This document shows, one piece after another, positions 1-64,000 of a stretch of 64,000 bases of DNA (within the stretch, counting starts at the first letter, position 1; every line of letters starts with the position of its first letter). The notes beneath the pieces were generated by a model. The model ran no database searches. It worked only from the letters and a program-made list of their open reading frames with translations, and had not been told where the DNA came from. This stretch comes from an uncultured Pseudomonadales bacterium (GTDB taxonomy: Bacteria > Pseudomonadota > Gammaproteobacteria > Pseudomonadales > Porticoccaceae), in assembly GCA_943846685.1 (NCBI GenBank), contig OX044363.1, positions 1,654,001 through 1,718,000 on the forward strand, given 5' to 3'. A program made the position numbers and the translations under genes.

Positions 1-421
1 ATAATTTACTGGTAATCACTCGGTGGCTTTTGGCACTGCCAACATAGAATCCGCCGCCATGGATATATAACAAACGTCGATTGCTATCAGCACCGGGCGC
101 TATAACCCACTCGGCGGAAACACCACCGGCATCAACCGGTGCAATAGCACTGACTATAGGCACATCGGCAAAGAAACTATCCATATTTTTACGAATCGCC
201 AGCATTCGCTGCTTTAAACTCAGGCCAATATTTTCGCTGTGAGCAACAGTGATTTTTTCACCAATTAGCTTAAGAGCGGAGCTCGAGCCGGAGGGTATGG
301 GGAACAACTGCCCTGCCGGAAGATCGTATTTTTCCAGCGGATCAGGCCGCAGATAATAAAATAACAGCAGGGCAAGAAAAAAGCCTCCTACGGTTAAAAT
401 TCCTATCGGCAGACTAATCAT
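1..421 (-). CDS. Alpha/beta hydrolase, membrane-anchored (partial, 3' end outside window)
   Basis: Reading leftward from an ATG at 421-419, the frame stays open to the window edge (140 codons). It begins with a short hydrophobic N-terminal segment (about residues 5-22, ending YYLRPDP), a probable membrane anchor. Near the window edge it has the HGGGF oxyanion-hole motif of the hormone-sensitive-lipase/acetyl-esterase group. The catalytic GxSxG, Asp and His would lie outside the window. It starts 8 bp after the stop of the acyl-CoA dehydrogenase upstream on the same strand, so it is probably the distal gene of a lipid-catabolism operon. Family assignment is good; substrate is unknown. Confidence 0.72.
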   Translation of the reverse strand, partial: MISLPIGILTVGGFFLALLLFYYLRPDPLEKYDLPAGQLFPIPSGSSSALKLIGEKITVAHSENIGLSLKQRMLAIRKNMDSFFADVPIVSAIAPVDAGGVSAEWVIAPGADSNRRLLYIHGGGFYVGSAKSHRVITSKL

Positions 422-429
422 TAGCAGGG

Positions 430-1593
430 CTAGAAATTCGAGTAGCTAAGTTGATTAAATTTCTTCTGGTGAAAATCTGCATCACCAAAGGTCACATTAA
501 TGGTCATCAGGCGCTTTACATAATGACCGATATTTAACTCATCGGTAATACCAATACCACCGTGTATTTGAATCGCCTCTTCACCGATCAGCTTGCCATA
601 TTTAGCCACTGTCGCCTTTAGAGCATGAACTGATTTTAGTAACTCAGCAGTTCCCACTGAAGGATCAACTGCCGCTTTATTGGCATCGCAAAGCCCGCGA
701 TAAAGTAACGATTTAGTCTGCTCACAGGCCATAAAGGTATCCACCATACGGTGCTGCAGTGCCTGAAATGAACTAATCGGCGTACCAAACTGTTGACGAG
801 TTTTGGTGTAATCCACAGTAATCGCATTGAGGGTAGCCATAATTCCCAATGCCTCGGCACTCAGTGCCAGAAGGATATTTGGCATTACCTGATCGACTAT
901 CTCCATACCCTGACCCGCAGTACCCAACAGCTGACTTTCAGTAACTAGTACATCATTAAAATTGATAGTCGAAGCACTCTGACCATCCATAGTTTTATAG
1001 CTATTAATGCTGACGCCCGGCGCATCTGCAGCCACCATAAACAGGCTGATACCGTCGCGATCAAACTGCCCACCGCTGGTGCGAGCAGCAACAATAAGGC
1101 TATCGGCGCTAGCGCCATTAAAGACCACGGTTTTGGTACCGTTAATAGCGTAACCATCCTTACCCACTGTCGCACTAGTGGCTATATCGGCAATTTCAAA
1201 ACGCGACTGGGGCTCCAGAAAAGCAAAAGAACCCAGACAGCTACCATCAATAATTTTCGGGATATAAGTCGACTTTAATTCTTCATTGGTCGCCGCAGAG
1301 AGCAGACCGCCAAAAATGACCACTGTAGAGACATAGGGTTCAACAACAATCCCCTTGCCAAGCTCTTCCATCACTGCAACCAGATCTTCAACGGAACCAC
1401 CAAAACCGCCGTACTGCTCCTCAAAGGGAACCGACAGCCAACCCAACTCGGCAAACATTGTCCAGAAGTCACGGTTAATACCCTCTTCTGAATCAATAAT
1501 CTTACGTCTGGTATCAAAGTCATACTCGTCGCGGACAAAGCGCGCAACGCTGTCTTTAATCATTACCTGTTCTTCGGAAAACTCAAAATTCAT
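430..1593 (-). CDS. Acyl-CoA dehydrogenase family protein
   Basis: 387 residues, full family length, with N-terminal helical, middle beta and C-terminal helical domains. The C-terminal signature reads QIHGGIGITDE, as in FadE/CaiA-type dehydrogenases, but the position where medium-chain enzymes carry the catalytic Glu (YEGT context) reads FGDADF and has no Glu. Known steroid-type dehydrogenases of actinobacteria are alpha2beta2 heteromers in which only one subunit keeps full catalytic residues. A second dehydrogenase gene lies directly upstream on the same strand, so a heteromeric partner role is plausible. It would oxidise an acyl-CoA thioester to the 2-enoyl-CoA, passing electrons to ETF. 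The partnership is inference. Confidence 0.88.
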   Translation of the reverse strand: MNFEFSEEQVMIKDSVARFVRDEYDFDTRRKIIDSEEGINRDFWTMFAELGWLSVPFEEQYGGFGGSVEDLVAVMEELGKGIVVEPYVSTVVIFGGLLSAATNEELKSTYIPKIIDGSCLGSFAFLEPQSRFEIADIATSATVGKDGYAINGTKTVVFNGASADSLIVAARTSGGQFDRDGISLFMVAADAPGVSINSYKTMDGQSASTINFNDVLVTESQLLGTAGQGMEIVDQVMPNILLALSAEALGIMATLNAITVDYTKTRQQFGTPISSFQALQHRMVDTFMACEQTKSLLYRGLCDANKAAVDPSVGTAELLKSVHALKATVAKYGKLIGEEAIQIHGGIGITDELNIGHYVKRLMTINVTFGDADFHQKKFNQLSYSNF

Positions 1594-1632
1594 CTAACCC
1601 ATCTCCAACAATATTTTTTATAGAGGCCTTAC

Positions 1633-2818
1633 TTAAAGGCCTAACACGGCCTTGGCAATCACATTGCGCTGCACTTCATTTGAGCCGCCGTAAATAGTCG
1701 CGGCGCGGCCATACATATAACTTTTGCGCGCCTCAGCGGCAAACTCGTGACCCAGCTGCTGATTAGCTCAGATCCCCCTGCAGAGCACCGCCATAATAGG
1801 CAGCCAGTTGCAGTTGCAGCTCGTGAATAGACTGTGAGATTTCAGTGCCTTTGATTTTTAACAATGAGGATTCAGGCCCCGGCATTCCCCCGGCGGCCAT
1901 AGAGGCAAATACTCGTAGCTCGGTGTACTCCAGAGCCATCAATTGCATTTCAATATCGGATAGACGCATCTGGAATACCGGATCATCGAGCATAGGCTGA
2001 CCGCCGTTAACCTCTGCCGCAGCGCGCTGCTTGAGATTGCTCAGCATACGCTTGGAGTCGGCCACCTCAGCCATACCGGTGCGTTCATGGGCGAGCAATG
2101 CCTTGGCGTAGGTCCAGCCTTTATCCTGTTCACCAATTAAATTTTCTCTAGGCACAAGCGCATCTTCAAACAGCACTTCATTAAGGCTGTGTTTGCCGTC
2201 GATTGTAGGAATTGGCTTTACTGAAACGCCTGGGGTATTCATATCAATTAACAGAAAGCTAATACCCTGTTGTTTGCGTACATCTTTGGAGGTTCGCACC
2301 AGACAGAAAATCCAGTCGGAAAACTGGGCAAAGGTTGTCCAGATTTTGCGACCATTAACAATATAATTATCGCCGGCGTACTCTGCGGTTGTACTCAAGG
2401 CGGCCAGATCAGAACCGGCACCGGGTTCTGAATAGCCCTGACACCACCAGTCTTCACTGGAGAGAATGCGGGGTAAAAATTTGGCCTTCTGCTCTTCGCT
2501 ACCAAAGGTGTAGATAACCGGCGCAACCATTTTCAGACCGAAGGGAACCACATCGGGAATACCCGCTGCGCCGCGCTCGGTTTCATAGATAAACTTCTGG
2601 GTGACAGACCAGCCAGTACCACCGTATTCTTTAGGCCAGCCCGGCGCAATCCAACCTTTGGCATGAAGCTTTTTCTGCCAGACCACAATAGCTTCCTTGT
2701 AATCTTCACCCTGACCGCTGGAGAGACTCTCCGCGACCTTGGCATCGTATTCACTGGCAAAAAATGCCCGCACATCATCTCGAAACTCAAGATCCTGTGC
2801 TGAAAAATTAATATCCAC
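1633..2818 (-). CDS. Acyl-CoA dehydrogenase (apparent +1 frameshift near 1764-1769)
   Basis: From a GTG start at 2818 the frame encodes 351 residues of a FadE-type dehydrogenase and stops at 1763-1765. The missing C-terminus (YMYGRAATIYGGSNEVQ ... VLGL) continues immediately in another frame to a TAA at 1633-1635. Removing one base within 1764-1769 gives an uninterrupted 394-residue protein, the normal family length. The surplus base is therefore more likely a sequence error than decay; four other frames in this window, including the essential pheT, are broken the same way. The protein has the GSDLA and WTTFAQ motifs of FAD/substrate binding. It is probably co-transcribed with the dehydrogenase downstream. 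Confidence 0.82.
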
Positions 2819-2895
2819 CGATTCACCCTCTTACTAAATTTAAGCTGTTTACATTAAGTTGTGGCACTTCATATGTCAAAAAATAAGGCGGCTGG

Positions 2896-4176
2896 CTAGT
2901 CACGCTGCCGCTCAAGGCATACAGAGGCATAGAGAAAACAGGGAATGCTCATTGCACCACAAATATCAGCCAGCAAAAGCGACCATGTATAGGGATTAAC
3001 AACCGCAGCAGCCTGAAATAATTCCTGGGCAACACCGGTCATAAAAGAGCCGAGACTAAAACCGAGCAGATTGCAGGCAACCAGTAATACCGCGGTCATA
3101 ACTCCGCGCAGACGCGCCGGCGTTAGGTCCTGAACTGTTGAAAATGCCGGCCCATAGAAAGAGCTAAGACTAAATAGCGCGAAACTCATGCCCAGAAAAA
3201 AGATCAGCGAGTCCGGCGAGGCAAATCTGTAACCCAGGGTTAAGGGAGTCACCGCAATCATCAATAGCGCCAGGAAACGAATTCGCCCACCTCTATAGCG
3301 GCGCTGATACCAGTCGCTCATGGCGCCACCAAACAAGGTACCCAGAGTACCGAAGAGCAGAAAAATAGTGCCGAACAGCGCCGTGATATAGCCCTGCTCA
3401 AAACCGCGCTCGGCAATCAACCAGGGAATCGCAAAGGCACCTGCACCTATTGGAATATGCAGCATAACTGCGCCGAGCATAATCCATATCAGCACCGGCG
3501 AGCCTTTTAATACCTGCTTTAAATCTGACAGTCCTTCTCGCCAGCCTACGGCTGACTCTGATTCAGTGGAAGCTGTGGTGCTTTCACTCTCCATAACTCC
3601 ACGGCGGGGATCTCTTAACAGCAGCAAACCAAGCGCCAGAACTATTCCCAATCCACCGAGTAGCAAGAAACAGTTGCGCCAGCCAATCTCAACCCCCAGA
3701 GAACCGGCCAGAATAAACGCCAGGCTGGTTCCCACAGGCACACCCAGATAGTAGAGCCCTACCGCTGTGCCGCGCTTTTGCGCGGGAAATAAATCTGCCA
3801 GCATCGACATCGAAGTTGGGGTCATGGTCGACTCGCCAATACCGATAAATAATCTCGCCAGAGCGATTTGAGTAAAGTTTTTAGCGATGCCAGAAACCGC
3901 CGTTAGGGCACTCCACAAAATAAGACCTGCGGCAATAAGTCGCGGACGGTGAAAGCGATCGGCAAGCGCGCCCATAAACAGTCCCATCACCACATAGCAG
4001 ACCGTAAATACCCAGCCATTTAAGAGCCCAAGTTGGGAGGGACTGAGGTTGAGGTCATCCATTATTGTTTGAGAAAAGGCCGCAATAAGACTGCGATCAA
4101 GCATACTGAGAATATTCAGCAGCATCAGAAACATTAAAACACCCTTCGCGCGGGGCGAGGATTTAATAACCTGCAT
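2896..4176 (-). CDS. MFS transporter (Spinster-like)
   Basis: 426 residues with about 12 hydrophobic segments. A major-facilitator motif A variant (GALADRFHRPR) lies between TM2 and TM3, with a second motif (GAMSDWYQRRYRGG) in the C-terminal half. A central hydrophilic loop (around residues 200-215) separates the two six-helix bundles. It sits 77 bp upstream of the acyl-CoA dehydrogenase pair on the same strand, and the kinase-like gene precedes it, so it probably imports or exports the hydrophobic substrate of that pathway. Spinster-like MFS proteins are commonly found beside acyl-CoA or steroid catabolism genes. Substrate is not determinable from sequence. Confidence 0.85.
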   Translation of the reverse strand: MQVIKSSPRAKGVLMFLMLLNILSMLDRSLIAAFSQTIMDDLNLSPSQLGLLNGWVFTVCYVVMGLFMGALADRFHRPRLIAAGLILWSALTAVSGIAKNFTQIALARLFIGIGESTMTPTSMSMLADLFPAQKRGTAVGLYYLGVPVGTSLAFILAGSLGVEIGWRNCFLLLGGLGIVLALGLLLLRDPRRGVMESESTTASTESESAVGWREGLSDLKQVLKGSPVLIWIMLGAVMLHIPIGAGAFAIPWLIAERGFEQGYITALFGTIFLLFGTLGTLFGGAMSDWYQRRYRGGRIRFLALLMIAVTPLTLGYRFASPDSLIFFLGMSFALFSLSSFYGPAFSTVQDLTPARLRGVMTAVLLVACNLLGFSLGSFMTGVAQELFQAAAVVNPYTWSLLLADICGAMSIPCFLYASVCLERQRD

Positions 4177-4249
4177 AATTCTTTAACCCCTTCTACATCT
4201 TATAATTATGTGTAGTTATTCTGGTCTGAATCTTTCTAAGCCACCGCCG

Positions 4250-5326
4250 CTAAAGAGCTGACTTGGCAATCAACTGGCGGCAGTGCTCACCCAGATGAGT
4301 AACCACCTGACCATAGCTGGCAAAGCGCTGATCTTTGGTCATCTTATTGGCATAGCGGTAGTAGAGCTGCTGTAAAATCCCCACCAGCCGCCAGTAGCCA
4401 TAGACCTCATAGAAATCCCAGCTCGAGGTATCAAAGCCGGTCTGCTCGGCGTAGTAAGCGAATATTTCCTCGCGGCGCATCATGCCCGGTGCATCTGATG
4501 GCTGAACTTTCATCGCCTGCAGGGCTGGCGCATCATCGGCATGCACCCAATAGGCCAGTGAGTTGGCTAAATCCATCAGCGGGTCGCCCAGTGCCGCCAT
4601 CTCCCAATCCATTACTGCAATAACATTAAACGGATCAACGGGGTCAATCATCACATTGTCGATACGAAAGTCACCGTGGATAAGCGCAGCGGGGATATTG
4701 CTAGCCTTTGAATCAGGTATATTCGCCTCAAGCCATTCACGGACATCTTCAAACCCTGGTACATCTGCCGTCTGAGCATTGGCAAAGCGTTTATTCCAAC
4801 CCAGTATCTGGCGCTCGGCATAGCCAGCGGGCTTGCCAAACTCGGCCAATCCTGCGGCGGCATAATCCACCTGATGCAGCTGAATTAATTTATCAAATAC
4901 GGTTTTGCAAAACTGATAGCGGTCGGCATCGCTAAAATTCCATGCCGAGGGCAAGCTGTTTTTAACCAGAACACCCTCAATCTTTTCCATCAGATAAAAC
5001 TCGGAACCGAGAAGAGATTCATCATCTGTGTAGTAGATCGCTTTCGGCACTGAGGGATAGGATGACTTCAGTGCACTGATAACCCGATACTCGCGAATCA
5101 TCGAATGGGCACTGGCGGCTTTTACACCCGGTGGCGGTCGTCGCAATACCAGCTCGCGATTTCTGTAACTAATCAGGTAAGTGAGATTGGATGCGCCCGA
5201 TGCGTACTGCTGAATAGATGGACTGCCCTGCAATTCTGGAATAATTTCTCTGAGCACTTTATCCAAGCGCTGAGAATCCAGCTCTTCGCCACTGCGCACG
5301 TCAATCGTTGGATTAGATAAGGTCAT
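4250..5326 (-). CDS. Aminoglycoside-phosphotransferase-like kinase (ACAD10/11 N-terminal-type)
   Basis: 358 residues of the APH/choline-kinase fold. The catalytic loop reads ALIHGDFRIDNVMID (Brenner-type HGDxxxxN) and the metal-binding motif reads VMDWEMAALGDPLMDLA. This subtype is related to the N-terminal kinase domain of vertebrate ACAD10/ACAD11, which phosphorylates 4-hydroxyacyl-CoA so that the phosphate can be eliminated. Its position directly upstream of two acyl-CoA dehydrogenase genes fits that chemistry or another hydroxy-acyl substrate. Antibiotic resistance is unlikely in this context. It is the first gene of the leftward block and diverges from the SCP2 gene. Confidence 0.85.
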   Translation of the reverse strand: MTLSNPTIDVRSGEELDSQRLDKVLREIIPELQGSPSIQQYASGASNLTYLISYRNRELVLRRPPPGVKAASAHSMIREYRVISALKSSYPSVPKAIYYTDDESLLGSEFYLMEKIEGVLVKNSLPSAWNFSDADRYQFCKTVFDKLIQLHQVDYAAAGLAEFGKPAGYAERQILGWNKRFANAQTADVPGFEDVREWLEANIPDSKASNIPAALIHGDFRIDNVMIDPVDPFNVIAVMDWEMAALGDPLMDLANSLAYWVHADDAPALQAMKVQPSDAPGMMRREEIFAYYAEQTGFDTSSWDFYEVYGYWRLVGILQQLYYRYANKMTKDQRFASYGQVVTHLGEHCRQLIAKSAL

Positions 5327-5518
5327 CGAGTTTCCATTTATTATTATTGATTATCTGACTTCTCAAGATATTCTTAGAATTACAGTGTAATTCCAAATTC
5401 ACACCTCTGCTGTGGCAATACTGACAAAAGTTGATAGCTAGCGCTGATATTATCTTTTGGCAGTCATTATGTCTTGATTTTTTAAGCGCAGATTTTTACA
5501 GTAGAACAACAAATCGAA

Positions 5519-5548
5519 TATAACGAGCGTTCAAACAGGGTCGTTATA
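5519..5548. promoter_or_regulatory. Inverted repeat, candidate operator between the kinase and SCP2 genes
   Basis: The arms TATAACGA (5519-5526) and TCGTTATA (5541-5548) are perfect complements separated by 14 bases. They lie 25 bp before the SCP2 start, where a repressor would block transcription. A dyad of this size and spacing suits a TetR-type regulator, but no such gene is adjacent. Function is inferred from position and symmetry only. Confidence 0.4.
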
Positions 5549-5573
5549 CAAAAAATAAAAGAGGAATATCCAT

Positions 5574-5873
5574 ATGTCATTGGAAGCAGTTACAGCAGGT
5601 TTAAAAGAAAAGGTCGGGGAAGACTGCGGTTTGGGTTCAGTCTTGAAATTTGATTTTGGTGATGATGGGTTTCTTACTTTAGACGCTTCTCAGGTTCCAA
5701 ATGTGATCAACAATGATGATGTAGAAGCCCAATGCACCATGGTTATCAGCTTGGAAAACTTTATGGCGATGGCTGAAGGTAAGCTTGATGGCACCTCGGC
5801 CTTTATGACCGGTAAACTAAAGATTCAGGGTGATATGGGTATTGCTATGAAGTTAGGGCCTATACTTTCGTAG
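5574..5873 (+). CDS. SCP2 sterol-binding domain protein
   Basis: 99 residues forming one complete SCP2-like domain, including the typical end segment (LDGTSAFMTGKLKIQGDMGIAMKLGPIL). Such small cytosolic proteins bind acyl-CoAs or sterol-like lipids in a hydrophobic tunnel. A GAGGA ribosome-binding site at 5561-5565 supports the ATG at 5574. The gene is monocistronic: it has its own inverted-repeat operator candidate upstream and a strong terminator downstream. It diverges from the acyl-CoA dehydrogenase block, consistent with lipid carriage for the same pathway. Confidence 0.92.
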   Translation: MSLEAVTAGLKEKVGEDCGLGSVLKFDFGDDGFLTLDASQVPNVINNDDVEAQCTMVISLENFMAMAEGKLDGTSAFMTGKLKIQGDMGIAMKLGPILS

Positions 5874-5910
5874 CCGTATTTATATTCAGATCATTATCTA
5901 CAATCGAAGA

Positions 5911-5947
5911 ATGCCCTGCAGTTGCAAAACTGCAGGGCATTTTTTTG
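5911..5947 (+). terminator. Rho-independent terminator after the SCP2 gene
   Basis: The arms ATGCCCTGCAGTT and AACTGCAGGGCAT form a long perfect stem around a short loop and are followed by a run of T residues (5941-5946). It ends the SCP2 transcript 38 bp after the stop codon. Confidence 0.92.
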
Positions 5948-6150
5948 TTCTAGGCATTTTCCCTAAGCTAATAAATCACTTCAGCAGGTTTATCCTAACA
6001 AAGTAAAAAAATCCCTCAGATCATCCGTTATTGAGAACTCAAACCGCTACCTAAGCCCCACAAGCTCTACCCTATTAAAAATTAAAAGCATTTAAATTAA
6101 TTGTCATTTGACAACCTTTTGTTTACACACTAGTCTTAGGGTATTGAGAA

Positions 6151-6408
6151 ATGAAGCACCCCAATAAGGAAATCAATAAAGTAGTTCAACACGCACTTTC
6201 AAACGGTTGGACTTTAAGAGTAGCAAATGGACATGCTTGGGGTGTTTTGCGCTGCCCGAAAAACAAAGCCGACTGTCGCTGTGGACGGTTCTGCCAGATA
6301 TCGGTTTGGAGCACCCCGAAAAATCCCGGCAATTACGCTAAAAGACTAAAGAAAAGTATTGATGGCTGTATCTATCCAATCATCAAACTATACGAGGTGA
6401 AAAAATGA
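6151..6408 (+). CDS. Small HicA-like protein of a conserved two-gene module
   Basis: 85 residues, basic, with an N-terminal stretch (KEINKVVQHALSNGWTLRV then GHAWGVLRCP) resembling the GW...H core of HicA mRNA-interferase folds. A cysteine cluster (CPKNKADCRCGRFC) and a conserved SVWSTPKNP segment follow. The stop overlaps the start of the next gene (ATGA), so the two are translationally coupled. From memory this pair recurs in diverse proteobacteria annotated only as hypothetical proteins. A toxin-antitoxin-like role is inference from gene size, coupling and the HicA resemblance. The Cys cluster is not typical of HicA and could bind metal. Confidence 0.6.
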   Translation: MKHPNKEINKVVQHALSNGWTLRVANGHAWGVLRCPKNKADCRCGRFCQISVWSTPKNPGNYAKRLKKSIDGCIYPIIKLYEVKK

Positions 6409-6971
6409 ACGACTACGAATTTACGCTGACCTTTTCATTACCAGCTTCTTCATTACCAGCTTCTTCATTACCAGCTTCAGGAGGCAACCCAGAGGCGTAC
6501 CTAGATGCACTATTTGAAGCAGGATGTGACGACGCAGTAATAGGCATAGGCGGAGTCGGCTCAATAGCACTCGACTACGGGCGTCAGGCTGAGTCAGCCG
6601 CAAGCGCAGTTCAAGGGGCTATCGCACAGGTGCAGTTAGCTATCCCAGGTTCGGAATTTCTCGAGCTTAAACCTGATTTGGTCGGCATTACAGATATTGC
6701 CGAACTGGCCAACTGCTCTCGACAAAATATCCGCAAATTTGTCACTGATTCAAAAGCGCTTTTCCCACAGCCAAGCGTCTCTGGCAGCGTTCCCCTCTGG
6801 CACTTTTATGAAGTGGCTAACTGGCTGATAAATAATTCGCGGGTTAAATCAAAACCACACCCTGAATCTATTGAGATTTCCAAAATTGCCTTTGAGATAA
6901 ATATTGCTGCTCAGCGCAAACGCTTTAAAAGAAGTATCGCTGAAGCCAAGGCTGATTACACACCTAAATAA
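6405..6971 (+). CDS. DNA-binding partner protein of the HicA-like module, with a SLPAS repeat
   Basis: 188 residues. The N-terminal half (EFTLTFSLP ... YLDALFEAGCDDAVIGIG) is an alpha/beta domain. The middle (DLVGITDIAELANCSRQNIRKFV, about residues 86-108) is a predicted helix-turn-helix of the MerR/excisionase type, and an aromatic segment (LWHFYEVANWL) follows. The start codon overlaps the preceding stop. Residues 11-25 are three tandem copies of SLPAS encoded by three 15-bp units, where one copy would fit the family pattern. As the larger DNA-binding member of the pair it is the likelier antitoxin or autorepressor; this is inference. Confidence 0.6.
   Translation: MNDYEFTLTFSLPASSLPASSLPASGGNPEAYLDALFEAGCDDAVIGIGGVGSIALDYGRQAESAASAVQGAIAQVQLAIPGSEFLELKPDLVGITDIAELANCSRQNIRKFVTDSKALFPQPSVSGSVPLWHFYEVANWLINNSRVKSKPHPESIEISKIAFEINIAAQRKRFKRSIAEAKADYTPK
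6435..6479 (+). repeat. 15-bp tandem repeat, three copies, in frame (SLPAS)
   Basis: Three consecutive copies of TCATTACCAGCTTCT; the last copy ends in A. The unit is a multiple of three, so copy-number change alters length without breaking the frame. Confidence 0.95.
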
Positions 6972-7064
6972 TCCGACTTCTCAGCATTCACAACCTTCAT
7001 CAACCTCCCTCAATCTTCATTCAAAGTAAGAACACTATGCTCCTGAAATACTTTAATTTAACGC

Positions 7065-7080
7065 TTGGCACGATTACTGC
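7065..7080 (+). promoter_or_regulatory. Sigma54-type promoter of the glucosylglycerate operon
   Basis: The sequence TTGGCACGATTACTGC carries the -24 GG (7067-7068) and -12 GC (7079-7080) with exactly ten bases between them, matching TTGGCACG-N4-TTGC except for C in place of T just before TGC. Transcription would begin near 7092, giving a leader of about 215 bases before the phosphatase gene. It lies in a 336-bp gene-free stretch (6972-7307). Confidence 0.68.
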
Positions 7081-7107
7081 ACTACCAATTTATACCGATG
7101 GCAAAAA

Positions 7108-7243
7108 CCGCACCATTTAATTTGGTGCGGATGCACCAAAGCCGCCATCAACGCAGTTTTAATAGGAAATAAGGGAATTTTAGCCAGTGATACTGGGGCA
7201 AAAACACAGTTATTCCAGCTACGAGCGCACCAAGTCGGTGCGC
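7108..7243. promoter_or_regulatory. Three overlapping/adjacent GCACC...GGTGC palindromes (NtrC-like sites)
   Basis: CCGCACCA (7108-7115) pairs with TGGTGCGG (7123-7130). TTGGTGC (7122-7128) pairs with GCACCAA across four bases. GCGCACC-AAGTC-GGTGCGC (7225-7243) has the GCACC-N5-GGTGC geometry of NtrC sites. They lie downstream of the sigma54 element, an unusual place for an enhancer, though enhancers can work there. They could instead be RNA hairpins of the leader. Confidence 0.42.
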
Positions 7244-7307
7244 CCAACAATTTTCTATTCGGGTCTTGCCGCTTATTTTGCAACCAAACAACAGCAAGTC
7301 TCGGAGC

Positions 7308-8186
7308 ATGGAAACTGTGAATAATGCGTCGCAAATAGCAAATCTATTTAGCTTACCTGTGAAGCTTATTTTTACTGATCTGGATGGCAGCCTCCTCGAC
7401 CACCATAGCTACAGCTTTCAACCGGCGGCAACAATGCTTGCCGAATTGGAACAGCGCGGTATTCCGGTTATCCCTATCACCAGTAAAACCAAGGTCGAAC
7501 TGCTGCCTTTGCGCAACCAGCTGAATAACCCGCATCCTTTTATTATTGAGAATGGCGCAGCCATCTATATTCCCTGCGGTTACTTTTCTCAACAACCAAA
7601 AAATTCTAAAACCGTTGATGATTTCTGGGTTCTCGAGAACGCAGCCTCACGTTCAACTTGGCAGACATTATTGGATAGCCAAGCTGCTGAGTTTTCGGCC
7701 GAGTACCAGACCTTTGATTCTGCCTTTAGAGAACATGGCGCAGAGGGCATTACCCAGCTAACCGGCCTGAATCATCATCTGGCAAGCCTCGCCAATCAGC
7801 GTGATTACAGCGAGCCAGTGCACTGGACCGGAACCGCTGAACGGAAAAAATTGTTTGTCGAAAAGATGCAATCTCTTGGAGCTACGGTTTTGCAGGGCGG
7901 ACGGTTTCTCAATATTGGCGGCGATACCGATAAGGGACGCGCCCTTGTTCAACTTGAAAAACTCTATCTTCGGCAGGCCGAGCAAAGCGCCTGTCAGACC
8001 CTCGCGATTGGCGATAGTGGCAATGATATTTCCATGCTTGAACAGGCTTCAAATGCACTAATTATTAAATCTGATCATCATGCACCACCAGCATTAACTC
8101 GCAGTGAAAATGTTTCTATCAGCGCCCAAACCGGCCCTCAGGGCTGGGCGACTGGCGTCGCTGATTGGCTACAAATTCACGGCTAA
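7308..8186 (+). CDS. gpgP: Glucosyl-3-phosphoglycerate phosphatase (HAD-IIB, MpgP/GpgP family)
   Basis: The protein has the HAD nucleophile motif FTDLDGSLL near its start and motif IV AIGDSGNDISML near its C-terminus, with a type IIB cap between. This family removes phosphate from mannosyl- or glucosyl-3-phosphoglycerate. The next gene encodes the matching synthase, which fixes the substrate as glucosyl-3-phosphoglycerate and the product as the compatible solute glucosylglycerate. I use the ATG at 7308, although its GGAG lies only one base upstream; a TTG at 7266 is the alternative. First gene of a three-gene operon behind the sigma54-type promoter at 7065. Confidence 0.85.
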   Translation: METVNNASQIANLFSLPVKLIFTDLDGSLLDHHSYSFQPAATMLAELEQRGIPVIPITSKTKVELLPLRNQLNNPHPFIIENGAAIYIPCGYFSQQPKNSKTVDDFWVLENAASRSTWQTLLDSQAAEFSAEYQTFDSAFREHGAEGITQLTGLNHHLASLANQRDYSEPVHWTGTAERKKLFVEKMQSLGATVLQGGRFLNIGGDTDKGRALVQLEKLYLRQAEQSACQTLAIGDSGNDISMLEQASNALIIKSDHHAPPALTRSENVSISAQTGPQGWATGVADWLQIHG

Positions 8187-8237
8187 AAATCGTAAAAAAA
8201 TTGTTCGATAAACATCAATAATAAAAGAGAATTAAAC

Positions 8238-9464
8238 ATGGGCGACTTTCACCAAAATGGCGTTATAACAACTTTACACAACCTCTCTAACCGCTCAGTT
8301 GAGGAGATGGAAACAGAGCTTCTCGAGTTCTCCAAAACACGACCTATGGCACTGATTCTGCCATCGCTCTACTCCGAACTTCAGGGCGATGCCCTACCGG
8401 AAATTATTAATCATTTAAAACAGGTGCCCTATCTCAACCAGATTGTTATTGGTCTTGATCGCGCTGATCAACAGCAGTATCGCGACGCGCTTGGGTTTTT
8501 CTCCGCCCTGCCCCAGCATCATCGAGTTCTGTGGAATGACGGCCCGCGACTAAAAGCACTGGATGCAAAACTTCAGGCCCTGGGCCTGGCGCCCAAAGAG
8601 CTCGGCAAGGGCCGCAATGTCTGGTACTGCATGGGTTATACCTTAGCTTCAGGAAAAGCCGAATCTGTGGCGCTACACGACTGCGATATCACCACCTACG
8701 ACCGTGAACTGTTGGCACGACTGATTTATCCGGTCGCCAACCCACGCTTTAACTATGAATTTTGTAAAGGTTATTACGCTCGAGTTGCCAATGGCAAAAT
8801 CAATGGTCGCGTTTCTCGACTGTTGGTCTCACCGCTATTGAGCGCGCTAAAGAAAACTGTCGGCCATACAGACTATCTCAACTATATGGGCAGCTTTAGA
8901 TACCCGCTCGCCGGTGAGTTCTCTTTCCGCCGCGATGTCCTCAGTGACCTGCGCATCCCCAGCGACTGGGGTCTGGAAATTGGTGTTCTCTCAGAGATGC
9001 ATCGCAACTTTGCCAGCAACCGTCTCTGTCAGGTGGATATTGCCGATAACTATGACCATAAACACCAGAATCTTTCTCTCGACAATGATCAAGATGGCCT
9101 GTCAAAAATGTCGATCGATATCACCAAAGCACTGTTCCGCAAACTGGCCACACAGGGTGTTGTCTTTAGTCATGAAGCATTCCGCTCCTTAAAAGCCACT
9201 TACTTCCGCATGGCATTGGATATAGTCGAAACCTGCCATAACGATGCAATTATGAACGGCTTAACGCTGGATATTCACGAAGAGGAAAAAGCCGTAGAGA
9301 TGTTTGCCGAAAATATTATCAAGGCCGGTGAAGTATTCTTTAACAGCCCCATGGAAAAACCCTTTATCCCGAGCTGGAACCGCGTAAGAAGTGCGGTGCC
9401 AGATATATTTGAACAACTGACTGCTGCGGTTGAAGCGGATGCGGCTGAATTTGGCGGACAGTAA
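8238..9464 (+). CDS. gpgS: Glucosyl-3-phosphoglycerate synthase (GT81-type)
   Basis: 408 residues, GT-A fold. The nucleotide-sugar/metal region is [17 protein letters not shown] (DxD-like), followed by [13 protein letters not shown] and the [12 protein letters not shown] region characteristic of retaining GT81/GT78-type synthases. It transfers glucose from GDP- or UDP-glucose to 3-phosphoglycerate in the cytosol. It is preceded by the phosphatase and followed after 8 bp by a GH13 phosphorylase. That arrangement matches known glucosylglycerate gene sets rather than mannosylglycerate ones. A ribosome-binding site (AAAAGAGA) precedes the ATG. Mannosyl transfer cannot be wholly excluded. Confidence 0.87.
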
Positions 9465-9472
9465 TAATAACC

Positions 9473-11236
9473 ATGACTAAAGATACTGAAAAAGATTCCA
9501 GCCAGTTATTTAAAAGCGTCAGACACCATATCGAAGCTATCTACGATATGGTTGAGTCGGTTGATTACAGCAGGCTCAGTGATGAGCTGATTGAGATTAT
9601 GCGACTGCAGGAAATCGACACTGCGCCAACCCGCTATATCAATCACTGGGATGAAAGTGACTGTCTGGTAATAAGCTATGGCGACAGTATTTTGCAGGAG
9701 GGGGAATCGCCCCTTCACAGCCTAAAGCACTTTCTTGATAAGCAAGTAAAAGGCCGTATTAATGGCGTGCATATACTGCCCTTTTATCCCTTTACCTCAG
9801 ACGATGGCTTTTCAGTTCTGGACTACTCAAGCGTCAATGAATCACTGGGTGAATGGGCAGATATTGAAGAGATAGCAGCAGACTACCGATTGATGTCGGA
9901 TTTGGTTATTAACCACTGCTCGGCGCGCAGCCCATGGTTTGAGAATTTTATTAAAGGCCGCGATCCCGGGCGAAACTTCTTTGTCACTGCAAGCCCCGAA
10001 GATGATCTGAGCAGCGTTGTTCGCCCACGCACCAACCCACTTTTACGTGAGGTAGAAACCGCCGAGGGTACTCAGCACGTCTGGTGTACTTTTAGTCATG
10101 ACCAGGTTGACCTGAACTTCAGAAATCCCGAAGTACTGAAACAATTTGCCAGCATTATTCGTCAGTATCTCGACAGCGGCGTGCGACTATTCCGACTCGA
10201 TGCCGTAGCCTTTTTGTGGAAAGAATTGGGCACCAACTGCATTAATCTCGACCAGACCCATGAGGTTGTACGGCTGTTACGGACACTGATTGAACATGCC
10301 CAATCTGACGCCGTGATTGTTACCGAAACTAATATTCCCAACCGCGAAAACCTCGCCTACTTTGGCAACGCCAACGAAGCCCACTGGGTGTATAACTTCT
10401 CCCTGCCACCATTATTAGTTAATACGCTGGTAACCGGTGACTGCAACTACCTAAAACAGTGGATGATGAGTATGCCGCCAGCGCGCAATGGCACCGCCTA
10501 CTTTAATTTTATCGCCTCCCATGACGGCATAGGTCTGCGCCCTGCCGAGGGGCTACTCGACGACAGCGAAATAAATACGTTGGTGGAAACCATGCAACAG
10601 TTTGGCGGGCGTGTCTCCTGGCGTGCCGTAGACGAGGGCAAAAGCAAACCCTATGAAATTAATATCTCGCTGTTTGATGCACTGCAGGGAACTCAGGCGG
10701 GGCCGGATCAGTGGGCGCTGCAACGGTTTATCTGCGCCCATGCGATTATGCTTGCCCTGGAGGGCGTTCCGGCTATTTACATCCACAGCCTGATGGGTAC
10801 CCGCAATGATTATCAGCGGGTTGAAAACGCTGGCCATAACCGGGCGATCAATCGTCACCAGTGGGACTACCCTGAACTGGACGCGCGGTTATCAAATGCT
10901 GACAGCAACGAGTCACAGGTATTTTCTGGTCTTAAAAAGCTGCTTGAAATCCGTCGACAACAGTCGGCATTCCACCCCAATGCGACTCAGTTTACGCTGC
11001 ATCTGGGCAGTAAATTGTTTGGCTTTTGGCGACAGAGTATTGATCGTCAGCAGAGTATTTTCTGTGTTAGTAATATTAGCGACTCGGTGCAGAGCTTAAA
11101 TCTCTCCGATATCAATTTGATCGACAATGAAAGTTGGGTTGATCTTATTAGCGGGTTGAGCTGTAACCAAAAAATGCAGTCTATTCAGATGCAGCCCTAC
11201 CAGACATTATGGGTTACCAATCGGGTTGATGGTTAA
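9473..11236 (+). CDS. Glucosylglycerate phosphorylase (GH13_18, sucrose-phosphorylase-like)
   Basis: 587 residues, longer than typical sucrose phosphorylases (about 490). The GH13 catalytic set is visible: nucleophile Asp in [12 protein letters not shown] (about D243), acid/base Glu in VTETNIPN (about E285) and the transition-state Asp in [12 protein letters not shown] (about D351). Sucrose-phosphorylase-like GH13_18 enzymes encoded beside gpgS/gpgP have been characterised as glucosylglycerate phosphorylases. They split glucosylglycerate with phosphate to glucose 1-phosphate and glycerate. Operon context (8 bp after gpgS) supports this over sucrose. The enzyme would recycle the solute when stress ends. 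Confidence 0.83.
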
Positions 11237-11332
11237 CTTGTTATTTCCTAAAAGTTAGGTAAGACTATCTGCTGAATTTTTTTATTTAACCGTATAAAAA
11301 CAACTAAACCGGATAACAGGAATTAGCAGATT

Positions 11333-12601
11333 ATGAAACTTGAAACTCAGGCAATCCATGCTGGATTTAACGATGACCCAACCACCCGCGCGGTGGCTGT
11401 GCCGATCTATCAAACGACTTCATACAGTTTTCGCGATACCCAACATGGTGCCGATCTGTTTAATCTCGCTGAGCCGGGAAATATTTATTCACGAATAATG
11501 AATCCGACCTGCGATGTGCTCGAGCAGCGTGTTGCGGCAATGGAAGGCGGCGTTGCCGGACTCTGTATGGCTTCAGGTATGGCCGCAATCACCGGCACTA
11601 TTCAGACCCTGTGCCGCGCCGGCGACAATATGGTGAGTGTCAGCCAGCTCTACGGTGGCAGCTACAATTTATTTGCTCATACCCTACCCCAGCAGGGTAT
11701 AGAGGTGCGCATGGCCTCCGGTGATGATATAGCCGCTCTGGAAGCGCTTATCGACGACAACACCAAGGCTATTTTCTGTGAGTCGATCGGCAACCCTGCT
11801 GGCAATGTTGTAGATATTGAAGCTCTGTCGACTATGGCTCATCGCCATGGCCTTCCAGTTATTGTCGATAACACCGTTGCAACACCCTACCTGTGCCGAC
11901 CATTCGAACAGGGTGCAGATATAGTTGTGCATTCTCTGACCAAGTATATTGGCGGCCACGGTACCAGCATTGGCGGCATGATTGTCGACAGCGGTAAATT
12001 CACCTGGAAAGATAATCCACGCTTCCCACAGTTCAATACCCCAGACCCCTCCTACCACGGTGTGGTCTATGCAGATGCCTTTGACGCGCCATTTATTGGC
12101 CGTGCTCGGGTAGTACCTCTGCGCAATATGGGTGCCGCTATTTCGCCGTTTAATGCGTTTTTAATTCTTCAGGGACTCGAAACTTTGGCGCTGCGTATGG
12201 ATCGTCATGTGGAGAATGCTATGGCGGTTGCCAGTTATCTTGAAAGCCATGAGTTGGTCAGCTGGGTAAACTATGCTGGGCTCTCGAATGATAAATACTT
12301 TGAACTGGCTAAACGCATTTGCTCTGGCAAGCCCTCCTCGATTATCAGCTTTGGTATCAAAGGTGGTGAAGCAGCCGGTGCCAAGTTTATCGATGCACTG
12401 CAGATGATTAAGCGTCTGGTCAATATTGGCGATGCCAAGAGTCTTGCCTGTCATCCGGCCAGTACAACTCACCGTCAGCTAGACGAGGAAGAGTTGGCTC
12501 GTGCAGGTGTTAGTTCAGATCTGGTTCGTATCTCGGTGGGTATTGAGCATGCGGATGATATTTTGGCGGATATAGAACAGGCCTTAAAAGCCACGGTCTA
12601 G
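11333..12601 (+). CDS. metY: O-acetylhomoserine aminocarboxypropyltransferase (sulfhydrylase)
   Basis: 422 residues of the Cys/Met-metabolism PLP family. The PLP lysine lies in HSLTKYIGGHGTSIGG and the cofactor ring-stacking region in MASGMAAI. The C-terminal HPASTTHRQL segment is typical. It makes homocysteine from O-acetylhomoserine and sulfide in the cytosol (direct sulfhydrylation). The length and the long insert around residues 225-250 match MetY rather than MetB/MetZ. The ATG follows a purine-rich AACAGGAA element. It is transcribed alone, about 100 bp after the phosphorylase, and converges on the H-NOX gene. Confidence 0.93.
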   Translation: MKLETQAIHAGFNDDPTTRAVAVPIYQTTSYSFRDTQHGADLFNLAEPGNIYSRIMNPTCDVLEQRVAAMEGGVAGLCMASGMAAITGTIQTLCRAGDNMVSVSQLYGGSYNLFAHTLPQQGIEVRMASGDDIAALEALIDDNTKAIFCESIGNPAGNVVDIEALSTMAHRHGLPVIVDNTVATPYLCRPFEQGADIVVHSLTKYIGGHGTSIGGMIVDSGKFTWKDNPRFPQFNTPDPSYHGVVYADAFDAPFIGRARVVPLRNMGAAISPFNAFLILQGLETLALRMDRHVENAMAVASYLESHELVSWVNYAGLSNDKYFELAKRICSGKPSSIISFGIKGGEAAGAKFIDALQMIKRLVNIGDAKSLACHPASTTHRQLDEEELARAGVSSDLVRISVGIEHADDILADIEQALKATV

Positions 12602-12672
12602 TAGCTTAGATTTAGGAACTTAGGTCTAGTCGCTTTTTAGCAACTGGTTTTATTGGCTCTGGCTATTGATGG

Positions 12673-12701
12673 CTCTGGCAGCAAAATATTCGCTGCCAGA
12701 G
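12673..12701. terminator. Hairpin between convergent metY and H-NOX genes
   Basis: The arms CTCTGGCAGC (12673-12682) and GCTGCCAGAG (12692-12701) form a perfect 10-bp stem with a 9-base AT-rich loop midway between two convergent genes. There is no long T-run on either side, so it is a weak or factor-assisted terminator. Confidence 0.55.
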
Positions 12702-12723
12702 TCAACTTTCAGAGTAGGCTACT

Positions 12724-13293
12724 CTAAACCGTTACCGCTTTCTCTTCAGTATTGACCAAAGTTAGCAGAAAGCGCTCTGTTGATCCGCTCTTATCATCAA
12801 GGCTTTCCCTACGCACCAGTATCTTTTCACCGTAGTACGCAGCACAACCCTGAATAAGCCCCTCAGCCACATCACCCATACAGCGGGGTGACTGATAGAT
12901 AACTTCCATACTGTTGTCGGTATAGTCAGTGCACTTGAAAGTTGGCGGCGACGCATCCGGGTAAAGTTTTTTTACCTCACCATGAATAAAACCATCGACC
13001 TTGTGTAACAGCGCAAAAGAGGAGTGAAGACCATCGATCCACTGGGGATAGGCGGCAATTAGCTCGGCAAACAGATACATGCCAAAGGTTTTGGTCAGGT
13101 GTACCACCGAGACATTAATCTTTTTGCTCAGCACCACAATCATATCGATCAGCTCAGTGTGATCGTAATTGCCAACCGTGGTGTAAATACCCCCGCTTGC
13201 AGGGGCGGCTTCGGCGATAACCTCATCAACCATCTCGAGTCCGTACTGTTCTTCAACCAGATACAGAAACGATGTAAATAACATCCCTTTCAT
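12724..13293 (-). CDS. H-NOX heme NO-binding protein (canonical)
   Basis: 189 residues, one complete H-NOX domain starting with MKG. The proximal heme ligand is present (H104 in FIHGEVKKLYPDA), as is the heme-propionate motif YxSxR (YQSPR, residues 133-137). Such proteins bind NO, and sometimes O2, through a cytosolic ferrous heme and signal to kinases or diguanylate cyclases. No kinase or cyclase gene adjoins this copy; the narI remnant lies upstream. The only H-NOX-type kinase in the window lies 6 kb away beside a second, heme-ligand-less H-NOX. Cross-talk between the two is possible but unproven. Confidence 0.93.
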   Translation of the reverse strand: MKGMLFTSFLYLVEEQYGLEMVDEVIAEAAPASGGIYTTVGNYDHTELIDMIVVLSKKINVSVVHLTKTFGMYLFAELIAAYPQWIDGLHSSFALLHKVDGFIHGEVKKLYPDASPPTFKCTDYTDNSMEVIYQSPRCMGDVAEGLIQGCAAYYGEKILVRRESLDDKSGSTERFLLTLVNTEEKAVTV

Positions 13294-13340
13294 AACCCCT
13301 CACCATTCGCCAAAAATTTACAGTCAAATCAGCTTACATT

Positions 13341-13378
13341 CTTTAATAGGCAATCTCATCATAAGCTTGCCTATAAAG
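13341..13378. promoter_or_regulatory. Imperfect inverted repeat upstream of the canonical H-NOX gene
   Basis: CTTTAATAGGCAA (13341-13353) and TTGCCTATAAAG (13367-13378) are near-complementary arms about 48 bp before the H-NOX start. No T-run follows, so an operator is likelier than a terminator for the narI remnant. No regulator can be named. Confidence 0.35.
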
Positions 13379-13433
13379 ATTAGCATAGGTTTTAATTTAA
13401 GGGTTTTTTTATTTACAGCCGCACCAGCGCTAT

Positions 13434-13844
13434 CTATTTGCTGCGCACCACCTGATAGTTACGGCGTAAATACTTAACCGGCACACTCCAAATATGCACC
13501 AAGCGCGAGAACGGAAAGAGTACAAAAATACCCATACCGAGCAATATATGCAGCTTGTATATCCAGTGAACCGACGCAATGCTTGCCGCCGCCGTGGTTG
13601 GATTAAAGATCAGGATATTCTGCGCCCAGCTCATCAGCTTAAGCATCTCCTCACCATCCATATGCCCCGCAGAGACAAAAATTGAAGCCAAGCCGACCAC
13701 CAACTGTAAAAACAACAGCAACAGAATACCTATATCCATAGCCGAGCTGGTCGCGCGAACCCGCGGATTGGTTAAGCGCCGCACAATCAAAATACACATG
13801 CCATAAAAGCAGATAACCCCAAACAGCCTCGAAGCCGCTCCCTT
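13434..13844 (-). pseudogene. narI: Truncated respiratory nitrate reductase gamma subunit (narI remnant)
   Basis: The open frame from 13844 to the stop at 13434 matches only the C-terminal part of NarI (IVRRLTNPRVRAT ... FSRLVHIWSVPVKYL). Two of the four heme-ligating histidines remain (in YKLHILLG and RLVHIW). The first transmembrane helices and the other two histidines are missing, and no narG, narH or narJ is present. The frame closes with a stop at 13845-13847, where similarity ends, about 30 bp from a large palindrome. Internal starts such as 13799 would give only about 120 residues. It is a non-functional leftover of a deleted nitrate reductase operon. Confidence 0.82.
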
Positions 13845-13872
13845 TTATACCAGACTGTACTCCGATAGTTCA

Positions 13873-14030
13873 GATAGCCCCTGCCTAGACCCTTGAGATC
13901 AATCAGGGCCCGGCTTATGGGTACAGGTATTTGCAGATAGAGAGCACTTGTCTGAGCGCAGCGAGTTGTGCGAACGCTGCAAATACCTGTACTCATGGGA
14001 CCGATCTCAAGGGTCTAGGCAGGGGCTATC
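13873..14030. repeat. 158-bp imperfect palindrome beside the narI break
   Basis: The outer arms are 28 bp and perfectly complementary: 13873-13900 (GATAGCCCCTGCC...) and 14003-14030 (...GGCAGGGGCTATC). An inner pair, GTACAGGTATTTGCAG (13921-13936) and CTGCAAATACCTGTAC (13977-13992), is also perfect. About 40 bases separate the inner arms. It contains no credible gene. It could be a miniature inverted-repeat element or the scar of a mobile element that removed narGHJ. Confidence 0.9.
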
Positions 14031-14052
14031 CACACGAGACTAAACACCCAGA

Positions 14053-15520
14053 CTACCCAGCCTCCTGCACACGATTATAATTATCACTAAACCGCACAAT
14101 ATCATCCTCACCCAAATAGCAGCCACTCTGCACCTCAATCAACTGCAATGGCAAACTCCCCGGATTCGTTAAACGATGACGCTGACCAATCTGGATATAC
14201 ACCGACTCATTCTCAGAGACCAACTCCTCTTTCCCATCGCGCTCAACCAAGGCTGTACCAGTCACCACAATCCAATGCTCCGCCCGATAATGATGCATCT
14301 GCAAAGATAAACTCTCACCGGGATTAACCTTAATCAGCTTCACCTGAAACCGGTGCCCCTGACCGATGGAATCGTAACTGCCCCATGGGCGCATAACCTC
14401 GCGATGAGAGAGATGCTCAGTTCTGCCCTGCTGATCCAAACGGGCAACCAGACTTTTAACCTCCTGAACACGGCTCTTATCGGCAACAAGAATCGCATCC
14501 TTAGTATCCACAACAATTAAATCCTCCACCCCAATGGCAGCAATCAAACGCCCATCGCTCTGAAAGAAACTTCCCTTACAATCCTCAGCAAGCACATCCC
14601 CCCACTGACATTTTATCAACATCCTTTTCAGCCGCCTCCCACATCGCCGACCAGTTGCCGAGATCTTTCCAGCTACTGTACAGCGGAACCAACCAGGCAT
14701 TGTCTGTCTTCTCCATAATGGCGTAATCAATAGAGTCACTGGGGCAGAGATCAAACGCCTGCTCCGAGAGTCGAATAACCCCCACCTCAAGCACCGACCG
14801 GCGGTAGGCTCTCTGGCAGTGAAAAAACATCTCCGATTGCAGCTCTTCTAACTCTTTTAGATAGGCACTGGCTTTAAACACAAACATGCCACTGTTCCAA
14901 AAGTAATCACCACTGCTGAGATATTGTTCAGCGGTGGTCAAGTCTGGCTTCTCAACAAACTGCTCTATCCTCTCCCCCTCGGAGATTGATCCACCAGACC
15001 CACCAGCAACCTTGATATAACCAAAACCTGTATCCGCCACCGATGGCGGCACGCCAAAAGTAACCAGCTTGCCGCTGTCTGCAAGTTCCAGTGCCGCTTC
15101 TAAGGCAACCTGGAAAGCCTCCTGATCGCCAATTAAATGATCAGCCGGCTGAACGAGAAGAATCGGATCAGTGCCCTGTGAAAGCGCCTTAAATGCCGCC
15201 ACAGCAATCGCAGGTGCAGTATTGCGTGCAATCGGCTCAACAATGATCGTCGCGCTGCAGTTGACCTCCTGAAGCTGGCTGGCAATCATAAAGCGCTGTT
15301 CCTCATTGCACACCACAATGGGGCTTTGCAGGTTCGCAACGCGGCTTACAGTGCGCTGTAGCATAGAGTCTTCACCATTGAGCTTTAACAGCTGCTTGGG
15401 CATTTTCTTGCGGGATTTAGGCCACAGTCGAGTGCCATTGCCTCCCGAGAGAATCACTGGCACGACATTTTTTATCAGCGGCTGATCACCTGTTTCAGAT
15501 TGTTCAATTTCCCTATCCAT
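14053..15520 (-). CDS. algA: Mannose-1-phosphate guanylyltransferase / mannose-6-phosphate isomerase (apparent +1 frameshift)
   Basis: The N-terminal part (from 15520) has the GDP-mannose pyrophosphorylase signature LSGGNGTRLWP and runs to a premature stop at 14585. The rest, including the cupin isomerase domain (MRPWGSYDSI ... LSLQMHHYRAEHWIVVTGTA), continues in another frame to 14053. The break falls at a run of six C on the plus strand (14598-14603); five would restore a 488-residue protein, the normal size. AlgA makes mannose 6-phosphate into mannose 1-phosphate's precursor pool and then GDP-mannose, the alginate precursor. A homopolymer error is the likeliest cause, though slippage-based on/off switching is conceivable. 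algD lies 32 bp upstream. Confidence 0.87.
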
Positions 15521-15552
15521 ACTTCCTCCCTATATTTTTTAAAAAGTCCTTA

Positions 15553-17136
15553 TTACCAACAAATTCCCTGGCAGTTTTTTGCGTACTTAAATGAATTGCC
15601 CAGTCCCACCAGATCGACCACTGGCATAAAGCCCTCGGCCAGATGGGCAGCGCCCCTTCCGTAATCAGTATTGTGACCGACCACCAACATATCGGTGGTG
15701 TTTACCAACTGCTCAATATTCAGGCACCGCGAATAACTCAGCTGCCGCTCTACGCCCATTTTCAATAGGTCTTCAGAGGCGACATTGGGGTCGAAATAGC
15801 GAATATCGTGTCCGCGCTCGCGCAGCTGTCTCACCAGCTCTAACAGCGGACTTTCGCGCATATCATCTGTATGCGCCTTAAAGGTAAGGCCAACTATGCC
15901 GATACGCTTTACCTTGCAGGCGGTAATCATCGATAGCGCGTGTTCTATATGGCGGTCATTGGAATTAAGAATGCTGTCAATTAACGGGGTGCTAACGCTG
16001 TTATCCGCAGCCAAATTCATAATGCCGCGAGTATCTTTCGGCAGGCAGGAGCCACCAAAGGCAAAGCCTGGTCTCAGGTAGTAGGGAGACAGATTAAGCT
16101 TGGTATCCTTAACAAAAATATTCATTACCTGATGACTGTCGACGCCCATCGCTTTACACAGGCGCCCCACCTCATTGCCAAAACCGACTTTCAGGCCATG
16201 CCAGGTATTGTCGATATATTTAACAAATTCAGCCGCCTCAATAGTGGTTTCAATCAACTCACCGGAAAGACCCTTGTAAAGCTCGGCTACAGCGGCTGAA
16301 CTGCGCTGATCCACAGCGCCAATCACGGTTTTCGGCGGCTCATAGAAATCTTTGATCGCGCTGCTCTCGCGCAAAAACTCCGGGTTAAAACAGACGCCGA
16401 AATCCCTGCCGGAAAACTTCCCAGAGGCTTTTTCCAGAATCGGTATTAAAATATCGCGGGTTGTTTTAGGTGGCACAGTGCTGCGGAATACCACCACATG
16501 GTAATCGTCTTTAACCGCCAGAGCCGAGCCAATCTGCTCCGCAGCCATACGTAAGTATTTAAGGTCGCACTCACCATCGGGCCCGGCTGGGGTGCCGACA
16601 CAGACCATGGTTATATCGGACTCCATAACCGCTTTGCGTGGTTCACAGATAGCCTCGAGACGACCCACCCGCCGCGCATTGTCCAGCAAGTCTGCCAGGC
16701 CCTCCTCGACAATTGGTGACTCACCGCGGTTTAACGTCGCAATTTTCTCAACGTCCGGGTCGACACCAATCACTGAATGACCTCGATGTGAAAAACAGGC
16801 AGCGGAGACAGCCCCCACATACCCCAGCCCGAGAATACTGATGGTTGGTTTTGCTGCGATCTCTGCAATTTGTCCGGAGTCGAGCTCAAGAAGATCGAGC
16901 TTAAAGCTTATGGGGCTGTCATTAGCCGCTGGGGAAGGATTGATATCCAGTTCCGATTTGACGGTTACTTCAGGTAATGATTGAGCTGTCGATTTAAGCG
17001 GCTCTTTAAGTGGCTCTTTAAGTGGCGCTTTAAATATTTGCGAACTCTGCTCAGCCGGGCTCAGCTGGCTATTTTTTTCGGCAAGGGAAATCTCGCCGGG
17101 GTTTACCGCTATCTCTAATCCATTTTTATTTAACAT
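15553..17136 (-). CDS. algD: GDP-mannose 6-dehydrogenase with N-terminal extension
   Basis: The Rossmann motif ISILGLGYVGAV, the PEFLRE motif and the catalytic-cysteine motif FAFGGSCLPKD identify a nucleotide-sugar dehydrogenase; the overall pattern is closest to AlgD. It oxidises GDP-mannose to GDP-mannuronate, the committed step of alginate synthesis. The Rossmann fold begins only about 95 residues after the chosen start. The extension is low-complexity and contains a tandem PLKE repeat. The longest frame starts at 17205, but a sigma54 element (17207-17222) sits right there, and its transcript would begin downstream of that ATG. The ATG at 17136, with AGGGAG five bases upstream, is therefore preferred. 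Confidence 0.88.
   Translation of the reverse strand: MLNKNGLEIAVNPGEISLAEKNSQLSPAEQSSQIFKAPLKEPLKEPLKSTAQSLPEVTVKSELDINPSPAANDSPISFKLDLLELDSGQIAEIAAKPTISILGLGYVGAVSAACFSHRGHSVIGVDPDVEKIATLNRGESPIVEEGLADLLDNARRVGRLEAICEPRKAVMESDITMVCVGTPAGPDGECDLKYLRMAAEQIGSALAVKDDYHVVVFRSTVPPKTTRDILIPILEKASGKFSGRDFGVCFNPEFLRESSAIKDFYEPPKTVIGAVDQRSSAAVAELYKGLSGELIETTIEAAEFVKYIDNTWHGLKVGFGNEVGRLCKAMGVDSHQVMNIFVKDTKLNLSPYYLRPGFAFGGSCLPKDTRGIMNLAADNSVSTPLIDSILNSNDRHIEHALSMITACKVKRIGIVGLTFKAHTDDMRESPLLELVRQLRERGHDIRYFDPNVASEDLLKMGVERQLSYSRCLNIEQLVNTTDMLVVGHNTDYGRGAAHLAEGFMPVVDLVGLGNSFKYAKNCQGICW
16998..17033 (-). repeat. 12-bp tandem repeat, three copies, in algD (PLKE)
   Basis: Three near-identical copies of GTGGCTCTTTAA on the plus strand encode PLKE-type repeats in the N-terminal extension. 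The frame is preserved. Confidence 0.9.
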
Positions 17137-17206
17137 CATTACTCCCTGTGGCATGGCAGCCGTCGTTGATGATTCTGAAATGACATACGTGCTGTCATAG
17201 ATCATC

Positions 17207-17222
17207 GCAAACTCTGTGCCAA
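17207..17222 (-). promoter_or_regulatory. Sigma54 promoter of algD
   Basis: On the minus strand the sequence is TTGGCACAGAGTTTGC, an exact TTGGC-N7-TTGC match with GG and GC ten bases apart. Transcription would start near 17195, leaving a leader of about 60 bases before the preferred algD ATG at 17136. Confidence 0.8.
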
Positions 17223-17320
17223 CTAATTTAAGGAAGTATATTTAGTATATTTATTAGACAGTTATGAGATTATATTGATAATATACATTAATTTATAAGT
17301 GAAGCACCATTGAAGACTTT

Positions 17321-17336
17321 TGCAATATGCATTGCA
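17321..17336. promoter_or_regulatory. Perfect TGCAAT-N4-ATTGCA dyad, candidate activator site
   Basis: It lies about 100 bp upstream of the algD -24 element, the usual distance for a sigma54 activator site. Related half-sites (GCATTGCA near 26750-26760) occur between the algI and alg44 promoters. Binding by the NtrC-type regulator of this locus is inferred. Confidence 0.38.
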
Positions 17337-17358
17337 CAACGCCATCGCAAAATAAGAA

Positions 17359-18903
17359 TCACCAGTGCTTCTGCTTGCGGTAAATGGTCGAGGGACTTAC
17401 CTCCAGCAGTGCCGCCGCCTTGGGTATATTGCCGCCACAGCTGGCAATGGCATCTTCAATAGTATTTTTCTCCACCTGCCACAGAGGTTGCACCCCGCCG
17501 CTACCTGAAGCCAAAGAGCCATTAGCCTGTCTTAATAAAGAGCCATCAGCGTCTTTTAATGAAGAGGAGCCCTCAGCGTCTTTTAATAAAGAGCCCTCAG
17601 CATCTCTTAACAAGGAGCCCTCAGCGTCTTTTAATGAAGAGTACGAGCCCTCAGCGTCTTTTAATGAAGAGTACGAGCCCTCAGCATCTCTTAACAAGGA
17701 GCCCTCAGCATCTTTTAATAAAGATCCTCCCTCAATCGCCGAACCAAGCATCGCCCCATCAACAATCCGCTGATCAGCAAGCACCACAATACTATGAACA
17801 AGATTCTCCAACTGACGCACATTGCCCGGCCAGGGGTACTGGCGCAGAAATACCTCAGCATCCTCACTAAAACCGTTAAACACCTTACTCTCCTGTCGAG
17901 CAAAGAAGCGCAAAAAGTACTCAGCCATAATCACCACATCATCGCCGCGATCGCGCAACGGCGGCAATTGCAAAGGAATAACATTGAGACGGTAGTAGAG
18001 ATCTTCACGAAACTGGCCAAGCTCAACCGCTTTCGCAAGCGTAGTAGACGAAGCCGTCAACAACTGGGCGACAAACGGATAGCTCTGATGGCTACCGACC
18101 GGCGAGAACTCGCGCTCCTGAATAACCCGCAGCAACTTCGCCTGCAGAGACAGAGGCAAAGTAGTTACCTCATCGAGAAACAGCGTGCCCTGTCCCGCTG
18201 CCGCCATCAATCCCTGATGATCCGCCGTGGCGCCGGTAAAGGCACCCTTCATATGACCAAACAGCTGTGACTCAATCAGGTTCTCATTAAAGTTTGCACA
18301 GTTTATGGCAATAAAAGGCTGCGACTTTCTCGGGCTTTCCAAATGGCAGGCCCTGGCAACCAACTCTTTACCTGTTCCAGTCTCACCAGAAATAAAGATA
18401 GGAATATTGGCTCTCGCCGATTTTGTAATTCGTTCAAACAGACGGTACATAGCCGGATTGGCACTGTGCATACCGTGAAAATCAGTCGTCACAGAGGTGT
18501 TTTTTTCGCCGCTAAAACCAAACAGCCCCTGCTCTCTCAGTGCCGCAGTAACCACCATACGCAATTCATTATTATCCCAGGGTTTGCTGATAAAGCGATC
18601 GATAATACGGCGGTTAAAGGCATCCGAGAGTGATTCAAGATCACTGTAACCACTGAGAATAATCGTGTGAATATCCGGCCAGATGGTTTTTATCTCACTG
18701 AGCATCTGGCTGCCCTGCATTATCGGCATACGCTGATCGGAAATCACTAGATCCGGACGATTCTCTGCGGCAAATTCCAGTGCCTGCTGTGGGCAGCTGT
18801 AATCCACCAGATTAACACCTAGTCTTGCCAGACAGCGTGTAAGTGATGAGAGCACGCGCCGCTCATCATCGACCAGCAGTATAGTAGGTTGACTATTACT
18901 CAT
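17359..18903 (-). CDS. Sigma54-dependent NtrC-family response regulator
   Basis: Domain order: receiver (about residues 8-120, phospho-acceptor Asp in DLVISDQRMP, conserved Lys in ISKPWD); AAA+ with Walker A GETGTGKE, sigma54 loop GAFTGA, Walker B GTLFLDE and arginine finger FREDLYYRLN; and a C-terminal Fis helix-turn-helix (IPKAAALLEVSPSTIYRK). Between AAA+ and Fis lies an unusual linker of about eight GSLLKDAE-type repeats. ATG at 18903 is chosen because GGAGGG precedes it; upstream in-frame starts lack one. It lies next to its likely kinase and within the alginate locus, whose promoters are sigma54-type. Confidence 0.93.
   Translation of the reverse strand: MSNSQPTILLVDDERRVLSSLTRCLARLGVNLVDYSCPQQALEFAAENRPDLVISDQRMPIMQGSQMLSEIKTIWPDIHTIILSGYSDLESLSDAFNRRIIDRFISKPWDNNELRMVVTAALREQGLFGFSGEKNTSVTTDFHGMHSANPAMYRLFERITKSARANIPIFISGETGTGKELVARACHLESPRKSQPFIAINCANFNENLIESQLFGHMKGAFTGATADHQGLMAAAGQGTLFLDEVTTLPLSLQAKLLRVIQEREFSPVGSHQSYPFVAQLLTASSTTLAKAVELGQFREDLYYRLNVIPLQLPPLRDRGDDVVIMAEYFLRFFARQESKVFNGFSEDAEVFLRQYPWPGNVRQLENLVHSIVVLADQRIVDGAMLGSAIEGGSLLKDAEGSLLRDAEGSYSSLKDAEGSYSSLKDAEGSLLRDAEGSLLKDAEGSSSLKDADGSLLRQANGSLASGSGGVQPLWQVEKNTIEDAIASCGGNIPKAAALLEVSPSTIYRKQKHW
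17529..17730 (-). repeat. 24-30-bp tandem repeat encoding a GSLLKDAE linker
   Basis: About eight imperfect units such as GAGCCCTCAGCGTCTTTTAA on the plus strand encode a Ser/Asp/Glu-rich linker between the AAA+ and DNA-binding domains. Some units carry an extra two codons (SY insertion), so unit length varies in steps of three. Confidence 0.92.
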
Positions 18904-19102
18904 TTCGGACAGGTCCCTCCTGTTTAATTTTTGACGTTCACAAATAGCGCGATCTGTTACTGCTATTGCTCCTGAACAATCAAAATGCTTCCTGCAAAAA
19001 TTCTGCAATTATTTTTTATTCTTGGTAATTTTTATTATTCCTCTATTTTTTAGTTGCTCAATGGCAGATTGTCAAATCGACAAAAGCTTGCAAGCGAGCG
19101 GT

Positions 19103-20137
19103 TTAACTCAACCCGGCGATCGGCAACAGAACTCTAAACGAAGCTCCGCAGCCCTCTTTGCTGCTGACATGGATCTCACCGCCATGCATATCAATCGCGC
19201 CTTTCACCACATGCAGACCCAGACCTGTGCCCTTGCCAATTTCCTTAGTGGTAAAAAATGGATCGAATATTTTTGCCAGATCTTTCTCGGCAATACCGCA
19301 GCCATTATCGCTAATTTCAATCCACACCATCTCCCCCTCCCGGCCAGTGGAAACAGTAATCAAACCGCGTTCCTTTATTGCCTGAGCGGCATTGACCAGC
19401 AGGTTGAGAAACACCTGCCCAACCTTGCCGCCATGACAGACAACTGCGGGAATCTCCGCCAGATACAACTCTATATCGGCCTTATACTTAAGTTCACTGG
19501 AGGCTATATTTATGGTCTTTTGCAGGAGAGTATTAATATCCTCCGGACTGGCTTGAAGCTCACTCAGATAGGAGAAATCCGAGAGATCAGCAACGATCTG
19601 CTTAACCCGCTCGGCACCTTCAATCGAGTCGCCAATTAACTGATCTATATCTGGTAATAAAAAGTTGGGGTTAACCTTATGGGTAAAGGCCCGCAGATTA
19701 TCTAGGCTGCTTATAGTTGCAGTATCTGACAAATCGCCATTTTTCGAGCCCTCAGCGGCAAACATCTCAAGAGCTTGCGCCTGCAGATCAAGCAACTTGC
19801 GTAACTCAACCATATAGTCACTCAGGCTATCCAGATTACTGGCGACAAACCCAACCGGGTTATTGATTTCATGGGCCACTCCGGCAGCTAGCTGACCAAT
19901 CACCGCCATCTTTTCCGACTGGACTAATTGCTGGCGTGTCTCCTGCAACTCAAGCACCTGTTTCTGCAGGTGACGGCTCTGCTCGGCAATCTTTTGGTTG
20001 CGCAGATAGAGCTCTTGATTGCTCTGATAGAGTTCGCGGCTTTTCTCTTCGAGAAGTTGCTCAGCCTGATTGCGAGCCGCAATTTCACGACGCAATTTAT
20101 TTTCCAACAGTTGAGGATAACTGGCTTTCTCAATCAT
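19103..20137 (-). CDS. Histidine kinase associated with H-NOX-like protein
   Basis: 344 residues, soluble. A long N-terminal coiled coil (about residues 15-75, rich in E, Q, L) precedes the phosphoacceptor segment AAGVAHEINNPVGFVASNL and a complete HATPase domain (N box NLLVNAAQAI, G boxes DNGCGIAEKDL and GKGTGLGLHV). No membrane or PAS sensor domain is present, as in H-NOX-associated kinases that take their signal from a separate H-NOX protein. The gene upstream (81 bp away) encodes an H-NOX-like protein and the gene downstream the sigma54 response regulator. The three therefore form a sensor-kinase-activator set. Confidence 0.92.
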   Translation of the reverse strand: MIEKASYPQLLENKLRREIAARNQAEQLLEEKSRELYQSNQELYLRNQKIAEQSRHLQKQVLELQETRQQLVQSEKMAVIGQLAAGVAHEINNPVGFVASNLDSLSDYMVELRKLLDLQAQALEMFAAEGSKNGDLSDTATISSLDNLRAFTHKVNPNFLLPDIDQLIGDSIEGAERVKQIVADLSDFSYLSELQASPEDINTLLQKTINIASSELKYKADIELYLAEIPAVVCHGGKVGQVFLNLLVNAAQAIKERGLITVSTGREGEMVWIEISDNGCGIAEKDLAKIFDPFFTTKEIGKGTGLGLHVVKGAIDMHGGEIHVSSKEGCGASFRVLLPIAGLS

Positions 20138-20218
20138 TTATAGGCACAAAATAATTGTCGGGTAAAGCCTGCAAAAACAACTGCCCATTCATGGCACTCT
20201 AACTCCTTATTTAAAAAA

Positions 20219-20785
20219 TTAATCGGTTAAAATTCTATTGTTACATCTACGCCTTAAAAAAAACCGCAGGTTAAAATCAACCGGTTGCTCGTATTTTTTC
20301 GACTCAATATAAAAGTTTTCGTTGTAATGAATAATCGCAGCAGACATTAAACCTTCGGCAACATCTGCAGGCATAAATGGCGACTTATAGCTAATCTCTA
20401 AAATATCTGGATTAATTTCAATGCAATTAAATGATGGTGCTATAAACCCTGGAAATGCTTCTTCTATAGCCTTATTAAGCAGAACATCATGACTTTTAAG
20501 TAACTCAAATGTATTTTTAGCCTGCCCAACCCAGAATGGATTTAGCGACGATAGCTCAGCAAAAAGATTTACCCCAAGAATCTTTGATAGCTTACTGCTC
20601 GGCATATCAAGCAATTCTGCGGCGCGCTCAAGCAACTGGAACAGGGTATTGTCTGGGTAATCAGCCACGGGAGAATAGACGCCTCCCAGCGGCATTCCGT
20701 ACTTATCCATTAAGTCAAAGACCAGCTGTTCATCAAATTGCTTTTCCAGAAAATCAAATACACCAGTAAGAACAAAACCTTTCAC
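20219..20785 (-). CDS. H-NOX-like sensor lacking the heme-ligating histidine
   Basis: 188 residues, one H-NOX-family (HNOB) domain beginning MKG, with the family's GGVYSPVADYPDNTL segment. Ungapped comparison with the canonical copy at 12724 places Asn at the proximal heme ligand (N104 in VLLNKAIEEAFPG versus H104). It also turns the YxSxR motif into YKSPF (residues 133-137), losing the Arg that grips the heme propionates. It probably cannot bind heme in the standard way. It is followed directly by the coiled-coil kinase and the sigma54 regulator, inside an alginate locus. A ligand other than heme-NO, or a purely protein-protein role, is inferred. Confidence 0.88.
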   Translation of the reverse strand: MKGFVLTGVFDFLEKQFDEQLVFDLMDKYGMPLGGVYSPVADYPDNTLFQLLERAAELLDMPSSKLSKILGVNLFAELSSLNPFWVGQAKNTFELLKSHDVLLNKAIEEAFPGFIAPSFNCIEINPDILEISYKSPFMPADVAEGLMSAAIIHYNENFYIESKKYEQPVDFNLRFFLRRRCNNRILTD

Positions 20786-20936
20786 AAAGGAGTCCTTTTA
20801 TTTAAAAACTTAAATTAATTCATTTATGTATAGATCATTTATATGTTAACAGCAAATTTAGTTTTGTAAAAATTTATTATTAATTAGCCTAACTTTGGAT
20901 TCTCAGGGGCTGGCAGGGACTGTGAATTTGAACCAT

Positions 20937-22094
20937 TTACAGCTGATACTGCAAACCTAATTCGACTATCTGCCGCTGATATCCAAGTACCTCGACTGAG
21001 TTGTATTCAACCTCCCTGCGCAGAGTAACCAATCCTCTCAGTGACCTAAACCCCAGCTGCTGACTGTAGACAAACTCGGCTATCAGTCCTTTTCTGTGAC
21101 CGCCAGAGCTTCCAGTTTCTGATTCCTCAGGTGATAATTGCTGATTCAAATAGCCTCGCCAGTAAGCCTGACCATTGATTTCAATATTGGCACCGCTGTC
21201 GAGCTGATAGTTAAGACTGGCTGTAAGCCTGTGATAATCGAGGTCCCGACTGCCCTGGCCATTGTCACGGGCAAAGTAGCCGCTGAGATAAAATGAGCTG
21301 TCGAGATTTTCATTTAGCGCTTTACTGAAAACAGCGCCATAACCATTTAGTGAGTATTCCAGCAGTGATGATCCGCCCTCTGGATCAGTGCCAAGATCAT
21401 TGTGCAGAGCACTGTACTTGCGTGATTTATGATAGATAAAAAGTCGTAGATTAGCGCCGGATTCTGCCTTGTAGCGGAAACTCGGCTGCAGGCGAAACTC
21501 GTTAAAATCTAGAGGCTCAAGTCCAACATCCCTATAATCCTCTCGATAGTTGCGCTGACCCACCTGGGTTAGCAGCGACCAGGAGTGTTTTTTATCGGCG
21601 TAATAAACCAGCTCCGCACTCAAACTCAGCGCATCGAAACTAAAGCGATTGTCGATCAGATCTCCATCGCTGGTCTCTGCTATTTGCCGTTGAGTCTGGC
21701 TGTAGTAGGTATTTCGCTCACTGCGTATATCCCCACTGAGCATAAGATTGGCCTTCTTTTCAGCGAACTTAAAGCGCCCTATCCACCGCAGATGACCATC
21801 AAATCGTGAATTGTCAGCGGCCCTACTGCTGCGATTGTAAATGTCTTTTTGCAAGCCCAGCCGATAACGTAAATTGGCTTTTTTTGCATTGCCTTGGTTA
21901 GGGCGATGGCTAGGGCGATGATGAGATCGATGGTTATCGCCCTGATAGTTGAGGGTTAAGACTTTGTATTCTGCAGCACCCTGAACAGCCTCCGGCGATG
22001 AGATTTTGTAGGGATTACTGTCGTAGCCAATACCGACAAAGACACTCAGCTGATCCTCTGCAGCGGCCCCAATAGCTGCACTGCTGAAAAGCAT
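20937..22094 (-). CDS. Predicted outer-membrane beta-barrel of the alginate locus
   Basis: About 385 residues. The N-terminus is signal-peptide-like (AVMLFSSAAIGAAA|ED) but short at the only ATG. The frame is open back into the end of algX, so the true start may be an upstream non-ATG codon. Mature protein: many alternating-hydrophobicity strands rich in aromatic and charged residues (LRYRLGL, LSAELVYY, FRLQPSFRYKA) and a C-terminal aromatic/hydrophobic strand ending LGLQYQL, as in porin-like barrels. It is not recognisably AlgE (about 490 residues). Its place after algX suggests it is the exporter or an accessory of it. A His-rich loop (HRSHHRPSHRP) is notable. Confidence 0.72.
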   Translation of the reverse strand: MLFSSAAIGAAAEDQLSVFVGIGYDSNPYKISSPEAVQGAAEYKVLTLNYQGDNHRSHHRPSHRPNQGNAKKANLRYRLGLQKDIYNRSSRAADNSRFDGHLRWIGRFKFAEKKANLMLSGDIRSERNTYYSQTQRQIAETSDGDLIDNRFSFDALSLSAELVYYADKKHSWSLLTQVGQRNYREDYRDVGLEPLDFNEFRLQPSFRYKAESGANLRLFIYHKSRKYSALHNDLGTDPEGGSSLLEYSLNGYGAVFSKALNENLDSSFYLSGYFARDNGQGSRDLDYHRLTASLNYQLDSGANIEINGQAYWRGYLNQQLSPEESETGSSGGHRKGLIAEFVYSQQLGFRSLRGLVTLRREVEYNSVEVLGYQRQIVELGLQYQL

Positions 22095-22111
22095 TACGGC
22101 AAGAGCGTCTC

Positions 22112-23167
22112 TTAGCTTGATAACTGGCCCCCAGATTTTCTATCCGTCTCAATGCTGTGCAGATATTGTAGAATCTCGTCAAAAAAGACCTGATCATTAA
22201 GCGAGTAGTAACCGGGAAATTCCCAGACCAGCACTCTCGGCGGCGAGCGTTGAAACGCCTCACTGCTCAGGTAATCTTTTAGTGCGCCACCAAAACCACC
22301 ACCACTTCTGGCTTTATTGTTGACGCCGGCACCCACATAGTGAGCGAGAAAACCGGCAAAATTAAGGCTCAGGCTACCTTGGCTATTGCTGGTACCTACA
22401 AGCACTATCTGCGGTTCGGTTAAATCGGCAAATAGATCATCACTGTCCCTGAGCACTGTCTGGTAAAGTTTAAAAGGCTCTTTGGGATAGGACTGCTGAC
22501 AGAGCTCCAGTGCCGCGCGCTGCAAACTGCCATGGTTGTGATCCTTACCCACGCCATAACTTTCAAACTTTTGCTTTTCAATACCCGAGTAAACCCTGTC
22601 AGCTTTAATCGAATGGGCCGTTAGTCTGGCAATGGTTCGCGCGCCGTGGTGATTCCAATGATGATCGCGGGCAAAGAACAGCGGCTTGGTTTGGGTTTGC
22701 GCAAACAGGCTTTCAATATTCGGCACCACAATCATGCTGTCGCGCAATTTCTGCAGATAATTACTATAGGACCTGCGAGCCCGCGGCACATCGTAATTAA
22801 TCTCACCCAGATACTCCGGATGAATCAGCGGGCGGCCGGGAATTGGCACCATAACAAGGGTTGTCCCCCTGGCCTGGAGTGCCTGCTGTAACTGCTGCAA
22901 ATTTTTATAGCCAGGCTGTCTGGGGCCGTAGGTGCGCTTAAAATCCATATTGCGGTACAGCCAACCGCCCTGACCTTTTTGCAGGGTTTTAAAATTCTTG
23001 AGAAATTTACTGTGGTAACTTTCCGGTCGATCAGCTGCATCACAGACGGTACTTTTCTCGTCTGGCGGATTTAGAGCATTGGCTGCAGCGCAAGTGAGCA
23101 GGCTCAGCACTAATATCTGCACTAGCCTGCAACAAACTTTCGCTCTATAAGTTTTATAGGCTGACAT
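22112..23167 (-). CDS. algX: AlgX-like alginate O-acetyltransferase, lacking the C-terminal CBM
   Basis: 351 residues with a signal peptide (LVLSLLTCAAANA). The SGNH-like domain has the FARDHHWNHHGA motif (catalytic Asp-His) and VLVGTSNSQGS (nucleophile Ser). Pseudomonas AlgX is about 470 residues because of a C-terminal carbohydrate-binding module; this protein ends after the catalytic domain (VWEFPGYYSLNDQVF). It would transfer acetyl to polymannuronate in the periplasm. The start abuts the algF stop, and the barrel gene follows, all on one strand. AlgJ-like identity is possible, but a separate AlgJ homologue exists two genes upstream. Confidence 0.83.
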   Translation of the reverse strand: MSAYKTYRAKVCCRLVQILVLSLLTCAAANALNPPDEKSTVCDAADRPESYHSKFLKNFKTLQKGQGGWLYRNMDFKRTYGPRQPGYKNLQQLQQALQARGTTLVMVPIPGRPLIHPEYLGEINYDVPRARRSYSNYLQKLRDSMIVVPNIESLFAQTQTKPLFFARDHHWNHHGARTIARLTAHSIKADRVYSGIEKQKFESYGVGKDHNHGSLQRAALELCQQSYPKEPFKLYQTVLRDSDDLFADLTEPQIVLVGTSNSQGSLSLNFAGFLAHYVGAGVNNKARSGGGFGGALKDYLSSEAFQRSPPRVLVWEFPGYYSLNDQVFFDEILQYLHSIETDRKSGGQLSS

Positions 23168-23836
23168 TTAACGATCCCCCATACTATTCGCCCAGCGGGC
23201 AACTATTCCGCTGTGCTCAGCACAGATAAACAGGCTCGATAAAACACCGGCTTGAAAAATCATCGGATCAGTAGCAGCGAGATTCTCTCTCTCGCCAGCA
23301 CTGCTACCCACCACCACAAATGCGCTTTTAAGCGGATTGATCGCTCGAGCAACCGACTGCCCCTGAGGAATACCTGCAAATACCGATCTCGCTGACAGAG
23401 CCGTGTTTAAACCCAGGTCCGAGCGCCCGGAAAAGTTGTAGACAGCTAATACCCCACGCCGTGAATCCTCGGCGCGAAAATCCTTAAGAAGTTTTAAGAG
23501 ATTATTCGCAACCACCAGAGAATAGGCCTGATTGGGCTCCAGAGTGCCTTCCCAGAGCATTCCATTGATCTTCTGGCGATACTCACCAGGCTTCACATAG
23601 ATAAACTCAGAGGCACTGCAATAGGCCTCTGCGGATAAACGCTTGTTCTGAAATTTTAACCGCAACTTATTAGACGCCGATTGATCCCGGCCCTGTTCTC
23701 GGAGATCAATAATCCGTATAAATGCCGATCCTTCAGGAGCCAAATCGTATAGCGCCGCTTCATTGGCCAAACTGCCAACGGAGATACCACTCAATAGCAG
23801 AGACACCATTAATTTTATAACCAACGTCTGTTTCAC
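23168..23836 (-). CDS. algF: AlgF-like alginate acetylation protein
   Basis: 222 residues with a signal peptide (LMVSLLLSGISVGSLA). Matches the AlgF pattern: ALYDLAPEGSAFIRI near the mature N-terminus, FIYVKPGEYRQKI in the middle and a second beta domain with AINPLKSAFVVVG. AlgF is a periplasmic adaptor linking AlgI-derived acetyl groups to AlgJ/AlgX. The start codon overlaps the algJ stop (ATGA) and its stop abuts the algX start, showing tight operon organisation. Confidence 0.83.
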   Translation of the reverse strand: MKQTLVIKLMVSLLLSGISVGSLANEAALYDLAPEGSAFIRIIDLREQGRDQSASNKLRLKFQNKRLSAEAYCSASEFIYVKPGEYRQKINGMLWEGTLEPNQAYSLVVANNLLKLLKDFRAEDSRRGVLAVYNFSGRSDLGLNTALSARSVFAGIPQGQSVARAINPLKSAFVVVGSSAGERENLAATDPMIFQAGVLSSLFICAEHSGIVARWANSMGDR

Positions 23837-25047
23837 TGTTTGAACTCCCTATTTGAACTAAAAGTGTTTTTATCGGGTTTACTGGCCTGTTCGGAAAAAG
23901 TAAGTGGATGGTCAAGGGAATAAGCAAGCGGGTAAGCAATAGCCAGATAGCGTTCGGGAATTTCCCAGATCACTAACTTTAAGTTGTCTGCCGAAGGTAA
24001 ATAATCATTTAAAAAATTGGCCATAGGCATGATTGGCCCCTGCCCCTGCTCAGCCAGATTTTGTATATCAACTGTCAGCGCCTGCTTTAAAGCACCATCA
24101 AAATTCCAGCGCCGATCGGCACTAAAGCTGGTTCCCAACAGCACCACCTCCGGAAGAGTGACGAACGGATCCTCCAGCGACCCCAGCTCTTCAAACAGAT
24201 CAGTTGCAAATAGCTGGTCATTGTCGACGAGATAAGTCTGAGCTAAGCCCATTGTCTCTGCTGCTGGCATCAGCCCGTCAAACAGCGGGGACAGCGGCAG
24301 AAAGCGCAACAAGTCGCCCTCGAGAGCCTGCTCACCAATGGTCTCGGTGATAAAACGCTGCTGGTGCAAGCTCAACTGAGGTAAGTGCTTATAAAAAAGC
24401 CTGGCGGCACCAGAGGCAATTACCTGTGCGCCCTCAGGTGTCCAATGGGTATCGGTCTTAAAATAGAGTGATTCAGGCTGAGACTGAGCACGCATTTCTC
24501 GCAAGCCGTCCACCGTGAGAATATGCTTATCTCGAAGTGTATTAATCACCTGGGGGTAAAGGTCTCTATGAATTGTCGCTGGCTGGTGAGCGCCTGTCTG
24601 GCGTTCCAACAGCCTTGCCTTTGCAGGGATCAGTACGACCATCAAACCCACACCATGACTGGCCAACTGGCGAGATGCCAAATCAATAAATTGAATATTG
24701 TTGTCTACTGCCTGAGCAGCGCCCACAGGGGCAATAAATTCTTCATCGGAAAAAAGCCATCCATTGCTGCCGATCAACAGGCCTTTTTTTGCCTGATTAA
24801 ACAGTAGATATTTAAACGCCGTCCACACATTGAGACCAATCTGTTGCAGCGAGAACTCTTCATCGTATTGCTGCTCAAAATCTCGGGCTATGTCACCGCT
24901 GAGGAAGGACTTCTGGTTATAGTATTGCTCTGCTTGATCCTGCCACCCCAAATTCCCCCAGGTAGTAATACTGGCACCAAATACCAGCGTTAAAAATAAT
25001 GCGATAAGCAGTTTATTAACAAGCTGTTTATTAACAAGCTCTGACAT
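23833..25047 (-). CDS. algJ: AlgJ-like alginate O-acetyltransferase
   Basis: 404 residues with an N-terminal membrane anchor (LLIALFLTLVFGASI). The SGNH-like fold has KTDTHWTPEGA (catalytic Asp-His) and VVLLGTSFSADRRW (nucleophile Ser). AlgJ takes acetyl groups moved across the membrane by AlgI. The first residues repeat (LVNKQLVNKLL), from a 15-bp DNA duplication at 25006-25035. It lies 9 bp after algI and overlaps algF by four bases. Confidence 0.86.
   Translation of the reverse strand: MSELVNKQLVNKLLIALFLTLVFGASITTWGNLGWQDQAEQYYNQKSFLSGDIARDFEQQYDEEFSLQQIGLNVWTAFKYLLFNQAKKGLLIGSNGWLFSDEEFIAPVGAAQAVDNNIQFIDLASRQLASHGVGLMVVLIPAKARLLERQTGAHQPATIHRDLYPQVINTLRDKHILTVDGLREMRAQSQPESLYFKTDTHWTPEGAQVIASGAARLFYKHLPQLSLHQQRFITETIGEQALEGDLLRFLPLSPLFDGLMPAAETMGLAQTYLVDNDQLFATDLFEELGSLEDPFVTLPEVVLLGTSFSADRRWNFDGALKQALTVDIQNLAEQGQGPIMPMANFLNDYLPSADNLKLVIWEIPERYLAIAYPLAYSLDHPLTFSEQASKPDKNTFSSNREFKQ
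25006..25035 (-). repeat. 15-bp direct duplication at the algJ N-terminus
   Basis: AAGCAGTTTATTAAC is followed directly by AAGCTGTTTATTAAC. The frame is kept and five residues are duplicated. Confidence 0.9.
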
Positions 25048-25056
25048 TAAAACCCC

Positions 25057-26547
25057 TTAAAACTGAAAGTAGAGAAAAGCAGAATAACTCTCTGCTGATA
25101 ACTTAAAGATTGCCAAGATAAATACTGGTACCAGTAAAAATGCATAGCCCGTAGATAGATAGCCTGTAGATAAGGAGCCTCTTGATAAGGAGCGTATGGG
25201 GAGCTGACTGCGCTGCTCGGTTTGAGGGTAATCAATCCTCTCAAGCTGGCGCTGATACAATCCTCGAACAATAATCAGCAACCAGGCCAGTAGCAGTGTG
25301 GCAATCTGCAGAGCATTGACCTGCCCCCCATAGACTGGACTAAATTGCAGGCTTTGAGTTATGGATAGCGGCTCAATATTGACCATCGCGCTAAAAATAA
25401 TAAACGCCTGACCAAGGCTTTCGGCACGAAATACCACCCAGCCGAGCATGACTAACAGCAGACACAGCAGCCAGCGCAATGGCGAGAATTTCTCGCCAGA
25501 AGTGTCAACGCCAAGGGCTTTCTCCATGGCTAATAGGCATCCATGCCAGGCACCCCAAACTAAAAATGTCCAGTTGGCGCCATGCCATAAGCCACCCAGC
25601 AGCATGGTCAAAAACAGATTGCGATAAGTGATTATTTGGCCGCGCCGATTGCCGCCCAAAGGGATATACAGATAATCCCGCAACCAGCTTGAGAGACTGA
25701 TATGCCAGCGCCGCCAGAACTCGGTAATCGACTGACTGATATAGGGGTGAGAAAAGTTTTCCATAAAGCGAAAGCCCATCATCAAGCCCAAGCCAATCGC
25801 CATATCCGCATAACCGGAGAAGTCAAAATAGAGCTGCGCGGTATAGGCCAATACCGCTAGCCAGGCATCTAAAAAGCTCGGGTCCTGCAGTGCAAAACCC
25901 TGATTAACCAGAGGTGCCAAACTGTCGGCGATAATCACCTTTTTAATAAACCCGAGCATAAAACGCTGAACGCCCTGAGCGAATTTATCCACAGTATGAC
26001 TGCGTTGGGTAAACTGATCGGCAATATCTTTGTAGCGCAGCACCGGCCCGGCAATCAGCTGCGGAAACAGAGCAATAAAAGCAGCGAAGTCGATAATATT
26101 TTCCGTGGCTGGGGTATCACCCCGATAGACATCAATGATGTAACTGATCGCCTGAAAAATATAAAACGAAATACCGATGGGCAGGATAACAACAGTTAAT
26201 AACCAGGGATCCAATCCCAGCTCAACCATCGCGGCATTAACCGTGGCAACACCAAAATTGGCGTATTTAAAATAACCCAGAGCGGAGAGGTTTGCGCAGA
26301 TACCAACCGTAACCCACTGTCGCGCTCGCTTGGAACCGCTCACCGAACTGGAGATACCTCGGCCTATATAATAGTTCCACAGGGTAACAGCGATAAATAA
26401 CAGCAGGAAATCAACCCGCCACCAGGCATAAAAAATATAGCTGCCAATCAGTATTACCCAGGAGCGTTTACGCTCTGGCGTTAAATAATAAAACGTCAAA
26501 AATATCGGTAAAAAAAAGAATAAAAAAATATTGCTGGAAAAAACCAT
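25057..26547 (-). CDS. algI: AlgI-type membrane-bound O-acyltransferase (MBOAT)
   Basis: 496 residues with about 11-12 hydrophobic segments. The MBOAT core is clear: YFDFSGYADMAIGLGLM, FWRRWHISLSSWLRDYLYIPLGG, and MLLGGLWHGANWTFLVWG with the invariant catalytic His. It moves acetyl groups from a cytosolic donor across the inner membrane for alginate O-acetylation. It heads the leftward algI-algJ-algF-algX set behind a sigma54 element at 26652-26667. Near the C-terminus a 15-bp repeat gives LSTGYLSTGY. Confidence 0.92.
   Translation of the reverse strand: MVFSSNIFLFFFLPIFLTFYYLTPERKRSWVILIGSYIFYAWWRVDFLLLFIAVTLWNYYIGRGISSSVSGSKRARQWVTVGICANLSALGYFKYANFGVATVNAAMVELGLDPWLLTVVILPIGISFYIFQAISYIIDVYRGDTPATENIIDFAAFIALFPQLIAGPVLRYKDIADQFTQRSHTVDKFAQGVQRFMLGFIKKVIIADSLAPLVNQGFALQDPSFLDAWLAVLAYTAQLYFDFSGYADMAIGLGLMMGFRFMENFSHPYISQSITEFWRRWHISLSSWLRDYLYIPLGGNRRGQIITYRNLFLTMLLGGLWHGANWTFLVWGAWHGCLLAMEKALGVDTSGEKFSPLRWLLCLLLVMLGWVVFRAESLGQAFIIFSAMVNIEPLSITQSLQFSPVYGGQVNALQIATLLLAWLLIIVRGLYQRQLERIDYPQTEQRSQLPIRSLSRGSLSTGYLSTGYAFLLVPVFILAIFKLSAESYSAFLYFQF
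25151..25195 (-). repeat. 15-bp tandem repeat, three imperfect copies, in algI (LSTGY)
   Basis: Units GTAGATAGATAGCCT, GTAGATAAGGAGCCT and CTTGATAAGGAGCGT lie head to tail and keep the frame. They encode a periplasmic or loop segment before the last transmembrane helix. Confidence 0.85.
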
Positions 26548-26651
26548 TCCCTTTCAAATCCTTTGAATGCACGTTACTTTTTATTGGCTACCCAAACTTT
26601 TAATTTAAGCTTGCTATATAAGCCTATTTAATAATCCCTATTATGGGCCTA

Positions 26652-26667
26652 GCAAATGCTAGGCCAA
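26652..26667 (-). promoter_or_regulatory. Sigma54 promoter of the algI operon
   Basis: On the minus strand the sequence is TTGGCCTAGCATTTGC, an exact TTGGC-N7-TTGC match. Transcription would start near 26640, giving a leader of about 93 bases to algI. The same bases also form a small palindrome (GGCCTAGC/GCTAGGCC), which could matter for binding. Confidence 0.78.
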
Positions 26668-26937
26668 CTTAGTCAAAACTTAACAGAGCTATTAGAATCA
26701 ATGGGTTAGACGGTTTTATAGTATTCACGACATTTGTCATTGCGACTTTGCATTGCATTTTGAAATTCCCGTTGCGTTTTGCGCTGCAGTTTGCAAATAA
26801 AGTCATCCCTGTGTTTTTAAATTCGCTTTGAATGACTTTAAAAACATTCACAAACAATTTCACGAATATAGGCTAACCGTATGACTTATATAGCCTTTAT
26901 TGAATTTATCCACGATCATCCCCGCCTGTAAAAACAG

Positions 26938-26953
26938 TTGGCGCAAAAATTGC
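26938..26953 (+). promoter_or_regulatory. Sigma54 promoter of alg44-alg8
   Basis: TTGGCGCAAAAATTGC is an exact TTGGC-N7-TTGC match, with GG at 26940-26941 and GC at 26952-26953. Transcription would start near 26965, about 58 bases before the alg44 start. Confidence 0.8.
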
Positions 26954-27022
26954 CCTACATCTATATCTAGAAAAACTATTTTTGAAAATTTGTTATGAAA
27001 AGCTATTGGAAGGCGCAGCAGT

Positions 27023-28393
27023 TTGGAAATTACCCGTGAAAAGGCCTGTCAGCGATTACATCATAGAGTCGCAACGCCGCTAAATTTAATGACCGACAAG
27101 CGTCACTACCGTGCCGTGGATTGGAGTCTGGGCGGCTTTAGAGTGCGTGACTGGGATCGCTGGAATGATGCTATAGAGATTGGCGATCAGTTATCATGGA
27201 AATTCGAACTGCCCTTTCAGGGCTTTATGATTGCCTTTGACGTTATCGCTGAAGTGGTGCGAAGCAACCCTGAGACGGGCCATTTTGCCTGCAGGTTTGT
27301 CGACTTGAACGAACGCCAAAAAGAGTTGATGAATCATTTTATTGAACAGCTGATTCGCGGCGCGATGATTCCCCTTAAAGATACTATTCTGCGTATCGAT
27401 TCCCCGGTAACCCCAGTCTCGACTGAACCCAATGCCAGCCCGGTTGCACAGTTGCCCATCTCGCGGATTCCAAGGCGAATGCTAATGATGTCGCTGTTCT
27501 ATATTAGTCTGGGTATCGGCTTATTGGGTCTGTTAACCCTAACCCTGTATGAAAACTTTCTGACCCTGAAAGTCAATACAGCGACGACCTCGGTGCCTGT
27601 TGAGACCATTGTTTCACTGGTCGACGGGCGCATTACCAGAGTTTCCAGCATTATTGATCAACCGGTTTCCGAGGGTACGACAATACTCAGCATTGAGTCG
27701 CCGATATTACAAAAGCAAATTGCCGAGGCAAAAACCCATATCGAGCAAAAAAAGCTCGAACTCGAGGCGCAGCGCAAACGCTATCTAGTGGCTATCGAAA
27801 CCTCTGGCTCTATGACCAGCCGCGAGGCTCGCCTGTTACAGATCGATATAGATCTGGTCGAACAGGAAGTCAGCCTAGCTATGCGTGACCTGCTTGCCCT
27901 CTACGAGTATCAGGAGAATCTTTCGATACTCTCACCCAGTGATGGCCGAGTTGTGCAGCTGCTACGTGAGCGCGGTGCCATGGTTAAGCGCGGTGAAACT
28001 CTGGGTGTCTTTGAACGTGCCGAGGCGCCGGTGGTGAATGTATTTGTCACCGAACAGGAGGCGCGCTTAATCCACCTTAACCAATTGACTCAGGTGCACC
28101 TGCCAAGCTTGAATCAACACTGGCTGGGTTCTGTTAGCGATATCAAAATAGAAACCCTGAGGTCCACTGCACAACAGCTCAGCTATCATTCTGAAAGCTT
28201 ATCTGAGCGATATATTCAGATAGAAATTGAACTGCAAATGAACAGTTCCGATGCCCTTCACCTGCGCTCTGGTCTTCCTGTGGAGGTGCGCTTTGCCACC
28301 TCGCGGATAAGTCAGACTGTACTAAAATACCTTGCCAATAAAGAGCGAGCGGATTCTACCGACCACCAGAGTTTATCTCAGCAGGCACTGTGA
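27023..28393 (+). CDS. alg44: Alg44: PilZ c-di-GMP receptor fused to a periplasmic membrane-fusion domain
   Basis: 456 residues starting with TTG (GGAAGG at 27008-27013 is its ribosome-binding site). The N-terminal PilZ domain keeps both c-di-GMP motifs: R-x3-R (QRLHHR) and DWSLGG. One transmembrane helix follows (about residues 155-180), then an HlyD-like periplasmic part with a coiled coil (AEAKTHIEQKKLELEAQRKR) and a lipoyl/barrel-sandwich segment. Alg44 activates the Alg8 polymerase when c-di-GMP binds. Control at two levels, sigma54 transcription and c-di-GMP, is implied. The stop overlaps the alg8 start. Confidence 0.92.
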   Translation: MEITREKACQRLHHRVATPLNLMTDKRHYRAVDWSLGGFRVRDWDRWNDAIEIGDQLSWKFELPFQGFMIAFDVIAEVVRSNPETGHFACRFVDLNERQKELMNHFIEQLIRGAMIPLKDTILRIDSPVTPVSTEPNASPVAQLPISRIPRRMLMMSLFYISLGIGLLGLLTLTLYENFLTLKVNTATTSVPVETIVSLVDGRITRVSSIIDQPVSEGTTILSIESPILQKQIAEAKTHIEQKKLELEAQRKRYLVAIETSGSMTSREARLLQIDIDLVEQEVSLAMRDLLALYEYQENLSILSPSDGRVVQLLRERGAMVKRGETLGVFERAEAPVVNVFVTEQEARLIHLNQLTQVHLPSLNQHWLGSVSDIKIETLRSTAQQLSYHSESLSERYIQIEIELQMNSSDALHLRSGLPVEVRFATSRISQTVLKYLANKERADSTDHQSLSQQAL

Positions 28394-29964
28394 ACAGCGG
28401 CAAATCAAATCGCGATTACAGTGCCCTGATCAGCGGTGAACTCTATGTTGATAAGCCGAAAAAATGGCATAGCAAAGCGCGTCTTCAATTAGCGGCCTAT
28501 ATCATTGTCTGCCTACTGCTGATTCTTTTGCTGCCGAATAAGCTCTGGCAGCCCGAACTTAAGACCGTCACTATTACTCTCGGGACACTTGGCATTTGGC
28601 GTTACAGCTGGTGGTTTGTGCATGTGCTGCGCTCGGAGTTTTATCAACATCGACGCTTCCCACAGATCCGCGCCAATGCGGATCAAGTCTGGCGCGATGG
28701 CTGGCGACCGCGGCATATGCATTTTATGATGACCACTTTTCGCGAACGCCGCGAGACCACCGAGCTGGTTATTCAGAGTATCTGTCGCGAGGTTGAAGAA
28801 GCTGGCGTGCCCTGCACTCTGTGGCTGGGCTCCGGCGATGCCTATGATGAAGATATCATCATGACCTATCTGCGCCAGCACGCTAAACATCTGCCGCTGG
28901 AATTTATAATGATCCGTCAGAATCTCTCTGGCAAACGAATGGCCATAGGATTGGTATTGCGGGCTATGTCGCGCAGGGGTATTCACAAGGATGACCTGAT
29001 TGTATTTATGGATGGTGATGCGGTGTTGGCGCCGGGGATTTTGCGCAAGTGTTGTCCACTGTTTGAAAATGACCCCGAACTGCAGGCCGTCACCACCAAT
29101 GAAGAGGTGATTTGCTATGGCCCAAAATGGATTCAGTCGTGGCTGACCATGCGCTTCTCGCAGCGCAGAATCGCTATGCAATCTCATTCTATGTCTAACA
29201 AAGTATTAACCCTGACCGGGCGTATGTCAGTGTTTCGCGCCAACCATCTAACCCAGTACAATTTTATTCGTATGCTCGAGGCCGATCACCTCTATCACTG
29301 GTTATGGGGAACATTTCGGTTTCTCTCCGGAGACGATAAAAGCACCTGGTATTACATGCTCACCAAGGATGCCAAGATGCTCTATGTGCCCGATGCACTG
29401 GTTTATACCATCGAGGAGATTGAGGGTTCAGGGGTTGAACGAATGACCCAGAACTTTCGCCGCTGGTCGGGCAATATGCTGCGCAATGGCACCAGGGCAC
29501 TGAAGTTGGGGCCGAACAAGATTGGGGGTTTTATCTGGTGGTGTGTGATGGATCAGCGCATCGCGATGTGGACCATGTTGGTGAGTCCTATAGTCGCCAT
29601 AGGCGCCACATTGCTTCACGACCCCTATTATATTGTCTGGTACTTTATCTGGATTGCCATCTCAAGGATGGCGCTGTCGCTATTTCTATTTCGCTACAGC
29701 AACAGCGTGCATATTGAGTGGCCATTTATTCTCTATTTTAACCAGCTGCTAAATGCGGCGGTTAAGGTCTATTGTCTGGCCAGACTGTCTAAACAGCGCT
29801 GGACTAACCGGGGCAATCAGTCATCGGGCAATACCCATACTACAGCCGATAGGCTAAAAGATATGATGGCGACTTACATCACCACCGTATGGGTAACCGG
29901 ATTAATTTTGTCGGTTCTTTTTTACACCCAGTTGCTGCAGTTTCCAGATATACACTATTACTGA
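28390..29964 (+). CDS. alg8: Alg8: alginate (polymannuronate) polymerase, GT2
   Basis: 524 residues, slightly longer than Pseudomonas Alg8 (about 494). It has N-terminal (residues 30-70) and C-terminal membrane helices around a GT2 domain with FMDGDAVLAPG (DxD-type), the TTNEEV segment, SGDDKSTWY and QNFRRW (Q-x2-RW). It polymerises GDP-mannuronate while extruding the chain. The GTG start overlaps the alg44 stop (GTGA). AlgD and AlgA, which make its substrate, are 11-15 kb away on the other strand of the same locus. Confidence 0.92.
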   Translation: MNSGKSNRDYSALISGELYVDKPKKWHSKARLQLAAYIIVCLLLILLLPNKLWQPELKTVTITLGTLGIWRYSWWFVHVLRSEFYQHRRFPQIRANADQVWRDGWRPRHMHFMMTTFRERRETTELVIQSICREVEEAGVPCTLWLGSGDAYDEDIIMTYLRQHAKHLPLEFIMIRQNLSGKRMAIGLVLRAMSRRGIHKDDLIVFMDGDAVLAPGILRKCCPLFENDPELQAVTTNEEVICYGPKWIQSWLTMRFSQRRIAMQSHSMSNKVLTLTGRMSVFRANHLTQYNFIRMLEADHLYHWLWGTFRFLSGDDKSTWYYMLTKDAKMLYVPDALVYTIEEIEGSGVERMTQNFRRWSGNMLRNGTRALKLGPNKIGGFIWWCVMDQRIAMWTMLVSPIVAIGATLLHDPYYIVWYFIWIAISRMALSLFLFRYSNSVHIEWPFILYFNQLLNAAVKVYCLARLSKQRWTNRGNQSSGNTHTTADRLKDMMATYITTVWVTGLILSVLFYTQLLQFPDIHYY

Positions 29965-30085
29965 ATAGTAAGCCGCTACCTAGTGATGCTCCTGGTTAAT
30001 TTTGCAGCACCCTGTTTGCGCATGTCGCTATAGTAAGGAAGGGTTAGGCTGTCTTTTAATCTCTCTTTCAGGCTATATTTAATAC

Positions 30086-30113
30086 AAAAAAAAGCCCCAA
30101 CTTTAGTCGGGGC
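30086..30113 (-). terminator. Rho-independent terminator of the giant secreted protein gene
   Basis: Minus strand: GCCCCGACTAAAGTTGGGGC followed by eight T residues, 30 bp after the stop at 30144. It could also stop read-through from alg8 on the plus strand, where the T-run is absent. Confidence 0.88.
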
Positions 30114-30143
30114 CACGTGAACGATAACCGTTTAATTTGACGC

Positions 30144-33100
30144 TTATAAGGATTCTAGGAAACGCAATACCGACTGCTGATTTTGCACTGACAGGGCCTT
30201 ATATGCATCAGTCGATATTTTCCCTTCAGAGCCTTCAATACCGTGCCATAAAATAGCCTCTTCAATAGAGCGCGCTCGGCCATCATGTAGATAGGCGTGA
30301 TCAGGTGTACAAATTTCTCCACCTTCCCTGCCGGTCGGATTAGTAACCCCGCCTGTTACACAGGCGGACAAGCCGAGTCCCCACAATGGTGTCGTTCGCC
30401 ACTCGCCACCGCTGGCCAGCCCCTCACCCAGATTATCGGCGAGCCCTTCACCCATATAATGCAGCAACATATCACTATAGGGATAAATGGTTTGGTCACG
30501 CACTTCGGCCAATGGATGGAATTCGCTGGTCTGGAAGGACTCCGTGTGACAGCCTGCGCAGCCAATATTTCTAAACTGCTCTCTGCCCTGAAGGACTTGC
30601 TGGTTTTCAACGCCCTCGTTCCAGACGCGCTGAGGACGGACACCCAGAGCAGAAATATACAAGATAAGGTTGTCTAAGTTCTCTTCCGGCATCAGCGGGC
30701 TGTTTCCACCGCAATTGGTTTGTGCGGAGCCACAATCCGGATTAGGCAGAACAGAGGTTCGTACGCCCATATCGGTATTCAACGCTGCGGCCACCTGATG
30801 CTTTACGCTTGTGGTTGCCGCCTTCCAGCCAAAACGACCCAGGCGCGTTAGCGCACTGTTCTCGGGGTCTACCACTCTATTGGCACGACCGGAAATACCG
30901 TCGCCATTAGCATCATCGGGGTCTTCCAACGCTAGGATAGCCGTTTCGGGTATGGCTTCCAGCAAACCCAACCCAACAAGACGCGGGGCAATTCGCGCAG
31001 AAAAAGTAGCAGGTGTACCCTGACTAAATTGATAGTTGGGGGTTCGCAGTCCGTTTGCACCTTCGGTCCAGGAAGCGATAGAAACATTGCCTTCACCGGC
31101 ACTGCCGCTAGGCTGCAATACACTGCCAATAAGCGGGTCTGGTGCACCATTGGCATCACCTACTTTAAATACCCAACGATCAAGCGAGACACCATTATTA
31201 GCAACGCCGGCACCGCCATTACGCTCATGACAACCGGTGCAACGCTGATTAATGAAACGTGTGCCTGATAAACCAGCGCTAGTCGCTAACACCCCATTCG
31301 CAGGATCTTCATCATGTGAACCATTAATCACCGAAGAGTGATGGACGCGGCGCCCGAGCAGAAATTTCTGTCCGTTGTCGTAGCCGAGATTGGTCGCCAT
31401 TTGCAAGAAATTATCGTTGGGTTCATCGGTATACTGGTGGTGAATAGTGGTATGCCCGCCTAACCAGAACTCTTCAGGGATTTTTTGACTGTCTTCAGGG
31501 TATGTTGAACCTGCTGCCTGTGCATACCATGGAACAATACCCTCACCCACAATGTAGAGAAAGGTGGTGCCATAATAGTTGGCCTGGCCACGGGGAATGC
31601 CGGGCGCACTGAACTGGCTGATCTCAAATTCCATGCGATCACCCAGTTGAATAGGCCTTCCCAAGCGGGTGTTTTCAGTGCTGGTTTTTTGATAGTTATA
31701 ATAGGTTCCATCAAAGCCCTGATAAGTCATGACGCCATTACTCGCGTACTGAGCGACGGTGGTTATACCCTGATACCACCAACGATTCTCCGCTTGAATT
31801 GGGTCCAGCGGGAAAATGGTACGCACATTCATTTCAATCCTGTTACCACCCTTGGCAACGTAATCGACAATCTCGATACTGCTTGAACGGTCTTCAAAGT
31901 AGAATTTAATGTAATGATCGTAGGACTGAAACTCGTCTTCACGGGCATGACGGGTACGTGGACGATCAGAAAAACGGGTTACTAAGGCAACGTTTGTTTC
32001 AAATTGGGTGTCAGGTTGCTGCGCTGTCAGCTCGTTGTAGAGCACGTCAACTTCACCTAAGACACCATAAGGCACTAGCCACCATACGCCACCGAGTCCG
32101 TCACCGCGGGTATCATCAGCTGCGCTGTCTCCGGTATAGAAGTATAAGGGGCGATTGTTATACGCGGCTTGCTTGCTGCCATCGTCGCGCACTATCGTGC
32201 TCAATCCGCTTACACCAGAAGCCTGCTCATCTTCGACCAATACAGGCGGCCATGCCGAGGCGCAACCACCATTACAGACACTGCTACCAGGCGCGCCTAA
32301 ATCATTATCAAAAACATACAGGGTAAAACCGGGTGTCAGCGAATCCGAACCCCCTACTAGCCGTTCATTGGCGAAGGATACTTCGTTATTGACGTCCGGA
32401 GTTCCGCCAGTTCCGCCAGTTCCGTCAGTTCCGTCAGTTCCTCCAGTTCCTCCAGTTCCTCCAGTTCCTCCAGTTCCATCATCCAGAGAAAGCCTAATCC
32501 AGTTCATATTCCAGGTTGGCCCCACAGCATTAATCCGCAGGGTCTGCTCACCGGCTTGTAAACTAACCGTTGCCGATTGGGTGATCCAACTCTGCCAACC
32601 ACCGGTATTGGGCACCGCCTGTTGATCTATCTGGATACCATTGGTCAACGTAGTAAATCCACTGCTACCGGTATTACTGGCGAGTCGGTATTCAATCAGG
32701 TAGGTACCCGAGGTCTGCACATCTATATTGAATTCCAGCCAATCACCGATATCCACATAGCCAATATTTTGGCCGCCACCAGTGCCGCCACCACTGTCTG
32801 TAGAAGCTTCAGTCTGAATGCCGTTCATCGCCGAATACTGTTCCGCTTCAATAGTGCCTGGAACCGAGAAAGTGGTCTGTGGCTGGCCTGAACCGCCACC
32901 GGAGGTATCCAGATTATCACCCAGGGTGTCTGTGTCCTGATAGGTTAAACCAAAGCCATAGGCAAACAGCGGATCGTAGTCTGTGTCATTGCGATTGAGA
33001 ACAAACTGGTCAGTATTTTTAGGCCAGGAGAATGAAAGCTTACCGCTAAAGTCATCGTTAATTCCACCGGCGTTATTTTTAAAGATCACATCGGCGATAC

Positions 33101-36100
33101 CACCACCCTCACTGCCCGGTAGCCAGGCGGCAACAAAGGCATTGGAGGCATTGAGCTCGCTATTAACCCAGAGTGGACGACCGGTTAAGAAGATCGAAAC
33201 AACAGGGATACCCTGCGCGCGCAGAGATTCAAGTAGCGCCAGATCGGACTTATTACCGCTCTGGTACTCGATATTGCTTAAATCACCCACTCCTTCTGCA
33301 TAGGGTGACTCACCAAAGACCACAATAGCCACATCCGGTTTAGTACCACTGTAACTACCTGCGACACTTAGCTGAGTAGTACCACCGCCAGCATTGACCG
33401 CTGACTGGATACCGGCATAGATAGAGGTAGCACCGGGAAAGTCACCATTGGAATTTTCAACACCCTGCCAGCTAACTGTCCAGCCACCACTCTGCTTGCC
33501 AATATCATCGGCGCCGCTGCCGGCAACCAGTACATTGGAATTGCGTGACAGGGGTAAAATATTATCGCTGTTTTTCAGCAGCACCAACGATTCACGAACA
33601 GCCTGACGGGCAATGGCACGATGAGCATCAGAACCTAGTAGTGAATTGTTATTGGCATGAACACGCTCGGAAGGTTTGACCTTATCGGCAAAGCCAGCGC
33701 GCATTTTCACTCGCAGTATTCGGGTGACCGCATCATCGATGCGGGACATGGGAATGGTGCCATCCTGAACCTGAGCAATGGTGTTCTGGATAAACTGCTG
33801 CCAGGCAAAGGGCACCATAATCATATCCACCCCGGCCATAATCGCCTGAGCACATTGGCTATCACCACAGCCAGGCACCTGACCATGACCATTCCAGTCA
33901 CCGATAACAAAGCCATCAAAGCCCATCTTGTCTTTAAGGACATCGGTTAGCAGGTATTGATTGCCATGCAGCTTTGAACCGTTCCAACTATTGTACGAGG
34001 CCATCACTGTCTGTGCGCCTGCAGCCAGAGCTGAAAGGTAACCCTGACCGTGAATATTGAGAAGCTCGGCTTCAGTGACCACGGTATTGCCCTGATCGGT
34101 ACCGTTTTGGGTACCACCATCGCCAATAAAATGTTTTGCTGTGGCAATCACACGGTCGGAACCAAATAGATCAGCGCCCTGCCCCTGCAGGCCGGTAACA
34201 ATTTCGCCACCGTAGGCTTTTACGATCTCAGGATCTTCTGAGTAACCCTCGTAAGTTCTGCCCCAGCGATCATTGCGCACAACCGCCAGTGTCGGTGCAA
34301 AGACCCAATCGATTCCGGTTACCGCAACCTCAAGAGCAGTAGCCTCACCAATCTGACGCATTAGCCCGGGATTATTGGTCGCACCCAAGCCTATATTGTG
34401 AGGAAAGATCGTGGCGCCAATAACATTGTTATGTCCGTGAACAGCATCGGTACCCCAGATAACCGGAATACCCACACCCCCATCGCTGGTGTCTGTACTG
34501 GCGGTGTAAAAACTGTCCGCCAGCGCAACCCAGTCGGCGACACTGGAGTTCTTGCCATTGGGCCAGGTGCCACCGCCATTGAGGACAGATCCCAGATTGT
34601 ATTGACCTACCTGATCGGCATTAACGCCACCAATTTCTGCCTGAACCATCTGGCCCACTTTTTCGGCGATGGTCATTTCAGCCAGAATAAGAGCTACAGC
34701 AGTATCCACATTTTCATTGACCACGCTGTTTACCGCAGGCCACGAGAATGCTGTATTGGCATCAATAACACTGATTGATACCGTGGCTATAGATTGATCA
34801 CCATCATTATCTGTAACAGCATAGGTAAAGCTGTCACTGCCATTAAATCCGGCATTGGGTGTGTAGCTGGCGGTGCCATTTGCAGTGACTGTGACAGAGC
34901 CGTTGCTAGCGGCGCTATTAAGGCTATAGGTGACCGGGGTATCTTCAAGGCCACTGTCGTTGCCGCCAAGGTTTGCGGTAAACGAACTATCCTGATTAGT
35001 GCTATAACTGTCCGCTGCTGCTGCGGGCATATTGCCCACAGGCCCCGAGGTAGAACCGGGCATCATTGACTGCAAATAGGCTTCAATATCAGTGGCACTA
35101 ACTCTGGTTGCGTTTTCAGCCACAGCGGAATCAATTAAAGATTCTCCGGTGAAACCGGCTAGATAACGAACCAGTAAAAGACCATCGGTTAATCCATCTA
35201 CAGATCCATCGCCATCAATATCGCCAATAAAGCGCACTATGTCACTGAGCGATGTTTCAATCTCAATAGATGTTGTCAGGGAAGCATCTGAGGAAACAAC
35301 ACCGTTGATTAAATCCTCACCCCAGAAACCAAGGGTATATCGCAAGAATAAAATACCATCGGTAAGCATATCTGCACGACCGTTATGGTCTACATCAAAG
35401 CTCATACAACCACTGCGACAAGAGAGCGGATTTAATGGGTCAGTGCCGTCAGCCTGCTCCTGGATATCGGAGATACCATCGTTATCATCATCTGTATCTA
35501 TGCTATCCGGAATACCATCAGAGTCGGTATCAATAGCTGTTCCACCGTCTGTATTTCCGCCATCGGTAGTCCCACCATCGGTAGTTCCACCATCGGTAGT
35601 CCCGCCATCGGTAGTCCCGCCATCGGTAGTCCCGCCATCGGTAGTCCCGCCATCGGTAGTCCCGCCATCGGTAGTTCCGCCATCGGTAGTTCCACCATCA
35701 ACAGTCCCGCCGTCAGTACCACCGGTAGTGGTCTCGACTTCCCAACGGACATTATCAATTTGAAAAACTGTACTGGTTGTATTAGTGGCCCAGATAACCA
35801 GACCGGTATCAATATTGGTTATATCCAAGCCGCCAGCGACTAAAACCGAGAATGGAACATTAACTGTTTCCCAGCCCGCGGCACCCCTACTGCCCAAATT
35901 TTGATCACTTGAGGTACAGGGGTAAAAACAGTCCAGCTTTACGGAGATATTACTATCGCCACTGATAACCTTGATATCAAATGCCAAATTCCCCGAGGCA
36001 TATTCACTGGCATTCTGACCTAAGGAGGAACTTATAAACAGACCAGCAAAGGCACCTGTGGCGGCATGACTAACTTGCAGTACAGCACCACGGTTGCTAT

Positions 36101-38706
36101 CAGTTACTCCAGTCCAACTGATACTTGGGCAAGCTGCACCACCATCATTATTACATTCACCCCATTGAATAGCCTCGTCAAAGGCATTGATACCCTTATC
36201 CCAGATCGAATCAACCTGGCCCTGCACATAAATCGGCAAAGCCACTGTAGTGGTTCCACCATCGGTTTCCGCCATCGGTAGTTCCACCATCGGTAGTTCC
36301 ACCATCGGTAGTTCCACCATCCGTAGTCCCGCCATCCGTAGTTCCACCATCAGCAGCCCCGCCATCCGTAGTTCCACCATCAACAGTCCCACCATCAGCA
36401 GTCCCGCCATCGGTAGTTCCGCCATCGGTAGTTCCGCCATCAACAGTCCCGCCTCCATCGAGTTGGACATCGGTATTAGCACTGGTTACATAGTCATTAC
36501 CATCCGGTATTACCGAGAAAGTCTCACTGACAACCTGATTGCCGTTAGCGCGAAGAATGCTTGAGTAGCTAAGGGTTAGATTACTCTGCTGAGCATTGAA
36601 ATTAGCCGTGCCATAACGGGTTTCAACCAACTCACCGCCAGCATCGAAACCTTTAACCTCATACAACACTTCTAGCGCAGCACCGGTTGAACCACTGCGA
36701 CTAAGATTAATATTATCTCCCGCAGCCACCGCGCTGACCTCTACCAGCTGGGAAAGAATTCCCTTGGCGGCTTTAATACGCACCGGGTTAATACCGAGCA
36801 TATAGACGTTGTCGCCATCGTACATACTAAAATCGGCGATATAGAAACTACCCTGACTATCCCAGGAATCGTAGCCGGTAATAAAATTCTCCGTCGCCGC
36901 CGCATCATCGAGATCGCTGATTTGCAGTAACTGATAGGAACTGCCGCTGGCAATATCAAACTCATGGATAGTATTGGGGCCAGCGCCATCACTTTGGCCT
37001 ATATAGATTTTTTCCTCATCAGCAGAGAGCTGAAATACCCAGGTTTTATAATTGGCGGGGAAATTCGGCCGGCCCAAAAAGGTCCAGCTGGCAGCGGCAT
37101 CATTGAATTTATAGATATTGCCTTGATCATCGCTAGTATAGAGATTTTCACGGGTTCTATCCCACTGCCCCACTTCCATGGAGTTAGCGCCCTGAAGGGC
37201 AAACTGAGGCAACTCGCCAAAGCCAGTTGCAGGGTCGTAGTACCAGATATGATTAAACACATTGGCCGGTTCACCTTGATTCCACTGACCGCGAGTAGAA
37301 CCGCCACTGATATAGACACGACCGCGAGAGTCGACCCACATAAAGCGATTGGTATAAAAGTAATTGCTTCCCCAAGCACTGGGCTTTCCAAGAACCGTGG
37401 TCTGACCCTGTTCAATATCATAGCGAACCAGTTTATTTTCCGGAATCGACATACCGTAGAGCAGGTTATTGACTGGGTCGACCTGAATGGTGGCCAACTG
37501 CAATGTGGGTGCGCCAACCCCATTGGGCTCTGAAGCACTTAAATCGTTAAAGCTATTGTTTGGCCGGTCGTAACCGTACCAGTGAAAACCGCGGGTATTT
37601 AAAAACCCGTTGTTCATATTGGAATTATCCAATGTGGCGACATAGACACTGTCTTCATGATGAATCGGACGAGTGTGGAATTTCTCAGCCGTTTCACCGG
37701 ACTGCCAATTATTGGCGGCCTGGGATGCAGTGCGCGCATCGCCAATCCAGCGGACGGTGTCATCGCTTTGATACATGCGATACATCATCGAATTATTGAT
37801 ATGGTCGTGGCCGGAGATATAGATCTCGCCATCGGCATCAGAGCCAACCGCTAGCCAACACTGGTCGGGACGATCGCCACCAGGAGAATTCGGTAGCTGC
37901 CATATCTTTGAGCCATTTAGCTTGCCGGCACGGGCATTATCATAGGGAACAGTTATCGGCCCAAACCCGCCATCGACAGTTCCACCATCAGTAGTTCCAC
38001 CATCAGTAGTTCCGCCATCAGTAGCTCCGCCATCAACAGTCCCGCCACCATCAGTACCACCAGTGTTGTCTTCGCCAACTTGCCAGCGAACATTATCAAT
38101 ACGGAAAACCGTACTGGTAGCATTGCTCGCCCAGATAACCAGACCAGTATTGATATTAGTGATATCCAGACCCGTACCGGTGAGCAATGAGAATGGCACA
38201 GTCACCGTCTCCCAACCCGCCGCACCCTTACTACCCAGCGCCTTATCACCCGATGTACAGGGATAAATACAGTCGAGCTTAACGGTAATATTGCTATCAC
38301 CACTGACAACCTTAATATCAAACTTCAGGTCACCAGCCGCAAAATCACTGCCGTTTTGGCCAGTAGAAGAACTAATAAACAGACCAGCAGCATTGCCCGC
38401 AGCGGTATGTGAAACCTGAAGAACCGAACCACGCTCACTATCACTGACTACAGCCCAACTGATACTTGGGCAGCCGGCACCGCCATCATTGTTACATTCA
38501 CCCCAACCTATCGCCGAGTCAAAAGCATTTATACCCGCATTCCAAGGTGAAGCCACTTGGCCGTCTTCGAATACATTAAAGACAGCTACAGCACCGGCAG
38601 TCTGAGCATGCAAACTAACCGTGAAGAAAGCTGAGCAAATAGTCGCGCAGAGAAATAGCGCCGACCGCAAATGTAATTTGGTGATTAAAGCAGCTAATGT
38701 GAACAT
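30144..38706 (-). CDS. Giant secreted CBM-propeller-GH3-CBM6-YxxxD-di-heme (DUF1111) protein (apparent +1 frameshift)
   Basis: From ATG 38706 (GGGGAA ribosome-binding site, signal peptide ending SLHAQ), order: ExoP-like carbohydrate-binding domain (38590-38080); DGGTT linker; beta-propeller-like domain (about 37960-36730); beta domain; DGGTT linker; second ExoP-like domain (36230-35735); DGGTT linker; type-3 calcium repeats ([12 protein letters not shown]); dockerin-like pair (35405-35060); Ig-like domain; GH3 (34745-32950, VIGDWNG nucleophile region); CBM6 (32860-32490); GGT linker; COG4315 YxxxD domain ([14 protein letters not shown]); DUF1111 with CTGCH and CAGCH. The frame breaks at AAA (plus TTT 36266-36268); removing one base gives 2,853 residues. 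The downstream half has no signal peptide or start of its own. Role: extracellular glucan attack coupled to electron transfer (inference). Confidence 0.8.
32399..32478 (-). repeat. 9-bp tandem repeat encoding a Gly-Gly-Thr linker
   Basis: About nine units of the GTTCCTCCA type on the plus strand encode GGT/GTD repeats joining CBM6 to the YxxxD domain. Confidence 0.9.
35541..35722 (-). repeat. 15-bp tandem repeat (DGGTT linker, downstream array)
   Basis: About twelve units such as CATCGGTAGTCCCGC encode DGGTT between the second ExoP-like domain and the calcium-repeat region. The antisense frames over this array are open but are low-complexity artefacts. Confidence 0.95.
36247..36450 (-). repeat. 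15-bp tandem repeat (DGGTT linker, upstream array) containing the frameshift
   Basis: About thirteen units like those of the 35541 array. One unit carries the extra base at 36266-36268 that breaks the giant reading frame. A shorter third array of the same unit lies at 37972-38055. Confidence 0.95.
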
Positions 38707-39051
38707 TGATTCCCCAAGTAAATATAAGTAGATAGGCTTATATTTAAGATTAAAATAGTTTTTATATTCCTCCAATTGAACATCAGTTTTAACAACTTAG
38801 CTATTGTTTTTATGGCATTTCACCGCATACACAGACCCTTATACCCTGAATTCTATTAAACCAAATATGCACGGGGCCCGAACCTCTAGCATTGGTAAAT
38901 ATCCGTAGCTGAGAAACTTGTCAATCAAATTGGCTATGAGATATAACCAGCAAACCTGAGCATTAACTGGAGCGGAGCTATTTGAGCATGTATACTTATT
39001 CATAAATGAATTTTATTACTGTATCTTAGAGTAAACTTTAGGAGATTTTAA
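38707..39051. other. Divergent gene-free region between the giant gene and a LuxR-type gene
   Basis: AT-rich with a GGGGCCC run near 38874 and no exact sigma54 element that I could find. No small gene or hairpin with a T-run is evident. It must hold both promoters. Confidence 0.5.
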
Positions 39052-39540
39052 GTGATTGTCATCAGGTCATTTGTAGGCGGCGCCCATTCCGATGTTTCGA
39101 CATGGGAAATAGCCAGTGCATTAGATAACAAAGTGGAAGGGAAAGTCGTTCAAGGGATTCAGATAAACCTGATAATTAAAAATGACATCAAAAAGAAAAA
39201 GCTGATAAGCAAAGAAAACAACCAAAACAGTTTTCACTTTGTGGCGACAACTGAAAAAAATGCTCAACAGTATGTGAAAGATATACTGCTCGAAAAAGAG
39301 ATTGTTGGCTTAACAAAGTCGCTTACGGATCGTGAAATAGATATTCTAAGAGAACTCTATCTAGCTAAGAACACCAAGAAAGCGGCGAGTAATTTACATA
39401 TTAGCCCGCGAACATTTGCCAACCATAGATTTAATATCACGAAGAAAACAGGGATGCCTGCGGCTGAGGCGGCGAATTTTCTTTTTGACTGTTCTAATGC
39501 GGAGCTTTTTGCGGCTATGCTTGGTGGGTTGGGGGAATGA
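39052..39540 (+). CDS. LuxR-type helix-turn-helix regulator
   Basis: 162 residues from a GTG start preceded by AGGAGA (39040-39045). The C-terminal half is a GerE/LuxR DNA-binding domain (LTDREIDILRELYLAKNTKKAASNLHISPRTFANHRFNITKKTG). The short lysine-rich N-terminal part has no recognised sensory domain or receiver Asp. It is transcribed away from the giant glycoside hydrolase gene and is a candidate regulator of it, by position only. Confidence 0.8.
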   Translation: MIVIRSFVGGAHSDVSTWEIASALDNKVEGKVVQGIQINLIIKNDIKKKKLISKENNQNSFHFVATTEKNAQQYVKDILLEKEIVGLTKSLTDREIDILRELYLAKNTKKAASNLHISPRTFANHRFNITKKTGMPAAEAANFLFDCSNAELFAAMLGGLGE

Positions 39541-39579
39541 AAGGAGCGGGAATAAAAGGCTACCTACTCACACAGCCTG

Positions 39580-39605
39580 TCATCCTGAGCGAAGCCGAAG
39601 GATCC
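39580..39605. repeat. Dispersed intergenic repeat, single arm
   Basis: The core CATCCTGAGCGAAGCCGAAG occurs here once and again, in both orientations, at 58593-58689. Repeats of this TCATCCTGAGCGAAG type are common intergenic elements in many bacteria. Confidence 0.8.
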
Positions 39606-39741
39606 CCTCGACGGTCTGCTGGATTTGAGGCTACAGAGTTAGACTGAGTGTCGACGACAGGATTTGTGTGTGACATCCTTGGTACACATCCCTTCGGGAC
39701 CGCCCTAAAGGGCGTCCAAAATCGTTCCAGACGATTTTGTA

Positions 39742-39771
39742 ATTAGTAACAAACTAAAGTTTGTTACTAAT
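39742..39771. repeat. Perfect inverted repeat at left island edge
   Basis: ATTAGTAACAAAC (39742-39754) and GTTTGTTACTAAT (39759-39771) surround TAAA. A related dyad (ATTAACAAAC-TAAG-GTTTGTTAAT) sits at 50241-50264 at the same position relative to the right copy of the 58-bp direct repeat. Confidence 0.88.
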
Positions 39772-39777
39772 CCGTTT

Positions 39778-39835
39778 GGGGCTGCGTCGCGTTGCGACTC
39801 GTTCAAATTCTGCCGTAGGCATAATTTGTGAACCT
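39778..39835. repeat. 58-bp direct repeat, left copy
   Basis: It begins GGGGCTGCGTCGCGTTGCG and ends AATTTGTGAACCT, and matches 50274-50331 in 57 of 58 positions. The two copies bound a 10.5-kb segment of accessory genes. Confidence 0.92.
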
Positions 39836-39863
39836 ACGACCACTACACCCCAAGTGTAATGGC
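39831..39863 (-). pseudogene. tRNA-Pro-like fragment
   Basis: On the minus strand this matches the anticodon-arm to T-arm portion of the tRNA-Pro at 50415-50491 with few mismatches (shared GGTGTAGTGGTCG, then AGGTTCA). The acceptor stem, D arm and 3' CCA are absent, so it is a remnant and not a gene. It adjoins the left direct repeat. Confidence 0.65.
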
Positions 39864-40473
39864 GTCTGTTTCTATATAAACCAATGGCTTAAAAACCGCT
39901 CGACTCAGAGGCAAGCCACTACACTAGAGGTTGTTTTACGACTCACAAGGAAGCTACCAAGCATGTCTACTGGCCCTTTCACCTCATATCCAGAAACATA
40001 CAAAGCATCCGTTGCAACAGCCCCATCTGCAAGAGCTGTAATTATTAAAAAATAAATTCTAAAGAGCAGACCGTCATGGCTGACATGAATACTATAGCTG
40101 CGCCCTTCACGATGTCGCTCCATTGGCTCATTATTTTAAAATTTTAGCGATATTCTCGCCACTTCTGTCCACGACATAACTGACTAGACCTGTTTAAAGT
40201 AGTAACCATGTTTTATCTCTTTAGGGGCTTGCGAACAGCCTCGAGGTATCGCCACCAACCAGAACCAGAACCCCAAGCATGGTGATCGGCCTCCAACTTG
40301 CCGCAAGCCAGTTTCCGCTGTTCGCCTATGCGATGACTATTACGTGTTGCCCCTTGATATTTTCCTTTGTGTAATCAAAACCTCCGCATGGCTGCCGCCT
40401 GCATTCAACAGTGTAGTATTATGACCCTATGGGCTTACCCCCTTCCCATGCGCATATTTTTACGTATATTTTG
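39864..40473. other. Gene-poor stretch left of the pilus genes
   Basis: About 600 bp without a convincing gene. One minus-strand frame (39905-40123, 72 codons) stays open but has no ribosome-binding site or recognisable motif. The stretch probably includes decayed sequence at the island edge. Confidence 0.45.
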
Positions 40474-41001
40474 TCAAAAAGTTAGCTCCACGATGATGAT
40501 GTCGCTGTAGCTGCCCGGGTGTACGTTCTGGAGGGCGGGGATACGTCCATAAACCGCGTGATTTACATTCACACCAATACCGGTGCCGTTTACTGTAACG
40601 GTGCCGCTGGTGGCGTCGCCCCACACAACGGCACGGTTAGCGGCGGTGTAAAGATTGTAGTTGAGCGTGTCGGTGCCGCTGCCCATGACACGCTGCGTAT
40701 GGGTCCCGCCGCCCTCACTAAGCTCAATGGAATACCCAACGCCGTTAGGGCAGTTCACGTCAATATTGCCGGTGCTATCAAGCGCTGAATTACTGAACAC
40801 ATCATAACTGCCAAAGTTCACCCCTGTAACGTTAAGGGCGCATGCATGCCCCTGCTGCGCTGTTAGCGCAAAGGCTAATGCAATAAGCCAGGGCGCCAAA
40901 ACGTTACGCTTGCAGGTGCCCGCAAGGGTACTTGCCGCTGCAGAGCGAGCTGGTTGAAAAGTTCGGCAGACGCCGAGTTTTAGGCTGATAAATACTCTCA
41001 T
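40474..41001 (-). CDS. Spore coat U (SCPU)-type secreted pilin, distal gene of the Csu-like operon
   Basis: 175 residues. A signal peptide (ALAFALTAQQGHA|CAL) is preceded by an unusually long N-terminus. The mature part is a single SCPU domain (NVTGVNFGSYDVFSNSALDSTGNIDVNCPNG ... VYGRIPALQNVHPGSYSDIIIVELTF). In Csu operons the distal gene usually encodes a two-domain tip adhesin (CsuE, over 300 residues); this one has only one domain. It overlaps the usher gene by four bases. Pilus subunit identity is good; tip position is inference. Confidence 0.8.
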   Translation of the reverse strand: MRVFISLKLGVCRTFQPARSAAASTLAGTCKRNVLAPWLIALAFALTAQQGHACALNVTGVNFGSYDVFSNSALDSTGNIDVNCPNGVGYSIELSEGGGTHTQRVMGSGTDTLNYNLYTAANRAVVWGDATSGTVTVNGTGIGVNVNHAVYGRIPALQNVHPGSYSDIIIVELTF

Positions 41002-43337
41002 GGTTCTACTCCCGTGCAGATATAAGTCCCCAGATGCGGCAGCGGGTCGGTAGACTCAGGGAAATGCAGCACGAACTCACAATTCTGCTCTCGCCAAGTG
41101 ACTCGCAGCCGATTGCTCACCGCCAGCCCGGTCAGATAAACCTCGCCCCTCATGCCGGTGGGGAAGACTTCATTTTGTTCAACGTTATCTCCAATAATTT
41201 GCGCCTGTGCGCGCGCTGGTAAAGGTTCGCCGTTTTCCAGCACCACGGTGAGCAGCGCCCCGCGCCTGCGCTTAACTGGAAACTTCAGCCGCAGGCCACT
41301 GCGGAAATACGGCACGGCGTCGAGCTGCACCGCATCGATCTGCGCATCCAGCGGTAAATCAGCCTGCTCGATGCGCACCGTGTTCTTTTGGTAAGGGCGT
41401 AGCCGTGGCAGCAGTGCATTGCCGTTGGCGTCGGTGCGCGCTACCAGTTGGTTGTCTGCGTAGATGCCCACGCCGGAATAGTCGGGCACCTGCACCACAG
41501 CAAAGCTGTCGGAGATGCGCCGGCTCAAGAACGCGCTACCCCCTAAGAAAGCTACACCGCCGCTTGCACTGCCGCGGAAGGCCGTCTGGCTGAGGGACTG
41601 GTCTGCCAGCAAGGTATAAGTACCGACCTCATTTTGCAGCTTGACCTCGACCCCACGTTGGTCTGAATCGCCTACTCCGGCGACTAGACGATAGCCCATC
41701 CCGCTACCTGCCGGCATACCGCGGCTCACCTGTAAACGCGCCTCCTCGCGGCCTGGTTGCGCCGACGTGCTGATGCTGGCGTTGGTCCTATTCCCTAATG
41801 GCACAAAGAAATTCAGGTTGAAGATCGTCTTTGCGTCCCCACTGAGAAGCCTAGTCACAGACGCGCTCAGGTTGCCTAGACGCCCTATTTTCCTGTTATA
41901 ACTCGCGGCCAGTATCTTGTTCCCCTGCCGGTCACGGAAGGCCTGCTCCGTGTAGTTCGCTGTGAATGAGCCGTGGTCGCTAGTCGCCAAATTGACAAAC
42001 ACCCGGCTTATGTGTCGGGGCGCAAGCTCTTCGGGCTGCAGCCCCAACTTCGCGAAGCGCTGGCTGGCGAGCTGAGTGTTTGCGCCGAAACTAAAGTAGC
42101 GGCCCTGACGCTGAAATCCAAGCTCCAGTAATCCGCCCACGCCTCGATCGCTATGGCTCGCAGCAAAGGAACCAGATAATACGCCAGCGGCAGGCAACAT
42201 CAACACGCCGCCCAGGCCTAAGGTCTGCTGATGGCCGAGCAGCCCACCATGGAACTCGGCGGTGAACTGCTCGGTGATCCCTAAGCGGTGCGTACCGATC
42301 GCCAGGGCTCGGCCGTAGTTGTTGCTGTCGGTGCCAAAATTCCTGCGCACAAATCCCAGCTCGTATGAATAATCTTGCAGGCCCTGCTGCAGCAGGCGGC
42401 GTGTGGCATAGAAGGGCTGGGTGATGACCTGCTCGCGCCCTAAAATATCGCGTACCACCAAACGAGCATCCCCATGGCCAGTCGTAACTGGCAGATCCTC
42501 GATGCTGAATGGCCCGCTGGGCACTTTGCGGCTCATGCGCAACGCATTATTAACATAAAGGTCCACCGTGGAGGGCAGCGCCGCTTCGCCAGACATCCCT
42601 GGCAACGGGAAAGAGGTGAAGCCAGGCTGGGTGGAAAAATTGGTCGCCCATTGCACGCCGCCGAAGCGCACCGCCCCGCCCCAACTGCTCGTGCCGCTGA
42701 TCGCGTCGCCGAAGCGCAAGCTGGCGAGTTGCATCGGCTGGTCGAGCGTCCAGGTGGTATCCAGACGGATGGCGCTAGCATGCCCGCCCAAGTCCCGCGC
42801 CAAAATATGGGTTTGGCCGGCACCCCAGCTGCCGAACCCGCCCAGTTCAAGCAGCCCGCTGGCCGTTGTTCGCCCTTGCGCATTATTGGCAGACACATCG
42901 TAATTAAGAAAGCCGCCGGGCGACGCCGGGGTGGGCGCACTGAAATTGGTCACCGTTCCCTTTAACCGCGTGGCATCAAATAAGCTTGGGGCCGCTTGAA
43001 CCGTCAGCGCTTGACTGGATTCATCAAATCTATACGACAGGCCTGCCAGCGCATCAAGCGCGAAGAAGTCCTCGCCGTAGTGGGTAAGAGGGGCAGTATT
43101 CGGCAAGCGCAAGCGCCAGCGCCGCAGATCTTGAGCTCCCGCGAACAGACGACCGTCGCTGCGCAGTATAAAAACGGTGCCTTGTGTTTGCCCGTTGATA
43201 AGCACCGCCATAAATACTTCGTCTGCATCATGAGCTGGGTCTTCCGCCAGCGCCGCTAGCGGTGTTAGCGTCACCATGGCCAGCAGAAGTAGGCATGCAT
43301 TTAGAGACTTGGTGGCATTAATCTTATGAGCAACCAT
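40998..43337 (-). CDS. Fimbrial outer-membrane usher (archaic, Csu-type)
   Basis: 779 residues with a signal peptide (LLLLAMVTLTPLAALA). Order: N-terminal chaperone-binding domain (about 25-130), 24-strand barrel with plug, and C-terminal domains (DANGNALLPRLRPYQKNTVRIEQADLPLDAQI ... GEVYLTGL). The GSFAASHSDRGVGG and FVRRNFGTDSNNYG strands are typical of the FimD/PapC family. It assembles and secretes pilin-chaperone complexes. The DNA is visibly G+C-richer than flanking genes, suggesting transfer. It is the third of four overlapping or closely spaced genes. Confidence 0.92.
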   Translation of the reverse strand: MVAHKINATKSLNACLLLLAMVTLTPLAALAEDPAHDADEVFMAVLINGQTQGTVFILRSDGRLFAGAQDLRRWRLRLPNTAPLTHYGEDFFALDALAGLSYRFDESSQALTVQAAPSLFDATRLKGTVTNFSAPTPASPGGFLNYDVSANNAQGRTTASGLLELGGFGSWGAGQTHILARDLGGHASAIRLDTTWTLDQPMQLASLRFGDAISGTSSWGGAVRFGGVQWATNFSTQPGFTSFPLPGMSGEAALPSTVDLYVNNALRMSRKVPSGPFSIEDLPVTTGHGDARLVVRDILGREQVITQPFYATRRLLQQGLQDYSYELGFVRRNFGTDSNNYGRALAIGTHRLGITEQFTAEFHGGLLGHQQTLGLGGVLMLPAAGVLSGSFAASHSDRGVGGLLELGFQRQGRYFSFGANTQLASQRFAKLGLQPEELAPRHISRVFVNLATSDHGSFTANYTEQAFRDRQGNKILAASYNRKIGRLGNLSASVTRLLSGDAKTIFNLNFFVPLGNRTNASISTSAQPGREEARLQVSRGMPAGSGMGYRLVAGVGDSDQRGVEVKLQNEVGTYTLLADQSLSQTAFRGSASGGVAFLGGSAFLSRRISDSFAVVQVPDYSGVGIYADNQLVARTDANGNALLPRLRPYQKNTVRIEQADLPLDAQIDAVQLDAVPYFRSGLRLKFPVKRRRGALLTVVLENGEPLPARAQAQIIGDNVEQNEVFPTGMRGEVYLTGLAVSNRLRVTWREQNCEFVLHFPESTDPLPHLGTYICTGVEP

Positions 43338-43353
43338 TCCTGCCTAATGCACA

Positions 43354-44094
43354 TCAAGGCGCAATAATGACTTCGGCCTCAATGTCACCGGCATCCGTCT
43401 GAGCAAAAAGCTGTAAGGTGGCGCCTGGCGGCGGAGCTGGGTTTTCCGGGTTAGCCAGCACGATCCAGTCGCGGCTCTGACCAGCTAGTACATAATCAGA
43501 CGTCTCTAGGGTTACCCAAGGTTGCGCGCTTTCAAGCAGTGATAACTTGAAGTTTTTAATTTGGATGTGGGCGTTTCCGTTGTTGCTCAGGCTGATCTTG
43601 AGTGCACCCTGAGGGGTACGAGTCGCCTGCCAGCGTAGCACGGGTTTAGCGGCAACCTCAGGCAAAACAAACACTGGCAGACTGATGCGCATCAACATCC
43701 GCGTACCCATAAAATCGGGATTGGGTGGCGGCGGCAATTCCTGTAGGATGACGCGATAGGTCAGCTCGCGCTGCGCATCAGGTGCGCGGCGCAGCCCAGC
43801 TCGGATCAACTGCGAGCTACCAGCTGGAATGGTGAAAATGGGCGGATTGGCGAGCAGGTCGCGGCTGGGCGTCAAAATATCTTTGCCCTCCGCTTGTGAC
43901 CAGCTCAGTACCTCCATTTGCATCGTTACTGGTTCAGTACCATCGTTGCGCACGGAAAGCGAACCTATCTTCTGGCCGTCCGACAGCGTTACACGCACCG
44001 GACTCACCCCAATTTTTCCGGCGTTAGCGATGCCAGCGCAAACTACAAAACAAAACAGGCCGCAAGCGACCTGTTCTAGCACTCGTGTTAGCAT
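43354..44094 (-). CDS. Periplasmic fimbrial chaperone (PapD-like, Csu-type)
   Basis: 246 residues with a signal peptide (CGLFCFVVCAGIANA). The N-terminal Ig-like domain has GVSPVRVTLSDGQKIGSLSVRNDGTEPVTMQME; the FTIPAGSSQLIRAGLR segment carries the conserved Arg and the YRVILQELP strand, as in PapD-type chaperones. It caps pilin subunits by donor-strand complementation. Its start overlaps the pilin stop (TAATG), and the usher gene starts 16 bp downstream of its stop. Confidence 0.92.
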   Translation of the reverse strand: MLTRVLEQVACGLFCFVVCAGIANAGKIGVSPVRVTLSDGQKIGSLSVRNDGTEPVTMQMEVLSWSQAEGKDILTPSRDLLANPPIFTIPAGSSQLIRAGLRRAPDAQRELTYRVILQELPPPPNPDFMGTRMLMRISLPVFVLPEVAAKPVLRWQATRTPQGALKISLSNNGNAHIQIKNFKLSLLESAQPWVTLETSDYVLAGQSRDWIVLANPENPAPPPGATLQLFAQTDAGDIEAEVIIAP

Positions 44095-44624
44095 TAGTAA
44101 GAGAGTGTGACAGATAAGCTGTCAGCATAGGAGCCGACGCTAGCTACTAGTCCATTAGCAATCCTACCGTAGACTGTAGACGTGTCATCACCGCCAGTCG
44201 CGGTGAAACCTAAACCTGTTTCCGCCGTATTTCCCCAAACTATGTTGCGATCGCTGTTCTGATACAAAGAGTAAGCTAGCGTCGTGGCATCAGTCGAATT
44301 AAGCATTTGGCGGAGTGGAACGGAATCGGTAGAACCCGCTGCTGGAGAAGCTCCCTGATTCAATGTGATCTTTGCCGAACCGCCATGAGTACAGCTAGAT
44401 GTTATCACAGCAGAAGCATCATTAGGGGTGCCTGATGTCGGATCATAGGTACTAAAATTTAACTGGGCGGCATCGACAGTGCAGGACATCGCAACGTCTG
44501 TCAAAATGACCATGTTGTCAAAAGTCGTGGCAGCGTAACCAGCAGTGCTAAGACTAGCGGATCCGAGAGCGAATGCTGATACGATCGCAAGTTTAAGTTT
44601 GCTTTGATTAAGTTTAGTTTTCAT
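44094..44624 (-). CDS. SCPU-domain major pilin (Csu-type)
   Basis: 176 residues with a signal peptide (IVSAFALGSASLSTAGYA|AT). A single spore-coat-U domain: SCTVDAAQLNFSTYDPTSGTPNDA with paired cysteines, then LAYSLYQNSDRNIVWGN and VYGRIANGLVASVGSYADSLSVTLSY. As the first gene of the operon, with the best ribosome-binding context (AAGGAAAAAAC before ATG), it is the likely main fibre subunit. Minor subunits equivalent to CsuA and CsuB are not present. Confidence 0.88.
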   Translation of the reverse strand: MKTKLNQSKLKLAIVSAFALGSASLSTAGYAATTFDNMVILTDVAMSCTVDAAQLNFSTYDPTSGTPNDASAVITSSCTHGGSAKITLNQGASPAAGSTDSVPLRQMLNSTDATTLAYSLYQNSDRNIVWGNTAETGLGFTATGGDDTSTVYGRIANGLVASVGSYADSLSVTLSY

Positions 44625-44962
44625 GTTTTTTCCTTTTATTAATAAATACAGTTGCCTGCAAGAGTTAGTTCGCCTCGAACTGATCTGGGCTCAGACGATG
44701 TAAGTTGCACCCGTGAATGTTATCTACGCATTCTCAGGAAGTCAACAGATTTTAGTATTAGTCAAATTTGTTTATGCAACAACTTTGTATATCAATATAA
44801 TCTGTTCAGTGCTAAAGTTAATTAAGTGGGCCTGTTATCGAAAAATCACATAAATACGACAAAAATCCATAAAAGCAGTAGATCGGCGCGGTTCAAAGAA
44901 AGCCGATCAATGCTCTTATCCATCGATCAAACAGCTATGGGTCGTGAAAAATAGAATGGTAA
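44625..44962. other. Upstream region of the pilus operon
   Basis: About 340 bp, AT-rich and without a gene. It must contain the pilin promoter. No exact sigma54 element or clear operator was seen. Confidence 0.5.
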
Positions 44963-46000
44963 TTAATTGAAATACAATTTTTGTCGACGCTTCGACGCGA
45001 TCGTAATGGCAATGAACTTTTGAAAGGCTCCCTAGGTGAGATGGCTTTGGGCCTAGATGGGGAGATGCAGATTCTAGTTGACAGCCTAGCTGCTCGGCCA
45101 GGCACCCAATTTGAGGTAAAAAAGTCTCGCCGCTTTGATGCTGTGTTAAATCTGCAAACCACTCTGTCGGTGTCTGAAAAGATCAAGAGCACGGGTATTA
45201 TAGAGATCGCGCTAGAGGGCGCAGACAGAGATTATATTCAGGAGGTTGTGGACTCGGTAACCAACAACCTTTATCTCCAGAGAATGCAACGCCTGCCGTC
45301 GGAGACCGAGAGCACTCTCGACTTTCTGGGGCAGCAGATCCTCAGTGTGAAGACTGATCTCTCCTATTCAGAGGAGGCCCTCAATGACTTCAGGAGCGAG
45401 CCTGTCTCAGTGGATCTGTCTCTTGAGGCCGGAGCTGCTTTGGACAGTCTAGTGCAGATAGAGAAGGACATCAGCGTCATGTCAATTGATTAGATAGAAA
45501 TTTCTCGCCGTTTCAATCCAGAGCACCCCAGTTATATTTCGTTCAAACGCCAGCAGGAGAACCTCAAAGAGCAGAGAATTAAGTTCAGAGCCAAGCTGGC
45601 TGAGCTGCCTGATACACAGAAGAAGATACTGCATCTCACGGGGAATTTTGAGGCCAATCGGGCTATCTTTGTCGCACTTGATAAGCGTCGACAGGAGCTG
45701 TCGATATTGAAGGCCAGTAGAATGGGCAATGAACGCCTAATGGGCGAGGCTGTGGTTCTGCCCAACATCGTCAGCCCCAAGTTCAACACCATACTTGGCA
45801 TCCTGTTGGGTGGTATTTTGGGCGTCATGATTGTGTTACTGCGCTATAGAACACGCACTGCCACGGTGGTTGCCGCAGCAAACAACCGCGATTATCAAAA
45901 ATTACCGACTAAGACTTGTGCCAATATGGCTGACAGAAAAAATCTATTAACGCCCGAAGAGCACGACGCATTAATGGAAATCGGCTCAGGCTCTTACTAG
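44963..46000 (+). pseudogene. Wzc/Wzz-type polysaccharide co-polymerase remnant
   Basis: The frame opens after a stop at 44960-44962 without a credible start. It encodes periplasmic Wzz/Wzc sequence (EVKKSRRFDAVLNLQ, then SRRFNPEHPSYISFKRQQENL), is interrupted by TAG at 45492-45494, and continues in the same frame through the second transmembrane helix (ILGILLGGILGVMIVLLRYR). The first transmembrane helix is missing, and no tyrosine-kinase domain follows; the protein ends EHDALMEIGSGSY. It is truncated at both ends and stopped internally, so it is a decayed exopolysaccharide gene. Confidence 0.8.
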
Positions 46001-46222
46001 TAATGACTGGATCCCAGCGCTCTAAAGTCTGTCTGAAGCTAGATCCATACCATCTTGTAAACTAGTGTCGATTTAGTCTAAAAAGCGATTTATAATTCAA
46101 ATTGCACACTTTATGGATCATTTTCGCCTTTAAAAAACGAGTTAATTAATTGATCTTGTACATTTTTATTTGATATTACATTCACTGTTGCATTACCAAT
46201 TAATAGGTAACTAGCATTTTTT

Positions 46223-47698
46223 ATGCGAAATTTTCAAAATTTTTCTAATGACACCCCAAGTATTAGCTTGCATAGCCGTCTGCTTTATAGCTCGGGCATT
46301 ATCAGTCACGGGCTCAAAGAGGCGGCAATGGGTGTCTTTGTACTGTTTTACTACAAGCAGGTGCTGGGCCTGTCGGGGACGCTGACCGGTCTTGCTATCG
46401 CCATTTCAATTATCTGGGACGGTATCAGCGACCCAATGATTGGCGCCTGGTCAGACCGTTTGCGCTCGCGCATTGGCCGCCGACACCCGCTAATGATTGC
46501 CGCCGTTATTCCAATGGCTGCGGGTTTTATCATGCTGTACGGGCCACCAGACAACGTGCTGAGCGACCAAATGCAGCTGTTCACTTGGCTGCTGATCAGC
46601 ATGCTTCTGGTACGCACAGCCCTGACCTTTTTTATGGTGCCCTACCTAGCCCTGGGCGCAGAGATTATCGACGACTATCACGAACGCTCGCAGCTCGCTG
46701 GCATGCGTACTAATATGGCCTGGTTTATCTGTACTCTTATCTCAGCCACCGCCTTGATTTTTTTATTCAATGAAAAAAATGGCCTAGACGGCCGCTTCGT
46801 CATCGACAATTATCGTTTTTTTGGCTGGCTCAACGGCTTCCTCGTCATACTGTTCAGTGTCATCTGTATTGCCGGCACCTGGCAATACATTCCCAAACTT
46901 GCCGGCGGCGCGGCGCATGTCGGCCGCAATATGCTGAGCGATGTATTAAGCACATTTCGCAACAAGAACTTTAGAAACATTGTAATTTTGGATATGAGCT
47001 TGGGCGGTATCAGCAGTATTATCGGCACATTACTATTGGTGACTTATACCTATTTCTGGCAACTGGATGCGACCCAGACCTCCTTACTGTTTGCCGGTCC
47101 CATTATTCTCGCGGTACTGTTGTCGACCGTGTTTTCCGGATCGCTGAATCGACTGTTTGAAAAACAACATATACTGCGCCTGACATGTGTTCTGACCACC
47201 ATCAACCTGCTCTGGCTGACACCGTTGAAATTGCTCGACCTACTGCCAGATAACAGCACGGTGGTATTTGCCTTGATCTACGCCAACTGGACAGTACATA
47301 TTACCATGACTATTCTGCGCGTGATCACCGTTCACTCGCTGCTGGCCGATATCGTAGATGAGCAGGAGTTGGCCGCTGGCAAACGCCAGGAGGGCGTTAT
47401 TTTTGCTGCGGCTTTCTTTTCCGCCAAATTCATTAGCGGCTTTAGCTACCTGATAGCCGGCCCGTTTCTGGACCTGATAGGCCTGCAGGCTGGAGCGCAA
47501 CCAGGCGAAGTATCCAGCACGGTAATGTGGGGGCTGGGCCTGATGATGGGCCCGGGGCTGGCGATTATCATGCTGCTACCGATGTGGATGTCATTCAAAG
47601 TGAATATGAGTCACGCCGGTCAGTTGGAAGTCCGCCAGGCCATATCACAGCGACAACAGACAACCGAAAGTGTCGGCAGCGCCTCCGTCAGCACATAA
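46223..47698 (+). CDS. GPH-family sugar:cation symporter (MelB-like MFS)
   Basis: 491 residues with about 12 hydrophobic segments. The glycoside-pentoside-hexuronide pattern is clear: ISIIWDGISDPMIGAWSDRLRSRIGRRHPLM after TM2, and AFFMVPYLALGAEIIDDYHERSQLAGMRT-like loop (here FFMVPYLALGAEI). It would import a sugar or uronide with Na+ or H+. No glycosidase or kinase gene is adjacent to suggest the sugar. It lies inside the repeat-bounded segment. Confidence 0.9.
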   Translation: MRNFQNFSNDTPSISLHSRLLYSSGIISHGLKEAAMGVFVLFYYKQVLGLSGTLTGLAIAISIIWDGISDPMIGAWSDRLRSRIGRRHPLMIAAVIPMAAGFIMLYGPPDNVLSDQMQLFTWLLISMLLVRTALTFFMVPYLALGAEIIDDYHERSQLAGMRTNMAWFICTLISATALIFLFNEKNGLDGRFVIDNYRFFGWLNGFLVILFSVICIAGTWQYIPKLAGGAAHVGRNMLSDVLSTFRNKNFRNIVILDMSLGGISSIIGTLLLVTYTYFWQLDATQTSLLFAGPIILAVLLSTVFSGSLNRLFEKQHILRLTCVLTTINLLWLTPLKLLDLLPDNSTVVFALIYANWTVHITMTILRVITVHSLLADIVDEQELAAGKRQEGVIFAAAFFSAKFISGFSYLIAGPFLDLIGLQAGAQPGEVSSTVMWGLGLMMGPGLAIIMLLPMWMSFKVNMSHAGQLEVRQAISQRQQTTESVGSASVST

Positions 47699-47776
47699 GA
47701 TCGCACTGATAGCTGAGTTTAATTAGCAAAGATGCCACTAAAAAACCACCCGGCAGAAGTGTTTAGGAGCCCTAGT

Positions 47777-47827
47777 ACGGGATTGGAAGTGCGGGATTGG
47801 AAGTGCGGGATTGGAAGTGCGGGATTA
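47777..47827. repeat. 14-bp intergenic tandem repeat
   Basis: Units GCGGGATTGGAAGT occur about three and a half times head to tail (the first begins ACGG). It lies in the 312-bp gap between the convergent sugar transporter and TetR genes; no other feature was seen there. Confidence 0.92.
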
Positions 47828-48009
47828 GATCTATGATGGGGGCGATACGCGCATGATGTCCGGTGGAAATTGGTCGCGTTTGTAGGTGCGCATAGCCTGA
47901 CATTACCCATTATGGCGACTTAACTTGGCAACACCGGCGAGCTTTTTACTTAGCCATCATTACAACGCCACACACAAATGGATAATTACTAACTTGATAG
48001 CGCCATAAA

Positions 48010-48675
48010 CTACAGGCTGTTGAGTCCATTTATTTCTTCAATCAACCTAGCGTGAAGTTCGGGGCTGGCATCGGACGCGTACACCATAAGTATGCCCTCT
48101 AGCACCTGATGGCGGTATTGATTCAAGTCAATGTAGCCTCTAACCCAGTCAAGCCGCCCAAGCCGGTTGCTACTGTGAACTCTTTTCATAATTATGCTGG
48201 ATTCGATGTTCCCTAAAAACAGCCCACTCTCGTACCACTCCTTGCTCGGTGCTGCCAGTTTCTCTGCTTGCTGGAAAAGTCCATCCGGAATTCTAGGATC
48301 AAATAATCTTATTTGCTCTGCCGACATAAGTGCGGCGCGATAAAAATCCGTATCTTGCTCGTATGCAGCAACCATGCCATCGATGCGGAACTTAGCCCTT
48401 TCGATAGGGTCGATAGGCGGGTTGTGCAGGAAAGTACTCTGAATTTCTTCAATTAAATTCGAAACCAACTCTTTAATGATGTCACTTTTTTTCCCGAATA
48501 GGTTGTGAATCGTTGGCGTAGTAACCCCAGCCTCATCGGCAAGTTCACTTATAGTAAAGTCTTCTAAACCTTTTGTAGCAATTAGACGCTTTGCTGTATT
48601 AAATATATTTTCCCGACGCAATTTTTTATTTGCCTGACGGGTGGCGTTTCCTAATGCTTTTAATGGTTTATCCAT
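48010..48675 (-). CDS. TetR/AcrR-family regulator
   Basis: 221 residues. The N-terminal helix-turn-helix is typical (RENIFNTAKRLIATKGLEDFTISELADEAGVTTPTIHNLFGKKSDIIKELV, residues 20-70); the C-terminal ligand domain is divergent. The adjacent convergent gene is the GPH transporter. An IS element begins about 90 bp upstream of its start and may have separated it from its natural target. Confidence 0.88.
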   Translation of the reverse strand: MDKPLKALGNATRQANKKLRRENIFNTAKRLIATKGLEDFTISELADEAGVTTPTIHNLFGKKSDIIKELVSNLIEEIQSTFLHNPPIDPIERAKFRIDGMVAAYEQDTDFYRAALMSAEQIRLFDPRIPDGLFQQAEKLAAPSKEWYESGLFLGNIESSIIMKRVHSSNRLGRLDWVRGYIDLNQYRHQVLEGILMVYASDASPELHARLIEEINGLNSL

Positions 48676-48827
48676 AATTCGTAGATTAGCACATGATAGA
48701 GATTTAAGTAGACGTTTTTAAATTCTGGATTTGCATCAAAATGGGTGCATGTCGTCAAAGATAGTTGGACCGTTCGCGGCCTGATTTAAGCGATGGTTAG
48801 TTTATCAGGTTGTTTGATAGTTGTTAA

Positions 48828-49795
48828 TCATAATGGTTTTTTCGCCGTAAGGCGATGGTGTTGAGTTTAATCCGTTCCCGTAGGTTTAATATAGCTTCTC
48901 CTCTTCCATAATACACGTCAGCCGGTGTTAGGCTGTCTATCGACTCGTGCTAACGATTGTGATTGTAATAGCTCACGAAGCGATGGAGCTGCTCTTCTAG
49001 CTCGCTCGGTAAATAAAAGTGATTGAGCAAGATTTGATTTTTTATCGAACGATGCCAACGCTCGATCTTTCCTTGCGTTTGTGGGTGGTAAGGGCGGCCG
49101 CGCGTATGACTCATGCCATTTTCTTCAAGATAATCAGCGAGCTCGCCCGAGATATAACACGGGGCATTGTCACTGAGTAAGCGCTGGCGATGTTGGACCT
49201 TCACTTGATTGAGTTCAGTAAAAGCTAACGCATCATCCAAGGTATCAGAGACATCACTCGCACTCATCGTCGTGCTCAAACGCCAAGCAGCAATGAAGCG
49301 AGAGTAATCATCCAGAACTGTATATAAGTAATACCAGCCCCATCCTAAGATCTTGAAGTGCGTAAAATCCGTTTGCCATAACTCGTTTACCCGCCGACTG
49401 GGTTGCTGGAACTTGTCTTCTGCTTTCATCAAGATATACGCAGGGCTGGTAATTAAATCTTGCGCTTTAAGCAGTCGATAGACAGTAGATTCCGAGACAA
49501 AGAAGGATTGCTAATCGGTGCAGCGTACCGCTAACTCACGCGGCGATAAATCCGTTTCACGCAAAGCAAAATCAATCAGCGCTTCACGATGATCCGCTGG
49601 GACTCTATTCCATGCGAGTGATGGCTGTGGCTTCTTGTCCTCGAGTGCATCAAGGCCACCATCGTGATAACGGCCAAGCCAGTTATCCAATGTGGACTTA
49701 TGGATATCCAATCGAGCCAGTGTGCGTTTTACAGATAGATCCGAATGTTGAACCAGTTGAATGATCTCGTATTTTTCAGAGGCCGATTATCTCAT
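48828..49795 (-). pseudogene. IS3-family OrfB transposase, three internal stops
   Basis: Starting at ATG 49795 (MR then TAA), the frame runs through an HTH (KRTLARLDIHKSTLDNW), a TAG at about 49513, and the DDE catalytic core (LWQTDFTHFKILGWG, LLSDNAPCYISGELADYLEENG, HPQTQGKIERWHRS). A further TAG follows YNHNR at about 48949, and the frame ends at 48828. At the first and last stops a tyrosine codon is expected from the family pattern. Confidence 0.85.
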
Positions 49796-50159
49796 ATACC
49801 GTCCTCTCCATCCCCGAGCACGCTTTTTTTTGAGCACAGGGTTTTCCATAAACAGTTCGGCCAACGTTTCTTTTAGGGCGGCTTTCTCCGCACGCAAGTC
49901 TTTGACCTCATCGGTAGTCGCTTCGCGCACTGTATCGCCTGACAGGCGCTTCTTGCCGGCTTCGAGAAAGTCTTTTGACCAACGATAATAAAACGTTCGC
50001 ATTGATACCTTCTCGACGGGATAGATCGGCTACACTCTCTTCGCCACGCAATCCTTCGAGTACAATACGGATCTTTTCTTCAGACGAATAATGTTTTCGA
50101 GTGGCGCGACGGATGTCACGCACGGTCTTTTCGGCACTGGATCTTCTAGTCATCATCAT
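49787..50159 (-). pseudogene. IS3-family OrfA, frameshifted
   Basis: The N-terminal HTH (HYSSEEKIRIVLEGLRGEESVADLSRREGI) is followed by a one-base surplus near 49990-49998. The rest (FYYRWSKDFLEAGKKRL ... LRAEKAALKETLAELFMEN) continues in another frame with the usual leucine-zipper segment. Removal of one base restores OrfA. Confidence 0.82.
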
Positions 50160-50240
50160 TTCCTCTTCGAGTAAACGATGAACCAAAACCCTCTCTTAAT
50201 CAAATGGCTAATTTAGTCCAACTGGTGCTTACGGGATACA

Positions 50241-50264
50241 ATTAACAAACTAAGGTTTGTTAAT
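50241..50264. repeat. Perfect inverted repeat at right island edge
   Basis: ATTAACAAAC and GTTTGTTAAT surround TAAG. It is the counterpart of the dyad at 39742-39771. Confidence 0.88.
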
Positions 50265-50273
50265 AACCCCTGC

Positions 50274-50331
50274 GGGGCTGCGTCGCGTTGCGACTCGTTC
50301 AAATTTTGCCGTAGGCATAATTTGTGAACCT
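50274..50331. repeat. 58-bp direct repeat, right copy
   Basis: Matches 39778-39835 at 57 of 58 positions (one C/T difference in AAATTTTGCC). The tRNA-Pro gene begins 84 bp further right. Confidence 0.92.
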
Positions 50332-50372
50332 GGCGCTTTAACCCTCGAAATCCGCCGTTTCGGCGGTTAAAT

Positions 50373-50407
50373 AAAAAAGGCCACCTACTTTGTAGGTGGC
50401 CTTTTTT
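50373..50407. terminator. Bidirectional terminator beside tRNA-Pro
   Basis: AAAAAAGGCCACCTAC and GTAGGTGGCCTTTTTT form a strong stem with A- and T-runs on the two sides, so it works in both directions. It ends the tRNA-Pro transcript. A smaller CCGCC/GGCGG hairpin lies at 50352-50366. Confidence 0.92.
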
Positions 50408-50414
50408 ATTTAAT

Positions 50415-50491
50415 TGGTCGGGACGGCAGGATTTGAACCTGCGACCACTACACCCCCAGTGTAGTGCGCTACCAGGCTGCGCTACGCCCCG
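50415..50491 (-). tRNA. tRNA-Pro (anticodon GGG)
   Basis: 77 nt including encoded CCA. The acceptor stem CGGGGCG pairs with CGTCCCG; the anticodon stem-loop is CTACA-CTGGGGG-TGTAG with GGG at positions 34-36; the T arm is GCAGG-TTCAAAT-CCTGC. It reads CCC codons. A partial copy of its sequence occurs at the far end of the repeat-bounded segment. Confidence 0.96.
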
Positions 50492-50552
50492 ATTTGAGAG
50501 GCGCAATGATACAGACAATGCCTGTATTTGCAACCGCTATAGAACGTTCTGA

Positions 50553-50912
50553 TCAGGGTTTATCCAGCATGGTTAGAACAGCTTCGAGTTCAGAGATGGT
50601 CTGGTCGATTAGCTGTTTATAGGGGGTCTGTTCTTGCTTGGTGGTTTCGCCTTCTATGCGCAGACGGGCGCCGCCAATGGTAAAGCCGTGTTCGTAGAGC
50701 AGTGAGCGAATCTGGCGAATAAGGACTACGTCTTCGCGCTGGTAATAGCGGCGGTTGCCGCGGCGCTTGACGGGGTTGAGAGTTGGAAATTCCTGTTCCC
50801 AGTAACGCAGTACATGGGGCTTTACTGCGCAGAGCTCGCCAACTTCACCGATGGTGAAATAACGCTTGCCGGGAATTGCCGGCAGTTCGTTGTTGTTACT
50901 TGGTTCCAGCAT
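50553..50912 (-). CDS. MerR-family transcriptional regulator
   Basis: 119 residues. The MerR winged helix-turn-helix is clear ([48 protein letters not shown]), followed by a coiled-coil dimerisation helix. No cysteine metal or ligand domain is present. A MerR-like gene directly after ihfA, overlapping it (here by 17 bp), is a conserved gammaproteobacterial arrangement of unknown role. Confidence 0.92.
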
Positions 50913-51195
50913 AGTTCTCTACCCTTGCCTTGAGTTTCTGGCCTGGCTTAAAGGTCACTACTCGGCGTGCAGAGATTGGGATTTCTTCACCAGTTTTAGG
51001 GTTTCTTCCCGGACGGCTACTTTTGTCACGTAGCTCAAAGTTTCCGAATCCGGATAATTTGACCTGATCATTGTTTTCCAATGCGGTGCAAATCTCGCTA
51101 TAAAACATCTCAACGATTTCCTTGGCCTCTCGTTTATTGAGTCCAAGTTCATCGAATAACATTTCAGCTAAATCAGCTTTGGTCAGTGCGCCCAT
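50896..51195 (-). CDS. ihfA: Integration host factor subunit alpha
   Basis: 99 residues of the HU/IHF family, with the DNA-intercalating arm [27 protein letters not shown]. The position after pheT is that of ihfA in gammaproteobacteria. IHF bends DNA and assists sigma54 activators in contacting RNA polymerase, which is relevant to the four sigma54-type promoters in this window. Confidence 0.95.
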
Positions 51196-51239
51196 TTGCT
51201 AGTACCTAATCTCAAATCTCAGATGCGATCCATTTATGA

Positions 51240-53637
51240 TCAGCTTCTGAGTGCAGCTTTAAATTTAGACTCGAGCTGTGAAACAACTCGATCTACCGCA
51301 GAATTAATTTCTTCGTCAGCTAGAGTGCGCGAACTATGCTGAAACGTCAAGCCTAGGGCGAGACTTTTTCCTTTGTTTTCAACATCTTTGCTGTGATACA
51401 CGTCAAATAACTTTAAATTGGATAGGTGCTCACCAGCGGCTTTTCGGGCTTCACTAAGCAAATCTGCAGAGGCGACTGCGGTGTCGACAAAGAATGCCAG
51501 ATCGCGGCGAACTTCGGGGAACTTGCTGACTTCTGTGAACTTTGGAAGCTTACTTTCGGTGATCTGGTCGACATCTACCTGAAACAGATAAACCGCCGAA
51601 CTAATATCAAGCTGCGCCTGAAGTTTTGGATGCAATTGACCGATCCAGCCTATTTCCTGACCATTACGCAGCACTTTTGCCGACTGTCCAGGGTGCAGTG
51701 CAGGATGCTGTGCAGCAATATAGCTAAACTGTTCTGACAATCCTGTATGGGCGAGTACCTCTTCAAGGTGACCTTTGATATCAAAGAAATCGACTTTGTC
51801 TTTACTGGCTGTCCAGCCGGTTGGGGTTCTCGAACCACAGATTAATCCGGCCAGAGCCATATTCTGTGTCAGTGCCTTATCAGCGCTATCTTCAGATGCA
51901 GGCACAAAGCACTGCCCTGCTTCAAAGATTCGCACGCGGCTCTGTTGACGGTTGAGGTTGTAGATCGCCGTAGTCAGCAAACCTGTCCACAGACTGGTAC
52001 GCATCACTGCCATATCGGCAGATATGGGGTTGGCCAATGGCACTGGGGTTATTTCAGGGTCAATTAGCTTCTGCAGATCGGGGTCGACAAAGCTGTAGGT
52101 AATCGCTTCCTGATAACCACTGGCGACTAGCTGGCGTCTAAAGGGGCTTAAGCCCTGCTCTACTTCTGGATCTGCTTGCAACTCAAGGGCCATGGTTGGC
52201 GTTGAGGTGGGCAGATTGTTGTAGCCATAGATACGTGCGACTTCTTCAACCAAGTCCTGCTCGATAATTAAGATCAAAACGCCAGCTAGGTGCAACCCAG
52301 GTTGAACCTGTGTCATTGCGTTCAACAAAGGTAAGTCCTAGACGGTTTAACATATCGTCAACTTCTGCGGTTTCAATAGAGACACCCAACTGCTGGGTCA
52401 GTCTCTGGTCGCGCAGGGTAATGGTTGCCGGCTGCGGCAAATGCTCAGCTGATTCTTCAATAACTACTGGTCCAGCTTGGCCACCACAGATATCTAACAT
52501 CAGGGCTGTTGCACGCTCGATAGCAGCAACCTGAAGCTCTGAGTCTACGCCACGTTCAAAGCGGTGAGAGGAGTCTGTGTGCTTGCCATAATTACGTGCC
52601 TTACCGGCAATCGCTAAGGGATTAAACCAGGCGCTTTCAAAAAGGATATCAGCGGTATTATCACCCACTGCAGATTCATCGCCGCCCATAATACCGGCCA
52701 TAGCCAGTGCTTTACTGTTATCAGCAATCACTAGTGTTTCGCTATCAACCACAACTTCAGAGTCGTCGAGCAGCTTTAACTTTTCATCGCGGGCCATACG
52801 TACCGTAATCTCGCCATCAATTTTGGCCAGATCGAAGGCATGCATAGGCTGACCCAACTCGAGTAACACATAGTTGGTAACATCTACTGCTGGACCGAGA
52901 CTGCGAACACCGCTGCGACGCAACTTTTCCTGCATCCACTGAGGGGTTGGCTGACTGAGATCGAGGCCGCGTATCACTCGGCCTACATAGCGCGCACAGG
53001 CATTCGGTGCATCGAGAGTAACCTTGACTGCATCGCTGATCGTTGCCGCTACAGGGGCACAGGATTGCTCGGTTACTGCGGCTTTATTTAATACGCCCAC
53101 TTCACGGGCCAGGCCACGAATACTCAGGCAGTCACCGCGGTTGGGGGTCAGATCCACATCGATAAGATTATCGTCGAGATCCAGATATTCAATTAGGTCA
53201 GTGCCAACGCTTGCGTCTGTAGGAAGCTCCCACAAACCATCGTCATCATCACCGAGTTCCAGTTCAGTCTGTGCGCAGAGCATACCGAAGGATTCAACGC
53301 CTCTGAGTTTGGCTTTCTTAATCTTAAAGTCACCGGGCAGCTTTGCCCCTACGGTGGCGAATGGCACTTTAATACCAGGGCGAGCGTTAGGCGCACCACA
53401 GACAACCTGAGTGGTTTCGCCCTCTTCGCCGCCTGCAACCTGACAGACACGCAGTTTGTCAGCATCGGGATGCTGTTCTACTGAGATAATCTCGCCGACG
53501 ACGACACCAGATATTGCTGGTGCAGCGGGCTCAACAGCATCGACTTCAAGGCCGGCCATGGTGATCTGAGCTACCAGATCCTCTGTTGAGATTGTTGGAT
53601 TGACTGATTGTCGCAACCAGGATTCACTAAATTTCAT
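51240..53637 (-). CDS. pheT: Phenylalanyl-tRNA synthetase beta subunit (apparent +1 frameshift)
   Basis: The N-terminal part (from 53637) includes the EMAP/tRNA-binding domain and B3/B4 editing domain and reads to SWRFDL, then leaves frame. The rest (IEQDLVEEVARIYGYNNLP ... to the anticodon-binding FDX-ACB domain) continues in another frame to 51240. Deleting one A/T pair within 52263-52272 gives 798 residues, the normal size, and the expected RFDLIIEQDLVEE motif. Because pheT is essential and single-copy in bacteria, a sequence error is by far the best explanation. It forms the alpha2beta2 enzyme with PheS. Confidence 0.95.
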
Positions 53638-53650
53638 CGCTTACCCCAGC

Positions 53651-54670
<1,020 letters not shown>

Positions 54671-54707
54671 TCACCACATTGTTCTGTGTTGGCTATCTTA
54701 TTACTGA

Positions 54708-54745
54708 TAAAAAAATAGGGAAAGAGCAATGGCCCTTTCCCTATT
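54708..54745 (-). terminator. Terminator/attenuator between rplT and pheS
   Basis: Minus strand: AATAGGGAAAG and CTTTCCCTATT form a perfect stem followed by seven T residues. It lies 44 bp before pheS, where enteric bacteria have the pheST attenuator. No Phe-rich leader peptide was found, so it may simply be a partial terminator. Confidence 0.85.
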
Positions 54746-54788
54746 CGGTTAGCTTTTAAACTCCTGCCTGGGCAGGTAGTGCGCTGTT

Positions 54789-55145
54789 TTAAGCTAGGGC
54801 AGCTTTGGCCTGATTTACTACGGCACCAAAGGCTGCTTTGTCGTGTACGGCCAAATCGGCGAGTACGCGACGGTCAAGCAAAATGCCTGCTTTGTTCAGT
54901 CCGTTGATCAGACGGCTGTATGACAAGCCCTCTACACGGGATTGAGCATTGATTCGGGCAATCCACAGTCTGCGGAAAGTGCGCTTTTTGGCGCGACGGT
55001 CACGATAAGCATATTGACCTGCTTTAGTAACTGCCTGAACAGCAACACGGTAAACACGACTACGTGCTCCGTAATAACCTTTTGCCTGCTTAAGGATTTT
55101 TTTGTGACGACGGCGTGCTTCTACACCACGTTTTACTCTAGCCAT
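54789..55145 (-). CDS. rplT: 50S ribosomal protein L20
   Basis: 118 residues, full length and highly basic ([20 protein letters not shown]). L20 helps early 50S assembly and represses its own operon by binding the leader mRNA in many bacteria. It lies 20 bp after rpmI. Confidence 0.98.
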
Positions 55146-55165
55146 TTTCTTCTCCTACCAATCGG

Positions 55166-55366
55166 TTATTTAAGTGAACTACGCAGCATGCGGTTAACGC
55201 GAGGGATATCAGCAGCATTTAGAATGCTGGTTCCACGCAATTGACGCTTACGTTTGGTAGTCATCTTGGTAAGAATGTGGCTTTTGTGCTGGTGCTTATG
55301 CTTGTAGCCTGCGGCATTTTTCTTGAAGCGTTTTGCAGCTCCACTATGGGTCTTCGCTTTTGGCAT
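55166..55366 (-). CDS. rpmI: 50S ribosomal protein L35
   Basis: 66 residues, full length ([20 protein letters not shown]). A GGAG site precedes the ATG. It stands between infC and rplT as in most bacteria. Confidence 0.98.
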
Positions 55367-55458
55367 TTCTGTTCTCCAGTTTGAGAGTTTAATTAATTAT
55401 CAAGAAGAGACGCCCGGACAGCCTGCCAAAAACATTGGCTGAACGCGGGTCGCGTTAG

Positions 55459-55986
55459 TTACTTCTTCTTGCTGCGTGGGGACAACACCATAATCATCTG
55501 GCGACCTTCCATCTTTGGAAATTGCTCCACTTGTGCCAGCTCTGCGAGATCCGCTTCAATGCGTTTCATCATATCCATGCCGAGCTGTTGGTGAGCCATC
55601 TCACGACCGCGAAAACGCAGACTGATTTTAGCTTTATCACCATTTTCCAAGAAACGTACTAAATTACGTAACTTGATGTCGTAATCACCCTGGTCTGTAC
55701 CCGGGCGAAACTTCATTTCTTTTACCTGTGTCTGCTTCTGCTTTTTCTTTTGCAGGGCGACTTTCTTCTTAATATCAAAGACATGCTTGCCGTAATCCAT
55801 GATTTTACAGACTGGAGGCTGCGCATCTGGTGAGATTTCAACCAGGTCGAGGGTCTCTTTGCGCGCAGACTCAAGGGCAGTTTCCAGGCTAACCACGCCA
55901 ACCTGACTACCGTCTGATGCTACCAATCGTACTTCTGAGGACGTGATATCGTCATTGAGACGCGCCCGTTTGCTGCCTTTTTTAAT
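55459..55986 (-). CDS. infC: Translation initiation factor IF-3 with AUU start codon
   Basis: Starting from an ATT at 55986, the protein is 175 residues ([26 protein letters not shown]...), the usual IF-3 length. No ATG fits, and GGAG at the end of thrS supplies the ribosome-binding site. AUU initiation is the known autoregulatory device of infC, because IF-3 discriminates against it. The N-domain, lysine-rich linker ([18 protein letters not shown]) and C-domain are all present. It starts 5 bp after the thrS stop. Confidence 0.95.
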
Positions 55987-55991
55987 AAGCT

Positions 55992-57920
55992 TTACTCCGC
56001 TTCAACACTAGTATGCCCACGTCGCTCCACTTCCTCGGTAAACATGGCTGCAACCTGATCTAAAGGTATGCTGCCGAGGTCTTTTCCATCCCGAGTTCGG
56101 ACCGCCACTGAGCGCGATTCTATTTCTTTATCACCAACAACGAGAATATACGGAACTCGCTGCATTGAGTGACCGCGGATTTTAAAGCCGATCTTCTCGT
56201 TTCTCAAGTCACAATTGACTCTAAATCCTTTATTTTGCAATGATTTAGCAACTTCTTGGGCATATTCGGCCTGAGAATCGGTAATATTCATCACAACGGC
56301 CTGTTCCGGTGCCAACCAAAACGGAAATGCACCTTCGTAATGTTCGATCAAAATACCGATAAAACGCTCAAAAGAACCCAAAATTGCACGGTGCAACATC
56401 ACCGGAACTTGGCGGCTGCCATCTTCGGCCACATACTGGGCATCGAGACGACCGGGCATCGAGAAATCCACCTGAACCGTACCCAACTGCCAAACCCGAC
56501 CAATACAATCTTTTAATGAGAATTCAATCTTCGGCCCATAGAAGGCGCCCTCACCTGGCAGTTCCTGCCAAGGCAGGTCTTTAGCATCTAAGGCTTGGCC
56601 CAATGCTTCTTCTGCGCGATCCCAATCTTCGTCAGAACCTACTCGCTCTGGAGGGCGAGTAGAGAGACGGTAAATAATTTCGGCAAAGCCAAAGTCCGCA
56701 TAAACCTCATGAAGGAAATCAATAAACTCCGACACTTCCGACTGAATCTGATCGTCAGTACAGAAGATATGGGCATCGTCCTGAGTAAATGAGCGCACGC
56801 GCATAATGCCGTGCAGAGAACCTGATGGCTCATTGCGGTGGCAAGAACCAAACTCAGCCAGCCTTAAAGGCAAGTCTCTGTAGCTTTTTAAACCCTGATT
56901 AAACACCTGCACATGACAGGGACAGTTCATCGGCTTAACCGCATAATTACGATCTTCGGTTTGCAGGCTAAACATATCATCGCCAAACTTATCGGCGTGA
57001 CCCGATTTTTCCCACAGACTCATATCAACAATCTGTGGTGTCTTAATTTCTTGGTAACCCTGCTCGCGCTGCTTGTCGCGCATATACTGTTCAATAGCGT
57101 TGTAAACACTCCAGCCTTTTGGGTGCCAGAAGATTGAACCCGGCGCCTCTTCCTGCATATGGTAGAAGTCGAGCTTCTTATTAATCTTGCGGTGATCGCG
57201 CTTTTCAGCTTCGGCAAGGCGATTAATATAAGCTTTAAGCTGTTTCTTATTGGCCCAGGCAGTGCCGTAAATACGCTGCAACATCTCATTGTTGCTGTCG
57301 CCACGCCAGTAAGCACCGGCAACCTTGGTCAGTTTAAAGGCCGGTAATTTTGCCGTTGAGGGAACGTGGGGGCCGCGACAGAGGTCGATAAAATCGCCCT
57401 GGCGGTAGAGACCAATCGCTTGGTCATCGGGGATACTGGCGATAATCTCAGCCTTGTATTCCTCGCCAATGCTCTTAAAGAATTCAACCGCATCATCGCG
57501 CTTCCACTCTTCGCGGGTAATACCGTGATCGGCTTTCACCAGCTCGGTCATGCGCGCTTCAATGGCTTCAAGGTCTTCTGGAGTAAAGGCACGCTCAAAG
57601 GCGAAGTCATAGTAAAAACCATCTTCGATCACTGGGCCAATAGTCACCTGCGCCGAAGGGAATAACTGCTTTACCGCCATAGCCAACAAATGCGCTGAGG
57701 AGTGACGGATAATATCCAGCGCTTCATCGGAGCGATCAGTAACAATCGCCAGAGTCGCATCTTTTTCCATAATAAAGGAGGCATCGACCACTTCACCGTC
57801 GACAACACCAGCAAGGGTGGCTTTGGCTAAACCAGCACCAATATCAGCGGCGACATCGGCCACAGAAACAGGATTATCGAAAAGTCGTTGGGAACCATCA
57901 GGCAGAGTAATTGCGGGCAT
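55992..57920 (-). CDS. thrS: Threonyl-tRNA synthetase
   Basis: 642 residues, full length. TGS and editing domains ([16 protein letters not shown], with the HxxxH and GFYYDF motifs) precede the class II core (motif 2 [31 protein letters not shown]; motif 3 [23 protein letters not shown]) and the anticodon-binding domain. First gene of the thrS-infC-rpmI-rplT-pheS-pheT-ihfA-merR cluster. Confidence 0.98.
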
Positions 57921-58100
57921 AGCGTTTTCCTTTTTCAGTGGTGACCCATACCAGGGGCCACTTGAGTTAAATTTAATAAGCGCGCATTTTACTCTGTATG
58001 CAAGGAGTTACAAGCCCGCTACTTTATAAACAAAGCAAAGGTTGCAATTGAATCTCAAGCGCCCTATAAAAGCCCCCTTAATAACTAGCCAGGAAAGCCT

Positions 58101-58553
58101 GTGAAAATTTATGTCGATGCCGATGCCTGCCCGACGGTGATTAAAGATATTCTCTATCGAGTTTCACAGCGCACCGGGATTGAACTGATTCTGGTTGCCA
58201 ATCAGGCGCTGTCTACACCGCGAATTCCAACTGTGCGCTCCATTCAGGTGAGCTCAGGTTTTGATGTGGCCGATGATCATATTGTGCAGCTGGTGGAGAA
58301 AGATGATCTGGTGATTACTGCAGATATTCCACTGGCAGCAGAGGTGATTGATAAGGGTGGTAAAGCCCTGAATCCTCGGGGTGAGCTGTACAGCAAGGCC
58401 AATATTAAAGCGCGACTCAATATGCGTGATTTTATGGACAGTATGCGCAATAGCGGTGTTCAGGTTGGCGGCGGGCCTCCACCCTTAACGCAACGTGATC
58501 GTATGGAGTTTGCCAATGCGCTAGATAAGTATGTGGCGGAGTTTAATAAATAA
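58101..58553 (+). CDS. yaiI: YaiI/YqxD family protein (UPF0178, DUF188)
   Basis: 150 residues from GTG, with AGGAAAG upstream. A PIN-like fold family with conserved acidic residues: [10 protein letters not shown] at the start, then [11 protein letters not shown] and the C-terminal [13 protein letters not shown]. Nuclease activity has been suggested for the family but is not established. Single gene, divergent from thrS. Confidence 0.93.
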
Positions 58554-58592
58554 GTGATTTATTAGAAGTAAATAAGTTGGAGTGAACTGCAT

Positions 58593-58689
58593 GAGGTCCT
58601 TCGGTTCGCTGCGCTCTCTCAGGATGACGGTGAGTCTGTTGTTATCCTGAGCGAACCCACCGTCATCCTGAGCGAAGCCGAAGGACCTC
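58593..58689. repeat. Inverted pair of the dispersed TCATCCTGAGCG repeat
   Basis: GAGGTCCTTCGGTTCGCTGC (left) and the opposite-orientation CATCCTGAGCGAAGCCGAAG (right, with a partial third copy at 58643-58655) face each other and can form a long hairpin. It lies between convergent genes and may act as a terminator. The element also occurs once at 39580. Confidence 0.85.
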
Positions 58690-58717
58690 CTCCAGCTTAC
58701 AGCCTTACCCAATTCCC

Positions 58718-58993
58718 TTAACCAACCCCATCCAACATCCGCCCAATCTGCGCTGCAGTAAAAGGCCAGCCCTTCTCATCACCATTGGGCAGTGCGACAA
58801 CCGGAATCCGAATCCCATACTTTTCTTTCAAGCGTTCATCATCCTGAATATTCACCTCAACCAACTCCCAACCCTTTTCTGCTAACAACGGATAGAGAAT
58901 CGCCTTGGCCTGTTCACAGAGATGGCAGTTGGGGCCGCTGTAGATCGTTAAATGATTAGCCAAAACTGCTGCGCCGAGTGATTTTCCACACAT
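58718..58993 (-). CDS. Glutaredoxin-like thiol-disulfide protein (DUF836)
   Basis: The conserved part starts at LTIYSGPNCHLCEQA (CxxC redox pair) and includes the cis-Pro segment GIRIPVVALPNG. This is a complete small thioredoxin-fold domain. The start is uncertain: ATG 58993 lies inside the end of rlmKL, and a TTG at 58963 would give 81 residues, closer to the family size. It is translationally linked to rlmKL. Confidence 0.86.
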   Translation of the reverse strand: MCGKSLGAAVLANHLTIYSGPNCHLCEQAKAILYPLLAEKGWELVEVNIQDDERLKEKYGIRIPVVALPNGDEKGWPFTAAQIGRMLDGVG

Positions 58994-61133
58994 TGTGAAT
59001 ACGCGGATTTCGCTCAAAATCCATATCTAATGTCTGGGGGGTAATATTCTCACAGTCAAACTGGCGCAGAGTCAGCTCATCCATCTTAAACTTGCGGAAG
59101 TTATTGGAGAAAATCAGTACGCCGTCATCGGCAAGTTTGGCCATAGAGTTACGAATCAGGTCGCCGTGATCACGCTGCACATCCAATACCACGTCCATCT
59201 TTTTCGAGTTTGAAAAAGTCGGCGGATCAAGGAAGATCACATCGTATTTTTCGCTATCGGTCTCCAGCCATTTCAGGCAGTCGGCACGCAGCAGGTGATG
59301 GTTTTTATCACTGAGTTTATTGAGATCAAAATTGCGCTGCGCCCAGTCCAGATAGGTATTCGACATATCAATACTCAGGGTGCTCTTGGCACCACCGAGA
59401 GCCGCCTGCACAGAGACCGCAGCGGTATAACAGAACAGGTTTAAGAGGCTCTTGCCTTTCGCCAGTTCGGCTACCATGCGTCGCACCGGGCGGTGATCGA
59501 GAAATAGTCCGGTATCCAGATAATCTGACAGGTTAGCTTCAAATTGCGCTTCGCCCTCATAGACAACCATGGTGTCGCTGGGGCCTTCATTAAATTTTTG
59601 ATACTGGTTGTCGCCCTTTTGACGACGGCGCTCTTTATAGTGAATACGACCTTCAACTTCACTGGCAAACTCTTTAACTGCTTGCTTAACTTCAGCGAAA
59701 CGCTCGCGGGCGACACGGTCTTCAATGGTTCCCGGCGGTGCGTATTCCTGAACATGCACCGAGTCCTCGTAGATATCGATGGCGACGGCATATTCCGGAA
59801 TATCGGCATCGTAAACGCGGTAACAGCTGGTATCGGTTTTGTTTAACCATTTATTTAACTTGCGCTGATTTTTAATCAAGCGGTTGAGCACCATGGTTGC
59901 CCCTTCGGTTAACACCTGGGCGGGCGCTGGGGTGTTAAGGCGCTCTTCAATTTTTGCCGATCTTGAGGTCAGGTCGGTAAACACCAATAACTTACAGGGA
60001 ATGGTGCCATTAAATAGTTGGTACTGTTTGGTCGGGGTCAGATCGGTCTCGCGGCCTAACTCAACATTGCCGGTAAATACCGCGGCTTTCCAGCCTTGGA
60101 AATTCTTTTGCAGAACGGAACCCAACTTTTGATAGATGGGAATCAGGCCATCAACATCACCGAGACGCTCACCGTAGGGTGGGTTGGTAATTAATAGTCC
60201 ATAGTCAGCGGTGGCCTTGCCAAACTGATCAATCGGCTTATGGGCGAGACGGATATGTTCATCCAGCCCGGCTTTTTCAATATTTAAGGTGGCGAATTCC
60301 AATACTCGCGGGTTGGCATCATAGCCGCGGAAATCCAGCTCAAGGGCCTCGAGACCTGCAGTTTTGCGCTGCTCTGCTTCATCGAATATTGACTGCCAGA
60401 GTTCTTGATCGTGCTGTTTCCAGTCGCTAAATCCAAACCGCTCACGCAACAGGGCCGGCGCAATATCGGCGGCCATCATTGCGCCTTCAATAATCAGTGT
60501 GGCACTACCACACATGGGGTCGAGTAGTGCTGCGCCATCTTTCATCATCTCGGGCCAGCCGGCGCGTATCAATAATGCAGCGGCGAGATTTTCTTTGATT
60601 GGCGCACTGCCCTGCCCGGTTCGATAACCGCGACGGTGCAAACTCTCACCAGAAATATCCAGAGACACAGTAACCTGCCCTTTATGCTGACGTACCTGAA
60701 TTCGAATATCCGGGTTCTTGGTATCTACATTGGGGCGCTCGCCCTCTTCACGACGGATACGGTCAACAATGGCATCTTTAACTCGCTGTGAGCCATACAT
60801 GGTGTTGTCGACGAGGCGCGAGGTGCCGATAAAGTCGATGGCGATGGTTTGCTCGTGAGAGAAGTGCTCTTCCCAGGGGATATCCAGACATTCTTGATAG
60901 AGTTGATCTTCCTCATCTAGGCTAAAACTGTGCAGTGGCATCAATATTCTGTTGGCAAGGCGCGACCAGAGACAGGCGCGATAAGCCAACTCGCGAGTGC
61001 CGTCGAAATGTACTGCGGCAACTGTCTCTTTGGTGCTCTCAGCGCCCAGCGCCTGTAATTCTTGGGCGAGCAACTGCTCAAGCCCTTTGGGACAGGTGGC
61101 TAGCCAAGCCTGATCAACTGCAACTGATGACAC
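58956..61133 (-). CDS. rlmL: 23S rRNA (guanine-N2/N7) bifunctional methyltransferase RlmKL
   Basis: 725 residues, the size of the fused RlmL-RlmK of gammaproteobacteria. The N-terminal half has a THUMP domain and an N2-guanine methyltransferase domain (LLDPMCGSATLIIEGAM; catalytic LITNPPYGERLGD). The C-terminal half has an RlmI-like domain (SLLNLFCYTAAVSVQAA; VIFLDPPTFSNS). It methylates G2445 and G2069 of 23S rRNA. Monocistronic apart from the overlapping glutaredoxin gene. Confidence 0.96.
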   Translation of the reverse strand: MSSVAVDQAWLATCPKGLEQLLAQELQALGAESTKETVAAVHFDGTRELAYRACLWSRLANRILMPLHSFSLDEEDQLYQECLDIPWEEHFSHEQTIAIDFIGTSRLVDNTMYGSQRVKDAIVDRIRREEGERPNVDTKNPDIRIQVRQHKGQVTVSLDISGESLHRRGYRTGQGSAPIKENLAAALLIRAGWPEMMKDGAALLDPMCGSATLIIEGAMMAADIAPALLRERFGFSDWKQHDQELWQSIFDEAEQRKTAGLEALELDFRGYDANPRVLEFATLNIEKAGLDEHIRLAHKPIDQFGKATADYGLLITNPPYGERLGDVDGLIPIYQKLGSVLQKNFQGWKAAVFTGNVELGRETDLTPTKQYQLFNGTIPCKLLVFTDLTSRSAKIEERLNTPAPAQVLTEGATMVLNRLIKNQRKLNKWLNKTDTSCYRVYDADIPEYAVAIDIYEDSVHVQEYAPPGTIEDRVARERFAEVKQAVKEFASEVEGRIHYKERRRQKGDNQYQKFNEGPSDTMVVYEGEAQFEANLSDYLDTGLFLDHRPVRRMVAELAKGKSLLNLFCYTAAVSVQAALGGAKSTLSIDMSNTYLDWAQRNFDLNKLSDKNHHLLRADCLKWLETDSEKYDVIFLDPPTFSNSKKMDVVLDVQRDHGDLIRNSMAKLADDGVLIFSNNFRKFKMDELTLRQFDCENITPQTLDMDFERNPRIHNVWKITRRSSFG

Positions 61134-61347
61134 AAATAGTATCCTTTTATTACTTTGAGGATTAAAACCCGCTCTGTATAGACTAACAAAATCTTCGACA
61201 GCGTCGATAGAATTTGGTCAACTATACTTAGCGCGCAAAAAGGCGCTCATTCTATCGCTCTTTACACAATTTTGTTTGATAAAAACTGCTCTCAGCAGGT
61301 TTTTCAAGCTGAGTGTCGGTTTCCTACTAAACCGTTAGGAGATATAA

Positions 61348-61554
61348 GTGAAAAAACATAAAAGAGATCAAGAACACCGTTCCTATGTAAAAGGCTACCA
61401 AGCTGCTGTTATAGGACGATCAATAGAAGCCTGCCCCTATCAAGAACAATCACAAATGGCCTATCACTGGTCACGGGGTTGGCGAGAAGGACGTGAAGAT
61501 TTTTGGAATGGGTATAATCAGGCCAGTTTTCAACAGAAAGCGGCTAGTTTATAA
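61348..61554 (+). CDS. rmf: Ribosome modulation factor
   Basis: 68 residues from GTG, preceded by TAGGAGA. The RMF pattern is clear (RDQEHRSYVKGYQAAVIGRSIEACPY then SYHWSRGWREGREDFWNGY-like C-terminus). RMF dimerises 70S ribosomes into inactive 100S particles in stationary phase. Divergent from rlmKL, sharing a 214-bp intergenic region. Confidence 0.96.
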   Translation: MKKHKRDQEHRSYVKGYQAAVIGRSIEACPYQEQSQMAYHWSRGWREGREDFWNGYNQASFQQKAASL

Positions 61555-61676
61555 AGCTCTTTAATCATCTACTTTCCAATTGGGTCTATGCCCCCAACAA
61601 CACAAAACAAAAACTTAAGCGGGATATGTCCCGCTTCCGGCTCACCAAATAATAAAAATTTGCGATGGGCCACCAC

Positions 61677-61713
61677 AAAGGCCGCAACTCATGTGAAGTT
61701 GCGGCCTTTTTTT
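61677..61713 (+). terminator. Rho-independent terminator downstream of rmf
   Basis: AAGGCCGCAACT and AGTTGCGGCCTT form a perfect stem followed by seven T residues. A second smaller hairpin (AAGCGGGA/TCCCGCTT, 61615-61634) precedes it. Confidence 0.93.
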
Positions 61714-61791
61714 GTATTGAGCTTTTATTGGAGAGTTGGTGGAGAGCTGGTTGGAGATCTCTCGTCGCTTTGCTCTGTCGAGATGACAGGC

Positions 61792-64000
61792 CTATGATCG
61801 TGCTGCATCCACCGATGCCTGCACCAGATCCAACAGCTCGCGCAGGGCCACGGAAACCATCGCAAAATCAGGCACCGAACCGCGTCGCAACTCGGCAACC
61901 ATACTTTTCCAACGGGCAATTAACTGCGACTGCTGAATCTGCCAATCGGCAAACAACTGCTCTATATCTTCGCTGTTATGACCCTCGAGCAAACAGGCCG
62001 TCAACTGCCGGCGCTGACTTTCAAGATCATCGACAAAGGACTCACGAGCCAGATCCTCCCAGCGATCCTGTGGCTGCAGTGCGACAATTTGAGCCATAAA
62101 CCAGTCTAGGGACAAATCCTCGCCGAGCTTAAAAGCAAGCCTGGCAACCACTTCCACAGGTCTCTGTAGACGCAGCGCCATATCAACCGTGCCAACACTG
62201 AAAAACATACTGTCCGCCGCGGCAAGGGTTGAAGCCAGTGGCTCTTTAACTCCCCAGCCCATCAGCCGGACTTTTTCATCACTCCATAATTTAATCCATT
62301 CCGATTCATGAAGATCCGGCAACTTATTTAACACTAACTGCATAGGCTCGCTCATAGCCTGAATCATTTCGTTGCAGTGTAGATTTAGACGTCGGTTGCG
62401 CAGCAGCCAGCGAGTGGAACGCCGCACCAGGCGCATCAGAATATGCAACAGATCCAACTGTACACTGGCAGTCAGGCTATCTTCATTAGCCTCAATCTGC
62501 TGCCATAGTTTGTCTATGCCGAGAATATTCAGACTGATAGTGAAGGCGCGGATAATATCCCCGGCACTGGCTCCTGTAGATTCCATCTGACGGAAGAAAA
62601 AAGTAAAACCAACCCGATCGACCATATCATTGGCCAACTGAGTGGCTGCAATTTCCGGGCGCAACTGGTGTTCAACAATATCCGCGGGGTACTGATCAAC
62701 CAACGACGCAGGGAACGCACCATTAACAGATTCTGCCAACACTGGATCATCGAGTAAATTGGCCTCCAAAAGCGTCTCTTTAAGCATCACCTTTGAGTAA
62801 CAGACCAGCACTGCCAACTCAGGTCTTGTCCAAACCGGCTGACCGCGACTCAGTCGATCATTAATCTGCTCATCAGAGGGCAAAAACTCCAACTCTCTAT
62901 CCAGTCTACCGTTACTTTCCAACCAGAGCATAAAGCGTTGGTATTCAGCATATTGCTGCTGACTGCGATGCATGGCCAGACTGATTGCCTGAGTTTGACG
63001 ACTGTTGTTGTGCAGCACTAATTCAGCAACTTCATCGGTCATAGAAGCCAAAAAGCTGTTGCGCTGCTCCACGGTCATAGCACCTTCGCGGACTTTTTTA
63101 TTTAATAAAATCTTAATATTCACTTCGTGATCAGAACAGTCCACACCGGCGGCATTATCGATAAAATCGCTATTACAGATACCGCCCCGCAGGCAGTACT
63201 CAATCCGCCCACGCTGGGTCATACCCAGATTGCCACCCTCGCCAAACACTTTGCAGCGCAGTTCGCGGCCATTGATCCGCAGACTATCGTTAGCCCGGTC
63301 ACCGACCTCGGCATCGCTCTCTGACGAGGCTTTAATATAGGTACCAATACCACCATTCCAGATAAGATCAACAGAGGATTTAAGAATTGCCGTTATCAAC
63401 TCTGTGGGCGTTACTTTATCCTGCTCAATGTCAAAACGCGCCATGATTTCCGCTGTTAACTGTAGCGATTTGGCCGCTCTGGAATAGACCGCAGCACCTT
63501 TGGATAGCAGTGATTTATCGAAGTCGTTCCAGGTACTTCTCGGCGTTTCAAACAGTCGCTTGCGCTCGACAAAGGTCGCCGCAGAATCCGGATTCGGGTC
63601 GACAAATATATGTAGATGATTGAATGCAGCGACTAGTTGGATATGTTCTGAGAGCAACATTCCGTTGCCAAATACATCGCCGCCCATATCGCCAATACCG
63701 ACAACGGTAAAATCTTCACGCTGAATATCTACGCCGATCTCACGGAAATGGCGCTGCACAGCAACCCAGGCTCCGCGTGCGGTAATACCCATGGCCTTGT
63801 GGTCATAACCGTTGCCACCACCGGAGGCGAAGGCATCACCGAGCCAGAAGTTATTCGCTTCAGATATCTCATTGGCAATATCCGAGAAAGTTGCCGTGCC
63901 TTTATCCGCAGCCACCACCAGATAGGGGTCGTCACCGTCGCGACAGAGAATATCTGGCGGAGTAACAATCTCGCCCTCAATCAGATTGTCGCTAATATCC
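61792..64000 (-). CDS. gdhB: NAD-specific glutamate dehydrogenase, large type (partial, 5' end outside window)
   Basis: The frame is open from the right edge to the TAG at 61792 (about 736 residues), corresponding to the C-terminal part of the about 1,600-residue L_180 family. Motifs include GDMGGDVFGNGMLLSEHIQLVAAFNHLHIFVDPNPD and GEGGNLGMTQRGRIEYCLRGG in the Rossmann domain. It oxidatively deaminates glutamate to 2-oxoglutarate, a catabolic role. The ATG-like start inside the window (63918) is internal, since the coding pattern (DGDDPYLVVAADKGTATFSD) continues to the edge. Confidence 0.95.
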   Translation of the reverse strand, partial: DISDNLIEGEIVTPPDILCRDGDDPYLVVAADKGTATFSDIANEISEANNFWLGDAFASGGGNGYDHKAMGITARGAWVAVQRHFREIGVDIQREDFTVVGIGDMGGDVFGNGMLLSEHIQLVAAFNHLHIFVDPNPDSAATFVERKRLFETPRSTWNDFDKSLLSKGAAVYSRAAKSLQLTAEIMARFDIEQDKVTPTELITAILKSSVDLIWNGGIGTYIKASSESDAEVGDRANDSLRINGRELRCKVFGEGGNLGMTQRGRIEYCLRGGICNSDFIDNAAGVDCSDHEVNIKILLNKKVREGAMTVEQRNSFLASMTDEVAELVLHNNSRQTQAISLAMHRSQQQYAEYQRFMLWLESNGRLDRELEFLPSDEQINDRLSRGQPVWTRPELAVLVCYSKVMLKETLLEANLLDDPVLAESVNGAFPASLVDQYPADIVEHQLRPEIAATQLANDMVDRVGFTFFFRQMESTGASAGDIIRAFTISLNILGIDKLWQQIEANEDSLTASVQLDLLHILMRLVRRSTRWLLRNRRLNLHCNEMIQAMSEPMQLVLNKLPDLHESEWIKLWSDEKVRLMGWGVKEPLASTLAAADSMFFSVGTVDMALRLQRPVEVVARLAFKLGEDLSLDWFMAQIVALQPQDRWEDLARESFVDDLESQRRQLTACLLEGHNSEDIEQLFADWQIQQSQLIARWKSMVAELRRGSVPDFAMVSVALRELLDLVQASVDAARS

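Follow-up and report, generated by a model that had tools for sequence, protein, structure and literature searches.

We found in the window, the whole stretch of 64,000 nucleotides analysed here from an uncultured marine Porticoccaceae bacterium, an intact and conserved homologue of the H-NOX sensors that lacks the standard heme ligand and lies next to an H-NOX-type histidine kinase and a sigma-54 activator, inside a gene set that reads as an alginate biosynthesis cassette (Table 1). On balance, we consider it probable that this variant H-NOX is a heme-independent subunit with an H-NOX fold, which would set an HnoK-type kinase and, through this kinase, an NtrC-type activator and the alginate genes. 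An intact homologue of this kind had been claimed by a first-pass annotation of the same DNA, and the seven intact open reading frames described below bear this out.

Table 1. Genes and regulatory sites around the variant H-NOX gene (window positions)
Feature	Position	Strand	Basis or remark
Canonical heme-type H-NOX (His104, YQSPR)	12724..13293	-	HNOB 126 bits; outside exchanged block
AlgA-like mannose-1-P guanylyltransferase/isomerase	14053..15520	-	two overlapping ORFs
AlgD-like nucleotide-sugar dehydrogenase	15553..17205	-	
Sigma-54 -24/-12 promoter TGGCACAGAGTTTGC ahead of algD	17207..17221	-	motif match
Upstream element TTGCA-N3-TGCAA	17320..17332		1 mismatch
NtrC-type response regulator	17359..19008	-	receiver, sigma-54 AAA+ and Fis-type HTH domains (Pfam)
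Cytosolic coiled-coil histidine kinase, HnoK type	19103..20137	-	Pfam HisKA and HATPase_c; relatives beside heme-type H-NOX genes
Variant H-NOX (HNOB) without proximal His	20219..20785	-	Pfam, alignment, predicted H-NOX fold
Probable outer-membrane protein	20937..22094	-	inferred from place; no Pfam match
AlgX/AlgJ-like SGNH protein	22112..23167	-	PF16822
AlgF	23168..23836	-	PF11182
AlgX/AlgJ-like SGNH protein	23833..25047	-	PF16822
AlgI-like MBOAT acetyltransferase	25057..26547	-	PF03062
Weaker sigma-54-like site ahead of algI operon	26651..26666	-	2 mismatches to TGGCAC-N5-TTGC
Upstream element TTGCA-N3-TGCAA	26753..26765		1 mismatch
Upstream element TTGCA-N3-TGCAA	26784..26796		1 mismatch
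Sigma-54-like site ahead of alg44-alg8	26939..26953	+	1 mismatch
Alg44-like PilZ and HlyD protein	27023..28393	+	divergent from algI side
Alg8-like glycosyltransferase	28390..29964	+	

Residues, fold and selection of the variant H-NOX

The variant gene starts with GTG and encodes 188 amino acids, which match the Pfam profile HNOB (PF07700) with 81.1 bits (E 1.1e-22, cut-off 25.5) and comprise the HNOB domain alone, with no C-terminal PilZ domain in the Pfam scan; NCBIfam gave no match for either this protein or the canonical H-NOX of the window. An ungapped alignment of the two spans 177 residues, 26% of which are identical. An Asn stands at the canonical His104, so the proximal His of a heme sensor is missing, and YKSPF faces the canonical YQSPR, which leaves the YxSxR propionate motif incomplete. 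Both exchanges had been pointed out by the first-pass annotation and are upheld by the alignment as well as by the orthologues. The variant thus carries His99, Asn104, Phe114 and Phe137, and retains Tyr133 and Ser135. An AlphaFold2 model computed with 13 sequences (seven variants and six canonical proteins) supplied the structure prediction which the same annotation had proposed as a check: The variant is predicted to adopt an H-NOX fold (pLDDT 82), and its model matches the solved structures 6bde (Z 21.4, rmsd 2.6, 184 residues) best and 4u9b (Z 20.9) next.

A family search of 112 genomes, 24 of which had any match, yielded variant orthologues in seven genomes of a single genus, namely the source genome (G000) and G059, G040, G053, G052, G013 and G017, with identities to the source protein of 98%, 59%, 52%, 46%, 46% and 43%, respectively. 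The reading frame is intact in each of them, and His99, Asn104 and Phe137 are present in 7/7; a sequencing error as the source of Asn and Phe was rejected, since the residues are common to seven genomes. Among named genome contigs, variant matches came from six loci, all from the same lineages (Pseudomonadales or Porticoccaceae assemblies and strain MOLA455), and a plasmid collection returned 11 records, all below 60% identity, the best among the matches listed reaching 26.9%.

Residues were compared across 66 H-NOX rows, consisting of the seven variants, 58 canonical sequences and one degenerate sequence (L050) that was left out. All 58 canonical rows have His104, and position 137 is Arg (56) or Lys (2); in a looser profile alignment, the second gene of locus L106 shows Glu for His, its His lying one column off. 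Positions 104, 114 and 137 are invariant among the variants and different in at least 85% of the canonical rows, so that the order-wide substitutions affect the heme ligand and the propionate motif as well as position 114, which probably lies near the heme pocket. Three further positions fixed in the variants (45, 56 and 82) differ only in comparison with the 18 canonical rows of the genus, and Tyr133, Ser135, Pro117, Gly71 and Gly145 are common to both groups.

These residues bear on whether the variant still binds heme, another tetrapyrrole or a metal, through His99 or some other residue. His99 occurs in all seven variants and in 0/58 canonical rows, the model helix is interrupted at residue 98, and the invariant Tyr133 and Ser135 have counterparts in sGC beta1 that contact the heme propionates (PMC9914232). 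However, on an ideal helix residues 99 and 104 would point in directions some 140 degrees apart, and the exchanges of Arg137 and Ala114 for Phe may crowd the site, and we therefore regard retained binding as quite unlikely. Redox sensing by cysteine and zinc was considered and rejected: Cys121 is found in six of the seven variants and Cys at two further columns in two of the seven, a pattern unlike a zinc or redox site.

Pairwise dN/dS (NG86) of the variant was 0.125-0.264 in 13 of 21 pairs, with seven pairs not computable; these values are rough, because most dS exceed 1. Canonical H-NOX pairs gave 0.031-0.114 (26 of 28 computable). One variant pair, G052-G013, reached 0.375, versus 0.103 for the canonical H-NOX of the same genomes. 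In both of these genomes the kinase and AlgD are fragmentary and the activator is absent, while the variant frame is intact; the high ratio agrees with a role that depends on the cassette, and would also be expected from relaxing selection or early decay. The variant also evolves faster than the kinase and the activator, and its stem branch in the H-NOX tree measures 2.74. Together with the independently degenerate H-NOX of G038, these values are what a decaying duplicate heading for loss would leave, but we hold such decay to be highly improbable in view of seven intact frames that diverge down to 43% identity, keep the same substitutions and 38 invariant columns, and include a copy carried within an exchanged block (see below). 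The tree suggests that the variant was born by duplication within the genus; with the canonical rows of the genus held as one clade, p-AU was 0.346, the branches are long and the bootstrap is unsettled.

The kinase, the activator and the alginate genes

The kinase gene starts 81 bp downstream of the variant H-NOX, as expected for a gene of the H-NOX/HnoK module, which lies beside an H-NOX-type kinase. The kinase contains the H, N and G boxes, and the activator the GAFTGA loop. That the gene is linked to a kinase of the H-NOX type and to a sigma-54 activator, another claim of the first-pass annotation, is substantiated by gene order and Pfam domains, and the proposed search for orthologues with Asn and Phe beside such genes found the identical order of variant H-NOX, kinase, NtrC-type gene and AlgD in five intact loci (G000, G059, G040, G053 and G017). 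Within the NtrC-type gene of the window, 24-bp tandem repeats (17513-17724) encode a repetitive linker that joins the AAA+ part to the HTH part; G040, G053 and G017 have shorter orthologues.

An order-wide search gave matches in 75 of 390 genomes, from which 40 stretches were taken and the H-NOX gene was placed in 38; the HNOB gene was missing from the simple ORF list of the other two (L105 and L110), whose surroundings were not judged. Kinases beside heme-type H-NOX genes were found at 14 loci, including G094 (locus L051), and match the window kinase with 184-299 bits over most of its length. An NtrC-type regulator (>300 bits, within 3 kb) accompanies five of these 14 (G094, G481, G300, G319 and G178). 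In G094, which belongs to another genus of the same family, the H-NOX has the His and YSSPR, and the group adjoins a similar alginate cluster. In the kinase tree, one clade (100/99) holds the alginate kinases, and orphan kinases of the same genus lie next to it with modest support (90/80). The relatives beside heme H-NOX genes and the tree mark the window kinase as H-NOX type; its structure, predicted without an alignment, was poor (pLDDT 52). Within the genus, five genomes have a match above 400 bits to the alginate kinase, and all five carry the variant. The ancestral sensor of this module was very probably a heme protein, and the sensor of a known H-NOX/kinase module is remodelled in the variant genus.

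The names Alg44, Alg8, AlgI and AlgJ are our assignments from domains and gene order, by analogy to Pseudomonas. The two AlgA-like frames (14585-15520 and 14053-14790) are in different frames and correspond to one 489-aa ORF in G059; a second 489-aa frame with an AlgA isomerase domain is located elsewhere in the source genome. Genome G012 has remnants of AlgA and Alg8 only, beside a canonical H-NOX, and the variant is absent there. Downstream of the cassette lies a very long ORF (30144-36482) with tandem repeats of 9 to 45 bp.

The motif TGGCAC-N5-TTGC has a single exact match in the window, the site ahead of algD, and a site of the same form precedes algD in 5/5 intact loci. The site ahead of the algI operon scored 13.1 out of 16.5 on an ad hoc scale. 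Sites with one mismatch show no enrichment across the window, which has 10 of them against 6.3 expected. A first guess at an upstream element, TGCAWWNNNNWWTGCA with one mismatch, showed no enrichment there either (5 against 4.96 expected) and was dropped. For the element TTGCA-N3-TGCAA with at most one mismatch, nine of ten sites in four loci (G059 was omitted as near-identical) fall into the algD and algI/alg44 promoter regions, and one into the remaining 107 kb. None of 1000 Markov resamplings of the promoter regions reached nine elements, a statistic that is descriptive because the final form of the element was picked after reading these promoters. The exact element occurs at one place in the whole genome, at window position 56384 outside the cassette, and nowhere within the cassette. 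Sigma-54 regulation of the alginate genes is visible at the level of sequence motifs, as a -24/-12 promoter and upstream elements, and rpoN is present in the genome. The output of the variant H-NOX unit is very probably alginate biosynthesis, since promoter and upstream element recur at the alginate promoters of all five intact loci.

Over 16 kb (13873-29875), the window is 97.5% identical to G059, compared to 81-91% in neighbouring window stretches, and this common block includes the variant and excludes the canonical H-NOX. G040, in contrast, matches the window with 89% around the canonical H-NOX, 74-80% over the stretch that runs from algD to the outer-membrane protein gene, and 86% for alg8. 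Because of the high identity of the block against its more diverged flanks, and of the contrast to G040, the alginate block was very probably exchanged between species, likely recently, with the variant and without the canonical H-NOX. Beside the canonical gene, the window holds a C-terminal piece of the gamma subunit of a nitrate reductase (13434-13799). In G037, G013 and G028 a longer narI-like gene occupies this place, followed in G037 and G013 by genes of the size of NarJ, NarH and NarG; the window thus appears to have lost nitrate reductase genes beside its canonical H-NOX.

Proposed mechanism and known systems

The alpha subunit of sGC has an H-NOX domain that keeps the fold without heme beside a heme-bearing sister. 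The heme is carried by beta1 (PMC9914232). By analogy, the variant could be the heme-free partner of the canonical heme H-NOX, with both acting on one kinase and NO still being the signal. The canonical gene is indeed present in all seven variant genomes, versus any HNOB match in 22 of 50 genomes of the genus (relatedness uncorrected), and it directly follows AlgA on the same strand in G053 (70 bp) and G017 (44 bp). Furthermore, the alginate kinase of G000, G059, G040 and G053 matches only itself at E 1e-20 and is thus the only HnoK-type kinase seen in these genomes. Such a partnership nevertheless seems unlikely to us, as the block common with G059 comprises the variant and leaves out the canonical gene, some 144 kb separate the two genes in G059, and the canonical H-NOX is retained in genomes without the alginate cassette. 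The sGC alpha domain also differs in being part of a fused cyclase, whereas the variant is a separate gene.

We would lean slightly against, but still see as a real possibility, that the locus encodes either a bacterial two-subunit NO receptor independent of sGC alpha/beta or an H-NOX pocket refitted for a new small ligand that controls alginate. The former would have two H-NOX proteins, one dedicated and heme-free, the other heme-bearing, act together on one kinase; the latter builds on Asn104, Phe114, Phe137 and His99, with Tyr133 and Ser135 kept.

In the reading that we prefer, a heme-independent subunit acting on the kinase, the variant would have originated from an ordinary heme H-NOX. 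The replacement of His104 by Asn would have cost it iron coordination and that of Arg137 by Phe one propionate anchor, and Phe114 and His99 would have been acquired in the pocket or close to it. It would bind the adjacent HnoK-type kinase and set the output of this kinase onto the adjacent NtrC-type activator, which would in turn bind TTGCA-N3-TGCAA and activate the alginate genes from their sigma-54 promoters. An NO signal, if any, would enter via the separate canonical H-NOX, and the variant itself could either be in a fixed signalling state or respond to a different pocket ligand. The analysis shows the sequence and its conservation, the predicted fold, the gene linkage, and the promoter and upstream motifs; for this pathway we infer the absence of heme, the binding of the kinase, the direction of regulation, the DNA binding and the signal.

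The H-NOX/HnoK systems of Shewanella oneidensis and Vibrio cholerae resemble the arrangement described here in that a stand-alone H-NOX gene lies beside a cytosolic kinase and the output is of the biofilm type, but the variant differs from them by its missing proximal His and incomplete YxSxR. Their outputs are c-di-GMP enzymes, as stated in PMC7108781, whereas that of the variant is apparently a sigma-54 activator with alginate genes. In Shewanella and Vibrio, NO-bound H-NOX inhibits HnoK (PMC7108781), a switch that the variant is not expected to use because it has no iron ligand. The heme-free H-NOX of V. cholerae is similar in that an H-NOX fold is able to act on HnoK without heme, according to the same paper. 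It keeps its His, however, and senses oxidation via cysteines and zinc, whereas the variants lack such a cysteine pattern and the three zinc-binding Cys in the C-terminal half. As for the output, KinB and AlgB of Pseudomonas are a kinase and an NtrC-type regulator for alginate genes, a pairing that we find here too, as read from the genes; the kinase of the window differs in being soluble and linked to an H-NOX.

Loss of the histidine in the wider HNOB family

In PMC7108781 and the review PMC8738867, which repeats the statement, the proximal His is described as absolutely conserved among 598 relatives of the V. cholerae H-NOX. Our own survey comprised 231 different HNOB rows from samples of the genus, family, order, class and phylum, with partial and the weakest phylum matches mostly left out. 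The His was at its column in 164 rows and within two residues of it in 12 (some of them alignment shifts, some apparently true losses), 54 rows had none and one was partial. Besides the seven present variants, the 54 include 47 others, of which 26 come from frames of 404-518 aa, 15 from family f262 of another class, with frames mostly near 200 aa, and six are scattered, including the gene of G038. We consequently rejected the idea that His loss is unique to the present variants, and the first-pass annotation overstated the case where it took ligand loss to be new in itself. The combination of Asn104, Phe137 and His99 was found in the survey only in the seven variants.

Three of the proteins from long frames were scanned, and all contain HNOB and PilZ, one PilZ being below the Pfam cut-off; two lack the His, the third (L292) has it two residues off, and YxSxR is kept in two of three. 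One HNOB-PilZ fusion from a group elsewhere in the phylum (L296:311-1582) has Gln at the His column and retains YxSxR. In f262, an HNOB gene without His or YxSxR (L299:3704-4291) overlaps an HNOBA-GGDEF gene in the one pair scanned. The H-NOX of G038 (L050:9937-10548), from the same genus as the variants, degenerated independently, with Gln for His and YxSxR lost, and family f43 (L106:6057-7523 in G400; also G364) has a different tandem pair of two side-by-side H-NOX genes.

The His-less HNOB-PilZ fusions and the HNOB protein paired with an HNOBA-GGDEF gene share with the variant the absence of His at the heme position; among the stretches read, a part of the total, no HnoK-type kinase was seen beside the His-less genes, whereas the variant is kinase-linked. 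The sole kinase-like match in 20 HNOB stretches had 61 bits and lies near a His-bearing HNOB gene (L295); in five of the 20 (L297, L298, L301, L302 and L311) the HNOB gene was missing from the simple ORF list and the surroundings were not judged. In the literature, apart from the work on V. cholerae, we recognised among the matches listed no account of bacterial H-NOX proteins that lack the His, or that are heme-free and linked to a kinase, and none of H-NOX with alginate or sigma-54 or in SAR92, most subscription papers lying outside the scope of the search. The novelty of the variant is limited by the His-less HNOB proteins already found elsewhere in the phylum, some of which are fused to PilZ and at least one of which has a GGDEF gene as its neighbour.

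H-NOX proteins are commonly treated as a heme protein family. Our survey of sequences suggests that loss of the ligand recurs across the wider HNOB family, and it is thus unsafe to name every HNOB protein an NO sensor. The conserved ligand-less variant in an apparent alginate circuit suggests that the fold can be reused without the gas-sensing cofactor. A conserved clade in which fold, kinase and targets persist without the ligand would uncouple the surface with which H-NOX signals from its chemistry with gases. The variant cassette offers a testable system for H-NOX control of kinases.
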